Origin: Tribonema minus
Lineage: Eukaryota > Sar > Xanthophyceae > Tribonematales > Tribonemataceae
DNA: 64,000 nt
Assembly: GCA_017506865.1 (NCBI GenBank)
Contig: JAFCMP010000003.1
Location: forward strand, 496,001 to 560,000
Direction of reading: 5' to 3'
Part shown: one piece after another, positions 1 through 64,000 of the stretch
Layout of the letters: each line of letters starts with the position of its first letter
Position numbering within the stretch: the first letter of the stretch is position 1
Notes under the pieces: generated by a model
What the model saw: the letters and a program-made list of their open reading frames with translations, nothing else
The model's database searches: none
Told to the model about the DNA's origin: nothing
Program-made: the position numbers and the translations under genes

Positions 1-264
1 CCTCGCTTGGGGCCTTTATAAACACAAGTCCACGAGTACAGAGTCTGTACAGAGTGCTATGCTTTGAAGGTAAAACTGCCACAAAACACTGGAACATCCG
101 CAACGGCCAACAGCACACGTAGGCACCGCCATTATGAGGAGTTTGCAGCACTGTTGAAGAAGGCAACGGGCGAGCAGCAGCAACGTGCCGGTTCGCACTT
201 AAAGCATTGTGATATATTTTTGTCAACTGATGGAAGGAGATAATTGACTTGGTGCATCCGGTAA

Positions 265-738
265 TCAGTAATCATCCACATGCTCATAAATGAACCTATC
301 GGCAAAGGTCTTGCAGTTGTTGGATGTCAGCACCATGTTGTCGTCGTATGCCGCCACGAACTGGCGCATGCGCTCTAAGCCTGCATCGCTGGCGCCGACG
401 TACAGCATGTTCTCAGGGCGATATTTCAGCGGCCGCATCCTCAGCTCACCGGGTATAGGCTGCAGTGTAAACCATCTGAAGGCTGACGACAGCGAAGTGG
501 GATCCTTGGGCAACAGATCGAACTGAATATACGTGGAGTCACTGCTTTCCACGATGATGGCTTCATGCAGCCTGACGAATCTTGGAAAGCCCACTAGAGG
601 GTACCAGGCCTTGTATACTTTCGCCAGAGCTGCCACAGTTCCCGCTTGAAGCATGCACACCAACAGTATGGCTTTCATGTGCCACGCAGGCTGTTTCCAC
701 CGTTGTCTGCTTCTCTGTCGATGAACCTCAAGCCTCAT
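265..738 (-). CDS. Conserved plant/algal protein with predicted signal peptide
   Basis: Single-exon frame of 157 codons. The first ATG is at 738. A second ATG at 678 opens directly into a hydrophobic stretch (MKAILLVCMLQAGTVAALA) that looks like a signal peptide, so the functional start may be the inner one. The body has the layout of a family of short plant proteins of unknown function that I recall: an H-E-A-I motif, then FDLLPKDP, then a PGELRMRPL segment, then YVGAS, and near the C-terminus NNCKTFADRF. A conserved His followed by a distal Asn-Cys recalls NlpC/P60 and LRAT-like folds, but that is inference. The end of the frame is a TGA at 265-267. No neighbour helps with function. Family recognition is from memory of the motif order only. 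Confidence 0.6.
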   Translation of the reverse strand: MRLEVHRQRSRQRWKQPAWHMKAILLVCMLQAGTVAALAKVYKAWYPLVGFPRFVRLHEAIIVESSDSTYIQFDLLPKDPTSLSSAFRWFTLQPIPGELRMRPLKYRPENMLYVGASDAGLERMRQFVAAYDDNMVLTSNNCKTFADRFIYEHVDDY

Positions 739-2194
739 CCTTTGGCGCCTGCTGCTCTTGTTGCTGCTGGCTGAGGCTCTCCCTCACACACACAGAGTTT
801 ATAGTTCAACAGATGATGTTGAAGTTATCGACTGTCTACCGACGAATCGGCCTATGTAAACAGGAGGTTTTGTGACTTATTTCTGCAGTTCCCAACATGG
901 AGTTAGCACATGTCTATAAATGAATACTGTACTTGCAAGTGTACAGAAAGCTGAGACAGTTGTCCCTAGCATCCCCCTCTACTGTACATACCCTCCACAC
1001 CCCAGGGGCTCCAAAGGGGAAGGCGGGGGCCAGGGGGTCAAAGACAACAGAGCGATGTGTCCGTGCTTCTGCTCAACTGATGGCATACAAGCTTGCAGTC
1101 AAGTGTTGCGCTTGCTTTGCAAACAGCGCACACACGGCACTTTGTCATTGTGTCACAGTGATGGTCGCTCTGAATCTGACACACGGTTGACAGCCGGACA
1201 ATGGTCTGCAGAGCAACACAAAAGTGATGGTTGTTAAAAAAGGCCTTCTCACATCACAGCGCACATGTATGATGCAGCAGCTATTAGCAAGAGTCACGCG
1301 ACAAGCTTAGATGCACGAAACACACATCGTTGATTCACGAAAGCACACAGTCGCCAGAAGCCTCTACTGTAGTGCGCAGGGCCAGCACCAGTGCAACACT
1401 GCTCATCTCGTAGAGACAAGCTGGAGGGGAGCTTGTTACACTACAGCAGCAGCTTCTAGCCCTCGTGAGCACTGATGCCAGTGGGTAGGTAGCCAGGACT
1501 GCGCATTACCGCGCACACATGCATGCACACAAGTTCCTCGAGAGCCATAATCTAAAGTTCAGCAATGTGCCCACAAAGAAATGTCACAGAAAGCACCACA
1601 GCCCCCCCCGCCCCCCCCCTCCCCCGCACCCGCGCCGCGCGCATGTGCTCAAACACCAAAACCCTAGCACCTAACCTGAACATTAATTAGAGGGCACGCA
1701 GCCCCCTCTGTGACGACTGCCAGCCACAGGGGGTGCGTCCAGTGCGCTTGCACACTTGGTGCGGCACGGCACGGATGATGGCATGCGTTACTGCTGCCGG
1801 CGCTGCTACGGCTGCTGCCACCGGCGCCGCCGCTGCTGCTGCTGCTGCTGCAGCTGCTGCTCGGTGCCAGCTGACGTAAGCCATGCTGCCGCACGCGCTG
1901 CATCAGCTGCGGCCACCAATGGTGAGTCCCGCTGTTGTGGCCAGACCAGCGCAAATAAGCGCTGCGCATCTAGATTTTGTCATGTCCCCTGTCCCCCGCC
2001 CTCCCCACTGCTACCGATCGTCGCGTTGGCAGCGCTGTCAGCGCCGGCGCCGCCGCTGCTGCAAGGGCTGTGAGCGATCGCCGCTGCCACCGGCAGCTGC
2101 AGCCGTTGCCCTCTGTGCCTCTAGAAGCAGCCGCTGCTGCTCAGCAGCTGCTGCCTGAGCGCTGCTGCCGACGGCAGGTAGGTAGGTATAGTCG
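739..2194. other. Intergenic stretch without a supportable gene
   Basis: No frame here has protein-like composition or credible splice sites. It holds C- and G-rich low-complexity DNA, including a poly-C patch near 1601-1625 and trinucleotide GCT runs near 1820-1865 and 2040-2160. The open frames over these runs are Cys/Arg/Ala-rich artefacts of the repeats. Confidence 0.6.
1820..1863. repeat. CTG/CAG trinucleotide repeat
   Basis: Interrupted run of GCTGCTGCTG units visible directly in the sequence; a similar looser run lies at 2050-2160. It gives spurious Cys- or Ala-rich frames on both strands. Confidence 0.8.
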
Positions 2195-4526
2195 TCATGC
2201 AACGCCCTTGAGCGACTTGGTGTGCAGGCGGCGCGCGGTCAGCAGCGCGGGGAACGGCAACAGGTGACTCACCACCAAAAACACAAAGAGGATGGAGGGC
2301 CACTGCGTCGCGTCCCACAGGCCCGAGATCGCGAACGGTATGAAGCTCGAGCCGCAGTTGAGTCCGAACATGACGATGCTCATGCCCGTCTCGCTGGGGA
2401 ACGTGATGCGGTTGTTGAGGTCGTAACAGTAGCCGACGCAGGGTCCGTTGAGCGTGCCGTACAGCGCCACGGCGATCCAGAGCGCCGCCGCGGAGTGCAG
2501 CAGCACCAGCGGAAGCGCCGCCGCCGCCGCGCCGCCGATGAAGAGCCCGGCGCACTGCTTGTGGAGCTTGGAGAGTGTGATGGTGCGCTGCGCCTGGATG
2601 CCGAGTATGCGGCCCACGGTGATGGCGAGCCAGAGCACGGCAATGAGCAGCGGCGCTCTGGCGTCGGGTATGATGCCTGCGCGCGCATACATACGGTATG
2701 AGTCAGTCGCGATCAGGGGTTTTGAGCTTCCGCGCTGGAGGCTGGCACCGGTGCTGGCGTGGCGCACAAAGCGCATGGGCTGAGCAACAGGAAGCGGTTC
2801 TTGGACAGCACACCATCTTCACATTGGAATGGTGATGGCATGTTCTCGCAGCCATGCAGCACCGCGTCAACTGCCGTCTGTCACGGTGCATGTTGTAGAA
2901 TCTGTGAAGTCTGCAAGGTCGTAGCTGAAGTTGAATACACAACACGCCACCATCAAAGCTGAACGATGCAATACCTGAGCTGGAATTTCTCAGGCTGAAA
3001 TATCAGCCGTGTTGTAAAAGTATTTGATGTAGTGCTGAGCCCTTCCACACCACCATATCAGCGCCACGCCACGTATGTGACCATCAGTGACATAGCTAAG
3101 CAGTGGCGTGTATCAGTTGTGCAGCTTGAGCAGGGTCTGCGCTCTGCACGAGCAACAGTTTGAAACAGTTTTACGCACGTGTCGACGCCGTGCAGCGACA
3201 CAAAATGATAGTGAATGGAAGCGGCAACTGACCGTAATTGTATGTAGCTTTTGGGTTGACTCGCCACCCGTTAGTGCCACAATAGCTACAACTGGAACGG
3301 AGTATACCACCACATTGGTCATGATAATTGTTGCTGCAATTTCAGTGGAAGCCAGATAACAGGTGGCCCCCTCTGCACATCTAAGTGCTCTTTTGACTCT
3401 GTCGCATTCTGCGTGACGCGTCAATACCTTCACAACAGTGCTTCCGATGCAAAGCAGTAACGATCAGCTCCAGGCTGCATCAGAAACTTCACATAGAAGT
3501 ATGTTTTTCATGTACAGGATATACTACTATACTTCAAAGTATATGTTTGTACGCATGTGCATCCGTGCGCCTCCTGGCAGTTGACCTGAGAATTATCCCG
3601 CAACATGCTCTTTGCACTTCAACAACAGACGCATCGCTCAGCCGCAAAACCATGCCGCAGCACCGCTCACCTGTGTCTGCGACGTACTGCGTGAGGTACG
3701 CCGTCGCCCCCACCTTCCCCCCTATCAGCCAGAAAATCATAAAGCCGATGGTGAACTCGATGCGGTACAGATACACAAACCCCCGCAACCCGCTGCCGCC
3801 GCTACTGCCCCCCACGGTCACCGGCGGCGGCGGCGGCCGCTTGCCGATGAAGCCGCGCTGCTTCTCCGGCGTGGGCAGCGCGATGAACGCGATGGCAGCG
3901 CTCACCCCCATGGCGCTCATCAGCGCGTACTGTATGATGAGGCGGTCCGTGGCGTACGAGATGCACGGCACGAGCGCGCCGCTGAGGCCGAAGGCGACCG
4001 TGTTGGCGCCGAGCCAGGGGCCGGCGCGGCATCCGTGCGCGCGGCGCGTCATGATCTGGCAGCCCGTGTCGGTTACAGCGGTGCACAGGCCGAGGCACAG
4101 GAAGGCGCCGTGCAGCGCCCAGACGTTGGTGACGTACGGCAGCCACAGCAGCAGCGCGGACAGCGCAAGCAGCGCCCAGACAATCACAGTGTTGCCGTGG
4201 AACGCCCTGTAGAGCTGCGCGCTGGCGACCGCGCCGAAGACCGCGCCGAAGCCGCGCGCGATGAACACGCTGCCGATGGTCGTGGACACCCTGCCGCAGT
4301 GCTCCGCGAGCTCCTCCAGCGTGGAGCCGAGCGCCACCAGCACGACGCCGCACATGCCCATGGCCACCATGTAGGCGGCGCCCAGCATGTGGCGCGTGCG
4401 GTCGCTCTCGATGCCGGAGCTGGGGGGGGGGGCCTTGACGGCAGCGCTCGGCAGCAGCGGCGCGCGCTCGCTGGCGTGCAGCGGCGCGTGCTCCTGGCCG
4501 CTCTCCTCGTCTGCGAATGGCGCCAT
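2195..4526 (-). CDS. MFS transporter, MFSD4/NaGLT1-like
   Basis: Two exons: 4526-3671 and 2799-2195, 486 residues. The donor at 3670 reads GTGAGC. The acceptor at 2800 was chosen because only it continues the frame (phase 1). It lacks a good pyrimidine tract. After an acidic N-terminus, exon 1 gives six hydrophobic helices. Its motif order, an L-x-x-L-A start, then IGSVFIARGFGAVFG, then a helix followed by CTAVTDTGCQIM, matches what I know of the sodium-dependent glucose transporter 1/MFSD4 branch of the major facilitator superfamily. A loop with PPPPP and a Ser/Gly run precedes helix 7. Exon 2 gives the C-terminal helices, including ITVGRILGIQAQR, and ends at TGA 2195. It is probably a plasma or organelle membrane carrier of a sugar-like solute; the substrate is not readable. 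The 870-bp intron holds no other gene. Confidence 0.72.
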
Positions 4527-6221
4527 GGCGAGCGCTGCTGCGGCAGCAGCTGGTGGTGGTGGAGGTGGTGCTGGTGTCTTCAGATTAGATTAGCTGCACA
4601 GGGGAGGGCGCAGCAGCATTTGTGGAGATGGACTCAGCCCCCAGGCTCGCACCAGCCATTGAATGAATGATAGTTCTGGTGAACACTCCAGGAAACAAGA
4701 TCATGACAGGCTCCATCATTTGCAGGAGCAGCATGAATCATCACAAGTGTTTCTGTGTGCTTCATGGAGATGGCCTGCCGCCGTCCTTACGGTTTGCTTC
4801 TGCAGACAATCGTCGCAAACACGTCGCAGCGAGACGCATCTTGCCCTTGTTGTTCTAGCCAGACTCACTGATCAACACCGTATTTTTCGTCATGAATCTG
4901 TTAATCAGCGCACACCCATCTCATGCATGGTGAAAATCTCACACCTTCGCGCGGCTTCTCCTTTTGACGCTTATCGCGCTGTGATCCTGCAGCTTCGTTT
5001 GACTGTTGATGCAGCTGCGTCTTGTGCCGTAGCACAGCTTGACAAGATCTGTATCAAGCCAACGTTATCTGCTGACGCTCAGAACCTGCAGCTGCAAGTC
5101 AGCAAGCCTATCCAAACCAAAAGCACCGCAAAGATCTTACCTGCAACCCAAGCTCCAACACGCCTGTCCCCAAAGCAACAGTCTCAAAAGGATAGCGCCA
5201 TGCAGCCAGCTTGACAGCAGTGCCGATCCACCCTTGCGTTCAGCATAGCCTGTGTTGCTTCGAATTTCCAGCGACCTCAAGATCCCCCCAGTTCACGCCG
5301 GTTGAACGGTTCAAGTTTTTGCAACGTCGAAAGCATGACTTATGTGATTTGGCAAGGTCTATATGATGGGCTAACCAAAATTTTTTTGTCAAGTGCTGTT
5401 GCACCTTACATCTCTGTGCCAACGTGATGCCCATTCTAGCAACCACACACACACCGGCGCAGCGACGCTTTACTTCAACATGGCGGCAACACACACACAC
5501 ACACACACACAGTCTCAAGCAGCTTTGCACAGTTCAGCACGCAATGGCAACAGCACAGCCACACACCAAGGTCAGCACAGCAGCCAATGCTCACAGTCGG
5601 ACGTTCATCTATTTGTCAGAAGGAGGCGCGAGCGCCTTGGTGCCCGCGATTTCTACAGGCGGACCTGCCCGGTGACCTCCCTGCCAGTTTGTGCCTCGCG
5701 CCAGTAATACAATCCCCCGGGGTCCTACTCCACGCATGGCCGCGCGAGCCTCATCCCCCGCGAAGGGGGAGGACGGCCCGCCAGCAAATGCGCAAAAACT
5801 GCCTGTGCGCAGCGCTGTCCACCGGCGGCGCGCTACGCACCCTCAGGGACAAATGCGTCCGTCGGGAGAGTACTTCAAGATCTCAGTAAACCCCGTACGC
5901 GTCCCGCCCCCCGCCACGCCCTAGCTGTGCCGCCGCAGCCGCTGTCGGCTGCTGCTGCCTCTATGAGAGAAAATTGTACCCCACGATATTTGCCGGATCC
6001 AGCGCCACCGCGCACGGTGCACGGGGGGGCAAGGTGGCGAGGGGGGCAGTGAGCAGTGGTTGGCGGCACTGCCGCCCGTCGCCACCTGCACTCCCCCACT
6101 ATTTACAGAGACAAGTCGGGAGAGGAGGCAAGTCCGGCGGCCCAAGTGGCAGCACGGCAGCAGCAGCCGCTGCTGCTGAGCACTGCCACGTGCGCTGCCT
6201 GCCTGCCGCATCGACACACAA
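4527..6221. other. Intergenic stretch, likely holds the MFS gene promoter
   Basis: About 1.7 kb between the MFS start and the stop of the coiled-coil gene. Open frames exist on the plus strand (for example 4663-5214) but are Ser/Gln/His-rich without motif or splice context. A dinucleotide repeat lies at 5489-5511. Nothing else is supportable. Confidence 0.5.
5489..5511. repeat. (AC)n microsatellite
   Basis: Uninterrupted AC repeat of about eleven units, read directly. Confidence 0.9.
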
Positions 6222-6823
6222 TCAGAGGCCGAAGAAGTCGGTGAGCGACTTGATGACGCGGCGCTCGTGCACCGCGAGCGCGCCGCCGCCGTGCGGATTC
6301 GACGTGAGCTTCGTCGCGCTGGTCGCGGGCGAAATGAGGCTCCCGGAGGAGCCCCCCCTCGCGCCGCCACCCATGCCCAGAAGCTCCGCCTGCAGCCTGA
6401 GGTCGCGTGCGATGCGAAAGCGGTCCTTCGCGGCGGAGCGCTCCTCGAGCTTGGCCGCGCGCACAATCTCGTACTTCTTCTGCAGGATGCGGTGGAGCTC
6501 GCGCTCCGTGCGGCGCAGCTTGTCGCGCGCGATGTCGCCAAGGCGCGCCTCGCCGGCGGCGCGCGCGCGCGCGCGTCCGCGGCGTCCGCAGCGGCGCTCG
6601 CGAGGCGCGCCTCCCACGCGCGCGCCGCCTCCGCCATCTCGCGGTCGCACGCCATGCGCTCCTTCGCCTGGCACTCCAGCCGCGCCTCCAGGTCCACGTT
6701 GATGCGCTCGAGGGTGCCGCAGCGCTTCTCTAGCTCGGCGAGCTGCGCGTGGCAGGCGCGCAGCTCCGCGAGTTCGCTGGGGCTCGCGCGGTCGAAGAGA
6801 GCCCCCTGGAAGCTCTCCTGGGA
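6222..6823 (-). CDS. C-terminal exon of a coiled-coil protein
   Basis: The exon begins after a strong acceptor (poly-C run, then GTGCAG) at 6824 and ends at TGA 6222. The first part reads as a heptad-rich helix (SELAELRACHAQLAELEKR, then ERINVDLEARLE). The last part continues as helix in a different frame (RTERELHRILQKKYEIVRAA) and ends RRVIKSLTDFFGL. The change of frame falls at an alternating GC run near 6556-6577, so either a dinucleotide length error in the assembly, a real frameshift, or a short intron there separates the two. Upstream exons were not resolved; a candidate lies near 6950-7040 with a GTACAG donor. I do not recognise the family. Such Glu/Arg/Ala coiled coils are typical of cytoskeletal or ciliary proteins, which is only a guess. 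Confidence 0.5.
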
Positions 6824-8659
6824 CTGCACTTGAAAGGGGGGGGGGGGGGGGGCAGTTGGTGGTGGGGAGGTGTGACAGAGTGCTGCCGATGTGGGATAGA
6901 GGGGGGGGGTAGATATGGTCGGTGGAGGTACGGCCGCTGTACCTGGTAGCAGAGACTGAGTTGAAGCCACCATCATCAGCAGCATGTTGCGTTTGCAGCA
7001 ACAGCTTGCCGTGGCATAGGCCATGGGCGAGTGAATGCATACCGTGCGACAGGTACGAGCCAGCACTGCTTTAAGAGATCAAGGTTTCCAGTTCAGCAGC
7101 GAACTTGGACTATGCCAAACCAGTGGTGCCGTGCTGCACAACACCGACAGCGCAGCAAAGGCAGCATTGCAAGCAACAGCCTCCTTGTGCGTACCTGATA
7201 GTTCCCCGCGAAAGTCGCTCGAAGCATCGCTGTATTGTGCAGCTGAATGTTGGGCTGAGCCACATGCAGCATGCTTGCACGGCAGATCCGGCGGCCGCGC
7301 TCCTCACGCTGTGTCAAGGGCAGCCCTGCAGCTCTATAAAAACCCACCGTGCAAAGATGCAACGCAAAATCCTCTACAATCGTCGTCGCCAAAGCAGTGC
7401 CTGCGTGTACGCTAATGGCTGGTCGCCTGCTCAACAGCACCGCATGTCCTCGCACTGTTTCTCTCTCTGCCTCTAGCTGCAACAGCACAACGGCAATACA
7501 GCAGAAGCAAACGGCGTGATGTGCACGTTGTGCAAGTGCAAAAACGGGGCGGTGGCGTCAGCGCACGAAACGCTTACGCGCTGTGTGCCATCGGAGTGTG
7601 CAGCAGCCGCTGACCAGCAATGCACACAAGCGCTGCGCCAGGCCATATGACAGCATAGCAGGCTCAAACGTCGGCTGATTGCGTCGTTTAGTGCTCACGT
7701 TCAAGTCCAGGAAGGAGCGCCAAAGTAGTCCCTGTAGTGTTGGTGGATTTGCCTGGCGCGTTGCCTGTCCTTACGCCATCATCTCCGTTCGGCTCTTGTC
7801 TTCTGCAGCCTACGTCAAAGACATGGCTACGTACTACACTTGTCGCATGCAGCAGTTGTGCTGCACTTGCGAAGCACCGAGCAGGCAGCGCTGGAGCGTC
7901 CATACGCATCGGGCTTTTCGGTTTTTGCACTGATCGCGGTTTTGGTGTAACCGCTCTCTTTTCTTTTCTTTCCCTGAGAGAGGAGCGGAGGAGCTTTCTA
8001 GCTCTCCATGCACAAGGGCTGACGACTGCCAGAGGGGCCTGGGGGCTGGCGCGAAGGCCTTGCTCCTAAGCGGTGATATGGGGTTACTTGCAGTTTTGGG
8101 AAACTTCAAGAACTGCTGCAGCGCGGATGTTGGCCGTAATGTATATGTTGGAGACTGCTTTCATGGTGATTGCTTCCCGATGTGGGCAAGTAGTACAGAT
8201 CTATGCCAGTAATCACTCAAATGCGGTGGGGTGGGGGGCGCGCTGTGTTGTGTCGTAGGTATAGGCCCTGCGCCATCCACATGATGGCCATCCGATCAGT
8301 CTCAACACTGACTCCAACTAGCACATGTACTGTGGGCACACTTCAATAGGTAAAACTACACACGTTGGCAAGCGAACATAATCAAGTGCACACACAATGT
8401 GGAGGCGAAAGCAGTGCCTCTAAGCTCGGCGCACGTCGGTCTGAGTGGCTAAGCCACGATCACTCAATATTGGCCCCTCCCCTCCATGGGGATTTTTTCC
8501 AGGAACTGGATTTTTTCCAGGAACTGTCGGTAAAACTTCTGTTAACTTCAACTTCTGCACTTGAACTACAGTTTAGCTCTCTTCCTTGACAGCGACATGA
8601 CAGCGAGCCAGAGTAATATGTAGCTGCTTCCGGCAGGTTTTGCCACCAGCAGCTCTGCC
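6824..8659. other. Non-coding stretch with poly-G/poly-C run
   Basis: Contains a run of about fifteen Gs near 6836-6853, which on the minus strand is the pyrimidine tract of the acceptor at 6824. Beyond possible unresolved upstream exons of the coiled-coil gene, no gene-like frame is visible up to the carrier gene at 8660. A direct 18-bp duplication (TTTTTTCCAGGAACTG core) lies at 8490-8528. Confidence 0.5.
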
Positions 8660-10525
8660 ATGAACACGCGCAGCTTCAGCAGTCCCACTCTCAGAACGTC
8701 ATCCACGGGATCCCAAGCTCGCACCGACAGGATATGGCACGTCTGCTGCCTTGTGGTGGTGGCAGCCTGTACGATTGCGTATGTGGGGGCGACGAGACGC
8801 GCAGTGGAGAATTTTCCATTGCCGGTCGCCCTGGCGGCTCTTCAGCTGTGCATCGGACTGGGGTGGAGCTTGGCGCTCAGTCTGTTTGGTGTGCGCAAGC
8901 CGTTCCCAAAGTTGGGATCCGCAGAGGTAATCGACGCCAAGCTGAAAGTTGCTGCAAAAAAAAATGCAAGATGCCACCTACTGAACGAATGCCAGATACT
9001 GGATGCATTCTGCTAGCCATCGCCTCAGAGTGCCCAAATGACTACGTGTGCATGCATGCTGCCATTATCCGTCAGAAGGCATCACCATTCTGTGCGTTGC
9101 AGACGGCAATGTACCACACACAAGTTCTGCTGCGCCTCGTGCACTGGTGGGTGCTCGGTGTGACCATCTCTGCTGTTACCAAACCGCTATCACCAACTCA
9201 GTCACCACATCAGTCTCGTCTCACGTCTGCTGTGCAGGTACGGTCGGTGATGCCGGCCGCGCTGCTGCACGCTGCCGCAGCCGCAGCCACCGCAGCAGCG
9301 CTCCGCTACACCCCGCCGCTGTCGTTCCTGGCCCTTCTCGGCGCAGCAGCGGGCTCACACAGCATGGCCGCTGCCGTGCTGCCGAGCACTGCCGGAGCAG
9401 CAGCTGCAGTAGCCTGTGCTGCCATTGCCGCGCTCGCAGCGCATTTCGGCTGCGGCGTGCCCGCTGTTCCGGCGCTGCTGGGCGCGGCGGCGTACGCCCT
9501 CGGCGCGTCTCGGCACGCCGCAACAGGCGCGCTCTATGCAGGGCCCAACGTCACCTTGAGACGGCTAAGCGGTAGCTCGTGTCACAGCTTCGTGGCGGCT
9601 ACTGCAACGCTGCTGCTGGTGCCATTCGCGTGCGTTTGGGATTGGTATTCGATGGCGCTCTGGCTGGGCAACGGCGATGGTGTTGGGGCTGGAGAGCTGG
9701 CGGCGCTGGTGGCTGCTGGTGGCGTGGCGATGGCTGCCATGAATGAGGCAAGTCACATCACGTTCAGCTGTGTGCAGAGGCAAACTGCAATCAATGCATT
9801 AGTCGCTGTAGAACTGGTAGGCTGCTTGTCAGTGCATGGTCAGCTGCTCCAAGAGGCATGCGGTTTTGGCGCAATGCGCAGTTGATGGGATGCCTTGGCA
9901 TAATGTACACACTTGTCGCTAGCGCGTCAATCTTGTATCTGCGCAACTCGCATTCTTAAAGCATGCTGGCTGTGCACAGCAATTCTGGGAGCCTGCATGA
10001 CAGCCACATTGGCCATAAGGATCAGGGCGCTCGGATCAGGGCGCTCGTCAGGAACGTGCACGCGTAGCGATGCATTTATCCTGCATAGTTTATGAGTCAT
10101 CACAGAGTGTGCCTTATGGCAACAGTGTCACTCCAAGCTCTTCCTCCCTATCAGCAAGTGCAGGACGCACAGCAAATAGCGATGCACTCGCGGCCAACCC
10201 ACACACGTCCGTCTTAGCACTGAAACCGCCTCGTGTAACCGCCATCCTGACGCAGGCCATGTTCATTGCTCAGAAGCAGCTGGGCCGACAAGCACACACG
10301 CGGCTAGAGACAGGCCGCGCCGCCCTCGCATCCCTCGTCATAGCAGCGACAATGCCAGATGTGCACATAGGGGTGTATGCCTGGTGGGGAGCGTGTGCGG
10401 TGGCGCTGGCGAGCGCGCTGCTGCCGCTGCGCGCATGCGGCGCAGTCACCGATTTTTCGCCATCCCACACATCCAGGCACAGGCAGCTGCCCCAATCGCC
10501 CAGGTCCCCCGCAAAGACGGAATGA
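8660..10525 (+). CDS. Triose-phosphate translocator family (DMT superfamily) carrier
   Basis: Exon 1 is 8660-8926 (donor GTAATC, phase 0). Exon 2 starts at 9238 after TGTGCAG and ends near 9751 or, with a GC donor, at 9747. Exon 3 starts at 10155 or 10218 and ends at TAA/TGA by 10525. The product of about 360-383 residues has a short N-terminus, then a helix with YVGATRRAVENFPLP and LAALQLCIGLGWSLAL, typical of the start of TPT-family proteins. Exon 2 gives Ala-rich helices. Exon 3 gives LKPPRVTAILTQ, which occupies the place of the conserved SVTHS/KR helix, and a last GVYAWWGACAVALASALL helix. TPT relatives exchange phosphorylated sugars or nucleotide sugars across plastid or Golgi membranes; the class is not decidable here. 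Exon 2/3 joining is the weak point. Confidence 0.55.
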
Positions 10526-12099
10526 GGCTTGCGCAGCTCCGCGCTTGCTCATGGCAGCTGAGTTAGTGCTCGGCCTGAACAGCTGAGGCTCAGATGGAGC
10601 AGCCTGCACACTGCGCAGCGGCTGGGGCATTGGTGAGCCAGAGCACTGGTCAGCCGGAGCAAGTCCCACATGTGTTTTGTTTGTGCTCTGGTGTTTTGTG
10701 AATACACGTCAGCCCCACTTGAAGGCGGGCGCGTGCACCAAAACCATCATCGATCAGAGACTCGCATTTGACACCGCTGTGGCATCCGAGTCTAATCTTG
10801 ACAGCCTCTTTCATCGTCTGCAACATTGCCGGCTGTCAGCTCACGACAACGCAGATGCCTGCCCTCAAGCATGACGTGTGTACTTGTGCTGTTACGGATT
10901 GCAACTGCTGGTAACTTGGTGTAACCGCCGGATCTACTGCGGTGTTGAATCCACGACGTGCCTGTTGTCTGTGAATGTTGTGCTGTGACAACGCCATCCA
11001 CGCCACCTTGACCCACTCATAGCAAGTTCATTGGTAAACAGCTGCATCATGACAGCAATGAACCCAAATGAGTGCCAGATACCGTCTCACATTGTCTGGC
11101 CAAGTTCAACATTGCCGCCTTGTGTGATCTGACATAAGGCTTGAGAACCGTCTTGCTGATCCTGCACTCGCATAGCCTGTGCTTCTGTGCATTGCAGACG
11201 CGAGTGATGCATGACAGACATGCATGTGGTGCATGTGAGATATGCATGGTTACGGCCACGTGAAAGGCACATGATTGTCTACATGATACGGCTTGGGGGT
11301 AGATTGAGGACCAGTCATACCTCATAGTCAGGCCAGGTCATAGTCAGACCTGGCTGGTTAACTTAGATCTGAAATAGGTGCCTAGAGCTGCACTGGACCC
11401 CAGTTGAATCAGGCCACATGCCAAAGGGCACATCGGTGTAGTGTGCACAGCTTCAGAACCTTTTGCTGCACCAGCAGCTAGCAGCAGGCAACAGCCTTGC
11501 TGTACCAAGACATCCAGGCCCAAGCCTCCTTCTCTCCGCATCGACCAATAAGACATCTTCGGTGAGCCTTGCGTTCGCATCCTTCAGACATCATCTTGTT
11601 CTCTGGAGCCTGTCTCCATGTTTTGCTCTTCCAGCTTGCTACTAGTAGCTTGCGTTTATGACAGCATCAGATGGTAGCCTGCTTCATACATAGACCGTGT
11701 TGTGCTCCATGCACAATACAATGTGCAGACAAGCACTACAGTGACATGAGCATGTACAATGTCCTGTGGTGTCCCCTTTCATTGAAGGCTTGCGCCGTCA
11801 ACATGAGCAGCACTTCAGGCGCTGCAGCAGCTGTTGCACACTTCAGGAATGTGAGGCATAATGAGACATATGCAACATCGAAAATGGTGTCCACCTACGC
11901 AGCAGTTGACTGTCAATCATTCAGAAGGACAGGTACATGGTCAACATTGAATCAAAACCCGCAAAATCCCTGCCAATGCCAGCGTCAAAGTTCACTCACA
12001 CATGTGCATGTTCATTCTGATTGCATCACATGACACCCATCCGCATCCTGACTGTCCGTCAAGCAGTCAAGGCTGGTGGCTAGCAACTCTTACTGAACT
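10526..12099. other. Intergenic stretch, nothing recognised
   Basis: About 1.6 kb of mixed sequence between two convergent genes. Short open frames on both strands have no motif, no consistent codon use and no splice partners. Confidence 0.55.
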
Positions 12100-14455
12100 C
12101 TATGCAGATTTGCGAAGCCTGTCGCTGCGGCGGTTGAGGGCACGCTGGTGGTTTGGATCAGAAGGGTCTTCGAGCGCCGCCGCCCACTGCTCGGCGCTCA
12201 GATGCACACCGTCGTAGGTCAGCGCTGCGCGTTGCCTGTCGCCGCGGCGGTCAAGGGCACGCTGGTGGTTGGTGTTGGAACGGTCTGCGAGTGCTGCTGC
12301 CCACTGCTCGGTGGTCAGCTGTACACCGTCATACCTCAGCGCTGCTCGCTGTCTGTCGCCGCGGCGGTCAAGGGCGCGCTGGTGGTTGGCATTGGAACGG
12401 TCCGCGAGTGCTGCTGCCCACTGCTCGATGGTCAGCTGTACACCGCCATAGGTCAGCGCTGCATCCTGCTTGTCACTGCGGCGGTTGAGGGCACGCTGGT
12501 GGTTTGGATCAGAAGGGTCCTCGAGCGCCGCCGCCCACTGCTCGGCGCTCAGCTGTACGCCGTCGTGGGTCAGCGCTGCTCGCTGGCTGTGGCCGCGGCG
12601 GTCAAGGGCACGCTGGTGGTTTGGATCAGAAGGGTCCTCGAGCGCCGCCGCCCACTGTTCGGGGCTCAGGTGTACGCCGCCATAGGTGAGGGCTGCATCC
12701 TGCCTGTCGATGTAGCGACTGAGGGCGCGCTGGTGGTTGGCATCGGAAGGGTTCGAGAGTGCTGCCGCCCACTGCTCGGGGCTCAGCTGTACGCCGTCGT
12801 AGGTCAGCGCGGCTCGCTGGCTGTTGCTGCGGCGGTCGAGGGCGCACTGGTGATTGCCATCAGACTGGTCCAAGAGCGCCGCCGCCCACTCTTCGGCGCT
12901 CAGGTGTACGCCGTTGTAGGTGAGCGCTGCGTCTTGCCTGCCGTCGCGGCGGTGGAGGGCGCACTGGTGAAAGGCGTCGGACGGGTCTGCGAGCGCCGCC
13001 GCCCACTGTTTGGCGCTCAGGCGTACGCCGTTGTAGGTCAGCGCTGTTACAGCAACAGAAGGGGACCCAATCGCATTCAGGACAACATTATAAATAATGC
13101 ATAATCTCCTCTCAGATCAAGTTGCCGTAATGTAAGGCGAATGGTGAACAGCAAGCCATGTTAATCACGCATTCATTGATCGCATGATGCTCATGCACAA
13201 AAGCAGCTGCAGGTGCTGCTGTTTTACAATCACACCTGCACCTGCTTTGGTACATCACCCCCACATCTTTGTTCAACAGTTGCAGGAAGCACGTTCAGAT
13301 CCGTAAACGTACACGTAATACAAATCAAAATCATCGGGTGGAGTGATGATTGTGCAGTAGGCGACTCTTGGTCGCAGCGTCTGAGAAAACAGAGAGAGAG
13401 AGTGAGAGAGAACACAACTCAGCAAGTAAACACCAGGTGGTCCCCCGTTGGGGGTCACCTGTATTAGTGTACATGCCCTTGCTCAAAAGCTCCTGGCAGA
13501 AAGGGTTTGATACGAGCAGATATACCAGCCACTGTCAGTCCCCAAGTCTTGCTCCAGCAATGGCAATACAAACAATGGGCTGAATGGCGCCCTGGCAGGG
13601 TTGTGCGCAATGGCAGCAGCCATGCATACACTACTCCGCAAAGTCGGTGTGCGTGGCCTCAAATTTGTACCATCCCGCTAGTTGGCACGCCTGGACTGCA
13701 CATGGCAACCTGTACGCAATGCTGCACGGGCCTCCAGTTGGCCCATGTGTGCAGTTGAGTTACCGCTGCCCCGTGAACTTCAAGTTGCTTCATCATCTGC
13801 AGATTGGGGAACTCCCGTACAACTAGTATACACCAATGACTGCAGCAGCGGCGACCACGGCTATTGGTGGAAGGCACTTACAGCTAACCATCCCTTGTCA
13901 CGTAGAGCTCTACGATCTTTTGAGTCGTTTCCATACATAGTATTACCAGGTTTGTGCTCAGTAGTATACCAGACTTTGCTCATTGATTGAAACATACCCG
14001 AGCTGGTGTTCTTGGGCACACTAGCGATCTGTCGCACCATGGGAGGGTGGCTGACCCTATAGTACGCTGCTCAGGGTGATGTCATCCCGACTGATGCCAA
14101 CGTACTGACGGCAATGTACAAGCGCCTGGTCTGCTAGGATGAAACCAACACATCCAAAGGGCTGTAGGTAAAGCCTTTGCACCAGTCGGCGTGTTTCTCT
14201 ACAATGCCCCCAGCGTGCACGTACCCAATGCACTCGCAGATGCAGCCTTGCGTCCCCTGCCAGCAAAACGCAGTTCTCGCCAGTCGTTTACGCTGAGGGG
14301 GTCAGCTGCGTCCGCGCTCTCCATTTGAACCCACCCCCCGTTGCCTGAGCCCGGCTCTACGCGCACCTTGAGCCGCAGCCGTTCGGCGTCCGCCAGCGCA
14401 GTGCCCACCTCCTTATCTTGAACGAGTATCCCTGCTGCGTACATGCTGCTAACGC
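12100..14455 (-). CDS. Novel tandem-repeat protein (39-residue repeats), 5' end unresolved
   Basis: The last exon, 13043-12100, follows an acceptor (CTGTAACAG) and codes eight head-to-tail repeats of 39 residues (117 bp), then TAG. The consensus unit carries L-T-Y-D-G-V, then L-S-x-E-Q-W-A-A-A-L, then D-P-S-D-x-N-H-Q-R-A-L and an Arg/Asp-rich end, so it looks like a two-helix solenoid unit. A preceding exon, 14455-14225, fits in phase (donor GTACGT, phase 1, completing the GCG Ala codon). It codes LRLKVRVEPG, GGWVQMES and LSVNDWRELRF, the last resembling the EQW motif of the repeats. Further upstream exons are not certain; one candidate is at 15561-15700. I do not recognise the repeat: it is not ankyrin, TPR, LRR or WD40. 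The antisense frame over the same region is also open but is a repeat shadow. Confidence 0.6.
12103..13043 (-). repeat. Eight tandem 117-bp coding repeats
   Basis: The 117-bp period is visible on the plus strand by the recurring CGCCGCCCACTG and AGCTGTACGCCGT words. Copies differ at many sites, including conservative residue changes, so the array is not fresh. All eight copies keep the Trp of the EQW/EEW motif and the ANHQRAL-type segment, which suggests selection on the protein. Confidence 0.85.
13840..13935 (-). repeat. Dispersed intronic repeat, copy 1
   Basis: On the minus strand this reads AACGACTCAAAAGATCG, GAGCTCTACGTGACAAGG, GGTTAGC and GCCTTCCACCAATAG in order. The same ordered blocks occur at 45983-46081 and 53949-54034, and the first block at 20531-20558. 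It lies in the intron between the two exons of the 39-residue-repeat gene, in the sense orientation. Confidence 0.75.
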
Positions 14456-14486
14456 CTGCACAGAGCACAGTGCGTTGAGCGCTTGG

Positions 14487-14528
14487 TGTCAGGGTTAGGG
14501 TTAGGCCTAACCCTAACCCTAACCCTAT
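14487..14528. repeat. Head-to-head telomere-like repeat
   Basis: Two units of GGGTTA run into TTAGGCCTAA, then three units of CCCTAA: two telomere-type arrays facing each other at a central AGGCCT. Such a layout can form by end-to-end fusion or by insertion of telomeric DNA at a break. Confidence 0.85.
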
Positions 14529-15560
14529 CCCTTGGTGTCAGCTGCTCATGAACTGGCGACTGAAGGTGTTGCAGTTGTGTACCTTCCAAGGAGGTCAGCT
14601 GTGTGAAGTCCAGTGCACCCACAGCCAAGACAGTACCCTGAGAGAAGTTTAGCTGTGTAATGTACTTCAAATTATTAAAACAGCAAATGTTCAGATAGTC
14701 CATGGAAATAAACTTTGTTGACATCGCAGGCACAAATTAAGTGGCACTGCCTTGATGCCGTGCGTGCTTAAGCCCGCACTTCAGGCGCTGTTATGTCAGT
14801 ATGCATCAATGTACAGCATCGTGGCACAAGGTGTCACGGCCACGCAACCTGAATTGTGAGTGCAGCTGGCCTACTCTCCAATGTGTGCACGCATATGTAC
14901 ATGGTCACACGTACGTATCTGTACAGTACACACACTGCCGTGTGATATGTACATGTATGACATGACTTGCACATGCCTGACAGTCGGACGTACTCTTCGT
15001 CACTGTGCACATGGCACGTCCCCCGATCATTGAGCTCTAGCGAACCAGAGCGACATGTGTTTGCGGTGCAAGCACAGCACCGTAGCTACTTGTGTGGGAG
15101 GAACACATCAGGCGTTTCATGTGCAGGCCGGAGTGAGAGCGGTAGTTGAGATCACTTGCTACTATTGAACACAACAGTATCTGAACAGGAACTCTTCAAG
15201 TCATGGGTGCAACCAGTCACGCCAATGTTGGAGTTGCAGTTGTGAGTTCCATGGTACTGACCACACCATCCCAATAAGGGATGGTTTTGATAGGCTAGAG
15301 TTTGCGCTGGGCCACCAGACAACGAACTTATTTGAAACGGCCTGTACTATCGTGCTTGGACCCCACTAATGTTGCAAAAAACACATGAATTGTGGCCTCG
15401 CTGTCGATGCTGCTTGCAAAAGCGCTGATACGTCTACATGCACCAAAAATTATATCTGAAAAGTGCCCTTGTGCAAGGACAAATAATCGATAGTAATCGG
15501 TTTGTGAAATGCAATTCACCTCCTGCTCTGTAACTGCCAGCGAACATGTGAGAGACCCAC

Positions 15561-15700
15561 CTCCAGATTTGGCTCCAGCTCGTTTGGCATCACCAGCAGC
15601 AGCCGCGAGCCTTTGACGTCCACGAGCGTCACGGTGCCATCGCCCTCCCCTCCGACATGTGGAGCAAAGACGTGTCGGTGGACTGCTTCTGAATTTTTGC
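15561..15700 (-). CDS. Candidate exon, possibly upstream part of the repeat gene
   Basis: Minus-strand frame coding DGTVTLVDVKGSRLLLVMP and NELEPNLE, ended by a GTGGGT donor at 15560. Composition is protein-like and GC-rich unlike its surroundings. The acceptor is near 15700 (TGTCTGCAG). Its phase-0 donor does not join directly to the exon at 14455, so either another exon lies between or it belongs to a different gene. Function unknown. Confidence 0.3.
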
Positions 15701-17572
15701 TGCAGACATTGAGGCGCATACCAGCGCTCTGCAGCAGGTACAGCAGAAGGCACTAAGGCTCGGCAAACAGCTCGTGCTGCTCTTCGGTAGGGCATCGAGG
15801 TAAACTACCGTGTAGCCCAACACGAAGTTCAAATTGAGGCGAGTCACGGATCACCAAAACTAACTGCATGCGCGCATGCGCGACCTTGCAGTAAAGCACG
15901 CAGGCCAGGCAGCGTTGATTAATTCTGTGCATTGCACGCATCGTTTAATTGCGCATGCCTAAGCTCTGCTACGTGTTGATGAAGCCTCTCTCAATGCATA
16001 TTTGAATCAAAATGGTGACTTCAACAACAAGACCCGTTCTTGGCATGCTCAGGACACGTTGAAGATACTACATGGGTTTGATGCATGAGAAACCTTTCTT
16101 AAACGCGGTATAAGAAACCCATTTCTGAGAGGGCTTATAAGTAAAGCTGGCGTTGTCAAGGAACGGGTTATACCCCGTGATCGTGATTACGGTGCATCAC
16201 GTACACATTCACATGGTGTTCTGTTTGGTTGGTGTATGTGTCAAAACAATACCAGAACCCATCACAGTCAACGGCGGCCACCCACAAACTGAGCGCTGAG
16301 TGTACTGCAAGTTGCCACCGGGCTTCCACTCGCTCATTTGATCAGGGTGTGCATCACAGATGTAACAGCACGTTGCGCTGGGTCCTGCGCAGAGACACAT
16401 AATGTTGATTCAAGGTTCTCAGGGCACAAGTTTGAAAAAAAAAGATGTCTAATGATGCAGTCAGCGGCAACAAGTTGTGTTCACGTAAGGTACTTTCAGC
16501 CAGTGACACGGTTCAGTGCAGGCGGGCCCACGTCTGCATTTTCACACAGGCTGAAGAACTTGTAAACAATCACAAGTCAGGTAAGCGCAAACCACCAAGA
16601 AACAGCCAGCAACAAGAACACACGACGGCGCAGCCTGGCACAGGGGTAAGGCAGTGTCAAATAAGTCAAAGGGCGTAGTAGTCGTCGGAGAAATGTGCCA
16701 AAGGTTGGTGGTGCGCCGCAGTTCCGACACGTGGCTCTCATCAAACACACACATGTTTTCGGTCAGCCGCCCCCCCCCCCCCATGCCCCCACGCAGCGCC
16801 GCCTCTCCGCTCAGGCGCAGGGGGGGGGGAGGGGGCGGGGGGGTGGGTGGGTGGGGGGGGGGGGGGGGGGACGGACAGCCACTTCACTGCCAACGTAGCT
16901 GGAAGTGGGTAGGGTAGGTACGGTGCGAGGGTGATGGCCGCACAGATTTTCGTGCGGCGGACACCGCCTCACGGGTTTCGGTACGACCTAGGGCACACAA
17001 AATTCTGGCGGCGCCGCGCGCGTGTGAGGGCAGCAGTGCTCATCGCTGAGCAGCAGCGCTCGGCCGCGGCGGCGCCGGCCGGGACCGGGTGGAGAGCCTC
17101 TTGGGCGTAAAGAGTGACTCAAGAGAAAATGGGTGGGGTGGTGGGGGTAGGTGGGTACACAGCGCAAACGCTTGAGCCCCTGCTCCCCCTGCCAAGCCGT
17201 GACACGTCCAGATTGAGGGTGCAAAAATTCTGAGAGCGAAGAGGGGGAAGGGGAGGGGGGGGGGGGGGGGACCGGGAAGCAGTGAGTCAGTGAACTGCTC
17301 TTGCAGTTCATGTGATTGGCAGCGTGGGAGAACACATGCGTGCGTATGCAGCCCCGTTGATAGAACCGCTCGTGCAGAGCTGTGCATGTTCAGCTTGTGT
17401 ATCACTCATACCATCTTGTGCTGTCTGACAAAACACGTGTTCAAGCCATGCGTATCCAAGCAACGCGTTTGCCGAAGGCGTTTCGGCAATCTGCAACAGG
17501 TCCAGCACACTTCAAGCTGCATACATGCGCCCGTCACCTCTCAACCAAACTTCAACATGCTAAAGCTCACCT
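15701..17572. other. Non-coding stretch with G-rich tracts
   Basis: No supportable gene. The notable content is G runs at 16819-16870 and 17251-17270 and a poly-C run at 16770-16781. The G runs are long enough to form G-quadruplexes on the plus strand. Open frames over them are Gly/Pro-rich artefacts. Confidence 0.55.
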
Positions 17573-20500
17573 TCAAGCAACTGGCGCGGCGGTCGGCGCG
17601 CTAGAAGGCGCAGCCGAGGGTGCAGCAGTTGGTGCTTCTGACTCCTGTGATGGCAACAGCGTAGCACGAAGCGCAGAGAAAGTGTGAGGCGGGCAGCACT
17701 GCGGCACATGCGCTGCGTAGCCAACCGAACACAGCAGCACAGCGTTTGAATGCGCGCTAGCTTCGCAGCACGCAGGCTCGATGGATCGCTCATGCAGTGC
17801 CCCTCGTGCGGGAAGGCAGATGTGCACCTTCATTGCCACGAACGGCTGGCAGCAATCAAAGCTGGACCGATTGCAAAAAGCTTCACAAGCAGGCCAGCCA
17901 GTGCCGTGCTGTACATTGCTCTGACGGTCTGCACACGCATCGGACACATGCACAGCAAAGTTGAGGTTGCAACGCAAAACTGGCGCACAGCGACGGACGC
18001 CCACCAGCGCTCACAAGCGTCCACTTGAAGTTTCAGATCCGGGTCATGTACCACCAGGAGCCTGCTCACAAATGCTCACATATGCTAGGTGCATATCGTG
18101 ATGGGCTACCCACACTGCAGGTTGCACGCATCAGACCCGCCACAACCACCAAACCAAGCAGCCCGTTGTGAGACGCACTGTTGAAGATCGCGCAGATTCA
18201 ACCAACACCAATCCCAGTTGAAGATACAATGTTGAAGTTCACAAGTGACTCACCGCAAGAAGCCTCACGAGCAGAGGCATGGCGGTCGGTGCCATGCTCG
18301 GCGCGCTGCTGGGAGCTGCGGAGGGGGCCGCAGACTCGACTAACATACGCGCCTCCATCACTGGCATCATCGTAGGGGCAAAGCTTGGTACCATGCTGGG
18401 GGCAGCGCTCGGCGCCGCGGTCGCGAGGCGACGCTCCGCCTGCGTGTGAGTGAGGGAGTTGAAGTGCGTGAGCGCAGCTCAAAGTGCCTTAAGAAGTTGA
18501 GGCGCATCAGCTGGCCGAATTCATGCAAGGCGTGCAGTGAGAAGTGACCTTGGGGCATGCAAAGCGCAGAGGAAACAGGGCGCGACCTCACCACTTGAAC
18601 ACGCGTCTTTGCTGCGCGCGTCATGCGCACCCAGCGCTGCAGCCTCGTTGCAAAACGACACCACCAACCATCACCATTCCAGCATCACTAGCCATTATCA
18701 TCGCCATCTGGGCAATCAATGCGCACCTGCAGCCTGCGGCCCATGTCCATGGCGGGCATCATCGTCGGCGCCATGCTCGGCGCACTGCTGGGGGCAGCGC
18801 TCGGCGCCGCAGACACAGCCAGACGGCGCGCCGCCGCCATGGGCATCATTGTGGGCGCCATGCTGGGGGCGGCGCTGGGGGCAGTGCTCGGCGCAGCTGA
18901 CTCCTGCGCACGTTGAATGATGGGCGTTGCGGATGCAGCGGGAAAGCTGTCAGCTGGAGTGATTTGCGAGATGGTTCAGTGATGAGAACGTTTCCCGGTT
19001 GGTTGCATGCAGCGCCCAAATTCTTCTTCATTGACTACATATTGTCAACTTTGAGGCTCGCAAAGATCTCATTTTTGACGTTCCTACAACTTCCTGGGCT
19101 TGAAGTGGCTGGCGCCACTAGCAGGCAAAATGAATGCAGCACCTGTGAAGGCTTCGTCCTTCCACGCATCATACAGCAGCTACATATGCTGAGTAGGCAC
19201 CCTTGGACGGAATTTCAAGATGTGGCACTGCGCGACACTACCATCAACAATCACTACCGCTACGGCAATCTGAACTGCGACACAACCATGACCTACAGAA
19301 GAAGCACTCAGGAGGGAAGGTGGCAATGAGTACTGATGGACAACCATTGACGGCCCAACCAAGATCATGCTGATACCTCCCCCTTGTACCGTCACACCCG
19401 TTCTGCGCACACCCCAACCTCAATAATCAAAATACTCTTTGCTGAACCATGTGTTGGCAAGACACCAGACTCACCGCCAGCATGCGTGCCCCCATCTCCA
19501 TGGCCGGCATCATCGTGGGCGCCATGCTGGGCGCACTGCTGGGGGCAGCGCTCGGCGCCGCGGTCGCCAGGCGGCGCTCCGTGTCCTCCTCCTGCTCGAT
19601 GATGCGCACAGCATTGACATTGAGTTTAGGAGGACAACAAAATTATGATGCCCCAACAGGCATCAACATGCGATCTAACTGTGCTGCAGTATTATTTGAT
19701 GTTAACTCGCTTAATGGTTCAGCGCGTCATTTGGGTATGCTCCGGTGTTCAGGTTGATGTCGTGCATACTGGCCACAACTCACCGGGATTGAACGCCGTA
19801 ACTGGCGCACGTGTCGAACTGGAAACAAACAAACCAGATCAATCGCAGCTGATGCAATGCCTGCCGCAGAAGCATCTTCTGCAGCACACGCAGCTTGACA
19901 TGCAGTCCGCTGAGCATCCAGCTTGCAGCCAGCGCCGTACCATTGAACTGCTGCGACACAGCCTGCTCATTGCTGCAGACTGACCAGGTGGCTCATAGGG
20001 TATGGTATGCATGTAATGTTGCATGGCCTGCCTGGATGAGTGCGCCGCACTGCAGCACAAACGCAAACCTCGTGAATTACACGCCACGCCCAGAGCAGAC
20101 TCGCCGGCACTGCGCTGCGAGCATACTTTCATCTTCAACTTCATCTTCAACAACGCCTGCAAACGCCGCGCTCTGCGTACTCACCGACAGCAGCTTGCGG
20201 CCCATCCCCATGGCGGGCATCATCGTTGGCGCCATGCTCGGCGCACTGCTGGGGGCAGCGCTCGGCGCCGCAGTCACAGCCAGACGGCGTGCTGCCATCA
20301 TCGGCATCATTGTGGGCGCCATGCTGGGGGCAGTGCTGGGGGCAGTGCTCGGCGCAGCAGACTCCTGCGAATGTTGAATGGTGGACGAATGCATGTTGAG
20401 TGGTGTGCGAGTCGGATATGAGATGAGGTATTCGCCGCCGCTGCTGCTGCTGCTGCTTGGTGTGCAGGCTTCACGTGAAGAACGAGCACACGCCTCATAA

Positions 20501-22138
20501 GATCGGTAACATTGAGTGACCAGGTAAAGTAATGAAAAACGAATCAAAAAGATCGTTGTAATGTTGCGCATCGTACATGGGGCGTGCCAGCATGAACATT
20601 GACATGACAAGCGGTTGGACTGTGAACTCCCCTGCGCGCTGCGGCTATTACTGATCATGGAATGCCAGTAGAACTGAGGGGTGTCCTTGTGCTGATCCAG
20701 GCAGCGCTAGTGCCAGCTGCAGTGTTGCCACTATGTGGGTCATGGTATTGATGACAGTTGACCACATCACTACAAGGATGAAAATTGTTGTTGAAAACTG
20801 TTTACAAAGCTCTGACTTGATGATGGGCAGCCGAAATGCTGGTGTTCATCGTCACCTTCCAAAATCCGACTTTGATTGTTGTTGGAAAGCGACGTCGAGT
20901 GAGTTCGAATTTAAGGCATCCCCCAATCTTTCAAAACAGAAGCTGCACTGCTGCACGGCGTAGTCATTTCAATGAGTAAGTGATTCGCTATGACAGCACG
21001 CAAGCGCTGCGGACCTCGGAATCTTGACATCTCCCGCATCACGCCCATTGCGTTGGAAGCGCCTTCATGAGCAACTTGCGTGAACACGCGGTTTGCGAAT
21101 AGAGCATCGGAGTAGGCACGCACGCGTCTTGCAAGCAATTATAACTGCGTCGCATCTGCAGCAGTGCACATCGCTCTGACCCGACCTCGACGCGCAGCCA
21201 AGAGCACCATTCGCCAGTGTTCCAGAGCTGCTTGCCACAAGCACTCGGTTACCATCCTTCCATCATATTTCATTACTGCTGCCATCACACACACACTTAC
21301 CGCCAGCCGCCGGCGCACAGCCACTGGAGCCATAGTTGGGGCAAAGGTGGGCGCAGTAGATGGCGCAGTAGAAGGAGCCACAGACTCTGCAAGCCTCCGG
21401 CGGGCCATTACAGGCGCCATGCTAGGAGCAACGCTGGGAGCGGAGGACGGGGCTGCAGAGGGCGCCATCGACTCCTGATGCGACCAGAGTCATGGCAGCA
21501 CAGAGGGCGAGCTAGAGGATTACACGGCGGCCTTCTACAAAACAGGAGATGATAGAATGGATGGGCCAGCCAGGAGGTCCGAACCCGCTACGACAAGCGA
21601 CGCGCACGCTGCAGCGCCGCAATCGAAGCGGCGCTCTTGGTCTATGCCACCAGATGCACTCTTGACCCAAAATCTAAACCGGGGCACCGTGCCAGAGCCA
21701 AAACCGGCACACAGGCCGCGAGCCGTTTTACACAAGCTCTCAGACCCGGTCACGCCGACTCCTCAGCAGTCCACGCGTAAATGCGCCAGGCCACCTGCGC
21801 CTTTGCATCCGGCTGATTTCCCCTCTGCCGCTCCCATCCCCGCCAGCCATGCCTGCGCCTCGCTCTAAGCGCCATGTCTCCGCTGCTTCCATCTTGGGTC
21901 CATAATAAAACGGTCTAGCTGCGCGCTCTAGACCAGCCGGACCTGACGAGCAGTGCAGGCAAGTCAGCAGTAGGTTGCGGAAGCAAGCACTCACCACTAG
22001 CAGCCTCGCATCCACCACGGGCATCATTGTGGGGGCCATCGAAGGCGCCTCGCTTGGGGCACCCGAAGGTGCCACAGTCTCGCCGTTGGTACAGCCCAGC
22101 ACCAGCGCCGTAGCAATCAGGGTACATCTCATCATCAT
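17573..22138 (-). CDS. Secreted APS/APT-repeat protein built from duplicated exons
   Basis: Seven exons: 22138-21995, 21474-21301, 20364-20185, 19591-19475, 18903-18727, 18439-18254, 17644-17573; 349 residues. Every junction is phase 0. Exon 1 opens with MMMRCTLIATALVLGCTNG, a good signal peptide, followed at once by the first repeat. The following exons code one or two cassettes of the form (S/A)APSxAPSxAPSMAPTMMP, followed by an Ala/Arg basic end such as ARRLAVS. The last exon ends APTAAPVA-TGA. Donors are mostly GTGAGT or GTAAGT, one is GTGCGC. The acceptor of exon 4 has a poor pyrimidine tract. Pro/Ser/Thr-rich repeats of this kind occur in cell-wall, scale or surface glycoproteins of algae and stramenopiles; hydroxyproline O-glycosylation is likely but inferred. 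No membrane anchor is seen. More cassette exons could hide in the introns. Confidence 0.7.
20531..20558 (+). repeat. Dispersed intronic repeat, partial copy 2
   Basis: Matches the 5' block (AATGAAAAACGAATC then AAAAAGATCGTTG) of the copy at 45983 nearly base for base, then diverges. It lies in an intron of the APS-repeat gene, antisense to it. Confidence 0.65.
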
Positions 22139-22726
22139 GGCTTCCTCTCAGGCGGTGTGGGGAGCTTAGTGGTGAGGTTGACTGCTACGGTGGGGTGGGT
22201 GTCGAGGGCTGTGCTGAACGGCAGACTGTGATGGCTACGATTGATTTGTGCTGCCGCATATATTGCGCGGAACAAGCTTGTTTTTTTATTGTGCCCAATC
22301 AAAGTTCTTCGTGTGCGCGCGCCGCGCGTTTTGACCCTCGGAGAGCTGGCTTTGGAAGACACGTCATTTCGCAGCCGAGGCCATTCCACACACCCTGTCT
22401 TGACGGTTTGAGGGGCAGGTCATCCAGAACATCCACGGAGGCTGTTGATGGGGTTATTTTTGTGACCACTGCATTTTTTGGCCATTGCAACTGTTGACAA
22501 AACTGGTGTAGACAAAGTGGAGCACCACATGGCATGCAGCCTGAAGCTAGGGGTCTCTGGCTGTTCCAGACCAACATTTTGCTTGCATGTTTGGTTGACA
22601 CTGCATTCAGGAGGCACTTCTGCACAACGCCAATGGGGCTCAACTGACAACTGTGCATGTTGGCTTGACACCGCATTGAGCAGCTTCTGCCTCATGCGCC
22701 AACGACTCAAGTGACAAATGTGCACG
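22113..22726 (+). repeat. Duplicated promoter/5' flank, copy A (at the APS gene)
   Basis: This stretch of about 615 bp is repeated in direct orientation at 25325-25961 with only scattered differences and one small insertion. Copy A contains the first codons and start ATG of the APS-repeat gene (22138, minus) and its upstream flank, so it includes the likely promoter. Within both copies a unit of about 60 bp carrying TTGACAC(C/T)GCATT(C/G)A is itself repeated two to three times. Confidence 0.9.
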
Positions 22727-23919
22727 TCAGGCTGACACTGCATTGAGCAGCTGCTTGTCGGGCTTATAGTTTAACTAAGTTACCTGTAATAATCCGTTGT
22801 GCCTCACCTGCCTATTGTGGACTTTCCCAGCGAGGCAGACAGTACAGTCGCATTGCGCACAAAACTGCTTCAAAATTACAGTACTTGAGTCAAGCTGCTA
22901 CAGTCAAATTCAGCTCTCGGGGCACACATGCGTTGCGGATCTAGTCAAGGATAGAGCACAATCATCATGTTGACATGTTGCCTCAGCAGACCATGGCACA
23001 AGCGTAATTCTTCCATCAATTCTCATGATATGCGCCGTGCACATTCATGACTGCAGTTGTTACAACCGATGTACTGCAGCATGAATGAAGCGGTCCTGTA
23101 ATCTTTTAGACAGACTGTTTGCCAACAGAGGTCGCTACAACAGAGAACGGTTTGTCAGCAGTACATGCCCAGCGGCACCGGCAGCATGGAGCACAACTGC
23201 TCTGGCGGTACCAGCAGCTGCTCCAGCGACAGGGCAGCAGCTGAGCACTGCAGCGGCAGGCACATGGCACAGCAGCACCGGCGGCAGCTGTTGCGGGCGC
23301 AGGCAATACACTGGCAGCTGCTCAGGGGCTGCAGCTCTAACAGAGGCAGCGGCAGTAGGCACGCCGCAGCCGCAGCGGTTTTGACGGCGGTAGCCAACCG
23401 GCGGCCGCCGGCGGCGGCAGCGGCCAATGTTGCAGCTGCCCCGGCGGCGGCGGCAGCACCAGCAGCAGCCGCGGCAGGGCAACGCAGCTGCTGGAGTGTC
23501 TGCAGCAGCGGCAGCCTTCGATGCGGTGCTGCGCGTCTACCCCCAGCGATGCTACAAGAAACAGCGGCACTCAAGACTTGGAGCTGGCGCGCCTGCCCTT
23601 GATGCAGACAATTGGCCGCCAGCTCAGGCTGCCGCGTCCCTGCTTGCAGCAGCAGGTGACAAGCTGGGATATCTGATGCCAGCAGCCCCTATCGCTGCTG
23701 CAGCAGCAGTAGCCACCTGTACAGCAGCCGCCTCCGCCCGTGGTGCCATTGGTCTCCCCAGCACTACTTGCAACAGTCGGAGCAGTTTTTGGTGCCAGTA
23801 GCGCCGGCGCCAGCTCCGCCACTGGTGCAGCAGCAGCACGCCAGTGGCAGGACTGACCCTGCAGATGCTGCACTTGGTGAACTACTCATGTCATTCAAGT
23901 TGCTCTGCAGTTGCAGTGT
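22727..23919. other. Non-coding stretch with GCN low-complexity region
   Basis: From 23165 to about 23870 the DNA is dominated by GCA/GCG/CAG triplets, giving long Ala- or Gln-like frames on both strands. Some segments, such as QDLELARLPLMQTIGRQL around 23570-23620, look protein-like. Frames change repeatedly and no splice model holds, so I do not call a gene. 22727-23160 shows nothing. Confidence 0.4.
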
Positions 23920-24811
23920 AGCCAGAGGCGCTTGACAAGAGCGCGCTTGCAGACGCTGTTGCCACGGGGCTTCAGATTGCGGATGATGTAGAGCCGGACC
24001 TGCAACAGTCGCTGCAGGGCACGCAGCGCACACAAGCATTTGCCTGCATCAGCGATCCTGGTCATGGCGCCACATGCACTACATCGGCGCACATTCCTCA
24101 ACGCTCGAGCCAATATACCCGCAACGGCTGCCATGGCAGTGCGTTTGATGGAATGCCTTAAGGCAGCTGGCCTTTAGTGCTCCTCAAGTTTGAAGCGGAG
24201 CAGCAGATGGCATACTGCGCCTGTGCAGAAAATTGCCAGGCGGCAGTTTGCACCCCTCTCTCGAGCACTGCGCGTCAAGACACATGACACAGTTGTGCAC
24301 TACAGTGCCAAGCGGGCTGCGCAGCGCATCCTGCGGCACCGCAGCACCGCGGCGGCCCTCAAGACGGCGCTGGTCGACGAGGACTACACACCACTATTGG
24401 CGATTATAGGGGGGATTGCAGAATGGACATTGTGCTGCCTGCCGACGCCTTTCCGGTCACAAACTACGGCGTCGTGTTGCATCAGCACCGCTCATGGTGG
24501 ACGTCATCTAGGCAGCTGCTTTGAGGCTAAGGCGTAGTCGCGGGCGGCACAGACTGCGGCAGACCCCGAGCAGTGCTGCCTTGACCAAGAGGCCATCAAT
24601 GGCCCACTAATCTACAGTATGATGGTCACTTTTATCAGGACTGCCATCAAGTTGCCACTTAGTGTTCAAAGTTTTGGCAGCATCGGGGCACATTGCAGGC
24701 CCTGGGGCGGAAACTGCTGCAGGCCGTTGCGTCGGAATACCCGAGAAGCCTGAGGCTGAAGGTGCCTGGAGTAGCCAGCCCTCTACTGATAGCTTTGAAT
24801 GGCATAGAACA
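23920..24811 (+). CDS. Exon-like fragments of an unknown gene
   Basis: Four plus-strand segments have protein-like composition: about 23920-24050 (PEALDKSALADAVATGLQIA), about 24280-24405 (VVHYSAKRAAQRILRH then LKTALVDEDYTPLLAIIG), about 24545-24605 (AADPEQCCLDQEAING), and 24699-24811 (ALGRKLLQAVASEYPRSLRL then PLLIALNGIEQ, with a GTG donor). The helical, Leu/Ala-rich character would fit an alpha-solenoid (HEAT/ARM-like) protein. The segments are in different frames and I could not place every splice site. The Gln/Ala-rich region just upstream may hold earlier exons. No family recognised. Confidence 0.35.
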
Positions 24812-25154
24812 GGTGTGCAAATGCTCAGCTCTCCCATCAGCGCTCTACATGGCGTACTCTATGCGTGTGATGATACACACAGCGGAGTCCGGAGGGGGGC
24901 GGACGAGGATGTATACTATGGTGGAGGGGGAGACGCCATGAGTCAGCAATCTGGATGTCGTTCAGAAGCTCGTCAATGCACATTGAGACACGTGTCACAA
25001 GATATGCATATGCATGTAGATTATGGTAGCAAACTTGACATCAACTTCTGAGAGCTTTTCTGCGCCCTACTAATAAGCGAAAAGTTGAAACAAATAATAC
25101 ACGCACATTGGCAACCGTAACTCTGACCTTGAAGTTACCCTTACCCTAAAGTGG

Positions 25155-25260
25155 CAGTGAGCCCAGCAGAGGAGCCTCAGGTTTAGGGCTAACCTAGGCA
25201 TTAGGGCCAAGCGAAGGCTAACCCTAACCTGCAGGCATTAAGAGTCAAGTTAGGGTTACG
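25155..25260. repeat. Degenerate telomere-like repeats
   Basis: Several TTAGGG/CTAACC words in both orientations, interrupted by unrelated bases, immediately left of copy B of the duplicated flank. Confidence 0.6.
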
Positions 25261-25324
25261 ATCCGTCGGTGTAGGTTTATCATGATAATTATAAATCACA
25301 AAGGGTGATTGATGGCCTACTAGT

Positions 25325-25961
25325 AGCGCCGTAGCAATCAGGGTACATCTCATCATCATGGCTTCCTCTCAGGCGGTGTGGGGAGCTTAGTGGTGGGGTT
25401 GACTGCTACGGTGGGGGTGGTGTCGAGGGCTGTGCTGAACGGCAGACTGTGATGGCTACGATTGATTTGTGCTGCCGCATATATTGCGCGGAACAAGCTT
25501 GTTTTTTTATTGTGCCCAATCAAAGTTCTTCGTGTGCGCGCGCCGCGCGTTTCGACCGTCGGAGAGCTGGCTTTGGAAGACACGTCATTTCGCAGCCGAG
25601 GTCATTCCACACACCCTGTCTGGTTTGAGGGGCAGGTCATCCAGAAAATCCACGGAGGCTGTTGATGGGGTTATTTTTGTGACCACTGCATTTTTTGGCC
25701 ATTGCAACAGCCATGAACTCAGCTGTGTTGACAAAACTGGTGTAGACAAAGTGGAGCACCACATGGCATGCAGCCTGAAGCCAGGGGTCTCTGGCTGTTC
25801 CGGACCAACATTTTGCTTGCATGTTTGGTTGACACTGCATTCAGGAGGCACTTCTGCACATCGCCAATGGGGCTCAACTGACAACTGTGCATGTCGGCTT
25901 GACACCGCAATGAGCAGCTTCTGCCTCATGCGCCAACGACTCAAGTGGCAGATGTGCACCA
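25325..25961 (+). repeat. Duplicated promoter/5' flank, copy B (orphan)
   Basis: Direct copy of 22113-22726. It still carries the ATG and the first dozen codons of the APS-repeat gene on the minus strand, after which homology stops at about 25325, so it is a promoter plus start without its gene. A small insertion near 25708-25728 distinguishes it. Telomere-like words flank its left end. Confidence 0.9.
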
Positions 25962-26685
25962 CCGCTGATCGATTCATGTTGAATTTGGGCTGTGAAGGCA
26001 TGGTGCGCTAATGTGTATTTCAAGGATGTAATCGCGCACAGAGTAAGTCGTCACCAGGCTGCTTCAAGTGCTTTTGACCTGGCAGGACTGGACTGCCAGC
26101 TGTCAGCCTGCATGCTCTCATGTAAGATAGAAGTACTCCTTTACAAAGCAATGCATGCTGTTGTTGGAATATGGACCTCACTCATAAGCTAGTGTCTGAG
26201 TCGGTATCAGCACTCATCAGCTGCATGTTACGTGATGACGTACTTGCAACTACATGTTGAGAATGGCCATCACATTACGGTTACATTTATCTTGATGTGC
26301 TTGCATGCTGTTCGTTTTCTGGTCTGGCGTGGTGCCTGCAGGCTGCCTGCGGCAGATCTACCTTTGTCACCCTCTGCACTGCGTGTGCGTTTATTCAACC
26401 TGTAACAATTGATGCACACATTTGCGATTCAGTATTCAGAGCTGAACCTGATGTATATTTGGCATCCAGATGTTGTAGAGTAAACGTTCATGATGCATCT
26501 CAGCAGCAAGAAGCAGCACCTTGAAATGACACACAGTCACTGACACTGCAAAAAAAATTGCAATTATCAGCCCATACATTTTGGCTTTGCCTGTGCGCGT
26601 CCTCGCAGACGATCCCAGCAAGAAATCAGACCCATGCAGTCTATCCCCAGGCAGCTCTGGTGGCCTTACCACCATGCCCCCTTCT

Positions 26686-29600
26686 TTATTCTGCGGCCTG
26701 GTCCTGAGCACTGCCTTGTGTCGCCTGCATGCTTTCAGGGGGAGGGGGTCGATTGTGGTAGCGCCACTCCAGAATGGACTTGTCGTTGCCGCCGACGGTG
26801 ATGAGGTATCTGTCCCCGCAGGTGAAGCGGACGTTCATCACGTGAGCGCCTGTTCAGCAGGCAAGGAGTGGGTAGGGGACAAGGTTAGCAGGGCAGCCAC
26901 AGGGGTTATTCACACAGCAAACCATGTGAACATGGGGATCAGAAGGGGATGAGGGGTTACCAGGGTAGCTACGGAGGGTCACTATACAGCAAATCACATG
27001 ATTCATCACGTAAACATCAGACAGCGACATTTTCACTTTTGCAAGTGTGGCCTGTTCTGTAAGGCTACAGAGCCCGCAATAAATTGTGTGCGTGTATTGC
27101 GTGAAGGGGGGATGAGACCCGGGTTGGGGGTTATCTGGCTGGCTTGGGTATGTATGCAGCAAGCCATTTCAACACCAGACATGGTCACCAGTAAAGTCTC
27201 GGCCTGTTGCCGCTGCCATGCACGTGATAGGTTAAGTGCATCGAATCAATAGCGCCGCAGAGCTGCGAATACCACAGTGGACATGATTGGGAAGCTCGTG
27301 CCACATTTGTTTGTTGCAGCAGCTGCTATCACAGCCTTCAATAGGTGAGCCGCTAGTGACATCATAGGCCACACACTACGCATATTCCCTAACTTGAGAC
27401 TTTGGGAAATGCCATGATGTGGTCCTCCTCACGAATGTCATGGCTGCTGTGTATAGCAGGCTCAACTGTATGTTATGTCCCTACCTCTCCGCCACTTCTT
27501 GTCACCCCCACCATCGCTTTGAAGCGCGACTCTCTCACTTTCATTAGCAGCCGATTGCTGTCAATTCCCAATCTGACCCAACCAATGCAACCCGACCAAT
27601 GCAATCATCCTCAACGTTAAGACAACACTAGAGTACTTCATACATAACCGCATTAGGGGTGAACAGTTTCACTCACTGTGGCCATGGTAGCGCCGTTTTG
27701 GGGCCCCTGCCGTGATGCACGGGCAGTTGAAGAGGGAGACGCCGCCGAAGTCATCCGCCGTGGCGACGACGCGCTGATCACTGCTGCGCTGCAGTGCGTT
27801 GATATCGGTGCCATCGGAGTTTGGGGGCCTACAGGGGGCAGATCAGAGATAGCGTTAGAGCGTTGCTATGCTCAAAGTCAAATACTTCAAGTACAATTGT
27901 AATGTGAGGTCCACTGGTCTGAACTTATGGGGGAAAGCATTATCGGTTACTGGTGCGAGTGACTTGGGCAGAGTGCACTGAGTATCTGCTTGCGCATACG
28001 TATACAGTGTCGCTTTAAACATAATGCCATTGTAGCTTTGCTGCATGAGCTGAACGCTCAGCTTAATGTCCATAGAGCTTCAACACCGCCACACTTCAAG
28101 GGCCGAGCGACGCTGACGCCGACATGTGGCCGACCGCTGACGGGCCGTTCACATCAACGACTCGGAGACGCATGAAAACCCCCAGCAACTCACCTTCTGA
28201 TAGGTACATCATGCATGATTTTTGAAGTGTACGATACTGACCCTTACCCTTCTATAGCACAAAGCGAGTCACTACATAGACCTGGCCTTATCCCCTGTGC
28301 GTATATGCCTGGTGGAAGCATCGCACCGGCCTCGTTTGACGATGAGATAAGCAGGCATGTACTTGGACCTAAACGGCTCGCTCATCTTGCTGCCGCAGCA
28401 GCGTCGCTGACAGGGTGCCCTCGTGTTAGGGTTAGATGCACATTGCTCAGCGGCCGCCGCCAGGTCAAGGGCTTCAGCCAGTGAATGAAGCTCTGTGGCG
28501 AGGCTACTACCACCACAAACAATTGCGCTAGCCATAGTTTAATAGTGGACTTCCAGAATCCAACAGTTACAACTGATGGCATCGGTCAACCAAATCCTGT
28601 GAACCACACCAGCATTTGACATAGATTCATCACATCAGTGAATCACATGGATGAAAATGCATCTGCACATGTGTACACTTGCCACATGGCCACAACCGGA
28701 ATGCCTAGCGTACATGAGCCAATGCATCGTCCCACGCCTGTCGCACAAATAAATCATAACGATGAATCATATCGATGAACCACATCAACCCACAACACGA
28801 TGATCACGCTCGCTCACCAAATGGCCATGACGGGGAACCCCAGCGTACAGGTATAGGTTGCCCAGTGCCCGTCCCCCTCGATGTTGTCGCGCGAAGAGCG
28901 CAGGGCTTTGCCCGTCGCTGCATCCCAGTAGAGCAGCTCGTTGGCGCCGCATGTGCTCTGAATGACACGACTGTCTGTGGACCAGCTGCGGTGCGCAACC
29001 AGGGTTAGGGTTGTGTTACGGTTAGGGCTCTTCAGCAGGCAGATAGGCTCAACGCGTTCTCGCGCTGCTTGCATCGTTGCTGCGCGCACGAAGTGTGCTT
29101 GTGTGGCGCGACTGTCCGTGGACCAACAGCAGCGCGCAACCAGGGTTAGCATTAGGGTCAGGGTTAGGGTGAGGGTCAGGGCAGTCCAGAGAGGCACATG
29201 GGTTCAGCGAGTGCTTGCGGCACCTGCGCCGTATAGGTATCCTTGATGTGGACGTTGCTAGTTAGGGTTAGGGTTAGGGTTAGGGTGAGGGCAGCTGAGA
29301 GTGCGCGTCTGCATGTCTCAACGAGGAACCACCGCACACCAAACGCGGCATTCTGCTCGAACCTAGAGCAGCCCGCACTTTGTCAGTACTGTACCATGTA
29401 CACAGAGTGAGGGGCTTAAGCAGCAGGTGTGTGTGGCAACCTTTCGTCTTTACGCAGGATGTGACACTGAAAAAGGTTCATTGAAAACAAGACCAGCAGT
29501 GCCTATGTTCCTGTCGAACCCCCTGGCCTGCCTGCGTAGGGAGGACTCACGCATGCCTGCAAAGTACCCAACAAAAGCAGCCCATCGTTGTGGAAGCCAC

Positions 29601-32600
29601 ACCCATCATGTGGACAGCAATCATCGTCTTGTAGATTATCGAGAGCCTTATTAGGTCGCACCTCAGATCAGAGGGATGCTGGCGCTGCGCGCACCTGGTT
29701 GGCAAGTTTAAGTTGACAAGTTCAAGTTGGCAGCCTCACTTTGGGCCCTCAGCTGCGACTATTGGCCATGCGTACATCACTTTCCGGGCTAAGCACGCGA
29801 TCTCATCAATGCAAGGCTGCGCACACGACCTTGTCAATGCAAGTGCACTACGCAACAGACAGCACAATGATCACGCCGCGACGCAGAGGAACATACCATC
29901 AGGATAACTTCAAGGGTGTCAAGTCGCTTCCTCGGCGTGCCACAGTGCGCGACGCACCTCGTGGCCATCCCAACGCTCGCTGCAGCAACAACTGATGGTC
30001 ATCATCAAGTACACACATGCCTACATGATACCCGTATAAAGTCTACCACTGATCAATGGCACACCGAAATACTTCGAGCCTGGAGAGGCACTCACTCAAT
30101 GCCCACACCTCACTCATACCTACATACAATTCTAAAGTCACTAATCAATAGACACCGAAAATACATTAGGCCTAAAGAGGCACTCACTCTATGTGCGTGA
30201 CGTAGCTCGTATGGCCGCGGCAGCGCGCGGTGCGCTTGCAGCGCAGCCCCCCTGCCCCCTCGTTCTCGAGCGCGTAGATGTCTATGAAGTTGTCGTGACT
30301 GGCGGCGGCAAGTGACTTGCCGTCCGGTGAGAACTTCAAGTCGTCAATGTCCTCCTGCAATGTCAAAAGAACATCAGCAAAATGAACAAGAAGTTGTTCA
30401 TTAGGTGCCGTCGGTGACGGCTTGATGCCGTCCATATGCTCCTGAAACGTAGAGGGACAAACGATCTCAAACTGGGTGGCATGACTGCCCCTATTGAACA
30501 CGTTGATGCCACTGCCATTGCGGCATCATGCACCGAATGTTGCCAGCCCCAAACCTACAATAGAAGCGGTGTTCTGACATGTCATTGAGCTGACTTAGAG
30601 CACGTGTAGCGACTCACTTTGCAGCACCTCAACGCGGCCACGCGCCGCAACGTATCAGCGTCGTACATGGCTACTCGAAACCCTACGTCTTCACCTTGCC
30701 CCAGCAAAACTGTACTGCCAAGCAGTCTGCTACGTGTGCTGGATATAGAATGTATAGTGACTCACTTCGCAGTGCCTCCACGCGGCCACGCGCCGCAGCG
30801 TAGCGGCGCTGTGCACCGCTAACCTTAAACCCTACCTCTAGACCTTACCCCAGCAGTGCTGTACTTCTCTGACATGAGCTTACATACATCATAGCAAAAC
30901 GACTCACTTCGCAGTGCCTCCATGGAGCCACACGCCGCAGCGTATCAGCGCTGTACACGGCCAACCCTAAACCCTACTTCTTCACCTTACCCCACTTCTA
31001 ACCCTTACCCCAGCAGTGCTGTACTTCCCAAGCATTCTGACATGTTCATACATCATAGGCTGATTCATAGCACAGCGACTCACTTCGCAGTGCCTCCAAG
31101 CAGCCACGCGCCGCAGCGTATCAGCGCCGTACACGGCAATCGCGCCGCGCCTCAAGCCGGCGGCCAGCCAGCGGCCATCTGGCGACCACGCCAGCGAGCG
31201 GCCGCCGCGCGGCAGCAGCGCTCGACCAACGGGGTCTGCGTAGCCGACTGCCCAGATGCAGAGCTGACCGTCCTCCGCTGCGGTGGCGTAGGTGGTTTCT
31301 CGTGATGGGTGGGTGGCTAGGGCCTGCGGAGAAGCGTGCGCGCATAGCTAGGGTTAGGGTTGGGGGTAGGAATAGGAAGGGTAGCCAGCGTAGGGTTAGG
31401 GCTTGGGTAGGGGTGGGGCCAGCGTGTCAGGTATTGGTCATGGGGCAGATGTTGCCTCGATTGCTGTGTCCGTATTTGTATTTGTCTGCGCAGCCTTTCT
31501 GCCGCGGAGCCGTTGCGGCAAGCGGTGGCGTACGCAAGTCGTGAAAAGCATATGAGGTTTGCTTGTGAGCACAATGAGGTTCGCTTGCGATGTGCTATAA
31601 AGAGATTTGCTGCTGTGATGCAGCGTCTATGTGAGACCGGTTCTTGAGCGGAGTTGTAGGCTGACCTCACCGCAAAACAGTGACACTCCTTCGATTTGTC
31701 ACATTCCTCCGCACCTGACCAGGGGCGAGGGTTTGCTGATAATGTAGGGCTACTACTAGCCGTCGTTGACTTGAGGTTAGCCAACCTCAAGTGTCGATCA
31801 CGCAACAGCGCGCTCACGACAACGAGCAGCCCTTCAGCCCATCTGCCATGGCGCAAGCGCAAGCGCGGAGCACTGCCACGATGCGGCACGCAGCTGAGCA
31901 CTGCCACAACACGCGATCGCTGCCACAGTCGAGTGCTGCCGCACCTGCGCGCGCTGCCGAGCACTGCCACAGCGCGACCGTCGAGCGCTGCCGCACCTGC
32001 GCGCGCTGCTGAGCTCTGCCGCAACGTGACCACCACGCCGCAAACTGTTTTCTCGGCTGTTGTGTGCTTCGCTACAACGTCAACAACGCAGTTGACGAAA
32101 GATTGTGTACATGTGTACAATTACACAGGCGGGGCAACCACTGTGGGCTAGGATTGAACTGTATGAGCGCTGCCGTACCTGCACGCTGCCGTAGTGCCCG
32201 CTGGTGACCAAAAACCCCTCGCCATACCCCCTGCCACAGCGCTCAAACCCCCATATTTCCCTCTTGTCGGTACCCACAAACAGTGTCCCACACTCATCGA
32301 CTGCCAGGTCTATTGCGCGTGCACGGCTGCCACTCTGGTCCTGCCTAGCGCCCGTTTTCAGGCCAGCGGGGGCGGGATCTTCGGTGGCAGTGCTCGGCTT
32401 GGGGCGACTGGCAAGAGCGGGGCCGCCGCGGAGCAGCGCTGCGGCGCGCCAGGCCTGAACAAGGGGATTTGAGGGTTAAGGTGAGTAGGGTAGCAACTCT
32501 CAAGGCACGGTTGTGTGGTGTTTCCGTCCAAAGAAGATTAATCAGGGTTAGGGTTACAGCTGTAGTATGCAAATGTGTCGCCCTCGGCATTGAATTTTGT

Positions 32601-35600
32601 GAGACGACAGATGCTAAGCTGTACAACAGCTGATGATGCACACAATACATACCCATCCATGCGTGCTGCCCACCCGTTAAACTCTATCCGCGACACACCC
32701 AGGATCAGAACATGTGTCGCGTATGGCTTGTTGAGATCAAATGCTGCATGCATGCGCTAATAAATGGTATATGTATACTAAAATATGATGCTGAGCTGCA
32801 CATCAATTCTGAGATGAGGGCGGGGATGAGTTGTGGGGAGTTGGGTGTTGATGGCAACGGTGACTGAGAACTGTACCCTCCGTGTCCTACTTTGATTCGT
32901 TCTGCAGGTCAGCTACACATTGATCCTCTCTGTGTACTACGCTTGTACTCTTTGTGATGCAACCGAGTTCATCGCTGGACTCCTGGTACCTGACTGGGGT
33001 CTGCAGATGCGGTTCCACTTCGCCCCCCCAAAGGCCCCCCTTGAACTCCCCGCGAACCAGTTTTGCCACCGCTCGCAAACAGCGTTGCCTTCGCCTCCTG
33101 AGTGGTCAAGGGTACGGTTAGAGGTAGGTTTGTGTTATGCTTGCAGTTTCGACTCAAGGATGCAGTTGACAAAACGGCACAAGTTAGTAACTGCCAAAGG
33201 CCGACTGGATCATGTTGCTGGGGGTTATAACCCTATATGTAAGGGCCACTGAGGTTGCGGTTAAACCTGGCACTAAGGGGGGTTAGGGAGTCCATGCCCT
33301 CTACAAAGGCTTGCCATAGTCGCTGATGCAACCCTGAAAGGAGTACCTACTTATTGTGCAACCCCCCCCCCTCCCCCCCCCATGTAGTACTAGTGACTTT
33401 CGCAACGCCATGCGCGCACGTGTCGGTGATGTACGCTACCCATTGCGCGCATCAGACCAAAGTCACTAGTCAACCATCACGACACATGACAGCAGCAGCG
33501 CTCAGAGCAAGGCCGCGACATCACAGGCTGCAGCAGTGCTCGGTGCGATTGCCGCATGCATGCGTCATTGGCGTTTTAGAACCACCCCAAGCATATGCTC
33601 CGCACTGCACCAGAAGGGTCAGGAATCTGCCGTCAGGACCAGCACTGCCTGAGCACTGATGCTCTGTACTGTGCACTGTACAGCTGTACCATTGTACAGA
33701 GCCAGTGAACTGTAACGCACTTGGCTTTGTCGCGCCCCCTGAAAGAGACATCTTCAGCTGCTGCTCGTCTTGGAATCGTCCACGTTAGAGCCTTGCTCAC
33801 TACGCGAGCGATGGGCAATACGAATTATCTCGAAGTCCATCTACATACACAACATGTGAAAACGATACAGGGTGTATCTGGGCATAAAAAGTTATGTACA
33901 CCGCTTCACTGTATTATTACATCGCGCCGGCCTGCGCTCCGTCCTTCAAGTCTGGAAGGACGCTGGCACAAGTGCTCGTCACAGTCAATTTCAGGTGCTC
34001 GGACAAATGTGCTGCTGGTGATGATTCTGCCACTTCATCACTATATGTTTACAGACGCCAGCACCGTCAACACCACCAGCAGCGTCATTGACCCATCATG
34101 TCAATCACAGCACTCATGCGTGCGTCGCACCTTGTGCCCCAACAAGTTCCCATCCTCACTGCGGACCGCAGCATCAGCGGGCAGCAGCACTGAGCACTGC
34201 TGCACCCTGTCAGCAGCGCTCCACACGCGCACCGCGCCGTCGTCGCCCGCGGTCGCAAAGGCGGCGGCGGCGGCGACGGCGATGCCATTCACTGCGCCGG
34301 AGTGCGCTGAGAAGGCCCACGTCGCCCTGCCGCCCACCATGCAGTACACCTGCGAGGGGGTTAAAGTTGAAGTGGCGTGTGAAGTATTAAAGTTTGCACG
34401 GCACAAGTTGAGAGGTTTTCACAACAACACTTTGAAGCGCTGTAAAGGATAAGGCTACAGGGGGTACCTCGTGTGTGCGTGATGTACGTTGCCAGTCTCC
34501 ATTGACGGTGCGCTTACTAGGAGGGTTAGGGTTAGCAAAAGTGCGCTCAAGAACCTGGCCTTTAAGACAGAAAGTCGCCCACAATGCTCTGAACCCTCCT
34601 GGCCCTAACACTTACTTTTGCCCATTCTCTTTCGCAATGAGAAAGCCTCATGGCGCGGCGCACACGCACAGTGCCTCATATACCTACCTAGCCCTCACTA
34701 TAAACTTATACCTGACCATTCTTTGCGAAGGCCCCATGGGCATTGGCGCAGCGCACACACCCACACTTTGTTTACTATAACCCTAACCCCAACTGATTTC
34801 TTAACCCTATTTTTATATCCATACACAGTCTTCACCCTACATACAGTCTGCCAATTCTCTGCGCTGACGAGGAGCCATCACCAGCCCTGGCCCTAACAAA
34901 ACCGGAATTTTAAACCTGCCCGTTCTCTACCCCGTAGAGAACGCCTCCGCTGACCCTAACGCCTAACCCTAACCTAACCCTACGCTGGAGCAGCATGGAT
35001 ACACAGCATTTTACATACATGCCTGCTCCAACTGTACCGCAAACCCAACAAACATGCCCGCCCATTCTCTATCCCGTTGAAGGTGCCTCTGCTGCGCTGG
35101 CGCAGCGTGAACACACAGCACCTTGTATACATACCTGCCCCAGATCTGCCGCAGACTCAACACATATACCTGGCCCATGCTCCGCCCATATGAGGAAGCC
35201 TTCGGCGCAGCGCACACGTACACAGATCCTGACACAAACACTTGCCCAGATCCCAACTCAACCTAAGTACTTCTAGACGCGTACCTGCCCGTTCTCTGCG
35301 CCGATGAGGAAGCCCCCGCGGGGCGCTGGCGCAAGGCACACGCACAGTGCCTGGCGCGGCGCCGTGGCACTGCCATATGTGCCAGACTACAAGCGTACAG
35401 CAATCAAACACGGAGGGTCAACTTCAGTGCCACTTTGAATGAAAGCACACGCACAGCGCCTGGCGCGGCGCCGTGGCACTGTTGTGTACGTGCCGGACTG
35501 CAAGCGTACAGCAATCAAATGTGGGGAGTCAACTTCAATGTCAACTTCAACTTCATGTGGTTTCCAAGGTCAGGTAGTTGCGCATGCCACAAAGCGGCAG

Positions 35601-38600
35601 CTGCACGCGCATGCTGGGGATCAGGTTGCCGAGGCCCGCAGTGCTCAGCAATGCAGTTCCCAAGCGCATGTACGTACACACATGCTTACAGGTACATTTG
35701 TACAATGCCAGGACATCAGGTATGCACAGGCTATCATCATCACTGCCAACGAGAGGATCACATGAAGCTCATAGAGCTATTCAGAACTGCTGTTCGAAAT
35801 CGCTGACCTTAGCTGAAAGCTTGAACTGTGCTGGAGCTCCCTTTCGTCCCCCTGGCGTCTCTTCAAGCGTCCAGTGTTTGAAGTGGCCCGATGCACCCAC
35901 GGTGGCAAGAGTCGTCCCCTCCCCCTCCCCCCAGCACACAGCGTTCACCTGTCGCGAACAGTTGCAGCGCGCCTCAGCTTGAATCATCGGCGTGAATACA
36001 TGCATGACTCCACAAACATGAGTCACTAATAGTATCAGCGTGCATGAGTGCATACTTGATTCCAGGCTCAGGTTGCACTACACCAGGAGGCCCCTCACGA
36101 CCCAACAGTCCCACAAACAGAGCGGAGCACTCTTTCTTGAAAACAGCTGATCTGAGCGCTGCTGTGCATTGAACCCCCCCATTTGGACCTCAACAACGGC
36201 CGCTTACCATAGGGGGGGTCCCATTCTGAACGGGGGCCTCTGCCAGCAGCCTGCCACTTGACACCTCCCAAACCCCCATGCAGTGGTGGTCATCGCACCC
36301 CACGGCAGCGAGCAGCAGGGGGGAGGTGGGGGTTCCCGAGGGGGCGCGCAGCGCGCACGCGCAGACGCTTCTCTCAAAGAACCCTCCTCCGAGCCTGGCG
36401 AGTTCTTCCAGGGTGTCCACGGACCTGCGGGGCGCGAGGTAGTATGATATAGGGTTAGCTAACCCTAGCGCTCAAGTAGCTGGGCAGCGGCCAGGCAGTT
36501 TCCAGTGTTAGCTAACCCTAGTGCTATTTCTGCGGGGCAAGGAACAGCAGATTTCTAGGGTAAGTAACCCTAGCGCTCAAGTAGTCGGCAGCGGAACAGG
36601 TTATAGGGTTAGCTAACCCTAGCGCCCAAGTACCTGCGGGCACGGGGCAGCAGGTGCCAGGGTTAGCTGACCCTAGTGCTCCACTACTCAGCAGCAGTCA
36701 GCAGCAGCGGGATGCGACGGGTTGAGTGATGAGTTTGTGCACTTGACTGCCTGTCGTTGCGGCGCATGGCAACGCTCAGCATGTAACAACCTCAGTGCTG
36801 AAGCAGCTTCGTGTGCGCCTTCCCCGGCGCCGTCCTTGTGTGAGCTGTCGCCTTGACGATGATGCTCAACCAGCATCTGTGTGTGTACGATACGTAGGTG
36901 TACCCACGCCATCACTCACCAGACGCACACCCACGGCCGCTTGCCGACCTGCCCCGTGGCAGCGATCCGCCCGTCCGCCGTCAAGCTCAGAGCGCTGACA
37001 TCGTCCGTGTGCCCCATGAAAAACCGCTGCCCCCCGCCCCCCTCCCCCCCGCCGCCCCCAACCACCACCACCGCGGCGCAAGTCCACACGACCCTGCCGC
37101 CCCCCGCCGCACGCAGAGCACTGCTGCTGCTGCTGCCGTAGCCGCGCGCGCGCCGCAGCTTGAGGTGCGCGTTCGGCAGCGCCGCGGAGCGCGGTATGAG
37201 CGCTGCCGCGTCGAAACCGCTGGGCGCGGCGACGGGGGTCTTGCAGTGGCGGTAGCGGATGCGCCGCGGCACTGGGGGGGGAGGGGGGGGGTGAGCGCTG
37301 CTGCTGCTGCCTTTGGGGGGGGGCTGGTAGCGGAACGGTCCCGAGCCGACTGCGGGCGCGGAGGGCTCAGCGGAGCGCACGATAACCTGTGCAGGGGTTT
37401 GGGGGGGGGGGGGGGGAGCGGGGGGGGGTATTACAAGGAGGCACTGGGTAAAGAGGTGCTTTGAGTACTGCTGCTGATGTGCGCGCGGCAGCAAGGCCTT
37501 TAAGCGAGTCGTTTGTAGGGTGTGCATCGTGCGATGAAGAATGTGGCCATTGTGAGTTTTTGCAAGGTCGCCCTGTGTACCGTAGTGTATTATGAGCAGG
37601 TGTCATTTAAGTATGAACGCTGCACAAGCTCAAAATGAAATGGCTAGTGCGTACAAAGTACTCTGATGTGTACATGTTTGTACACCATCATATATGCTTT
37701 GTTGCAACGGCTTGCTCTTGCACTTGATTCGAGAACATACATGCATTGGAAGTACATGCACTTGAATTGCATATGCAAAGTGAAAGCTCACTCATCACAA
37801 ATCAGCGTCTCAGCGCAGCACCAATTCCGCCTCACCTGCTGGAAGCCAAACTTGTTGGGCGCGCGCTGCTCTCGCGCGTACAACGCCTCGATGAACGGCC
37901 GGTAATCTCCCTCAGCGCTCAGTGACCACAGCTGAGCAATGTCACCATCGGACAGCGGCGCCGCTTGCCCGGGCAGACGCAGCTCCGCAAGCGCTGCTCT
38001 GAAAGCCGGAAGGCTCAGCCTGATGGCGCGAGAGCGCAGGGGGGAGTGTGCGTCACCCTTTCAGGGAAGTTACACTTCAAGTTGTTGGTTTGCAGTTGAG
38101 TTTACAGGGAGTGTCACATGCCAGAAGAGAAGTGCATTTGAATGGTTTACGATGGGAGGGCTGAGCGACCACCGAGGCTTGTGGAAAGCAGGCTCAGCCG
38201 GGCGGCGCAGGGCATGTGTGCATCACACTTTTGAAAAAAAACGTCTAGTTTACCTGAGTGGTTCCTGAACTGTTTCATCCACAATTCACGTGTAACATTG
38301 TATGGACCAAGTAAAAACAGTGCCCAGTCACAGAGAATCCCTTCAAACGCGTCATTGTTACAGCCACACAGCAGATCATCCTGATTGCGCAATGTATTAA
38401 AAGCGACCTCTGCACAGAATGCACAGCAACAAGCCTTGAGGACTGCTTGACAGCATCAGATCAACTGAGTGCCTATCCTCACAGCTCATCTGCATGCAAC
38501 GCAAGCTTGAAATCCGCATCCAAAATGGTAATGTACATAGTACCCAAGTATGGCACACATACATACCTATACCCCTCCTCCGCCCCCCCGCCCCTTGCAT

Positions 38601-40817
38601 TCCCCCTACTGCTGCCCCTCCCCCTGTCCAGCTGCCCGCGAAAGACCCTCTCCAGCTGTTCGCGCCCCAGCTTTTCCTCTAGAGCCCCCGCATGCAATGC
38701 CAGCCTGTCCCCCTTCTTCATGGCCAAGCGGAGCCGCTGAGCTTGAACTTGAAGTTGCGCGCGTAGCGCTGCCTGTGTGTGGGCAGCGGACAGAGGTCTG
38801 CTGCGTGAGCACGAGCTGCACTCACAGCTTCAACTCGAAGAGCGCTCTGCGTCGGGGCTTTGCGTGTGCTTTGCTTGTCATGAAGCGTTTGCATTCAGTG
38901 GCGCAGATCGCATTCATGTTGCACTTGCACCGCAACACGTGTTATGTACTTGAGGGTGACTGTTGAAGTAAAGCCGGGGGTTACAAGTAGGTATGTTCGC
39001 GCCAGACCTGTACATACCCACTGCACATGCAGTCTGCCAGCCTTGTATTTCTATGAGCAAAGCGGATATGCGCGCAACTGCGCATGCAGTGCTGCTGGCT
39101 ACGCGCTCGCAAAGCGTGTAGTTGAAGTACGTCGCCATGCCTCTACAAGCTGCTTGCTTGAACCACCGCCCTCACCTCGACCTTACCCCTAATTCTAGCC
39201 TGAGCTGCGCGCTCAAATCATTCAGATCCAGCTGCAGCAGCTGACCTCAGCCCTAACCCTAACCTAAGCGCAATGCTTTCGCCATCTCAACAGTCAAGCT
39301 TTGTAAGCACGCCAGCAAGCAACACGCACATGCGCACACACACCTGGTAGCCACGCAACCGCGCCTCAAATGCCTTCGCATCACTGCCCGCGCCGCCGCC
39401 GCCACCGCCACCGCCACCTACACCGCCACCACTATTCCCACGTGTGGAAGCCCAAGCAGCGCTGCGCACACTTCCAGCATAGCCGCCGCCGCCGCTGCCA
39501 CCGCTGCGACTTCCTGGTCGAGATGAGGATACTAAAGCGGCTCCGTCGGTTTCGGCGCTGCGAGCGCGCATCGCGACTTCCTCTATAGACACGGTGCCGC
39601 TGTTGTCGCCGTCGAAGGCGGCGGCGAGCGCTGCCACCTCGAGGGGCCGGATGCCAGGGACGAATACCTGCGGGCAGCACCGAGATGTTTGATGGATCTG
39701 TTGGCAGCTTTTTGATCAGTACTTTGAAGCTTAATGAGCGGCAGGTGAGTGTGTCTAACCGTAAACTCAAGTGGCGAATGTGTCTGGCTGCTGAATTTAA
39801 CACGGGTACTGCGCAGTTGTGTTCTGTGCTACTGTAAGGACGCGTGTACTTCTATGAGCTCCACTGCTATGTGCTACTATATACTGGCACGCTACATGCA
39901 AACCAAAGGCAGCTGCATGAAGCCAAGGGGTAGAGCATGGGGTCCAACGTCAGCTGTCAATGCCAACTAGAGCTAGGATTACAGATGCTTGCAGGCAACA
40001 ACGAGCAGGCTGCTGCGCTCACGTTCAACCGGAGCACTTTGGAAACAGGTGCTGGGAGCATTGTCTGCAGCTAACGATGTCGCGGCTGCTGTGTTCAGAA
40101 CAAGGTTTTAGGTACACAGATCACCGCATTGCAATGGTGCTTTTGTGTGGTGTCGGCTTGACTCACTGTCAGCGCCCGCTCCAGCTCTTGAAGATCCAGC
40201 TCGCCCGATCCGTCCGTGTCATACTGCTTCAGCACCCGCTTGATGGCTGTAGCGCAGCAAGGCAGTGCACACCATAACTTAAAAGGCCTTGGTGGTCGCC
40301 CATTCATGGATACATCTGAGCCCCGATGCGCAATATTGATGGTTGAGCTGCGGCTGATTGGAATCGGCCATCGACATATCAGCAACACCACACCAGCAAC
40401 ACCACATCAGCAACACCGTGTGACTGAGAGTGTCGGATGCCTGCTGCACATATCCATGCTGTGAACTGATGCAAGCTGCTAAATGCGCTACCGTACGCTT
40501 ACAAAGTATGCGAAGCTGCTAGTGCCGATGTGACAGTTGGCAGTACTTCAAGCAGCGTAGACTGCGTTAGCATTTGGTATATGAGTTGTATTGGAACGCA
40601 TCGTACCAGCATGTGCTGAGCCGCCTTTCTCCATAATCTTCGTGAGCAGCAGCTTCTCCAGCTCCACCAGTCTCGCATGAGACACGTTCTCAGATCTTTG
40701 CCTCGCTGAGCTTGCTGCAGAAGCTGCACTTGCAGGTCGGCGCAGCTGCAGCTGATGCGCTGTGCCACCAAGCAATTCCGACATGCGCCGCTGTCTGGCA
40801 TCTGTCGTCGCTGCCAT
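26686..40817 (-). CDS. EML: EML-family microtubule-associated protein with N-terminal EF-hands
   Basis: Sixteen exons, all phases agreeing, about 1093 residues: 40817-40607, 40246-40167, 39667-39344, 38736-38567, 38019-37836, 37386-36920, 36424-36208, 35948-35808, 35386-35285, 34349-34131, 32454-32179, 31323-31084, 30354-30188, 28985-28818, 27828-27677, 26849-26686. Residues 78-90 (DTDGSGELDLQEL) and 112-124 (DGDNSGTVSIEE) are EF-hand loops. A Gly/Ser-rich linker and a helical EF-like segment follow. From about residue 324 comes the HELP domain, then FFMGHTDDVSALSL and tandem WD40 blades, for example VGTDKREIWGFE, ATAAEDGQLCIW, LKFSPDGKSLAAASHDN, HIDWSTDSRVIQ, SDGTDINALQRSS and the closing VRFTCGDRYLITVGGNDKS. 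This order is that of EML proteins, which bind tubulin through HELP and the double propeller. EF-hands would add calcium control. The first blade is also interrupted by poly-Gly. It shares its upstream region with the next gene. Confidence 0.9.
28990..29292. repeat. Telomere-like tracts and duplicated exon-14 head inside EML intron
   Basis: Plus-strand GGGTTAGGG tracts at about 29001-29030, 29142-29180 and 29260-29292. Between the first two, 29103-29150 repeats in diverged form the first bases of the EML exon that starts at 28985 (WSTDSR coding segment) with its acceptor context. Confidence 0.8.
30612..31138 (-). repeat. Four tandem copies of an EML exon end plus donor
   Basis: The genuine 3' end of the exon 31323-31084 is followed in its intron by three diverged copies at about 30904-30961, 30765-30822 and 30613-30670. 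Each keeps the coding frame (A-D-T-L-R-R-V-A-like) and a GTGAGT donor, and is preceded on the minus strand by TAGGGTT-like sequence. Confidence 0.85.
34600..35480 (-). repeat. Array of diverged copies of an EML exon edge
   Basis: The exon 35386-35285 ends G-F-L-I-G-A-E-N-G-Q before a GTACGC donor. In the following intron at least six diverged copies of this end occur, near 34607-34670, 34705-34760, 34845-34880, 34911-34950, 35050-35120 and 35165-35215. Several retain the E-N-G-Q codons and a GT after them. On the other side 35436-35480 repeats the exon's CAG-TGCCACGG region. Confidence 0.75.
36447..36690. repeat. Tandem palindromic telomere-like repeat in EML intron
   Basis: Five units, 60-75 bp apart, each built round AGGGTTAGCTAACCCTAG or a near variant, followed by (T)GCGCTCAAGTA(G/C). 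The core is a perfect dyad of TTAGC/GCTAA made from two opposed telomere-type words. Confidence 0.85.
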
Positions 40818-41048
40818 TGTGGTATTGCCATGCTGTAGGCAATAATCTCCTGTCTCTCTCTCATCTCTCTCTGTCTCTTGGTTAACGGTTTGTAACTGTC
40901 AGTTCAGCATGATGATGTGCCGACCCTTTTTGCATACGCCAAAGCAATCAAGATAGTTGCGACGCTCACACCACCAGTACCTTGGCTCAAGCGACCGGCG
41001 CACACACCACTTCACCTGTCAATTTGCCCAGCGACAGCTTGTTGAAGC
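40818..41048. promoter_or_regulatory. Shared divergent promoter of the EML and EF-hand-like genes
   Basis: Only 231 bp separate the ATG of the EML gene (40817, minus) from the ATG of the EF-hand-like gene (41049, plus). A CT-rich tract (CTCTCTCATCTCTCTC) lies at 40853-40880. No TATA box is obvious. Shared regulation is inferred from spacing. Confidence 0.5.
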
Positions 41049-43374
41049 ATGCCGGCGCCATCGGCTGACGAGGACGAGAGCGAATGCGGCGATTGTGGAA
41101 TACCTAGGAGAAGAGCCAAAGCTGCCAGAGTGTTTTTGGATGACTTGCTGAAGTTCATCTTTCCAGTGCATCTGCAACACCCGCTGTCAAGTGGCAGGCT
41201 CATAGTTTTTGGCTACTATGGTCCACCTGTCAACGGACAGCTCCACTCGGGACAGCGTGGAGAACATGTTGTTGGTGAGTGCAAGTCACCACCGTCGAGA
41301 AATTGAAAAGTCTGGCATGGCCTCACAAGGTGTGAGGGATCGGACGATGAATATTCTCGTTGCATTTGCTTGATATGACCGCAGTCACAAAGTGCGTTCC
41401 ATGTGCGTGCCTGCAGGCGACTGGGAGCTGGATAGCATGTGCACCACCATAGACCGGGAGGACGTTCTGCAGGTCTACGTCTCGGATGACAGGCCGTTGT
41501 GCGAGCTGCTCGCCGCGCAGCAGGAAGAAATCATAGCGCAGTCGACAGTCACATTTCCGCAGATCACCAGGGAGCAGGTCATAGCGCTATTCGAGGGTGT
41601 GCCGCGCGGCACCGACAACGCCTTCAGCTTTCACGACGTGCAGAAGGTGGTCGTGGCGTATCGGGACAGGCGTGTTGCGGATGGCAAGGTGCGTCAAGTG
41701 AAGTACAGCTTTTTCAATCTGCAAGAATGGCCATTTCACATGACAATCAGTAGTCATCCAATGCTCGAGACCAACACTGACCGCGATGGCTACCTAGTGG
41801 TGCAGGTTATTTTGGCTTGTGAAGTACAGCAACGGCAATGCAAACAGGCATGTCTCAAATGCAAGTGGTTGCACTTGAAACAAACTCGTAAACACCTGCC
41901 TCAACCCTGAATGTTTACTTCTCACATGGGGCATGGGCCAGAGCATTGATGTCAAGGTTGCTATCACAGCCTATGTCTAGTGTGTGACAGCGTGTCTTCG
42001 TATTCAACAACGCCCGATTCAATAGACGTCGCCGAACCGGCATGTGCCCCCCACTACACCCTCGTATCTGCCCGCACCCTGTAGTTGAAGCCTCACTGTT
42101 GCTGTGGGCCACACAGGCTCACAACGGTGATCGTTGATGTTTTGTGTGCTTGGTTTGTGCTCACTCGAGCTGTATTTTTTGCGCAGCCTGTATGTGATAC
42201 CATTTGGCTTGAGTGCAACATGACTGCACAATGAACCGCTGTTCTTGGTAATAGCATTAGTACTCAGGGGGGCCTACTTCGCTATAAGTAAGAGCAGTTA
42301 TGCTAAGCACATCCTACAACGTTGACTGTGAACATGTGCACCTCGCCACAGCACTTTTGCAGGCATGTCTTCACGAGAGAGACGCTTACATCATGCGGTC
42401 ACATAACATGACAGTACCTGCCATGCATGACGAGCGCTGCTACATACCTACCTACCTGGTGCAAGACGTGATGCACACGCAACTTCACCCTTCAACCTCA
42501 ACATATGTGTCGTGTCGTGCCTAATCTTTGCGTGCAGATCATGTACCCAAGCTTGGCAGCGCACAGCAAATCGCCACCGAGGAAACGAGCGCAATCGACG
42601 GAGAAGGGCACTGCGACAGCGGCTCAGCGGCAGAGCCCTATTTCAAGAGGGCACAAGTTCAAGTTCAGCCCTGACGTCGCTCCAGCAACCATGTTCCTGA
42701 AGGACAAGGGTCTGGGCGATATGGAGATGGCTACACAGGTGCATGCTTCACTTTGTCGTACACCGACAGACATATCTGTTGAGGCCGGTACGGCATCCGC
42801 GTACTTAGCACCCTCCTGGAGAATTCTTTGAGGCACACTTCACCTTCAACTAAGTGAGTGCGCAGCTCCTATAGTGCTCTTCACAACCTTGGCCACGACA
42901 GCAAGCGTGATCCTAGCACCAGCCTCCGTGGTATCGCACATTGTCTAGCACACGATTGCTGACGGCTCAAAGTAAATCAAACCGACGGCTTAAAGTGAAT
43001 CAAACAGAGTTCAAAGTTAAAGGTCGACGCCACAATCAGGAGTGCGCTAGGGGTAGAAAGTCCGTGTCTGAACGCCAAGCATGATGACGCACAGCTGCTA
43101 TGCCGCTTCACTGCACTCATACCGACTGCACTTTGCGCAGCGTCCATTGCACAGCATTCAAACCATTAATGAAGTGCTACTGTTAACATGCATGGTGCAG
43201 ATCAACAAGCTCCTGAGCACCAAGGCGTTCAAGATCAGCAGCATTGAGGACGGCAACAACCCGTCGCTCACGGGCAATGTTAGGCTAATTCGGGAAGACA
43301 CTACTCACCAGCCGCAAGGGGGTGCTCAGTGGGATGAGACGTGCTGCTACTCGTTGAGCAGCAAGCACAAATAG
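41049..43374 (+). CDS. EF-hand-like protein, possibly ciliary
   Basis: Four exons with agreeing phases: 41049-41274, 41417-41688, 42538-42738, 43201-43374; 290 residues ending at TAG. The start ATG is the first in frame. Residues 1-76 include an acidic start (DEDESECGD) and an LDDLLKFIFPVHLQH segment. Exon 2 holds two EF-hand-like helix pairs: ITREQVIALFEGVP and DNAFSFHDVQKVVVAYRDRR. Exon 3 continues MYPSL then a basic Ser/Lys stretch, the layout of small axonemal EF-hand proteins where the helix is followed by a (K/R)xxxPSL motif. The canonical Asp-x-Asp calcium loop is not evident, so calcium binding is doubtful. Head-to-head with EML, which supports a microtubule or cilium role, but this is inference. 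The exact family was not identified. Confidence 0.65.
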
Positions 43375-44150
43375 TCTTCAATGTAGATGTGAAGTACGAG
43401 CGTGCACACATGCACACTTTGTGAATGACTCCATAGTACTGTTTCAGGCGCAGCACATTTCCGGTGGTCACCTGGCCACGGTCCGACCAGGATGATGGTG
43501 GTGGACGAGGTGCAGCATGGCTCAACATTGCCTGCTCCTGCAATGCAGCCTGCACAGCAGCAGTTGCTGGGTGTGAATACACTTCCTGCTTCCCCACCGC
43601 TTGTTGTTAAGTCAATACTCTGAGCCCTGGTGTCCAACAACGTTAATGTCACTTGCTGCCGCTGGCTGCACAACGCCACTGCGAGCCACCAAGATCGCAT
43701 GGCAGGTGTCGAGCCACGCAAACAGCATCACAATCTGGCTACAAACATCACATTCTGGGTACAAACTTCAACGAGCCACAGAACAATGTTGCTGCGAGGC
43801 CCCAGTCATGGTGCTTGCCAAACTGTCTGTGCATTATGCCTATTATCGTGACAACAATGCAAGCCAGCGCCGATTACACATGCATGCATGCAACGCCAGG
43901 CACCCCGGCACAGCGCACAACAGAACAGGCAAGCGCTTCCGAGCTAACGCGACACTCGCGCGCGTTCATTACCGAGCGCAGACCGCCGCCCACATCATCT
44001 CGACACACCCCCCCAGCCTGAACTTCAAAATTGTCGGTGCGCGAGGCGCCGGCCGCGGTGTCCAAGGACGATGCCGCTGCAGCAGCGCTCGACGCATTAC
44101 CTCGCGAGTACTACAGTTACACTAGCCGTTACACTAGCGCGGTGGCGGCG
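43375..44150. other. Intergenic stretch between convergent genes
   Basis: No supportable gene; short frames on both strands lack motifs. It separates the TAG of the EF-hand-like gene from the TGA of the NlpC/P60-like gene. Confidence 0.55.
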
Positions 44151-45172
44151 TCATCGATCGCGCGTGGACCTGTCCCGCAGGCGCACCAGCAGCTCCTGCC
44201 CCGCAAGATACGCGTTGCCGCCCGTCAGCGGCAGCCGCCCCTCCACCAGGTCGCGCGGCGACAGCAGCTGCGCCGGCGCCACCTCCCTCTCCACCGCCGC
44301 CAGATCCACCAGGCCCATCTTGTCGAGCGTCGCCAGGACGAGCGCGGCGTCGCGGCTCGCCACGAGACCCTCGCCCCACAACTTCGCGTCAGGTGATGTG
44401 CCGCGCCGCCGCGCCGCGCGGTTCGCGAGCCAGTACTTGAGCAGCCCCGCGAGCTCCGCGCTCATGGACTGGCTCGGCTGCGCCCACGCGAGGCGGCGCT
44501 CCGGCGTGAGGCTGCGCGCGTAGCGCTCGGCCTTCACGCGCGCTTCGTCCGGCGGCGCGGCGCGCAGCGGCAGCGCCACGATCTCATCGCTGCGGCTCCA
44601 GCTGACGCGCTCGTCGAAGCGGCGCAGCCGCAGGCCTAGCTGCGTCACCTCGAGGACGAGCGGCACGCCGAAGCGGTCCTTGATGACGAGGCCCACGTGG
44701 TCGTAGCGCGTGTTGAAGACGGCGCGCGCGGCGAGCGCCAGCGCCGCCGCCGGCGGCTGGGCAGCGAGGGTTGTTGCGAGGGGTGAGTCAGGCGTGTGGG
44801 GGAGGTGGTGGTTTTGCCAGCTGACAAGGTGATCTGACACAGTGCATGGGAGTTGAAAGCATGCTCTTGGGGTGTGATGGTGTGCCAGCGTTGGCGTCAG
44901 CACTAAGTAAGGCAAAGATTGCTGTGCCATGGCGAACAGGTGTAGGCACCAGCAGTGATGACATGCTGTACCTGCATTAGGGCCCAATTTCTTCGAAACA
45001 GCAGCAGGTCCCCTGTCTTGAGCTTGTCCGCCAGAATATCGTCTGTGCTGCCGACTACAAAGTCTGTGTTGGCTGGTGGCTTTCGCCTTTCCTGGGTCAC
45101 ATATACCGACCAGCCCGATAGTGCCAGGATAGGGGCGGCAGTGCCGACGACCAAGGCAGCCCTCTTGGCCAT
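44151..45172 (-). CDS. Permuted NlpC/P60 (YiiX-like) papain-fold protein, possibly inactive
   Basis: Two exons, 45172-44972 (donor GTACAG) and 44756-44151, phase 0, 268 residues. The start is the ATG at 45172, followed by a hydrophobic N-terminal segment (ALVVGTAAPILALSGWSVYV) that should be a signal anchor. Then come the family marks in permuted order: LKTGDLLLF, then YDHVGLVIKD with the active-site His, then VLEVTQLGLRLRRFDE. The C-terminal helix that in this superfamily carries the nucleophile (C-S-E-L-V-A) reads SRDAALVLATLDKMGL, with no Cys at the expected place; the only alignable residue is Asp. So it may bind lipid or peptide without hydrolysis, or the alignment slips. Known relatives act on amide or ester bonds of lipids or peptides. 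It is divergent to CCDC12, 220 bp apart. Confidence 0.65.
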
Positions 45173-45392
45173 GCTGCTCACTTGAAGACAAGAAAGTGAG
45201 GCACTTATGTACTCGAAAGCGCTAGACCTTTTCGGTATCTAACACAGTCAACAGAGTTTCTGCATCAGTCCCTGGTCAACTTCTAGCGTGAACTTCAAGC
45301 ACCTTCAACTCTAGTGAGATCGCGCCACCCGTAGCTTTGCAGACGGCATTAACCAACAATCTTCAGAGCATTGTGCTGCAAGGAAGGGAGCG
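45173..45392. promoter_or_regulatory. Divergent intergenic region (NlpC-like / CCDC12)
   Basis: 220 bp between two start codons on opposite strands; must contain both promoters unless transcription starts lie inside the genes. Contains a TTCAAG/TTCAAC pair near 45291-45310. Confidence 0.4.
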
Positions 45393-47139
45393 ATGAGTGA
45401 AGCCGACAGGAAGAAGCGATTGCAGGCGCTGAGGGATCGCGCTCAGAAAGCAGGTACAGGTGCTCCTGCTGCACCGGTGGAAAAGGCGGCCCCTGCGCCG
45501 GAGCAAGTGGAACAGCAAGAACCAGCATCGAAGCAAAAAGGTGAACCTCCACACATTGGCCTGTTGGATTCGGTGGCCCAGCTTTGCAGATGCACTGTTG
45601 TATCAGTGCAATCGCAATGAACAACATCATCAACAGTCACAGCTGGTCTTGCCCAGAGGAGCATTGACAATGGGCAGATCATGGAAGTTGAAGCTTTAAG
45701 GTATCATCATCAGATCAAAGCAGCCCGATAACATTATGTGCAGGCCATTGATGGTTGCACATCTTCAACTTGCAGCCATACGGGCACAAGATTCCAAGTG
45801 TACACATCTGCCATGTTTGCCTAGCCAATACTATTATCAGCCATACGTCGACGATGACTCATGTGCTCACACAACAGGGATGCACAACGCATGGTGACGT
45901 AGCCTTACAGTCGGCACATTCAAAGCAGGGCCTATGGCACAACGCATAACTGTTGATGGCGCAGAGGCACTGGTGTGGTACCAATGAAAAACGAATCAAA
46001 AAGATCGTTGAGCTCTCAGTGACAAGGGATGGTTAGCCGCAACTGCCTTCCACCAATAACAGTGGTCGCCGCTGCTGCAATGCTGTTGTCAACTGCATCA
46101 CCTGCATGATCAGCCAGCAGCCCCAACACGCAAACAGGGCAGATGTAGCTGGTGAGCAAGCGTCTCTGACAGCAGACTACTCTGGTGCACAAGCTGAGAT
46201 CTGTGCCATGCTCATAAGTGCTGCAGTACACGGCACTTGATGTACTGCACTATATGTGTATGCCAACTTACAGTCAATAACTATAGTGCCCATGTCCTTG
46301 CGCTGCACACCAGATGCTAAAAAAAAGCAGCGGGGGCGCGGAACGCAGGAGTCCCAGCAGCAAGCAAAGGAAGGGGAAGGGGAGGGGGAGGAGGAAGCAG
46401 AGGCACAGCGGCTGCAGGAGAGCATCATAAAGCAGGAGCTGAGGAAAGTCAAGGACGGGCAGGACGAGGGAACCCTCAACATAGCGCCCCGAAAACCAGA
46501 CTGGGATCTCAAAAGGTGGGTTCAACGTGGTGGATCATGGCATTTGAGAGCATGAATGCAGTGCATAAATCGCATGCTGCTGCAAGCAGTGCCAAGGCGG
46601 TGTTGCCTGTTGTACTCGGTCCTGCAACAAACAGCCACAGATTTCGATTTTTCAATACAATAGGCCTGTGATGGGATGCTGGGAAGGGCCGCTTTGCAGC
46701 ACGTTCAGAAACAGTTGCGGATGTGAACATCATCTGGAGTTGTGTTGCTCAGAACTTCAAACTTGAAGTCAATAGACGCAATGCTCAGCTCCATGCGTGG
46801 CATGAACAAGCAATAGCCATCGGCTAAAACGAAGAGGCACAGAGCTGTCATGGACTGCCAAGACAAGTCTTACGCACTGCCAACAAAACTTCAAGTCTGA
46901 CACTGTGCAAGGCCATCAATCTCTCATGCTGACGCTGGACGGCTGGTGGCGTTTTGTGCAGGGATGCGGCACCAAAGCTGGAAAAACTCAACCGCCGCAC
47001 GCAACGTGCCATAGTCCAGATCCTGCGCGAGAAGATGGCTGAAGAAGCAGCGCAGGGCAGCGGAAGTGGTAGCGGCAGCGGCAGTGGCAGCGAAGAAAGC
47101 GGCGAAGATGGCAGCGGCAGTAGCAGCGAAGAAGAATGA
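45393..47139 (+). CDS. CCDC12: CCDC12/Cwf18 spliceosome-associated protein
   Basis: Three exons, 45393-45540, 46314-46515, 46962-47139, phases 1 and 2, 175 residues (the human protein is similar in length). The N-terminus MSEADRKKRLQALRDRAQKA is the family's charged helix. The hallmark LNIAPRKPDWDLKR spans the end of exon 2 and continues DAAPKLEKLNRRTQRAIVQI in exon 3, matching the cwf18 domain. The RNYxP segment that normally lies in the middle is not seen, so it is lost, diverged or in an unplaced microexon within the 773-bp first intron. The C-terminus is a Gly/Ser run followed by acidic SSSEEE. The family is a component of activated spliceosomes. Intron 1 holds a copy of the dispersed repeat at 45983. 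Confidence 0.88.
45983..46081 (+). repeat. Dispersed intronic repeat, copy 3
   Basis: Blocks in order: AATGAAAAACGAATC, AAAAAGATCGTTGAGCTCT, TGACAAGGGATGGTTAGCCG, GCCTTCCACCAATAA, CAGTGGTCGCCGCTGCTGCA. The last block also matches the copy at 13840. Lies in CCDC12 intron 1, sense orientation. Confidence 0.75.
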
Positions 47140-47474
47140 CAAACGATCAACCATACTGTAGTTGAGTTCACTTCTTGATTTTTTCTTGGCTGGTGCGTGT
47201 GTGGCATCTTGGTTTGCGCATTTGCTGCGGCGAGATGCATGCGTATATGGCCAACAGCCGCGGCTGACCCTGTGCGCAGTGCACTAGGGCGTGGTACATC
47301 ACGGTGTTGGCAGACAGGAACCATGTCCAAGTTCACAGACTGGAACGGCGGTACTTGCACTTCACCATCGTAAATAATCGTGCGCATGAAGGAGCATCAC
47401 ACATGAAGGAGCATCACATGCCCACCACAGTTGAAGCCGCCCCGTTGGATGTATGATCATACCTGGTACATTTA

Positions 47475-47939
47475 ATGCATCTCAGACATTTGGTCATGTG
47501 CACAACTTTGGTCAAAGCATGGGCGGATGATGACACGCCAGCTGATAGATATTTGTGTTTAAAAGTTGACGCGCACGCAGAAGTACTTAGTCTACTATTT
47601 GCCGCTTCAATAGAGAGTGAAAGCTTTTACATAGGCCGGTGCTTGTTGCAAAATGATGCGTGCAAAGCTTTCATTCACGCAGATGCCATTTTCACACCAT
47701 GGTGTGGTTTGAAAAAGGAGTGGTTTGTCATAAAGCACTTGTTACAGTCTGAACATATAGCCTCAATGGTAGCTAGCATTGATGTCAAGGGCATGAATGC
47801 TGCAGGCGCAGCAGCGCTGCACAATATCAAGCTGCAATCACTACCAGATGCAGTCATCATCATGCATCACAGCGATACGTGCCGAGCGTGCGGCAATCAC
47901 AAAAATCATCGGCGCCGGCACAGGTTGGTGCTATTTTAA
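47475..47939 (+). CDS. Unassigned open frame
   Basis: A 154-codon frame in a stretch less GC-rich than the known genes. Composition is ordinary, with no low-complexity bias, but there is no motif I recognise, codon use differs from the neighbours, and its end overlaps the 3' end of the gankyrin gene on the other strand. It could be a real lineage-specific gene or chance. Confidence 0.2.
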   Translation: MHLRHLVMCTTLVKAWADDDTPADRYLCLKVDAHAEVLSLLFAASIESESFYIGRCLLQNDACKAFIHADAIFTPWCGLKKEWFVIKHLLQSEHIASMVASIDVKGMNAAGAAALHNIKLQSLPDAVIIMHHSDTCRACGNHKNHRRRHRLVLF

Positions 47940-48623
47940 GCCTTCCAGATATTCAAGCAGAGAGCGCTGCATGCGTGCGCTGGACACCTCGACCGGCGTC
48001 TTCCCCTCCTTATTTCGTACATTGAACAAGCCCTTGGATGGCCCCAGGAGTGGCACCATCTCATTGAGTTCCTCCTCGCACGCGAGGTGCAGCGGCGTGT
48101 TCCCCAGACCGTCCTGCGCGCTGAGCGTTGCCCCCGCGGACAGCAGCAGCTCCACGCACCTCTGGTGCGCCTCCGACTGGCCGCTCACGCAACGGTGCAG
48201 CGGGGTGGAGCCATTCTTGTCCTTGCTGTTAATGACGGGCTTGGTGTAGTGCGGCAGCAGCACTTCCAGGATCTGCGGGCGGCACTTGTGCAGGTGCAGG
48301 GCGGTCTGTGCACTAGCATTTTCGGCGAGCGGGTCTGCACCGGCTGATAGTAGCAGCTTGACCACGTCAACGTGGCCTGCCGCTGTCGCGCACATGAGAG
48401 CCGTCGTACCGCCGTCGTCACGGGCATTGACGTACTTCTTTGCGGGACACTTGCCGAGAAGATATTCGACAACTGGCGCCTGTCCGCTCGCGGCAGCCCA
48501 GTGCAGCGGCGTACGCATGTCAGCGTCCAAGGCCTGCGGATCCTCGTGGTTGTCCTCGATGCGGCTGCGGATGAGGTTCAGCTCGCCCTTGTAGGCAGAG
48601 CTGTGGAAGGCGCTGTCAGACAT
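47931..48623 (-). CDS. PSMD10: Gankyrin / 26S proteasome assembly chaperone (PSMD10, Nas6)
   Basis: Intronless, 230 residues, close to the 226-231 of the family. It reads as about six to seven ankyrin repeats: RTPLHWAAASGQAPVVEYLL, GTTALMCATAAGHVDVVKLL, QTALHLHKCRPQILEVLL, STPLHRCVSG, NTPLHLACEEE and KTPVEVSS. Both the length and the ending repeats fit gankyrin/Nas6, a chaperone that binds the C-terminus of Rpt3 during assembly of the 19S regulatory particle in cytosol and nucleus. The start MSDSAFHSSAYKGEL matches the usual N-terminal half-repeat. An unrelated ankyrin protein of similar length remains possible. Being intronless among intron-rich neighbours is unusual and could mean retroposition. 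Confidence 0.75.
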   Translation of the reverse strand: MSDSAFHSSAYKGELNLIRSRIEDNHEDPQALDADMRTPLHWAAASGQAPVVEYLLGKCPAKKYVNARDDGGTTALMCATAAGHVDVVKLLLSAGADPLAENASAQTALHLHKCRPQILEVLLPHYTKPVINSKDKNGSTPLHRCVSGQSEAHQRCVELLLSAGATLSAQDGLGNTPLHLACEEELNEMVPLLGPSKGLFNVRNKEGKTPVEVSSARMQRSLLEYLEGLK

Positions 48624-49281
48624 CTGCGCAGCCTCGGGAGCAAAGGCACTGGATTTCTGGTCGCGAAGGACTCTGCAGAAGTTGTTCCAACTGCTCTATG
48701 GGCTGTTCAGTCTGCATTCAACTTCCAGCTCGTTGCTGCCGAGGATCCTGGCAGACCCTGCCTCGTATAGCGAGGTGAGCTTGGCACCGAAGCGCTGGCT
48801 GGGCTCGGCCTACTCCTGACTGCCAATGCTTTGCACTTGGTGTGTTCTTTCGCCCTTGCCCCAGAACTTCAGCAACAACTTCAACTGTTGCCGAAACCTC
48901 TAAACCTCTTCCCTCTCCGCCGAAGCTTACACACAGTCCGAGATCCACTCAGGAGGACGCTGAGGTGAGGATGAGGGCCTTGTGATTCCCGGAACTCTTA
49001 CTCTGTGGTCGATTCTGAAGGCTAACCGTTAGTCGGCGCTGATCATAGAGCTGCGCTAACTTGGACAGCACCATCACGTCTGCAGCAGGCGGACATCTTG
49101 TATTCTCTCATCATCAAGACGATCCTGCCTCCCTTCGTATCATGTCTCTATGGTGCTGGGTTTGTGTTGTGTTGTGCTCACAGGCACCTAACAGCTCTCC
49201 CGAACCCGCGTGCTCTCCCTTCTGCTTCCGCAGCTGCAGCGGACTAGGCTCTAGGGCGTCGGCGATACTGCTGCTGGAACA
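48624..49281. promoter_or_regulatory. Divergent intergenic region (gankyrin / Rab8)
   Basis: 658 bp between two opposite start codons; no gene-like frame. Promoters of both neighbours should lie here, but no core element is recognisable. Confidence 0.4.
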
Positions 49282-52200
49282 ATGGCACGGCATGAGAGCC
49301 CGTTTGATATGCAAATCAAGCTGTTGATGATAGGCGACAGCGGTGAGTGCACCAGCGCTAGCAGCTCTCCGAATACCTGACCAATTCCCCAGCGGGTGCT
49401 TCAATGGTTTTGTGGCCTCATGAATTGCCTGTGTATTTGCTTGGGCAACAACCGTCGTTGGCAGCAGAAGAGGCTGTGTGAATAAACTAAAAGGCTTTCC
49501 GGCTGTACATAATTCGTGTAAACTTTGAAAGGTATTTGAGGTACGAAAGCGACAACACACTCTGGAGTTGATTGAGGTTGAAAGGGCAACCCCAACTGCT
49601 TTGTTTGCTTATCTCCTAACCCCGCATACCTTGATTACTATTATGGCGAGATGCAGCGTCGCATCAGCATTCTGACATCAACAGGAAAGGGAGTGTCCAC
49701 AGCAGTTGACTACTTACCTGTATACTCGGAAGAAACATCTTGCCTTTTGGTAAAAGCGGACATGCGAGCCATGCAGCACTGAATTCATTGGCGTATTGGT
49801 ATGTACATACGCGAGGCTGGATCATCTCGTGCTGTTATTTACACATCAAGAGAAACATGCCTCACACTCGATGAGCGGACAGGTAGGTGTTGGTTCTCTC
49901 CTTGAATATATGTGTGTTTGCGTCATTCTTGCAGTTTCAATCACACGCACGTACAAGCCATGCTGAAAGTTGCGTAGTATTCACGTGTTTGTCCAGCTTT
50001 GTCACAGTATAGTACCTCCCTTAAGGCGTGCCCTCCTGTTTTGCGGACGGCACAGCATGATAAATGCTGATCTCACGCATCAATCTACAAGCTAGTCTTT
50101 AGAGTTTCAGCCATGTCAGACCATAGCAACCACCGCTCGCCAACGCAGCAAGCCATTGTCTGGACCTCTGCCTAGGCATCAGCTCATGACAAACTTTCAC
50201 TCTAAATCTAAGGGTCCGGGCCTGAACCCCAAGCAGTGCTTCCATGAGTTGCATATTGTGGCACGTGCGTATGCGCTGCGAGCCATGGCAGCCAGCCTCT
50301 GAGCATACATTACTGCCTTTGAGGTCAGCAATGCGCACCTTCCACGTGCCTGCCGCTGCAGCCTGTGCTGCTGCTGCCGCTGCTGCTGCCGTCATCGCAC
50401 TGCCGCCACCACGCTGCGGTGGCAAATTTGCCTGCCGCCGCGACTGCAATGCGCAAGAATGCAGGGGACCGTTCTGCATTATCAGCTCTCAACATGTACC
50501 AGTTCCACTGGCAGGGCATGTGCCTTATTAAGAGCAAGCCTCTGTCGCTGCCACCGCCCCCGCCGCCGCGGCTGATGCTGCCGTCGCTGCAGCTGATGCT
50601 GCCGCCGCTGCCAATACTGCTGCCGCTGCTGTTGCCACCGCTGCCGCCGCTCATGCTGCCGCTGTTGCTGACATCACTGCTGCTGATGCTGCCGCTGCCG
50701 TCGCCGCTAATGCTGACGTCGCTGCTGCCGCCGCTGCTGCTGCTGCCGCCCCCCCCCCCGCAGGCGTCGGCAAGACGTGCCTGCTGCTGCGGTACGCGAG
50801 CGACCACTTCTCGCAGACGTTCATCACGACCATCGGCATCGACTTCAAGATCAAGAACATTGAGCTCGACGCGAAGCGCGTCAAGCTGCAGATCTGGGAC
50901 ACGGCGGGGCAGGAGCGCTTCCGCACCATCACCACGTCGTACTTCCGTGGCGCGCAGGGCATTTTACTCGTTTACGACGTCACCGACAAGAAGTCCTTCC
51001 AGTCAATACGGAATTGGGTGGCGCAGATACAGCAGGTACGGGGCTCTGGCGTATGGAGTCGCATGGACCGCTGCTTGCGCTGGCGCCGGCACAAGCGCAG
51101 CAGTGAGCATCTGGCGTACCTCGCTCATTCATGTGTCATTCATTCATTCATTCATTCATGATGGCTCTGTTGCTGAGCACTGCTGCGCCGGTTGATCGCC
51201 GCACAGCATGGGCGCGTGCACGTGAACAAGTTCGTGGTCGGCAGCAACAGACATTTGTTCATTCATCCATTCATTCATTCATGCATTCATTCATCATAGC
51301 TCTGTCACTGAGCACTGCTGCGCCATCGAATCGCCGCACAGCACGCGGACGTGCACGTGAACAAGATTCTCATTGGCAACAAGTGCGACATAGAGAATGA
51401 GAGGGAGGTGAGCACGGAGGAGGGCGCGCAGCTGGCGGCGGAGTACGGCATCCAGTTCTTTGAGACGTCCGCCAAGAACGACATCAATGTCGAAAAAGGG
51501 TGAGTGAGGGAGACTGTGCTGCTGGAAGCAACTGCCGTAAGATAACAGCAGACTCTGCAAGAAGGTCCCCGGAATCTGTCAGCGGGGGGCGCGCAGGTGC
51601 TGAGCACAGCACACAAATCTGATGTGACGGGTCTTAGCACCGTGTCTACAACGGTATCCTGCTACAGTGGCAAAGGTTGCAGCGCTCAACTGCTGGCGGT
51701 GCTTAGGTGGCACAGTCCCGTGACCACGGGAGCGCTGCATGCACTCACTCAATGAATGCTGACAGGGCCCATGCTTGCTGTCTGTGCATCCTCGCTGTAC
51801 TGAGCAATGCAAGAAGGTGCTTGTGATGGTGGCAAAAGTTGCTGAGCCTTCTTGCATCACATATATTACCCAAGCCTCATGCGCCTCTCAACAAGTGCGC
51901 TGTGTTTTGTTCATTTGGCTGTGCTAAACTCTGATGCGGCGCTTGCACGCAAAACCGGTCTCAGTTGCAAATCTGCTCCTTGAGATGATGAGGGATTTAA
52001 AACTGGCAGCCGCTGTCTTGGCACGCTGTCACGATGGCAGTAACGCGCTGGCAGCTGCAGCACGCAAGATGTGAGCAGCCACTGCATGTCTGATACCTGC
52101 ATATATAGGTGATTTGGGCCATGCTGGTGAAGCCCTTTTGCTTGCATTCGCCACAACTCTCAGCCGCCCTGCATCCGGTGACGCTCCTCTGCTCCGCGCA

Positions 52201-52331
52201 GCTTCATCACGGTGGCGCGTGAGGTCAAGAACCGCCTCATGACGGATGGCGGCACGCAAGGGGCGCGCGCCGCCAACACAGTGGGCCTCTCTGCGCCCTC
52301 CAAAGCCAAGAAGGCCAGCGGCTGCTGCTAG
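49282..52331 (+). CDS. RAB8: Rab8/RabE-type small GTPase
   Basis: Four exons with agreeing phases, 49282-49342, 50764-51035, 51342-51499, 52202-52331; 206 residues. All G motifs are intact: GDSGVGKT (P-loop, split by intron 1), TIGIDFKIK with the switch-I Thr, [14 protein letters not shown] and ETSAK. The Rab family marks IGIDFKIK and [14 protein letters not shown], followed by a [13 protein letters not shown] switch II, place it in the Rab8/10/13 (plant RabE) group. The C-terminus ends SGCC, the geranylgeranylation site. Expected role: tethering of post-Golgi vesicles and transport to the plasma membrane or cilium. Intron 1 (1.4 kb) ends in a 200-bp GCTGCC-type low-complexity run leading into the acceptor. 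Intron 2 carries a diverged copy of the start of exon 3. Confidence 0.93.
50530..50763 (+). repeat. GCTGC(C/T) low-complexity tract before an acceptor
   Basis: About 230 bp of imperfect CTGCCG/CTGCTG triplets ending CCCCCCCCCCGCAG at the Rab8 exon 2. Frames over it are Leu/Pro-rich or Ser/Gly-rich artefacts. Confidence 0.8.
51139..51298 (+). repeat. Two (CATT)n tracts flanking a duplicated exon head
   Basis: Tetranucleotide CATT runs at 51139-51160 and 51258-51295, each followed by GATGGCTCTGTTGCTGAGCAC-like sequence. They mark a tandem duplication of about 137 bp; the second copy includes the true acceptor and start of the Rab8 exon at 51342. Confidence 0.8.
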
Positions 52332-52966
52332 ATGTCGTGGGCTGGGCGCGCGCTGCGCTGAGCTGTGTGTTGGTCGAATGTAGTGTTTTGACAGCGGGGG
52401 CGCATTGTGTGGGGCTGTGTACCTTGATGTGTTGGCAGGGGTTAACAGGGGGGGGGGGGGGGGGGGGGGGCAGTGCAGTGCAGTGCAGTTTTGGGCGGGG
52501 CAGGACAGTTGGGGTGGCGCGGGGGGTAATCGGCAGCCGCTGCTGCGTGTGTTGGCCACTCTCCGCAACCGCCGTCATTCATGTAACCCGTGTTTTGTTT
52601 TGGTGATTTGCTGCAGCTCTTCGGTTCCCTGAATGTCATGTCTGGTTGCTGCTTTTTGCGTGGATGGCGATTTATGATGTTCATAAGCCATGGTTGTGTG
52701 GCATATTGACATTGATGAAGAACCATCTGTTGGGCGTTTTAAAATACGCCAAACTTCAAATGTTTACTTCAACTTCGACTTCAGAAAAGTTGAAGCTCAG
52801 CGGCGATCGATCCACATCCACAGTGGTGTTCTCGGTGAGGATTGGTCATTAGTGCGAAAACTGCATTAAGCACTATCTTGACGCATTGGCGCCGCTATTG
52901 TCGCAATCACCGAGCGATCCAGCCTGAGCGCAAAGATCTCAGTGTCTGCAAGCTCACATAGACGCG
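52332..52966. other. Rab8 3' region and CSN4 upstream region
   Basis: Begins with the likely Rab8 3' UTR, which holds a run of about twenty Gs at 52451-52470 followed by GCAGT repeats. The CSN4 start is at 52967. TTCAACTTC/TTGAAG words lie at 52755-52800. No gene. Confidence 0.5.
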
Positions 52967-55900
52967 ATGGAGGAGCAACAAAGCCAACTGGCGGCGCAGG
53001 CGGACAAGCTGGCTGCAGCGGGAGACGCAGCAGGGCTGCAGGCCCTCTGGGGGCGGATAATCTCAGATGATGTGCCTCAGATAGTGGCCAGACAGGCTAC
53101 GGCGCACTTCGCGAAGGTGCGGCATTGGCTTACACGATTGCAACAGGTAGCACCAGCGGTGCTGCAACACGAGACGCCTTTCTGCAGCTGCAACAGTATG
53201 TGAAGCGATGGATCATATATGGCGATGCGCATGAGTAGCAACTTCAAATCAAGTGAGAAATATGCCTGCACATCAGGTTGATAGATGCAGTTGAGTTTGG
53301 TCCCATTGTGCACAATGCAGCAAAACTGCCCGCAGCCCAAATCACATGCTGCCACGTTGTCTGCATGCATTTTCGATGCAGTGACCGTCCTTTCGCCATT
53401 TCAATGAGCTGCAAGAATGTGATGTGCAACAGTACTCATGAGAAGTGTTAGAGCGACAGAGATGTTTAATGTGCCCTGTAATGTCTAGGGAGAGCTGCAT
53501 GTCGTTGCAGCGCAATCACATATTAAGGCACACAACGACGTGTTGCAACGTTGAAGCATCGAACCCACATGAAGCACTGCTTTTGTCATCGACACTTCGC
53601 CAATTCAGCTACAACCTAACCCTAAATCTGATGTCTCCGGCCATCCTAGGCTGCGCTGGGTGTCACGCCTGTCGTGCCATTCATCAAAACTTGCATGTGA
53701 AAGCATATGCCGAAGTAGCAGTTTCATATATGTTTTTGTGGGTAAACGGGCCGTTAGATGCGCAAGAACTCGTGTGCGCAGCTTCACAGGCGTCAATGGC
53801 GTCGCCTCTGGGTGCTGGTGGAAGCGGCGACGAGTGCGCACATGGCCGAGCGCTGCCTTGCCATGCTGGTCGTACGCACAAATTATCGCTTGCTCATACT
53901 GTTACAACCAAGGAGAGTTGTGCTGCTGCGCATGCGATTATAGTCTGCATGGAAACGAGTCAAAAGATCGTAGAGCTCTACTTAGTTGACAAGGCGTGGT
54001 TGGCCGTCAGATTGAATGCCTTCCGCCAATAGCGTAGCACACTCACCAAGTACACGGCATGACACTTCAACAGACGAAATCTCTCTCAACTTCCACACCC
54101 AACCCCCCCTGCGCGCGCAGGCGCTCGTCGCGTCGCCGCTTGCGCGCGCGGAGGACGGCGACGTGTTCCTGCAGATCGCCGAGCACTGCCTCGCGGCGCT
54201 GGCCGCGCGCGCGACGCCGCCGCCCGCGGAGGAGGCGGAGCGCACGCTGCGCGAGGCGCTGTTTGACCACTACGTCGCCGCGGAGCTGTTCAAGGATGCG
54301 GCAAATGCGCTGGCGGGGCTGAATCTGGAGGGGGCTGCGGGGCGCGCGCTGTCGGACGAGGAGAAGGCGGAGGTGCACGTGAAGGTGGCGGAGGCGTTTC
54401 TGGCGGATGACGTGAGTATTGAAGTAGGGTTGACCTAGGGCTCAGGAGATGGTAGAGTACCTACATTTTAGGGGGTGCATGTGCAGGTGGCCAAGGCGTT
54501 TCTGGCGGGCGACATGAGTGTTGAAGTAGGGTGTAGGAGGGGTGCTTGTGAAGGCGGCCGAGGCGTTCCTGCCGGATGACGTGAGTGTTGAAGTTGAAGT
54601 AGGGCTCAGGAGGTGTTGAGGTAGGGTTTGGGGGGTGCTGCACATGAAGGTGGCCGGCGGATCAAGCAAGAGTTGAAGTAGGGTTTATCGCCTTACTCCA
54701 ACCTACGCTCGGTTTGGACCTCATGAGTGTACTGGTATTGATATTCTAGGGCTCGCATATGCAATCAGCCACCGCTGTCTTCGTGCCCCCCCCTCGCCCC
54801 CACCCCCGTGAACGCGGGGTGCATGCGCATACACTCCATTTATGCCAATGGTCAGGCCTGCGACGCAATCGATGTGTAGCCCTAGCTTTGGGTGACGCTT
54901 TGAGCGGCGACTCACACAACGACTCACACACACAAGTCAGACCTGCCATGGCAACATCGAAGTTCAGCATTCCTCTGGTGTGTATAGGGGGTGCTCCTAC
55001 GACTTGGTATGGTTGATTTCTGTGATGTTGACATTGTGTGTTTCAGTAGCCTGACTGCTGTTAAGTGGACGACCGTGATGGCAGTCCGAGAGACTACTCT
55101 GTCTGACTGCATAGTGGAGCCTGACTATGCCGATTGCGGTGTCAACAGGCTTGACAGCAAACATGATTCTAACAATGCTTCGCGCCATGCTCAATGCAAT
55201 CAAAATCATTCTAATGATGCTGCCAGCAAGCAATGCCTCCTCTACGCAGGCGACTCAGGAAATGTTCCTCAAACTTGAACGTCAACTGCTGCCAAGTAAT
55301 TGAATCTACTTCAATATTGACTTCAAGTATTGTGTCTGCAGGAACCGGACGCGGCGGAGAATTACGTCAACAAGGCGTCGCCGCGAATGGCGGAGGTGCA
55401 GAACTGGCAGTTGCAGTTGAGGTACCGCACTGTGAGCGCGCGCGTGCTGGATGCCAACCGGAAGTTCCTCGACGCCGCCATGCGCTACTACGAGCTCAGC
55501 CAGGCACGTCAACTTGCGCAGTTGAAGTGCAAACCACAAAAAGCAGTTTGGGTGAATTGTGTCTTTTTTATGCTGCCATGCGCTACCTCGAGCTCAACCA
55601 GGCACGGCAACTTGTGAACTTGAAGTGAACAACTAGAATGCAGATCCACTTCTGATTGGCGCCAGACAAAGCCTTCGGGTAAGGGTCAGTGCAAGGGCGC
55701 CTCTGGTGCTTCCACGAGCTCCGACAGCTTCTGATGGAGCTGGCAGCAGGTCTTGCTGCTTTTGATACCACTTGACAGTTGGAGTCGTGTCACCCTGTGG
55801 CGAGCGTTATGCAAGTCGGGGTCTGTAGTACGATTTGAATTAGAGCCAGAGACACCTGTATTTGCAAGGCAGATACGTAGATATGTATCCAACACGTCAT

Positions 55901-58900
55901 AAAGAGGAACTGCTCCCTGTGCTTGACAGCAATCACATCTGCTGTGAACTAGTGATGCCGCTGTTTAGGCCCCATTTCACTATTGCATTGCCCTGGTAGC
56001 CATAGCTAAGGCACCTATCATCTTGAGTTCCATTGGTATGCTCACCAGTGCTCACTCACTTTGTCAGCTGTCTGATTGCATCGCATTCTGGCCCTGCACA
56101 TGAAGAAAAAGCAGGCCGCTCAGATTGCCGAGCGCTGCCATTTCGCATCATTGCATTGTGTCCAGATGTGTTGAGCATAACTGCTCAGTGCGCACCACTT
56201 CGTACTGAGCACTGCCTCTGGCGGAGCACTGCTGCCCTTGGCAACTGGCGTGCCAGGCGGCGAAAATCGCCAAGCGCTGCCAGTTCGCCTCATGAAGTTT
56301 GTGCAGACTGGGTATTAGGCACTACTTGTTGCCAGGCACTGCTTCTTACTGGCCGCTGCTGCTCCTCTCGTAAACAGGCGCGCCAGGCGGCGCAGATCGC
56401 CGCGGAGGACCTGCTGGAGCTGCTAGGGCGCGGCATCACGTGCGCAGTGCTCGGCAAGGCCGGGCCGCAGCGCACGCGCATCCTCGCCAACTTCTACAAG
56501 GTGCGGTGCGGAGCGCTGCCTGCCTCTTTGTTTGGTTTCATAAGTAATGACCATGCTTGGTGAAGTATGTTGCTCGGCAAGGCTAGGCCACAGCGCACGC
56601 GCATTCTCGCCAATTTCTACGAGGTGCGGTGCGGAGCGCTGCCTCACTTGAAGTTGATCATGCTTCTTGAAGTGTGTTGCGTGCGCATTGCTCAGCAAGG
56701 CTAGGCCACAGCGCACGCGCATCCTGGCCAACTCCTACAAAGTGCGGAGTGCCTTTGGTGAATCTTGAAGTTGCCCATGCTTGTTGAAGTCTGTGTCTAG
56801 CGTACAGGCCAGGCCAGGCCACGGCGCGCACGCATATTGGCAAACCTCTTTGAGGTACGGAGCGGGCTGCTTTCTTGTCGTCGATGCTTCTTGAAGTGCG
56901 CGTTGGCACTGTGCGCCTCACCTGGCGTGGCCCTCAACAGCATCATAACAGCCAAGTGTTTCAATCACCATGCATACCCCTTTCGATTGGTCAACCAAGC
57001 AGTCATGCATCTTTCGATGCTGTTAACATTCACGCAGGATCCGCGGCTGGCTAGCCTCGAGAATGTTCCCCCGTTCCAGGCGCACTCCCAGGTGCTGACC
57101 AAGATGTACAAGTGCCAGGTCCTGCGCAAGAATGAGATGAAGGCCTTTGAGGAGGTATGTACGTATGCATTCATGTCTTTGTTGAGCATTCTATACCTTC
57201 CCTCCGAGTTTCAAGTTAAACGTTGGTACTAAACGTTGGTACTTCAACTTCAGCACATGCTTTTAAGTACATGCAAATATACGAAAAAAAGCCTCAAAGT
57301 CTTGTGTGTACATATTAAAAGTTAGGGTTAGGGTTAGGGACACTGATGATGTATGCACATCCATGCGCATGACAGAAGCGTCTAAGTTGTTCGCAGAGAA
57401 GTCGACATCGCGGGTAAAGGTGGCGCTTCTTGAAGCTACATTGCATTAAACATGTGTAAGGCGGACTTACCCCTGTACTTTGGCGTCTGAGTGATCCAGG
57501 AACACAGTGGGTAAATCAGGATGGCAAGCATATGGTAAGTAGATATGTGTGGGTGGGTGGTGGCATGACCTGCTGCCCGTGCATTCAGCATATTCTCATA
57601 TTCTCCAAGGCGATGGGGCATCATGTGCAATACTATAGCGCACTGCAGTTGCGCATGCAGGAAGGCCCTGCCAGTTGCTGTGCACCATCTTCATGCGTAC
57701 GCGCTTCGCAATGACGTAAGCGCCCAGAATCTACGTGCGCATCCATCGCATCTTGGCTGCTCTCTCGCACGAACCGGCGCAGCACCTGAAGGTCCGAATC
57801 ATAAAAGTATGCTCAAAGTCAGACCTAATCAGACCTACCTACTCATTAGGTGGTACTCACAAGTTTCATGCGTGTGCGCTTTGCGGTGATTAAAACCACA
57901 GGTCTTTGTATGTTCTGTCAGCGCTCAATTTCTTGCCATCTCTCTCAGGGTCTTGCGCAGCACCAGAGGTCCAAAATGAGGGACGGCTCATGAAGGCAGA
58001 ACCGCCTTATTAGTGTGGTTCACAAGCTTCACATGTGCACTCTTAGCTCGTAGCTCCGGAGCATCACCGACGCGCCACAACTGATCATCGTTTGAACTTT
58101 ATTGTCTCTCCCAGGGACTGGCAGAGCACCAGAAGGCCAAGATGGGGGATGGCCTCACCATACCAGAGCGTGCGGTCATTGAGCACAACATGGTGGCAGC
58201 GGCACACATCTACGAGAACGTCCGCTTTGGGGAGCTGGGAGCGCTGCTTGAAATACCCCCAGCAAAGGTGAGCTTGGGGGCAAACATGCGCACTTCATGT
58301 TTGAAGTTGAAGTGTGTGTTGAGGTTTGTGGCAGCGGCACACATCTACGAGAACGTCCGCTTTAGGGATCTTGGAGCACTGCTTGAGATGCCCCCAGCAA
58401 AGGTGAGCTTGGCAGAAACGCGCAGGCACTTCATTGTTGAAGTTTTTGTTGAAGTTGTGGCATGCTGGCGGCGGCATCCATTTACCAGAACGTCTGCTTT
58501 GGGACGCTTGGAGCGCTGATTGAGATACCCCCAGCAAAGGTGAGCTTCGGGGGGGGGCATGTGCACTTGATGTTTGAAGTACGCGTTGAGGTTTGGCGGC
58601 GTGGTGACGGCTGCACCCATTTGCGAGGATGTTCGCGTTGTGGTATTTGGAGCGCCGCTTGAAGTACTGGCAGCAAATGTGTGTTTGAAGATGTCGTGAA
58701 AGCATGCAGTAGCGCCGGCAGTAACGATATCATGCACGCATGCAAACGCTGTTTGGAACCTAAGTAGGTCTTGGTGTTTGAAGTACGTCTGCATGGTGCA
58801 TGGTGCAGCGCTGCGGACTTTTGCAGATGCTGCATTGCCATTTGAACAAAGCGTTGCACATGCTGTATCCTCATGCAGTTGTGTGAGCTCTGTTGGTACG

Positions 58901-59733
58901 TCAAGACTTGTTTGAGTATGTACAGCAATTTTGAATCAGCATCACCTTTTCAAAGAGACTATTTGGTTGAGGAAACCCTGACACAACGAGACGTAGTGGT
59001 ATAAGCGTGACCCAACGTTATAGTTTTCAAGTTGCTGTTAAGCTTCATCATGCTTCAAGCCATGGCACTAGCATGGATATGAGGAGACTAGGTATTGGCA
59101 AGGCAGCATGGGGTGTCTCTTTGAGGTGCCCTTTGATGGATTGTACTCGCATACTTCTGATCTACAAAACCTCGCGATGTTGCCGCACACACACTTGTCA
59201 AGAACCGTGATTACATGTGCTGCGACAACCACCGCATGGCACATCGTGCCGTCCTTCAACCAATACGCACGACTTTCTCTGAGCCTGTGTACCAACATCA
59301 GCACTGCAAGCATTCTTGATGCTTTCTGTGACTCAGATGCGGAATGATGCATGGTCTGAGAAGTTCTTCCCTGCCGCAACAAACATCATCCCCCCCCCCC
59401 CCCCCCCCCCCCCGGAGCCTGTGCATCACCATCAGCACTGCTAGTGTTGTTGATGCTTTCCATAACGGATGAAGCACGGTCCGACGCATCTTCCCATGCC
59501 GGATAAATTATTATTTTCCCCTTGCATTTGCGCAGGCGGAACAGGTAGCGGCGCGCATGATCTCCGAGAAGCGCCTCGAGGGCTCCATCGACCAAGTCGA
59601 TGGCGTTCTGCAGCTGGGCAGCGGCGGCGGCGAGCTGCAAGACTGGGACGAGCGGCTGGGCGCTGCATGCGCGCGCATCGCGACGTGCGTGGAGGCCATC
59701 GGCGCTGAGCATCCGCAGCTGGTGGAGGCGTGA
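52967..59733 (+). CDS. CSN4: COP9 signalosome subunit 4
   Basis: Seven exons, every junction phase 0: 52967-53116, 54121-54411, 55342-55503, 56378-56500, 57038-57154, 58115-58267, 59536-59733; 397 residues (human CSN4 has 406). Recognisable CSN4 stretches: [96 protein letters not shown] with [13 protein letters not shown] (winged-helix PCI domain), and the C-terminal [20 protein letters not shown] removes NEDD8 from cullins; subunit 4 is a PCI scaffold that senses substrate. Intron 3 appears to start with GC (CAG|GCACGT), since no GT keeps phase. Introns 2, 3, 4, 5 and 6 contain diverged tandem copies of adjoining exon ends. Confidence 0.93.
53949..54034 (+). repeat. Dispersed intronic repeat, copy 4
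   Basis: Blocks AACGAGTCAAAAGATCGTAG, AGCTCTAC, TTGACAAGGCGTGGTTGGCCG and GCCTTCCGCCAATAGCG in the same order as the copies at 13840 and 45983. Lies in CSN4 intron 1, sense orientation. Confidence 0.75.
54370..54665 (+). repeat. Tandem copies of CSN4 exon 2 end
   Basis: The genuine end (GAGGCGTTTCTGGC then GATGAC before GTGAGT) at 54370-54411 is repeated at 54475-54520, 54541-54595 and, shorter, 54635-54665. The third keeps GATGACGTGAGT exactly. Each is followed by TTGAAGTAGGG. Confidence 0.85.
56095..56870 (+). repeat. Copies of both edges of CSN4 exon 4
   Basis: Before the exon, its first bases (CAGGCGGCGCAGATCGCC) are echoed at 56095-56150 and 56240-56300. After it, the end (CACGCGCATCCTCGCCAACT plus AAGGTGCGG) is echoed at 56570-56645, 56684-56745 and 56806-56870. 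Confidence 0.85.
57757..58680 (+). repeat. Copies of both edges of CSN4 exon 6
   Basis: The exon head (GCAGAGCACCAGAAGGCCAA) is echoed at 57757-57800 and 57946-57985. The tail (CACATCTACGAGAACGTCCG to CCCCAGCAAAGGTGAGC) is echoed at 58327-58425, 58455-58545 and weakly at 58600-58680; the first two keep the donor. Confidence 0.85.
59279..59515 (+). repeat. Tandem 118-bp duplication and poly-C run in CSN4 intron 6
   Basis: GAGCCTGTG followed by ACCATCAGCACTGC and GTTGATGCTTTC occurs twice, at 59279-59392 and 59414-59515, separated by a run of over twenty Cs (59390-59414). Confidence 0.75.
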
Positions 59734-61102
59734 GTGGCGCTGGTTGTTGGCGATTGCGGTGGAAGGCTCATTGCATGTGGCAGTGCTCAACAGCGGTGCA
59801 GGGGGGTGGCCGAGGTGCCAAGGGGATGCGCTCACAAGCAGAGGGGGAAGGAGGGGAATGAAGGGGGCACCAGTACCAGTACCCACAGGGTCTGGTGATG
59901 CCAAGAGGGGAAATGAGGGGGAGGGAGCAGCAGATGCACGCAGGGAGTGGTGGCGCCGAGAGAGCGTCATTTCCTCCGACTTGGACGTCTGAGAGCGCTG
60001 TTTCCCTCAGTGTTGGACGCTTTCACTCAATGGATGAGCAGTGCTACGGCTTGCGCAATGCATGCGTCAGCCCTTCAGTACGCTGCACAGCTGGGCGGGA
60101 ATGGTGCTGCAGGCACAGATGTATGATGCAAGCAAGCAACTACATTCCTGACAACCAAACATACCTTGCTGCCGCCAGCATATGCACAGCAAACCCACCA
60201 CTTGCAGACATTCAATATACACATGCGCTTATTGTGCGTGCGACAATGCATCTTGCCTCTGCTGTTGGTTGGCTGCATTATTGCGGCCATGGAGCGATGT
60301 ACCGTGTTATACTTCGCCCCCCTGTCGAAGTGTGTTCTTGAAGTTTTTGATGTCAACAAGTATTGTTCTTAAGAAATGTGGTACTCGCAAGTGCCCAACC
60401 ATCAACGTCTGTCATGACTGTGTGGTGACTCTGGACTTCCACTGACCTAGGTACAAGCTTGTGCACACTTGGCAGGGTAGCCATCCCAGTCTACCACACA
60501 CAGGCTTCCCCCCCCTGGACCCTGGTCCCTCACAGGGCCACCGATAAACGTGCTTGCACTAACACTGAAGAATTGCTGGAGAAGAGGGCAATGACAGCTC
60601 ACAACAGCTTGCAAGCAAGGGCGTGTGTTGTCAGGCATTCTCTCTGTTGTGAGCATTGTGCACGTGAACAGTGAAGAAGAAAGCAAAGCAATCGATATGG
60701 GGGCAATCGCAGATTACATTTTAATGCCTGATGAACAGGATTCAGTCGAGTGCTGCGCTTCCTTGGCACACACACGGTGCACTAACTTGAAGTGAGAGCT
60801 AGCGCAGCATGAGAGGTGCGGTAGCAGCCAATGCTGGCCAGCACTCATCTGAATTCATTACTGCTTCTAGCGCCATGTCCACTTCATTGTCAGCACCCAG
60901 ATCTCCTTTGCTCAAAAAAAGTGAGCGCCGCGTGCACTCACGAAGTACACGCCAACTGCCAAACTGTACTCATGCAGATGGCCTGAATCACGCATTGCGT
61001 GTTGCTCCCCGCCCCCACCCACGCCCCCTGGCACATGTGCACGCAAGCATACAAAACCGCTTGCTACTGCAAAGGGATCATACTTGGGCTCCATCGTGGG
61101 CG
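59734..61102. other. Intergenic stretch between convergent genes
   Basis: About 1.4 kb between the stop of CSN4 and the stop of the acetyltransferase gene. Some open frames exist but none with motif or splice support. Confidence 0.55.
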
Positions 61103-64000
61103 TTATGCATGGCCGGCGCCGCTGCCAGGGCTGCTGAGCATTGCCATCTTTGGCGTCTTGGCTACTTTCATGCCGCCTTGGTCGTTCGCTGCGTGCTTGC
61201 TGAGGCTGGACACAGGCTGATCGCCGTCCAGCGGCAGCTGCTGCTGCTGCTGTCGCGTCGCCGCTGACAGCGGCGGATGCGTGGCGATGCCGTAGCTGAC
61301 CTCAAAGGGTATCAGGGTGGCAGACGCCGATGACGTGCACACGTCACACCACCCGCGCCTCTCATCTGGCCTTTGCTCCTCGCATTTGTTGCAGACCTTT
61401 GAGCAGTGCGGCGCAGGGGCAAGGTATATGTCATGTGAGCAGCGTGTTGCATCGCCATCAGAGCATATTGGACCAGTTCACCAGTCACCACATTGATGTC
61501 AGCAGGAATTGGCCAAGACATTTTGCGCTTCAATGGGCTGTACACAGTGCGCGGTCCCCATTGGTGAATGCTTGAAATGTTCGTCGCAGCTGAAAGCCGC
61601 TTTGCACATACATCATGAGGCGTATCATGTGGTGAAGTATCAGACAAGCAATGCAGAAACTCGCACAATGTCATATTGGCTGCAGCTAATGGTGTTACAT
61701 ACTGCCACCAACTTGACATGCGTGCCAGGACGCTGCCAACAACGGCACCGTGTGCTCCATTGGGCCAGCCGTAAAATATAACGTCAAGGTCAGCACACCA
61801 GTATGCTGTGCGCTGAGGAGGCTGAGCACTGCCACCAAAAGCGCGATACACTTAGTAGACTGCACAGCAGCACTGGCTATTGACAACATGCAAATATGTT
61901 GTGCAGAGCTTTTCGTGAACCGCGCTCTCCACTGCCAGAACTCAAAGGCTGACCTGGAACCAGCAGAACCCGCAGCGATGCCCCCAGCCGCTGCAGATTG
62001 GCGCCTCGCACGTCGAGCACTGCGGCTGCAGCACGCCGGCGTGGCGGAGGTTGAGGTGGCGCAGCAGCGCGGCGCTCGCGTACTTGGCGTGGCGCAACGA
62101 GTCGAACTGCAAGTGCAGGCAGTCGCACGCCTCTAGGAACGCATACGGCGTGTCTAAGGGGTCGCGCGCCAGCGACGCATTCCGATCGCACGTGACCGCC
62201 AGAGGCGTGCTCGCTGCCACCCCCGCGCCGCCTCTGCGCGCCGCCGCGGCCGCATCGCCGCCGGTTATAGCCGCCAAAGGCGCCAGGCGCACAACGAACA
62301 GCACGTCTTTGTTGGTGTCCACAGCATGGCACAGCTGCCTGACACTCTCCGCTGCGGTGGTCGTCGTGCAGAACTCCTGCAGGCAGTAGCCCCCGTCAAA
62401 CAGCGGCGGAGCGAAAGGCTGGCATGCGTGTGCGGAAGCGTCGATGTCGCCGCTGCCACCGCCGCCGCCACCGCCGCCGCCACTGCCGCCGCCGCCAGCT
62501 CCACCGCCGCCGCCGCCTCCGCCGCCACCATTACTGCCGCCGCTGCTGCTGCCGCTGCCGCTGATGCCGCCGCCACTACTACCACCGCCGCCGCTGGCGC
62601 CGCCACTATCTCCCCTGCGGGCGTCGCCGCTGCCGCTACTGCCGCCGCTGCTGCTCACAGCATCAGCAGAGGGGGCAGCGGGCCTTGTCCGAGCGGCAAT
62701 GGCAGCTTTCTTGTCCATTGCTTCGAAGTGCGCCTCGTAGAGGTTGAGCACTTCCGAGATGATGCCATCGCGAGCGCCGAGCTCCAGGACAGTTCTGTAC
62801 CAGTCGCGCAGGCGGTCGCACGTCGGAATCTTCATGTGCGCCGGCCGGCATCTGAAGATGTACCCCTTCCGCCCCAGTGGCGGCGAGCTCCACAGATGCG
62901 CCGCCACATAGCCCCGCTCGCGCACCAGTGCCAGGTATCCGAGCAGCACCCGCTGGTATGCCGCAGTGCGGACCGGCGTTGGGTGCGCATACGCGACGCT
63001 GTCGAGCAGCGAGATGTACACCTGGCGCGCATTGCACGCCGGCGCCTGCGCACCATACTCCTGTGCGAACAGCGCAAACACGCAAACCCACGCGCCGTGG
63101 ATGCGCCAGAAGAGGCCCAGCGCCCTGCTCGTATACTCTATGGTGCTGGGTATCGGTGCGCCGTCCGCATCTGCCGCAAACGCCTCGCGCACGCCTGCCG
63201 GCACGGCAAACGACTCCATGCAGCTGCTCAGCTCCGCTACCACCAGGTTGCCACGCAGCGCCTGCCGTGCAGCAGCGCTTAGCGTGCCGCGCACGACGTC
63301 CGCATCGAGCTGGTCCTCGACAACCTCTGCACAAACGCGCTGAGCACTGTGTGCTCCAGGGCATCAGCGCTATACACCAACAGGGGGAGGGTTGGGGTGG
63401 TTTTGATTTGAGTCGCGGCTGGCAGTGTGTCAGCTGTCGCGGCCGGTGCGCGCTCTGCAGGCTTGCTCCACGGTGCCAGCATGTCAACTAGCCGTGCTCT
63501 CAGCGTTTTGGTGGTTTCCGCATTTTCGGCGCCGCCATGCGCGTTGATAGCCTTCCGAACAGCCCGCAGGCGTTTGCACAGGGCGACAATGGCGTGATTG
63601 GCCGGCTTGAGATCACGCGCGTGGATGGCGGCAGCGTACTCCTCCGGGGCCAGTCTGCACTGCGGGCACACTGTTTCCATGTCAGGCGGACGCCCATGTG
63701 ACACGTCTACACCAGATGCTCTGAGTGCGGAGGAGCTCGCGAGTGCCGCAACGCTTATGTCTTTGTGGGCGTGGTGGTGCTGCAGCGCACAGATTGAGTG
63801 CACCCATTGCTGGCGTTTGCACCGCACCCACTGCTCGTGCAACCCCTTGGCGATGGTTCTGGCTTGCCACTCCCCCTCCTGCTGCGCCTCCGCTGCCGCC
63901 ACCGCCGCTGCCGCGCTGATGGTCTCAGATGTGCATGCCTTGTACAGGCACGCGAAACAAGCAGCACACTAGACCTCGCACGTCTGTGACAAAATGAAGA
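61103..64000 (-). CDS. CBP/p300-type (HAC-like) histone acetyltransferase, partial
   Basis: Runs off the right edge. An exon from about 63969 holds a PHD-like region: CAACFACLYKAC, then EQWVRCKRQQWVHSICAL, then METVCPQC. It is followed by LEHTVLSAFVQRL, which matches the segment before the KAT11 domain. The HAT exon ends at 61954 and includes FALFAQEYG, NARQVYISLLDSVAY, LLGYLALVRERGY, HLWSSPP and RLRDWY, with the p300 catalytic Trp and Tyr kept. Then come NKDVLFVVRL, LQFDSLRHAKYASAALLRHL and a ZZ-like CSTC/CGFC. The last exon, 61300-61103, reads YGIATHPPLSA and ends at TAA. The reading frame shifts by one near 63330-63345, where either a tiny intron or an indel lies. A Gly/Ser run of about 70 residues interrupts the HAT domain. 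Expected role: acetyl-CoA-dependent acetylation of histones in the nucleus. Confidence 0.82.

Follow-up and report, generated by a model that had tools for sequence, protein, structure and literature searches.

The CSN4 gene of Tribonema minus raises the question of how introns come to contain diverged copies of the very exon edges that they adjoin, and whether such copies tell how introns grow. To our knowledge, intron lengthening other than by transposon insertion is poorly documented. The stretch of DNA analysed, hereafter the window, comprises 64,000 nt of the forward strand of contig JAFCMP010000003.1 (positions 496,001-560,000; assembly GCA_017506865.1), and our sample consisted of three homology-checked genes, namely CSN4 (7 exons), EML (12 exons) and a Rab8-like gene (3 exons), giving 19 introns and 38 exon edges (Table 1). 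Conceptual splicing of CSN4 yields a product of 397 aa whose best match to solved CSN4 chains in the PDB has an E value of 1.9e-68 (residues 16-384), and all six introns are in phase 0, intron 3 being of the GC-AG type. This agreement with solved chains indicates that the copies are intronic and not missed exons. The EML model matches the EML1 structure (E 1.1e-79, residues 88-687), with a frame that joins uncleanly at introns 1 and 6, while the Rab8-like model consists of three exons, for which a start of the coding sequence was looked for and not found. Searches of viral_contigs and genome_contigs with the CSN4 protein gave no relative.

Table 1. Gene models and exon-edge copies in the window (position 1 is its first letter).
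Feature	Position	Strand	Remarks
CSN4 gene	52967..59733	+	7 exons, 6 introns; conceptual splicing; PDB CSN4 match
CSN4 exons	52967-53116, 54121-54411, 55342-55503, 56378-56500, 57038-57154, 58115-58267, 59536-59733	+	
Copy of exon 2 start, CSN4 intron 1	53787..53877	+	73% identity; 72% over the 87 exon bp
Three copies of exon 2 end and donor region, CSN4 intron 2	54471..54685	+	
Copy of exon 3 end and GC donor, CSN4 intron 3	55572..55643	+	identity 0.85
Two copies of acceptor region and exon 4 start, CSN4 intron 3	56112..56271	+	outer one weak
Three copies of exon 4 end and donor, CSN4 intron 4	56571..56876	+	units about 120 bp
Two copies of acceptor region and exon 6 start, CSN4 intron 5	57761..57990	+	outer one weak
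Three copies of exon 6 end and donor, CSN4 intron 6	58328..58687	+	units about 135 bp
EML gene model	26686..38019	-	12 exons; EML1 structure match
Copy of exon 10 end and donor, EML intron 10	28639..28749	-	
Copy of acceptor region and exon 10 start, EML intron 9	29047..29169	-	
Three copies of exon 8 end and donor, EML intron 8	30572..30961	-	
Up to six copies of exon 5 end, EML intron 5	34605..35222	-	most with donor region
Copy of acceptor and exon 5 start, EML intron 4	35442..35519	-	identity 0.89
Tandem array abutting EML exon 3 acceptor	36417..36701	-	enters exon by 8 bp only
Rab8-like gene	50764..52330	+	exons 50764-51035, 51342-51499, 52202-52330; Rab8A E 1.6e-68
Copy of acceptor and exon 2 start, Rab8 intron 1	51149..51247	+	

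The initial annotation had described diverged copies of adjoining exon edges between positions 53117 and 59535, which are the first base of CSN4 intron 1 and the last base of intron 6, and this description is confirmed on the homology-checked model. The copies listed after exon 2 (three), exon 3 (one) and exon 4 (three) are all present, as is the pair preceding exon 4, made up of a copy at 56192-56271 and an outer one at about 56112-56166 that is recognised mainly through its likeness to the former; one of the two before exon 6 is clear and the other weak (score 36), and the "two to three" copies after exon 6 are three. The five introns named all carry copies, and the count of five in six becomes six in six with intron 1, whose copy of the exon 2 start had been overlooked. 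The donor GT is intact in one of the three copies in CSN4 intron 2. Regarding EML, the copy in intron 9 carries telomere-like CCCTAA runs, and the copy in intron 4 was equalled by 7 of 200 shuffles in a test restricted to the exon part.

The specificity of these matches was assessed with a strict test, in which the match of an exon edge to its own intron had to beat 200 shuffles and the 18 other introns (0/200 and 0/18 as good). It was passed by 14 of the 38 edges, the remaining 24 having no significant copy under this test, and at least one copied edge was detected in 11 of the 19 introns (CSN4 6/6, EML 4/11, Rab8 1/2), so that the pattern, also claimed for EML and Rab8, is present in both but not in every intron. 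The own intron ranked first among the 19 with p 3.6e-9. At a score of at least 36, hits were obtained for 13 of 38 own edges. Far exon parts compared with the intron beside them gave 0 of 18, and edges compared with the remaining introns of their gene gave 2 of 284; one of these two is due to the 66-nt EML exon 5, which matches copies of itself in the intron that follows. With the score lowered to 32, the corresponding counts were 14/38, 0/18 and 6/284. Recognised copies account for 16% of intron length (2529/15772 bp). The comparison of own edges with other introns and shuffles that had been proposed, run here on the three genes, thus returns an excess of matches to the own edge, and we agree that chance and transposons do not account for the copies, since the matches are to the own exon and no intron-intron family was found. 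An origin from transposons or introners was rejected for the same reasons; within the three genes, we did not observe many introns of different genes resembling each other.

The units follow each other head to tail, as in intronic tandem repeats of the minisatellite type, with repeats of 123 bp x 2.6 and 135 bp x 2.6 reported by Tandem Repeats Finder and a spacing of mostly 52-182 bp between neighbouring copies. Comparison of the window with itself by BLAST gave 45 pairs, 42 of which lie within 6 kb of each other, these being all in direct orientation, and the breakpoints, judged by eye with no statistic, have little common sequence beyond the copy. A scan blind to the annotation detected 16 tandem arrays inside CSN4, EML and Rab8, and 13 of them cross a splice junction, or 11 on a stricter count that drops two arrays entering the exon by only 6-8 bp. 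Outside the three genes the same scan listed five clusters, none of them linked to the exon edge of a modelled intron, and the repeated use across genes suggested earlier is documented for these three only.

The motif TTGAAGT is present in 68 copies in the window, where about 6 are expected, and is found in the arrays that follow CSN4 exons 2, 3, 4 and 6. It was rejected as the cause of the arrays because EML introns 5 and 8 bear arrays but lack it, and an intron-bridging pairing of TTGAAGT at the donor with ACTTCAA at the acceptor was rejected because both occur in only 2 of 19 introns (CSN4 intron 2 and EML intron 10). In viral_contigs, 91 stretches of TTGAAGT repeats were found; among the 20 densest loci, 19 have less than 50% G+C and none contains the telomere-like motif. 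A 22-mer of a 630-bp repeat had 0 matches in viral_contigs.

The divergence of the copies bears on their fate and order. In the arrays of CSN4 exon 6, CSN4 exon 2 and EML exon 8, the two copies of every pair are further apart in the exon part than either of them is from the exon. In the CSN4 exon 4 array one pair of three behaves in this way, the others being a near tie and an intermediate case, and some copies there seem to derive from other copies, since they have differences from the exon in common. In all 24 pairs, the intron part has diverged further than the exon part, as expected if constraint acts on the functional exon alone. From exon to copy, G/C changed to A/T at 151 of 1069 sites and A/T to G/C at 84 of 507, giving an equilibrium G+C of 0.54 (calculated by hand), close to the 0.53 of the introns, and the copies have the appearance of neutral debris. 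In exon-copy pairs, differences are fewer at second codon positions than at third (86/527 and 127/531), which is attributed to the exon lineage; between copies, sums made by hand also give fewer differences at second positions (33/211) than at first (62/208) and third (57/216), for which base composition or past coding constraint could be the cause. Moreover, exon-part divergence rises with distance from the exon in the arrays of CSN4 exon 6 (0.10, 0.15, 0.27), CSN4 exon 4 (0.11, 0.13, 0.29) and EML exon 8 (0.08, 0.12, 0.18), and judging from these values the youngest copy is the one nearest to the exon in those three. The CSN4 exon 2 array is flat (0.16, 0.15, 0.16), and a general rule placing the youngest copy next to the exon was rejected, as the nearer copy is closer to the exon in 14 of 25 pairs over all automatically aligned copies (by hand, 5/15 in the EML intron 5 array and 9/10 elsewhere).

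Taken together, these introns contain head-to-tail arrays that are anchored at splice junctions, specific to their own exon and made of decaying copies, and from these features of the sequence we consider it probable that the introns were lengthened through recurrent tandem duplication across existing splice junctions. Units of roughly 50-180 bp straddling an existing junction would be duplicated head to tail, repeatedly, the donor-side unit typically comprising the last 20-80 exon nt, the donor and tens of intron bases, and the acceptor-side unit being its mirror image. As the homology of the products suggests, the exon-proximal splice site would remain in use and the mRNA would be unchanged, so that the extra unit would be invisible to selection and, presumably as neutral sequence, would decay. 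The first duplications may be non-homologous; once similar units existed, slippage or unequal exchange between them may have followed. In the clearest arrays, later duplications would re-take the exon-proximal unit and push older units inward like a conveyor belt, a serial order that, as a general rule, we infer. A bolder version, which we put forward tentatively and consider rather unlikely, is that exon edges in this lineage act as selection-kept templates emitting tandem copies, the newest at the exon and the oldest in mid-intron, with the junction as a duplication hotspot and long introns as largely decayed exon edges.

Tandem duplication could also take place everywhere in introns, the junction arrays being conspicuous only because selection on the exon freezes one copy, and this we regard as possible, though somewhat unlikely. 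When duplications with uniform breakpoints were simulated in three settings with the detection thresholds of the scan, junction events were indeed detected more readily than interior ones (62-97% and 47-88%, depending on the setting), but this bias brought the junction share among detected arrays to just 21-27% (72/296, 24%; 85/317, 27%; 111/532, 21%), against the 13/16 (p 4e-7 to 9e-6) or 11/16 (p 5e-5 to 6e-4) observed. The model takes each duplication as a single event, with ages spread uniformly and with indel and constraint rates that were guessed; if junction arrays were renewed again and again from the conserved exon, a process outside the simulation, part of this gap could disappear. 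Thresholds looser than those of the scan led to the same conclusion (21%, 55/261). It is improbable, in turn, that selection maintains the copies as functional splice sites, whether decoy or regulatory, serving as alternative donors or acceptors or in unproductive splicing. Many of them retain exact donors, such as the GTGAGT of EML exon 8 in 3 of 3 copies, and splicing at 19 of the 20 intact decoys would bring in an in-frame stop, as would suit nonsense-mediated decay; the decoy at +135 of CSN4 exon 6 is in frame and open. However, of the 26 copies scored, 20 still have the splice dinucleotide, where the identity of the copies by itself predicts 17.1; of 40 copies, 28 reached far enough to either side of the site, and two of these with a gap there were dropped. 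Conservation of the splice sites in excess of the rest of the copy was not seen, and the copies are mostly further from each other than from the exon. A reservoir of decoy splice sites, raised as a possibility in the initial annotation, is not supported as one kept by selection, in view of these dinucleotide counts and of the stops that nearly all intact decoys would introduce.

Other explanations start from whole exons or from the birth of introns. Decayed tandem exon duplications, in other words failed mutually exclusive exons, would fit EML exon 5, where one alignment in intron 5 runs over acceptor, exon and donor (identity 0.67) and edge copies lie on both sides of the exon; among the 12 other exons tested, none had an alignment holding both splice sites, in an insensitive test that discarded alignments touching the self-match and missed, for example, the CSN4 intron 3 copy of exon 3. 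Donor-side units, besides, start within the exon, and we find this explanation quite improbable. Intron birth from an AGGT-containing exon piece duplicated in tandem likewise involves tandem duplication and splice sites, but is hardly credible here, since the donor-side copies reproduce the upstream exon and continue past the donor into intron sequence, while the acceptor-side copies reproduce the downstream exon. A gain of this kind would leave downstream-exon sequence at the 5' end of an intron and upstream-exon sequence at the 3' end; here, what was copied from the downstream exon is found on the acceptor side, or mid-intron in EML intron 10, and what was copied from the upstream exon on the donor side, mostly with the donor. 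This arrangement differs from a duplicated AGGT exon segment, and of the proposal that introns are lengthened or created by tandem duplication, the lengthening is supported at donors and acceptors of the three genes while the creation is not.

Recurrent duplication across junctions, where it is visible in an intron under the strict test, would come with its own clock, one copy being held by selection while the others decay. If it is genome-wide, intron growth and the relation of copies to aberrant splicing could be measured directly, as could the choice between near-identical donors about 90-180 nt apart, and the arrays would be natural constructs for studying how the spliceosome picks the exon-proximal one among near-identical donors. 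Should exon edges really act as templates, the age layers of an intron could be read like a tape.

Several known systems resemble these arrays in part. Tandem exon duplication, the source of mutually exclusive exons, places an exon copy in the neighbouring intron, whereas the copies described here are mostly partial edges with a single splice site, decayed and up to 3-6 in number, EML exon 5 being a possible exception. Intronic minisatellites are built of imperfectly matching units, each about 100 bp long, in head-to-tail order, while most arrays here include the adjoining exon edge and sit on the junction. Zhuo et al. in 2007 reportedly dealt with human introns arising from tandem arrays, which, going by the title, is alike in associating tandem arrays with introns, and Gao and Lynch in 2009 and Hellsten et al. 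in 2011 are said to have treated intron gain by tandem genomic duplication. The portions of the open-access literature on introns and duplication available to us describe intron gain by tandem duplication and no serial junction-spanning arrays. Introners are families of similar introns across genes; they too associate sequence gain with introns, which is reported chiefly from rapidly evolving lineages, green algae among them (PMC9860276), but the similarity found here is to the own adjoining exon. In Drosophila, novel introns are described, in an excerpt of the report, as arising from tandem duplication of coding sequence (PMC2891723), where exon sequence is likewise duplicated at splice-site-like sequence but yields new intron positions, in contrast to junction copies that lengthen existing introns. 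In intron gain by tandem genomic duplication, as outlined in the accessible text, a duplicated exon segment with AGGT turns into a new intron (PMC3443670), a case being the potato RdRp gene (PMC4974935, likewise in part). Both processes involve a short duplication beside splice sites and keep the coding sequence by splicing out the copy; unlike there, an existing junction is duplicated here, often several times, and it is the existing intron that lengthens.

The copies found inside the introns of CSN4, EML and the Rab8-like gene are tandem units that span a splice junction, derive from the exon next to them and decay. At each exon edge of the 19 introns of these genes, 75 nt of terminal exon sequence (66 nt in the case of EML exon 5) was aligned with the adjoining intron, and the 18 other introns and 200 dinucleotide shuffles of the adjoining one served as controls. 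Fourteen of the 38 exon edges matched their own intron better than every one of these controls, while the remaining 24 failed, and therefore 11/19 introns are affected by this test (probability of 14 first ranks by chance 3.6e-9; weak among the 14 were the EML intron 8 3' and CSN4 intron 3 3' edges, z 4.4 each). At scores of at least 36, matches were obtained for 13/38 own edges, 0/18 far exon parts and 2/284 edges tested on other introns of the same gene, one of these two being the 66-nt EML exon 5 matching its own copies; lowering the cutoff to 32 gave 14/38, 0/18 and 6/284. Thus, the copied edges described in the initial annotation exceed chance, and their recurrence in EML and Rab8 held under the strict test. 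The CSN4 copies reported there are all present, although five of six proved too low a count, since intron 1 passes at its 3' edge and makes six of six.

Coordinates of repeat clusters, other repeats and passing exon edges
Feature	Position	Description
CSN4 edges passing edge test	intron 1 (3'), 2 (5'), 3 (both), 4 (5'), 5 (3'), 6 (5')	
EML edges passing edge test	intron 5 (5'), 8 (both), 9 (3'), 10 (both)	
Rab8 edge passing edge test	intron 1 (3')	
Cluster not spanning junction	31856-32025	in intron; weaker exon-edge copies overlap
Cluster not spanning junction	34980-35201	in intron; weaker exon-edge copies overlap
Cluster not spanning junction	59281-59460	truly interior
Set-aside cluster	12112-13046	117-bp tandem repeat, ~80% identical, long open frames on both strands; perhaps encodes a 39-residue repeat protein
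Set-aside cluster	18276-22081	diverged copies of a Gly/Ala-rich open stretch (Ala/Pro/Ser-rich on other strand), offset by anything between 75 bp and several hundred
Set-aside cluster	22584-22755	short repeat
Set-aside cluster	50538-50769	trinucleotide-rich; ends 6 bp inside first modelled Rab8 exon
Set-aside cluster	62439-62652	low-complexity stretch, open frame
630-bp sequence, two copies	22104-22725; 25325-25959	94.5% identical, 3.2 kb apart
TTGAAGT (examples)	54419-54600; 58301-58784	
TTAGGG runs (examples)	57321-57339; EML introns 7 and 9	telomere-like, within introns

The copies were taken as intronic because homology runs on across the junctions used. CSN4, rebuilt from the sequence, has 7 exons and 397 aa (best E 1.9e-68 against solved COP9 signalosome subunit 4 chains); all six introns are in phase 0 (52967-59733), and intron 3 has a GC donor, also retained in its copy. 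EML, on the minus strand, has 12 exons, and residues 88-687 of the spliced protein match EML1 (E 1.1e-79); the frame joins uncleanly at introns 1 and 6, where an extra exon or a different border is possible. The Rab8-like model comprises three exons lacking a located coding start, and its match to Rab8A spans both junctions (E 1.6e-68). The genes mark the window as eukaryotic, and GC-rich exons, gene structure and TTAGGG-like runs may tentatively point to a green alga.

The full window was also split into overlapping 1500-bp segments and scanned, blind to annotation, for local direct repeats (length at least 45 bp, offset at least 40, E at most 1e-5, low complexity filtered), which yielded 21 clusters. 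Sixteen lay within modelled parts of the three genes and 13 of these span a splice junction, or 11/16 without two EML clusters that enter the exon marginally, by 6 bp at exon 9 and by 8 bp at exon 3; the other five were set aside from this count (Table). No further cluster was detected by the scan in other gene-bearing parts of the window (e.g., MFS-like, EF-hand and KAT11-like, with introns unmodelled), and therefore the phenomenon is uneven along it. Decay of a copied exon edge acts mainly on one side, so such a copy can be recognised for longer than one taken from the interior of an intron, and this bias could by itself favor junctions. Single duplications with uniform breakpoints were simulated under the length, offset and E-value thresholds of the scan and three settings of constraint and age, all resting on guessed constraint, indel and age ranges. 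Junction events were detected in 72/117, 85/114 and 111/115 cases and interior events in 224/478, 232/480 and 421/477, so that junction arrays should make up 24%, 27% and 21% of those visible. The observed 13/16 departs from these shares (p 4e-7 to 9e-6), as does the strict 11/16 (p 5e-5 to 6e-4), and looser thresholds (55/79 junction, 206/419 interior, share 21%) gave p 4.7e-7 for 13/16.

Forty alignments scored at least 32, some of them weak or lacking exon bases. A donor-side copy typically starts 20-80 nt within the exon, crosses the donor and continues into the intron, and acceptor-side copies are the mirror image. The spacing between adjacent copies is mostly 52-182 bp, with 331 bp in CSN4 intron 1, and recognised copies occupy 2529/15772 intron bp (16%), with a maximum in CSN4 intron 4 (50%). 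Of 13 exons tested, EML exon 5 (66 nt) alone shows a whole-exon alignment that takes in both splice sites, in a test that discards alignments touching the trivial self-match and misses some copies known from edge alignments.

Unit-by-unit alignment of four arrays (CSN4 exons 6, 2 and 4; EML exon 8) showed greater divergence in the intron portion than in the exon portion for 24/24 pairs. Within the exon portion, exon and copy differ less than copies do from each other in three arrays, and only in part for CSN4 exon 4, a pattern that fits a single constrained exon with freely decaying copies. Changes from exon to copy (G/C to A/T at 151/1069 sites, A/T to G/C at 84/507) balance at 0.54 G+C, calculated by hand, near the 0.53 of the introns. 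The copies had also been proposed as a reservoir of decoy splice sites, which the data did not bear out: splice dinucleotides are kept in 20/26 copies, where overall identity alone predicts 17.1, and two further copies were omitted for an alignment gap at the site, one of them the second CSN4 exon 4 copy, whose GT is intact in the unit alignment; counted or not, they leave no clear excess. Translation through the 20 intact decoys met at least one in-frame stop in 19; the exception, 135 bp past the CSN4 exon 6 donor in intron 6, is open and in frame. This first copied donor would add 45 stop-free codons (58268-58402) and is a candidate for an alternative isoform.

In the CSN4 exon 6, CSN4 exon 4 and EML exon 8 arrays the exon-adjacent copy is the least diverged and the farthest the most, as though new units arose at the border with the exon and older ones were pushed inward. 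This conveyor picture is supported in three arrays and not in general; divergence is flat with distance in the CSN4 exon 2 array, and the nearer copy was the closer in 14/25 pairs of automatically aligned copies that include 20 or more exon bp (two CSN4 exon 2 units merged in one), which split by hand into 5/15 for EML intron 5 and 9/10 elsewhere. The CSN4 exon 4 copies share differences from the exon, and therefore some copies seem to derive from copies. Little shared sequence was seen by eye ahead of the copies at the breakpoints inspected, which end joining or template switching would suit as a first event, and slippage or unequal exchange among near-identical units may account for later ones. 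Duplications would be tolerated because the exon-proximal splice site stays functional. The preference for junctions may reflect a mutational hotspot or, alternatively, renewal from a template kept intact by selection.

Other repeats also occur in the window (Table). TTGAAGT, the most over-represented 7-mer after C/G homopolymer, has 68 sites against about 6 expected; the 19 introns hold 24 sense and 7 antisense sites, with 18/24 sense sites in the first intron half and many within CSN4 arrays. Hand counts in these introns placed 11/13 AACCCTA sites in the second half and 10/18 TAGGGTT sites in the first. The former would also provide pyrimidines and CTAAC, which presumably could serve as a branch point. 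A 22-mer from the 630-bp repeat had no match in the viral contigs searched.

Serial junction-spanning arrays were absent from open-access titles and abstract openings on introns and duplication, a set in which subscription papers are mostly missing. Introners (PMC9860276) were rejected because no similarity between introns was found within the window. New introns are described as arising by tandem genomic duplication when the duplicated exon segment has AGGT (PMC3443670), and Drosophila provides cases of new introns by tandem duplication (PMC2891723). Unlike in those accounts, existing junctions are duplicated here and existing introns become longer. Of the earlier proposal that introns are lengthened or created by tandem duplication, lengthening at existing junctions is supported, whereas the arrangement differs from that of intron-creating duplication.
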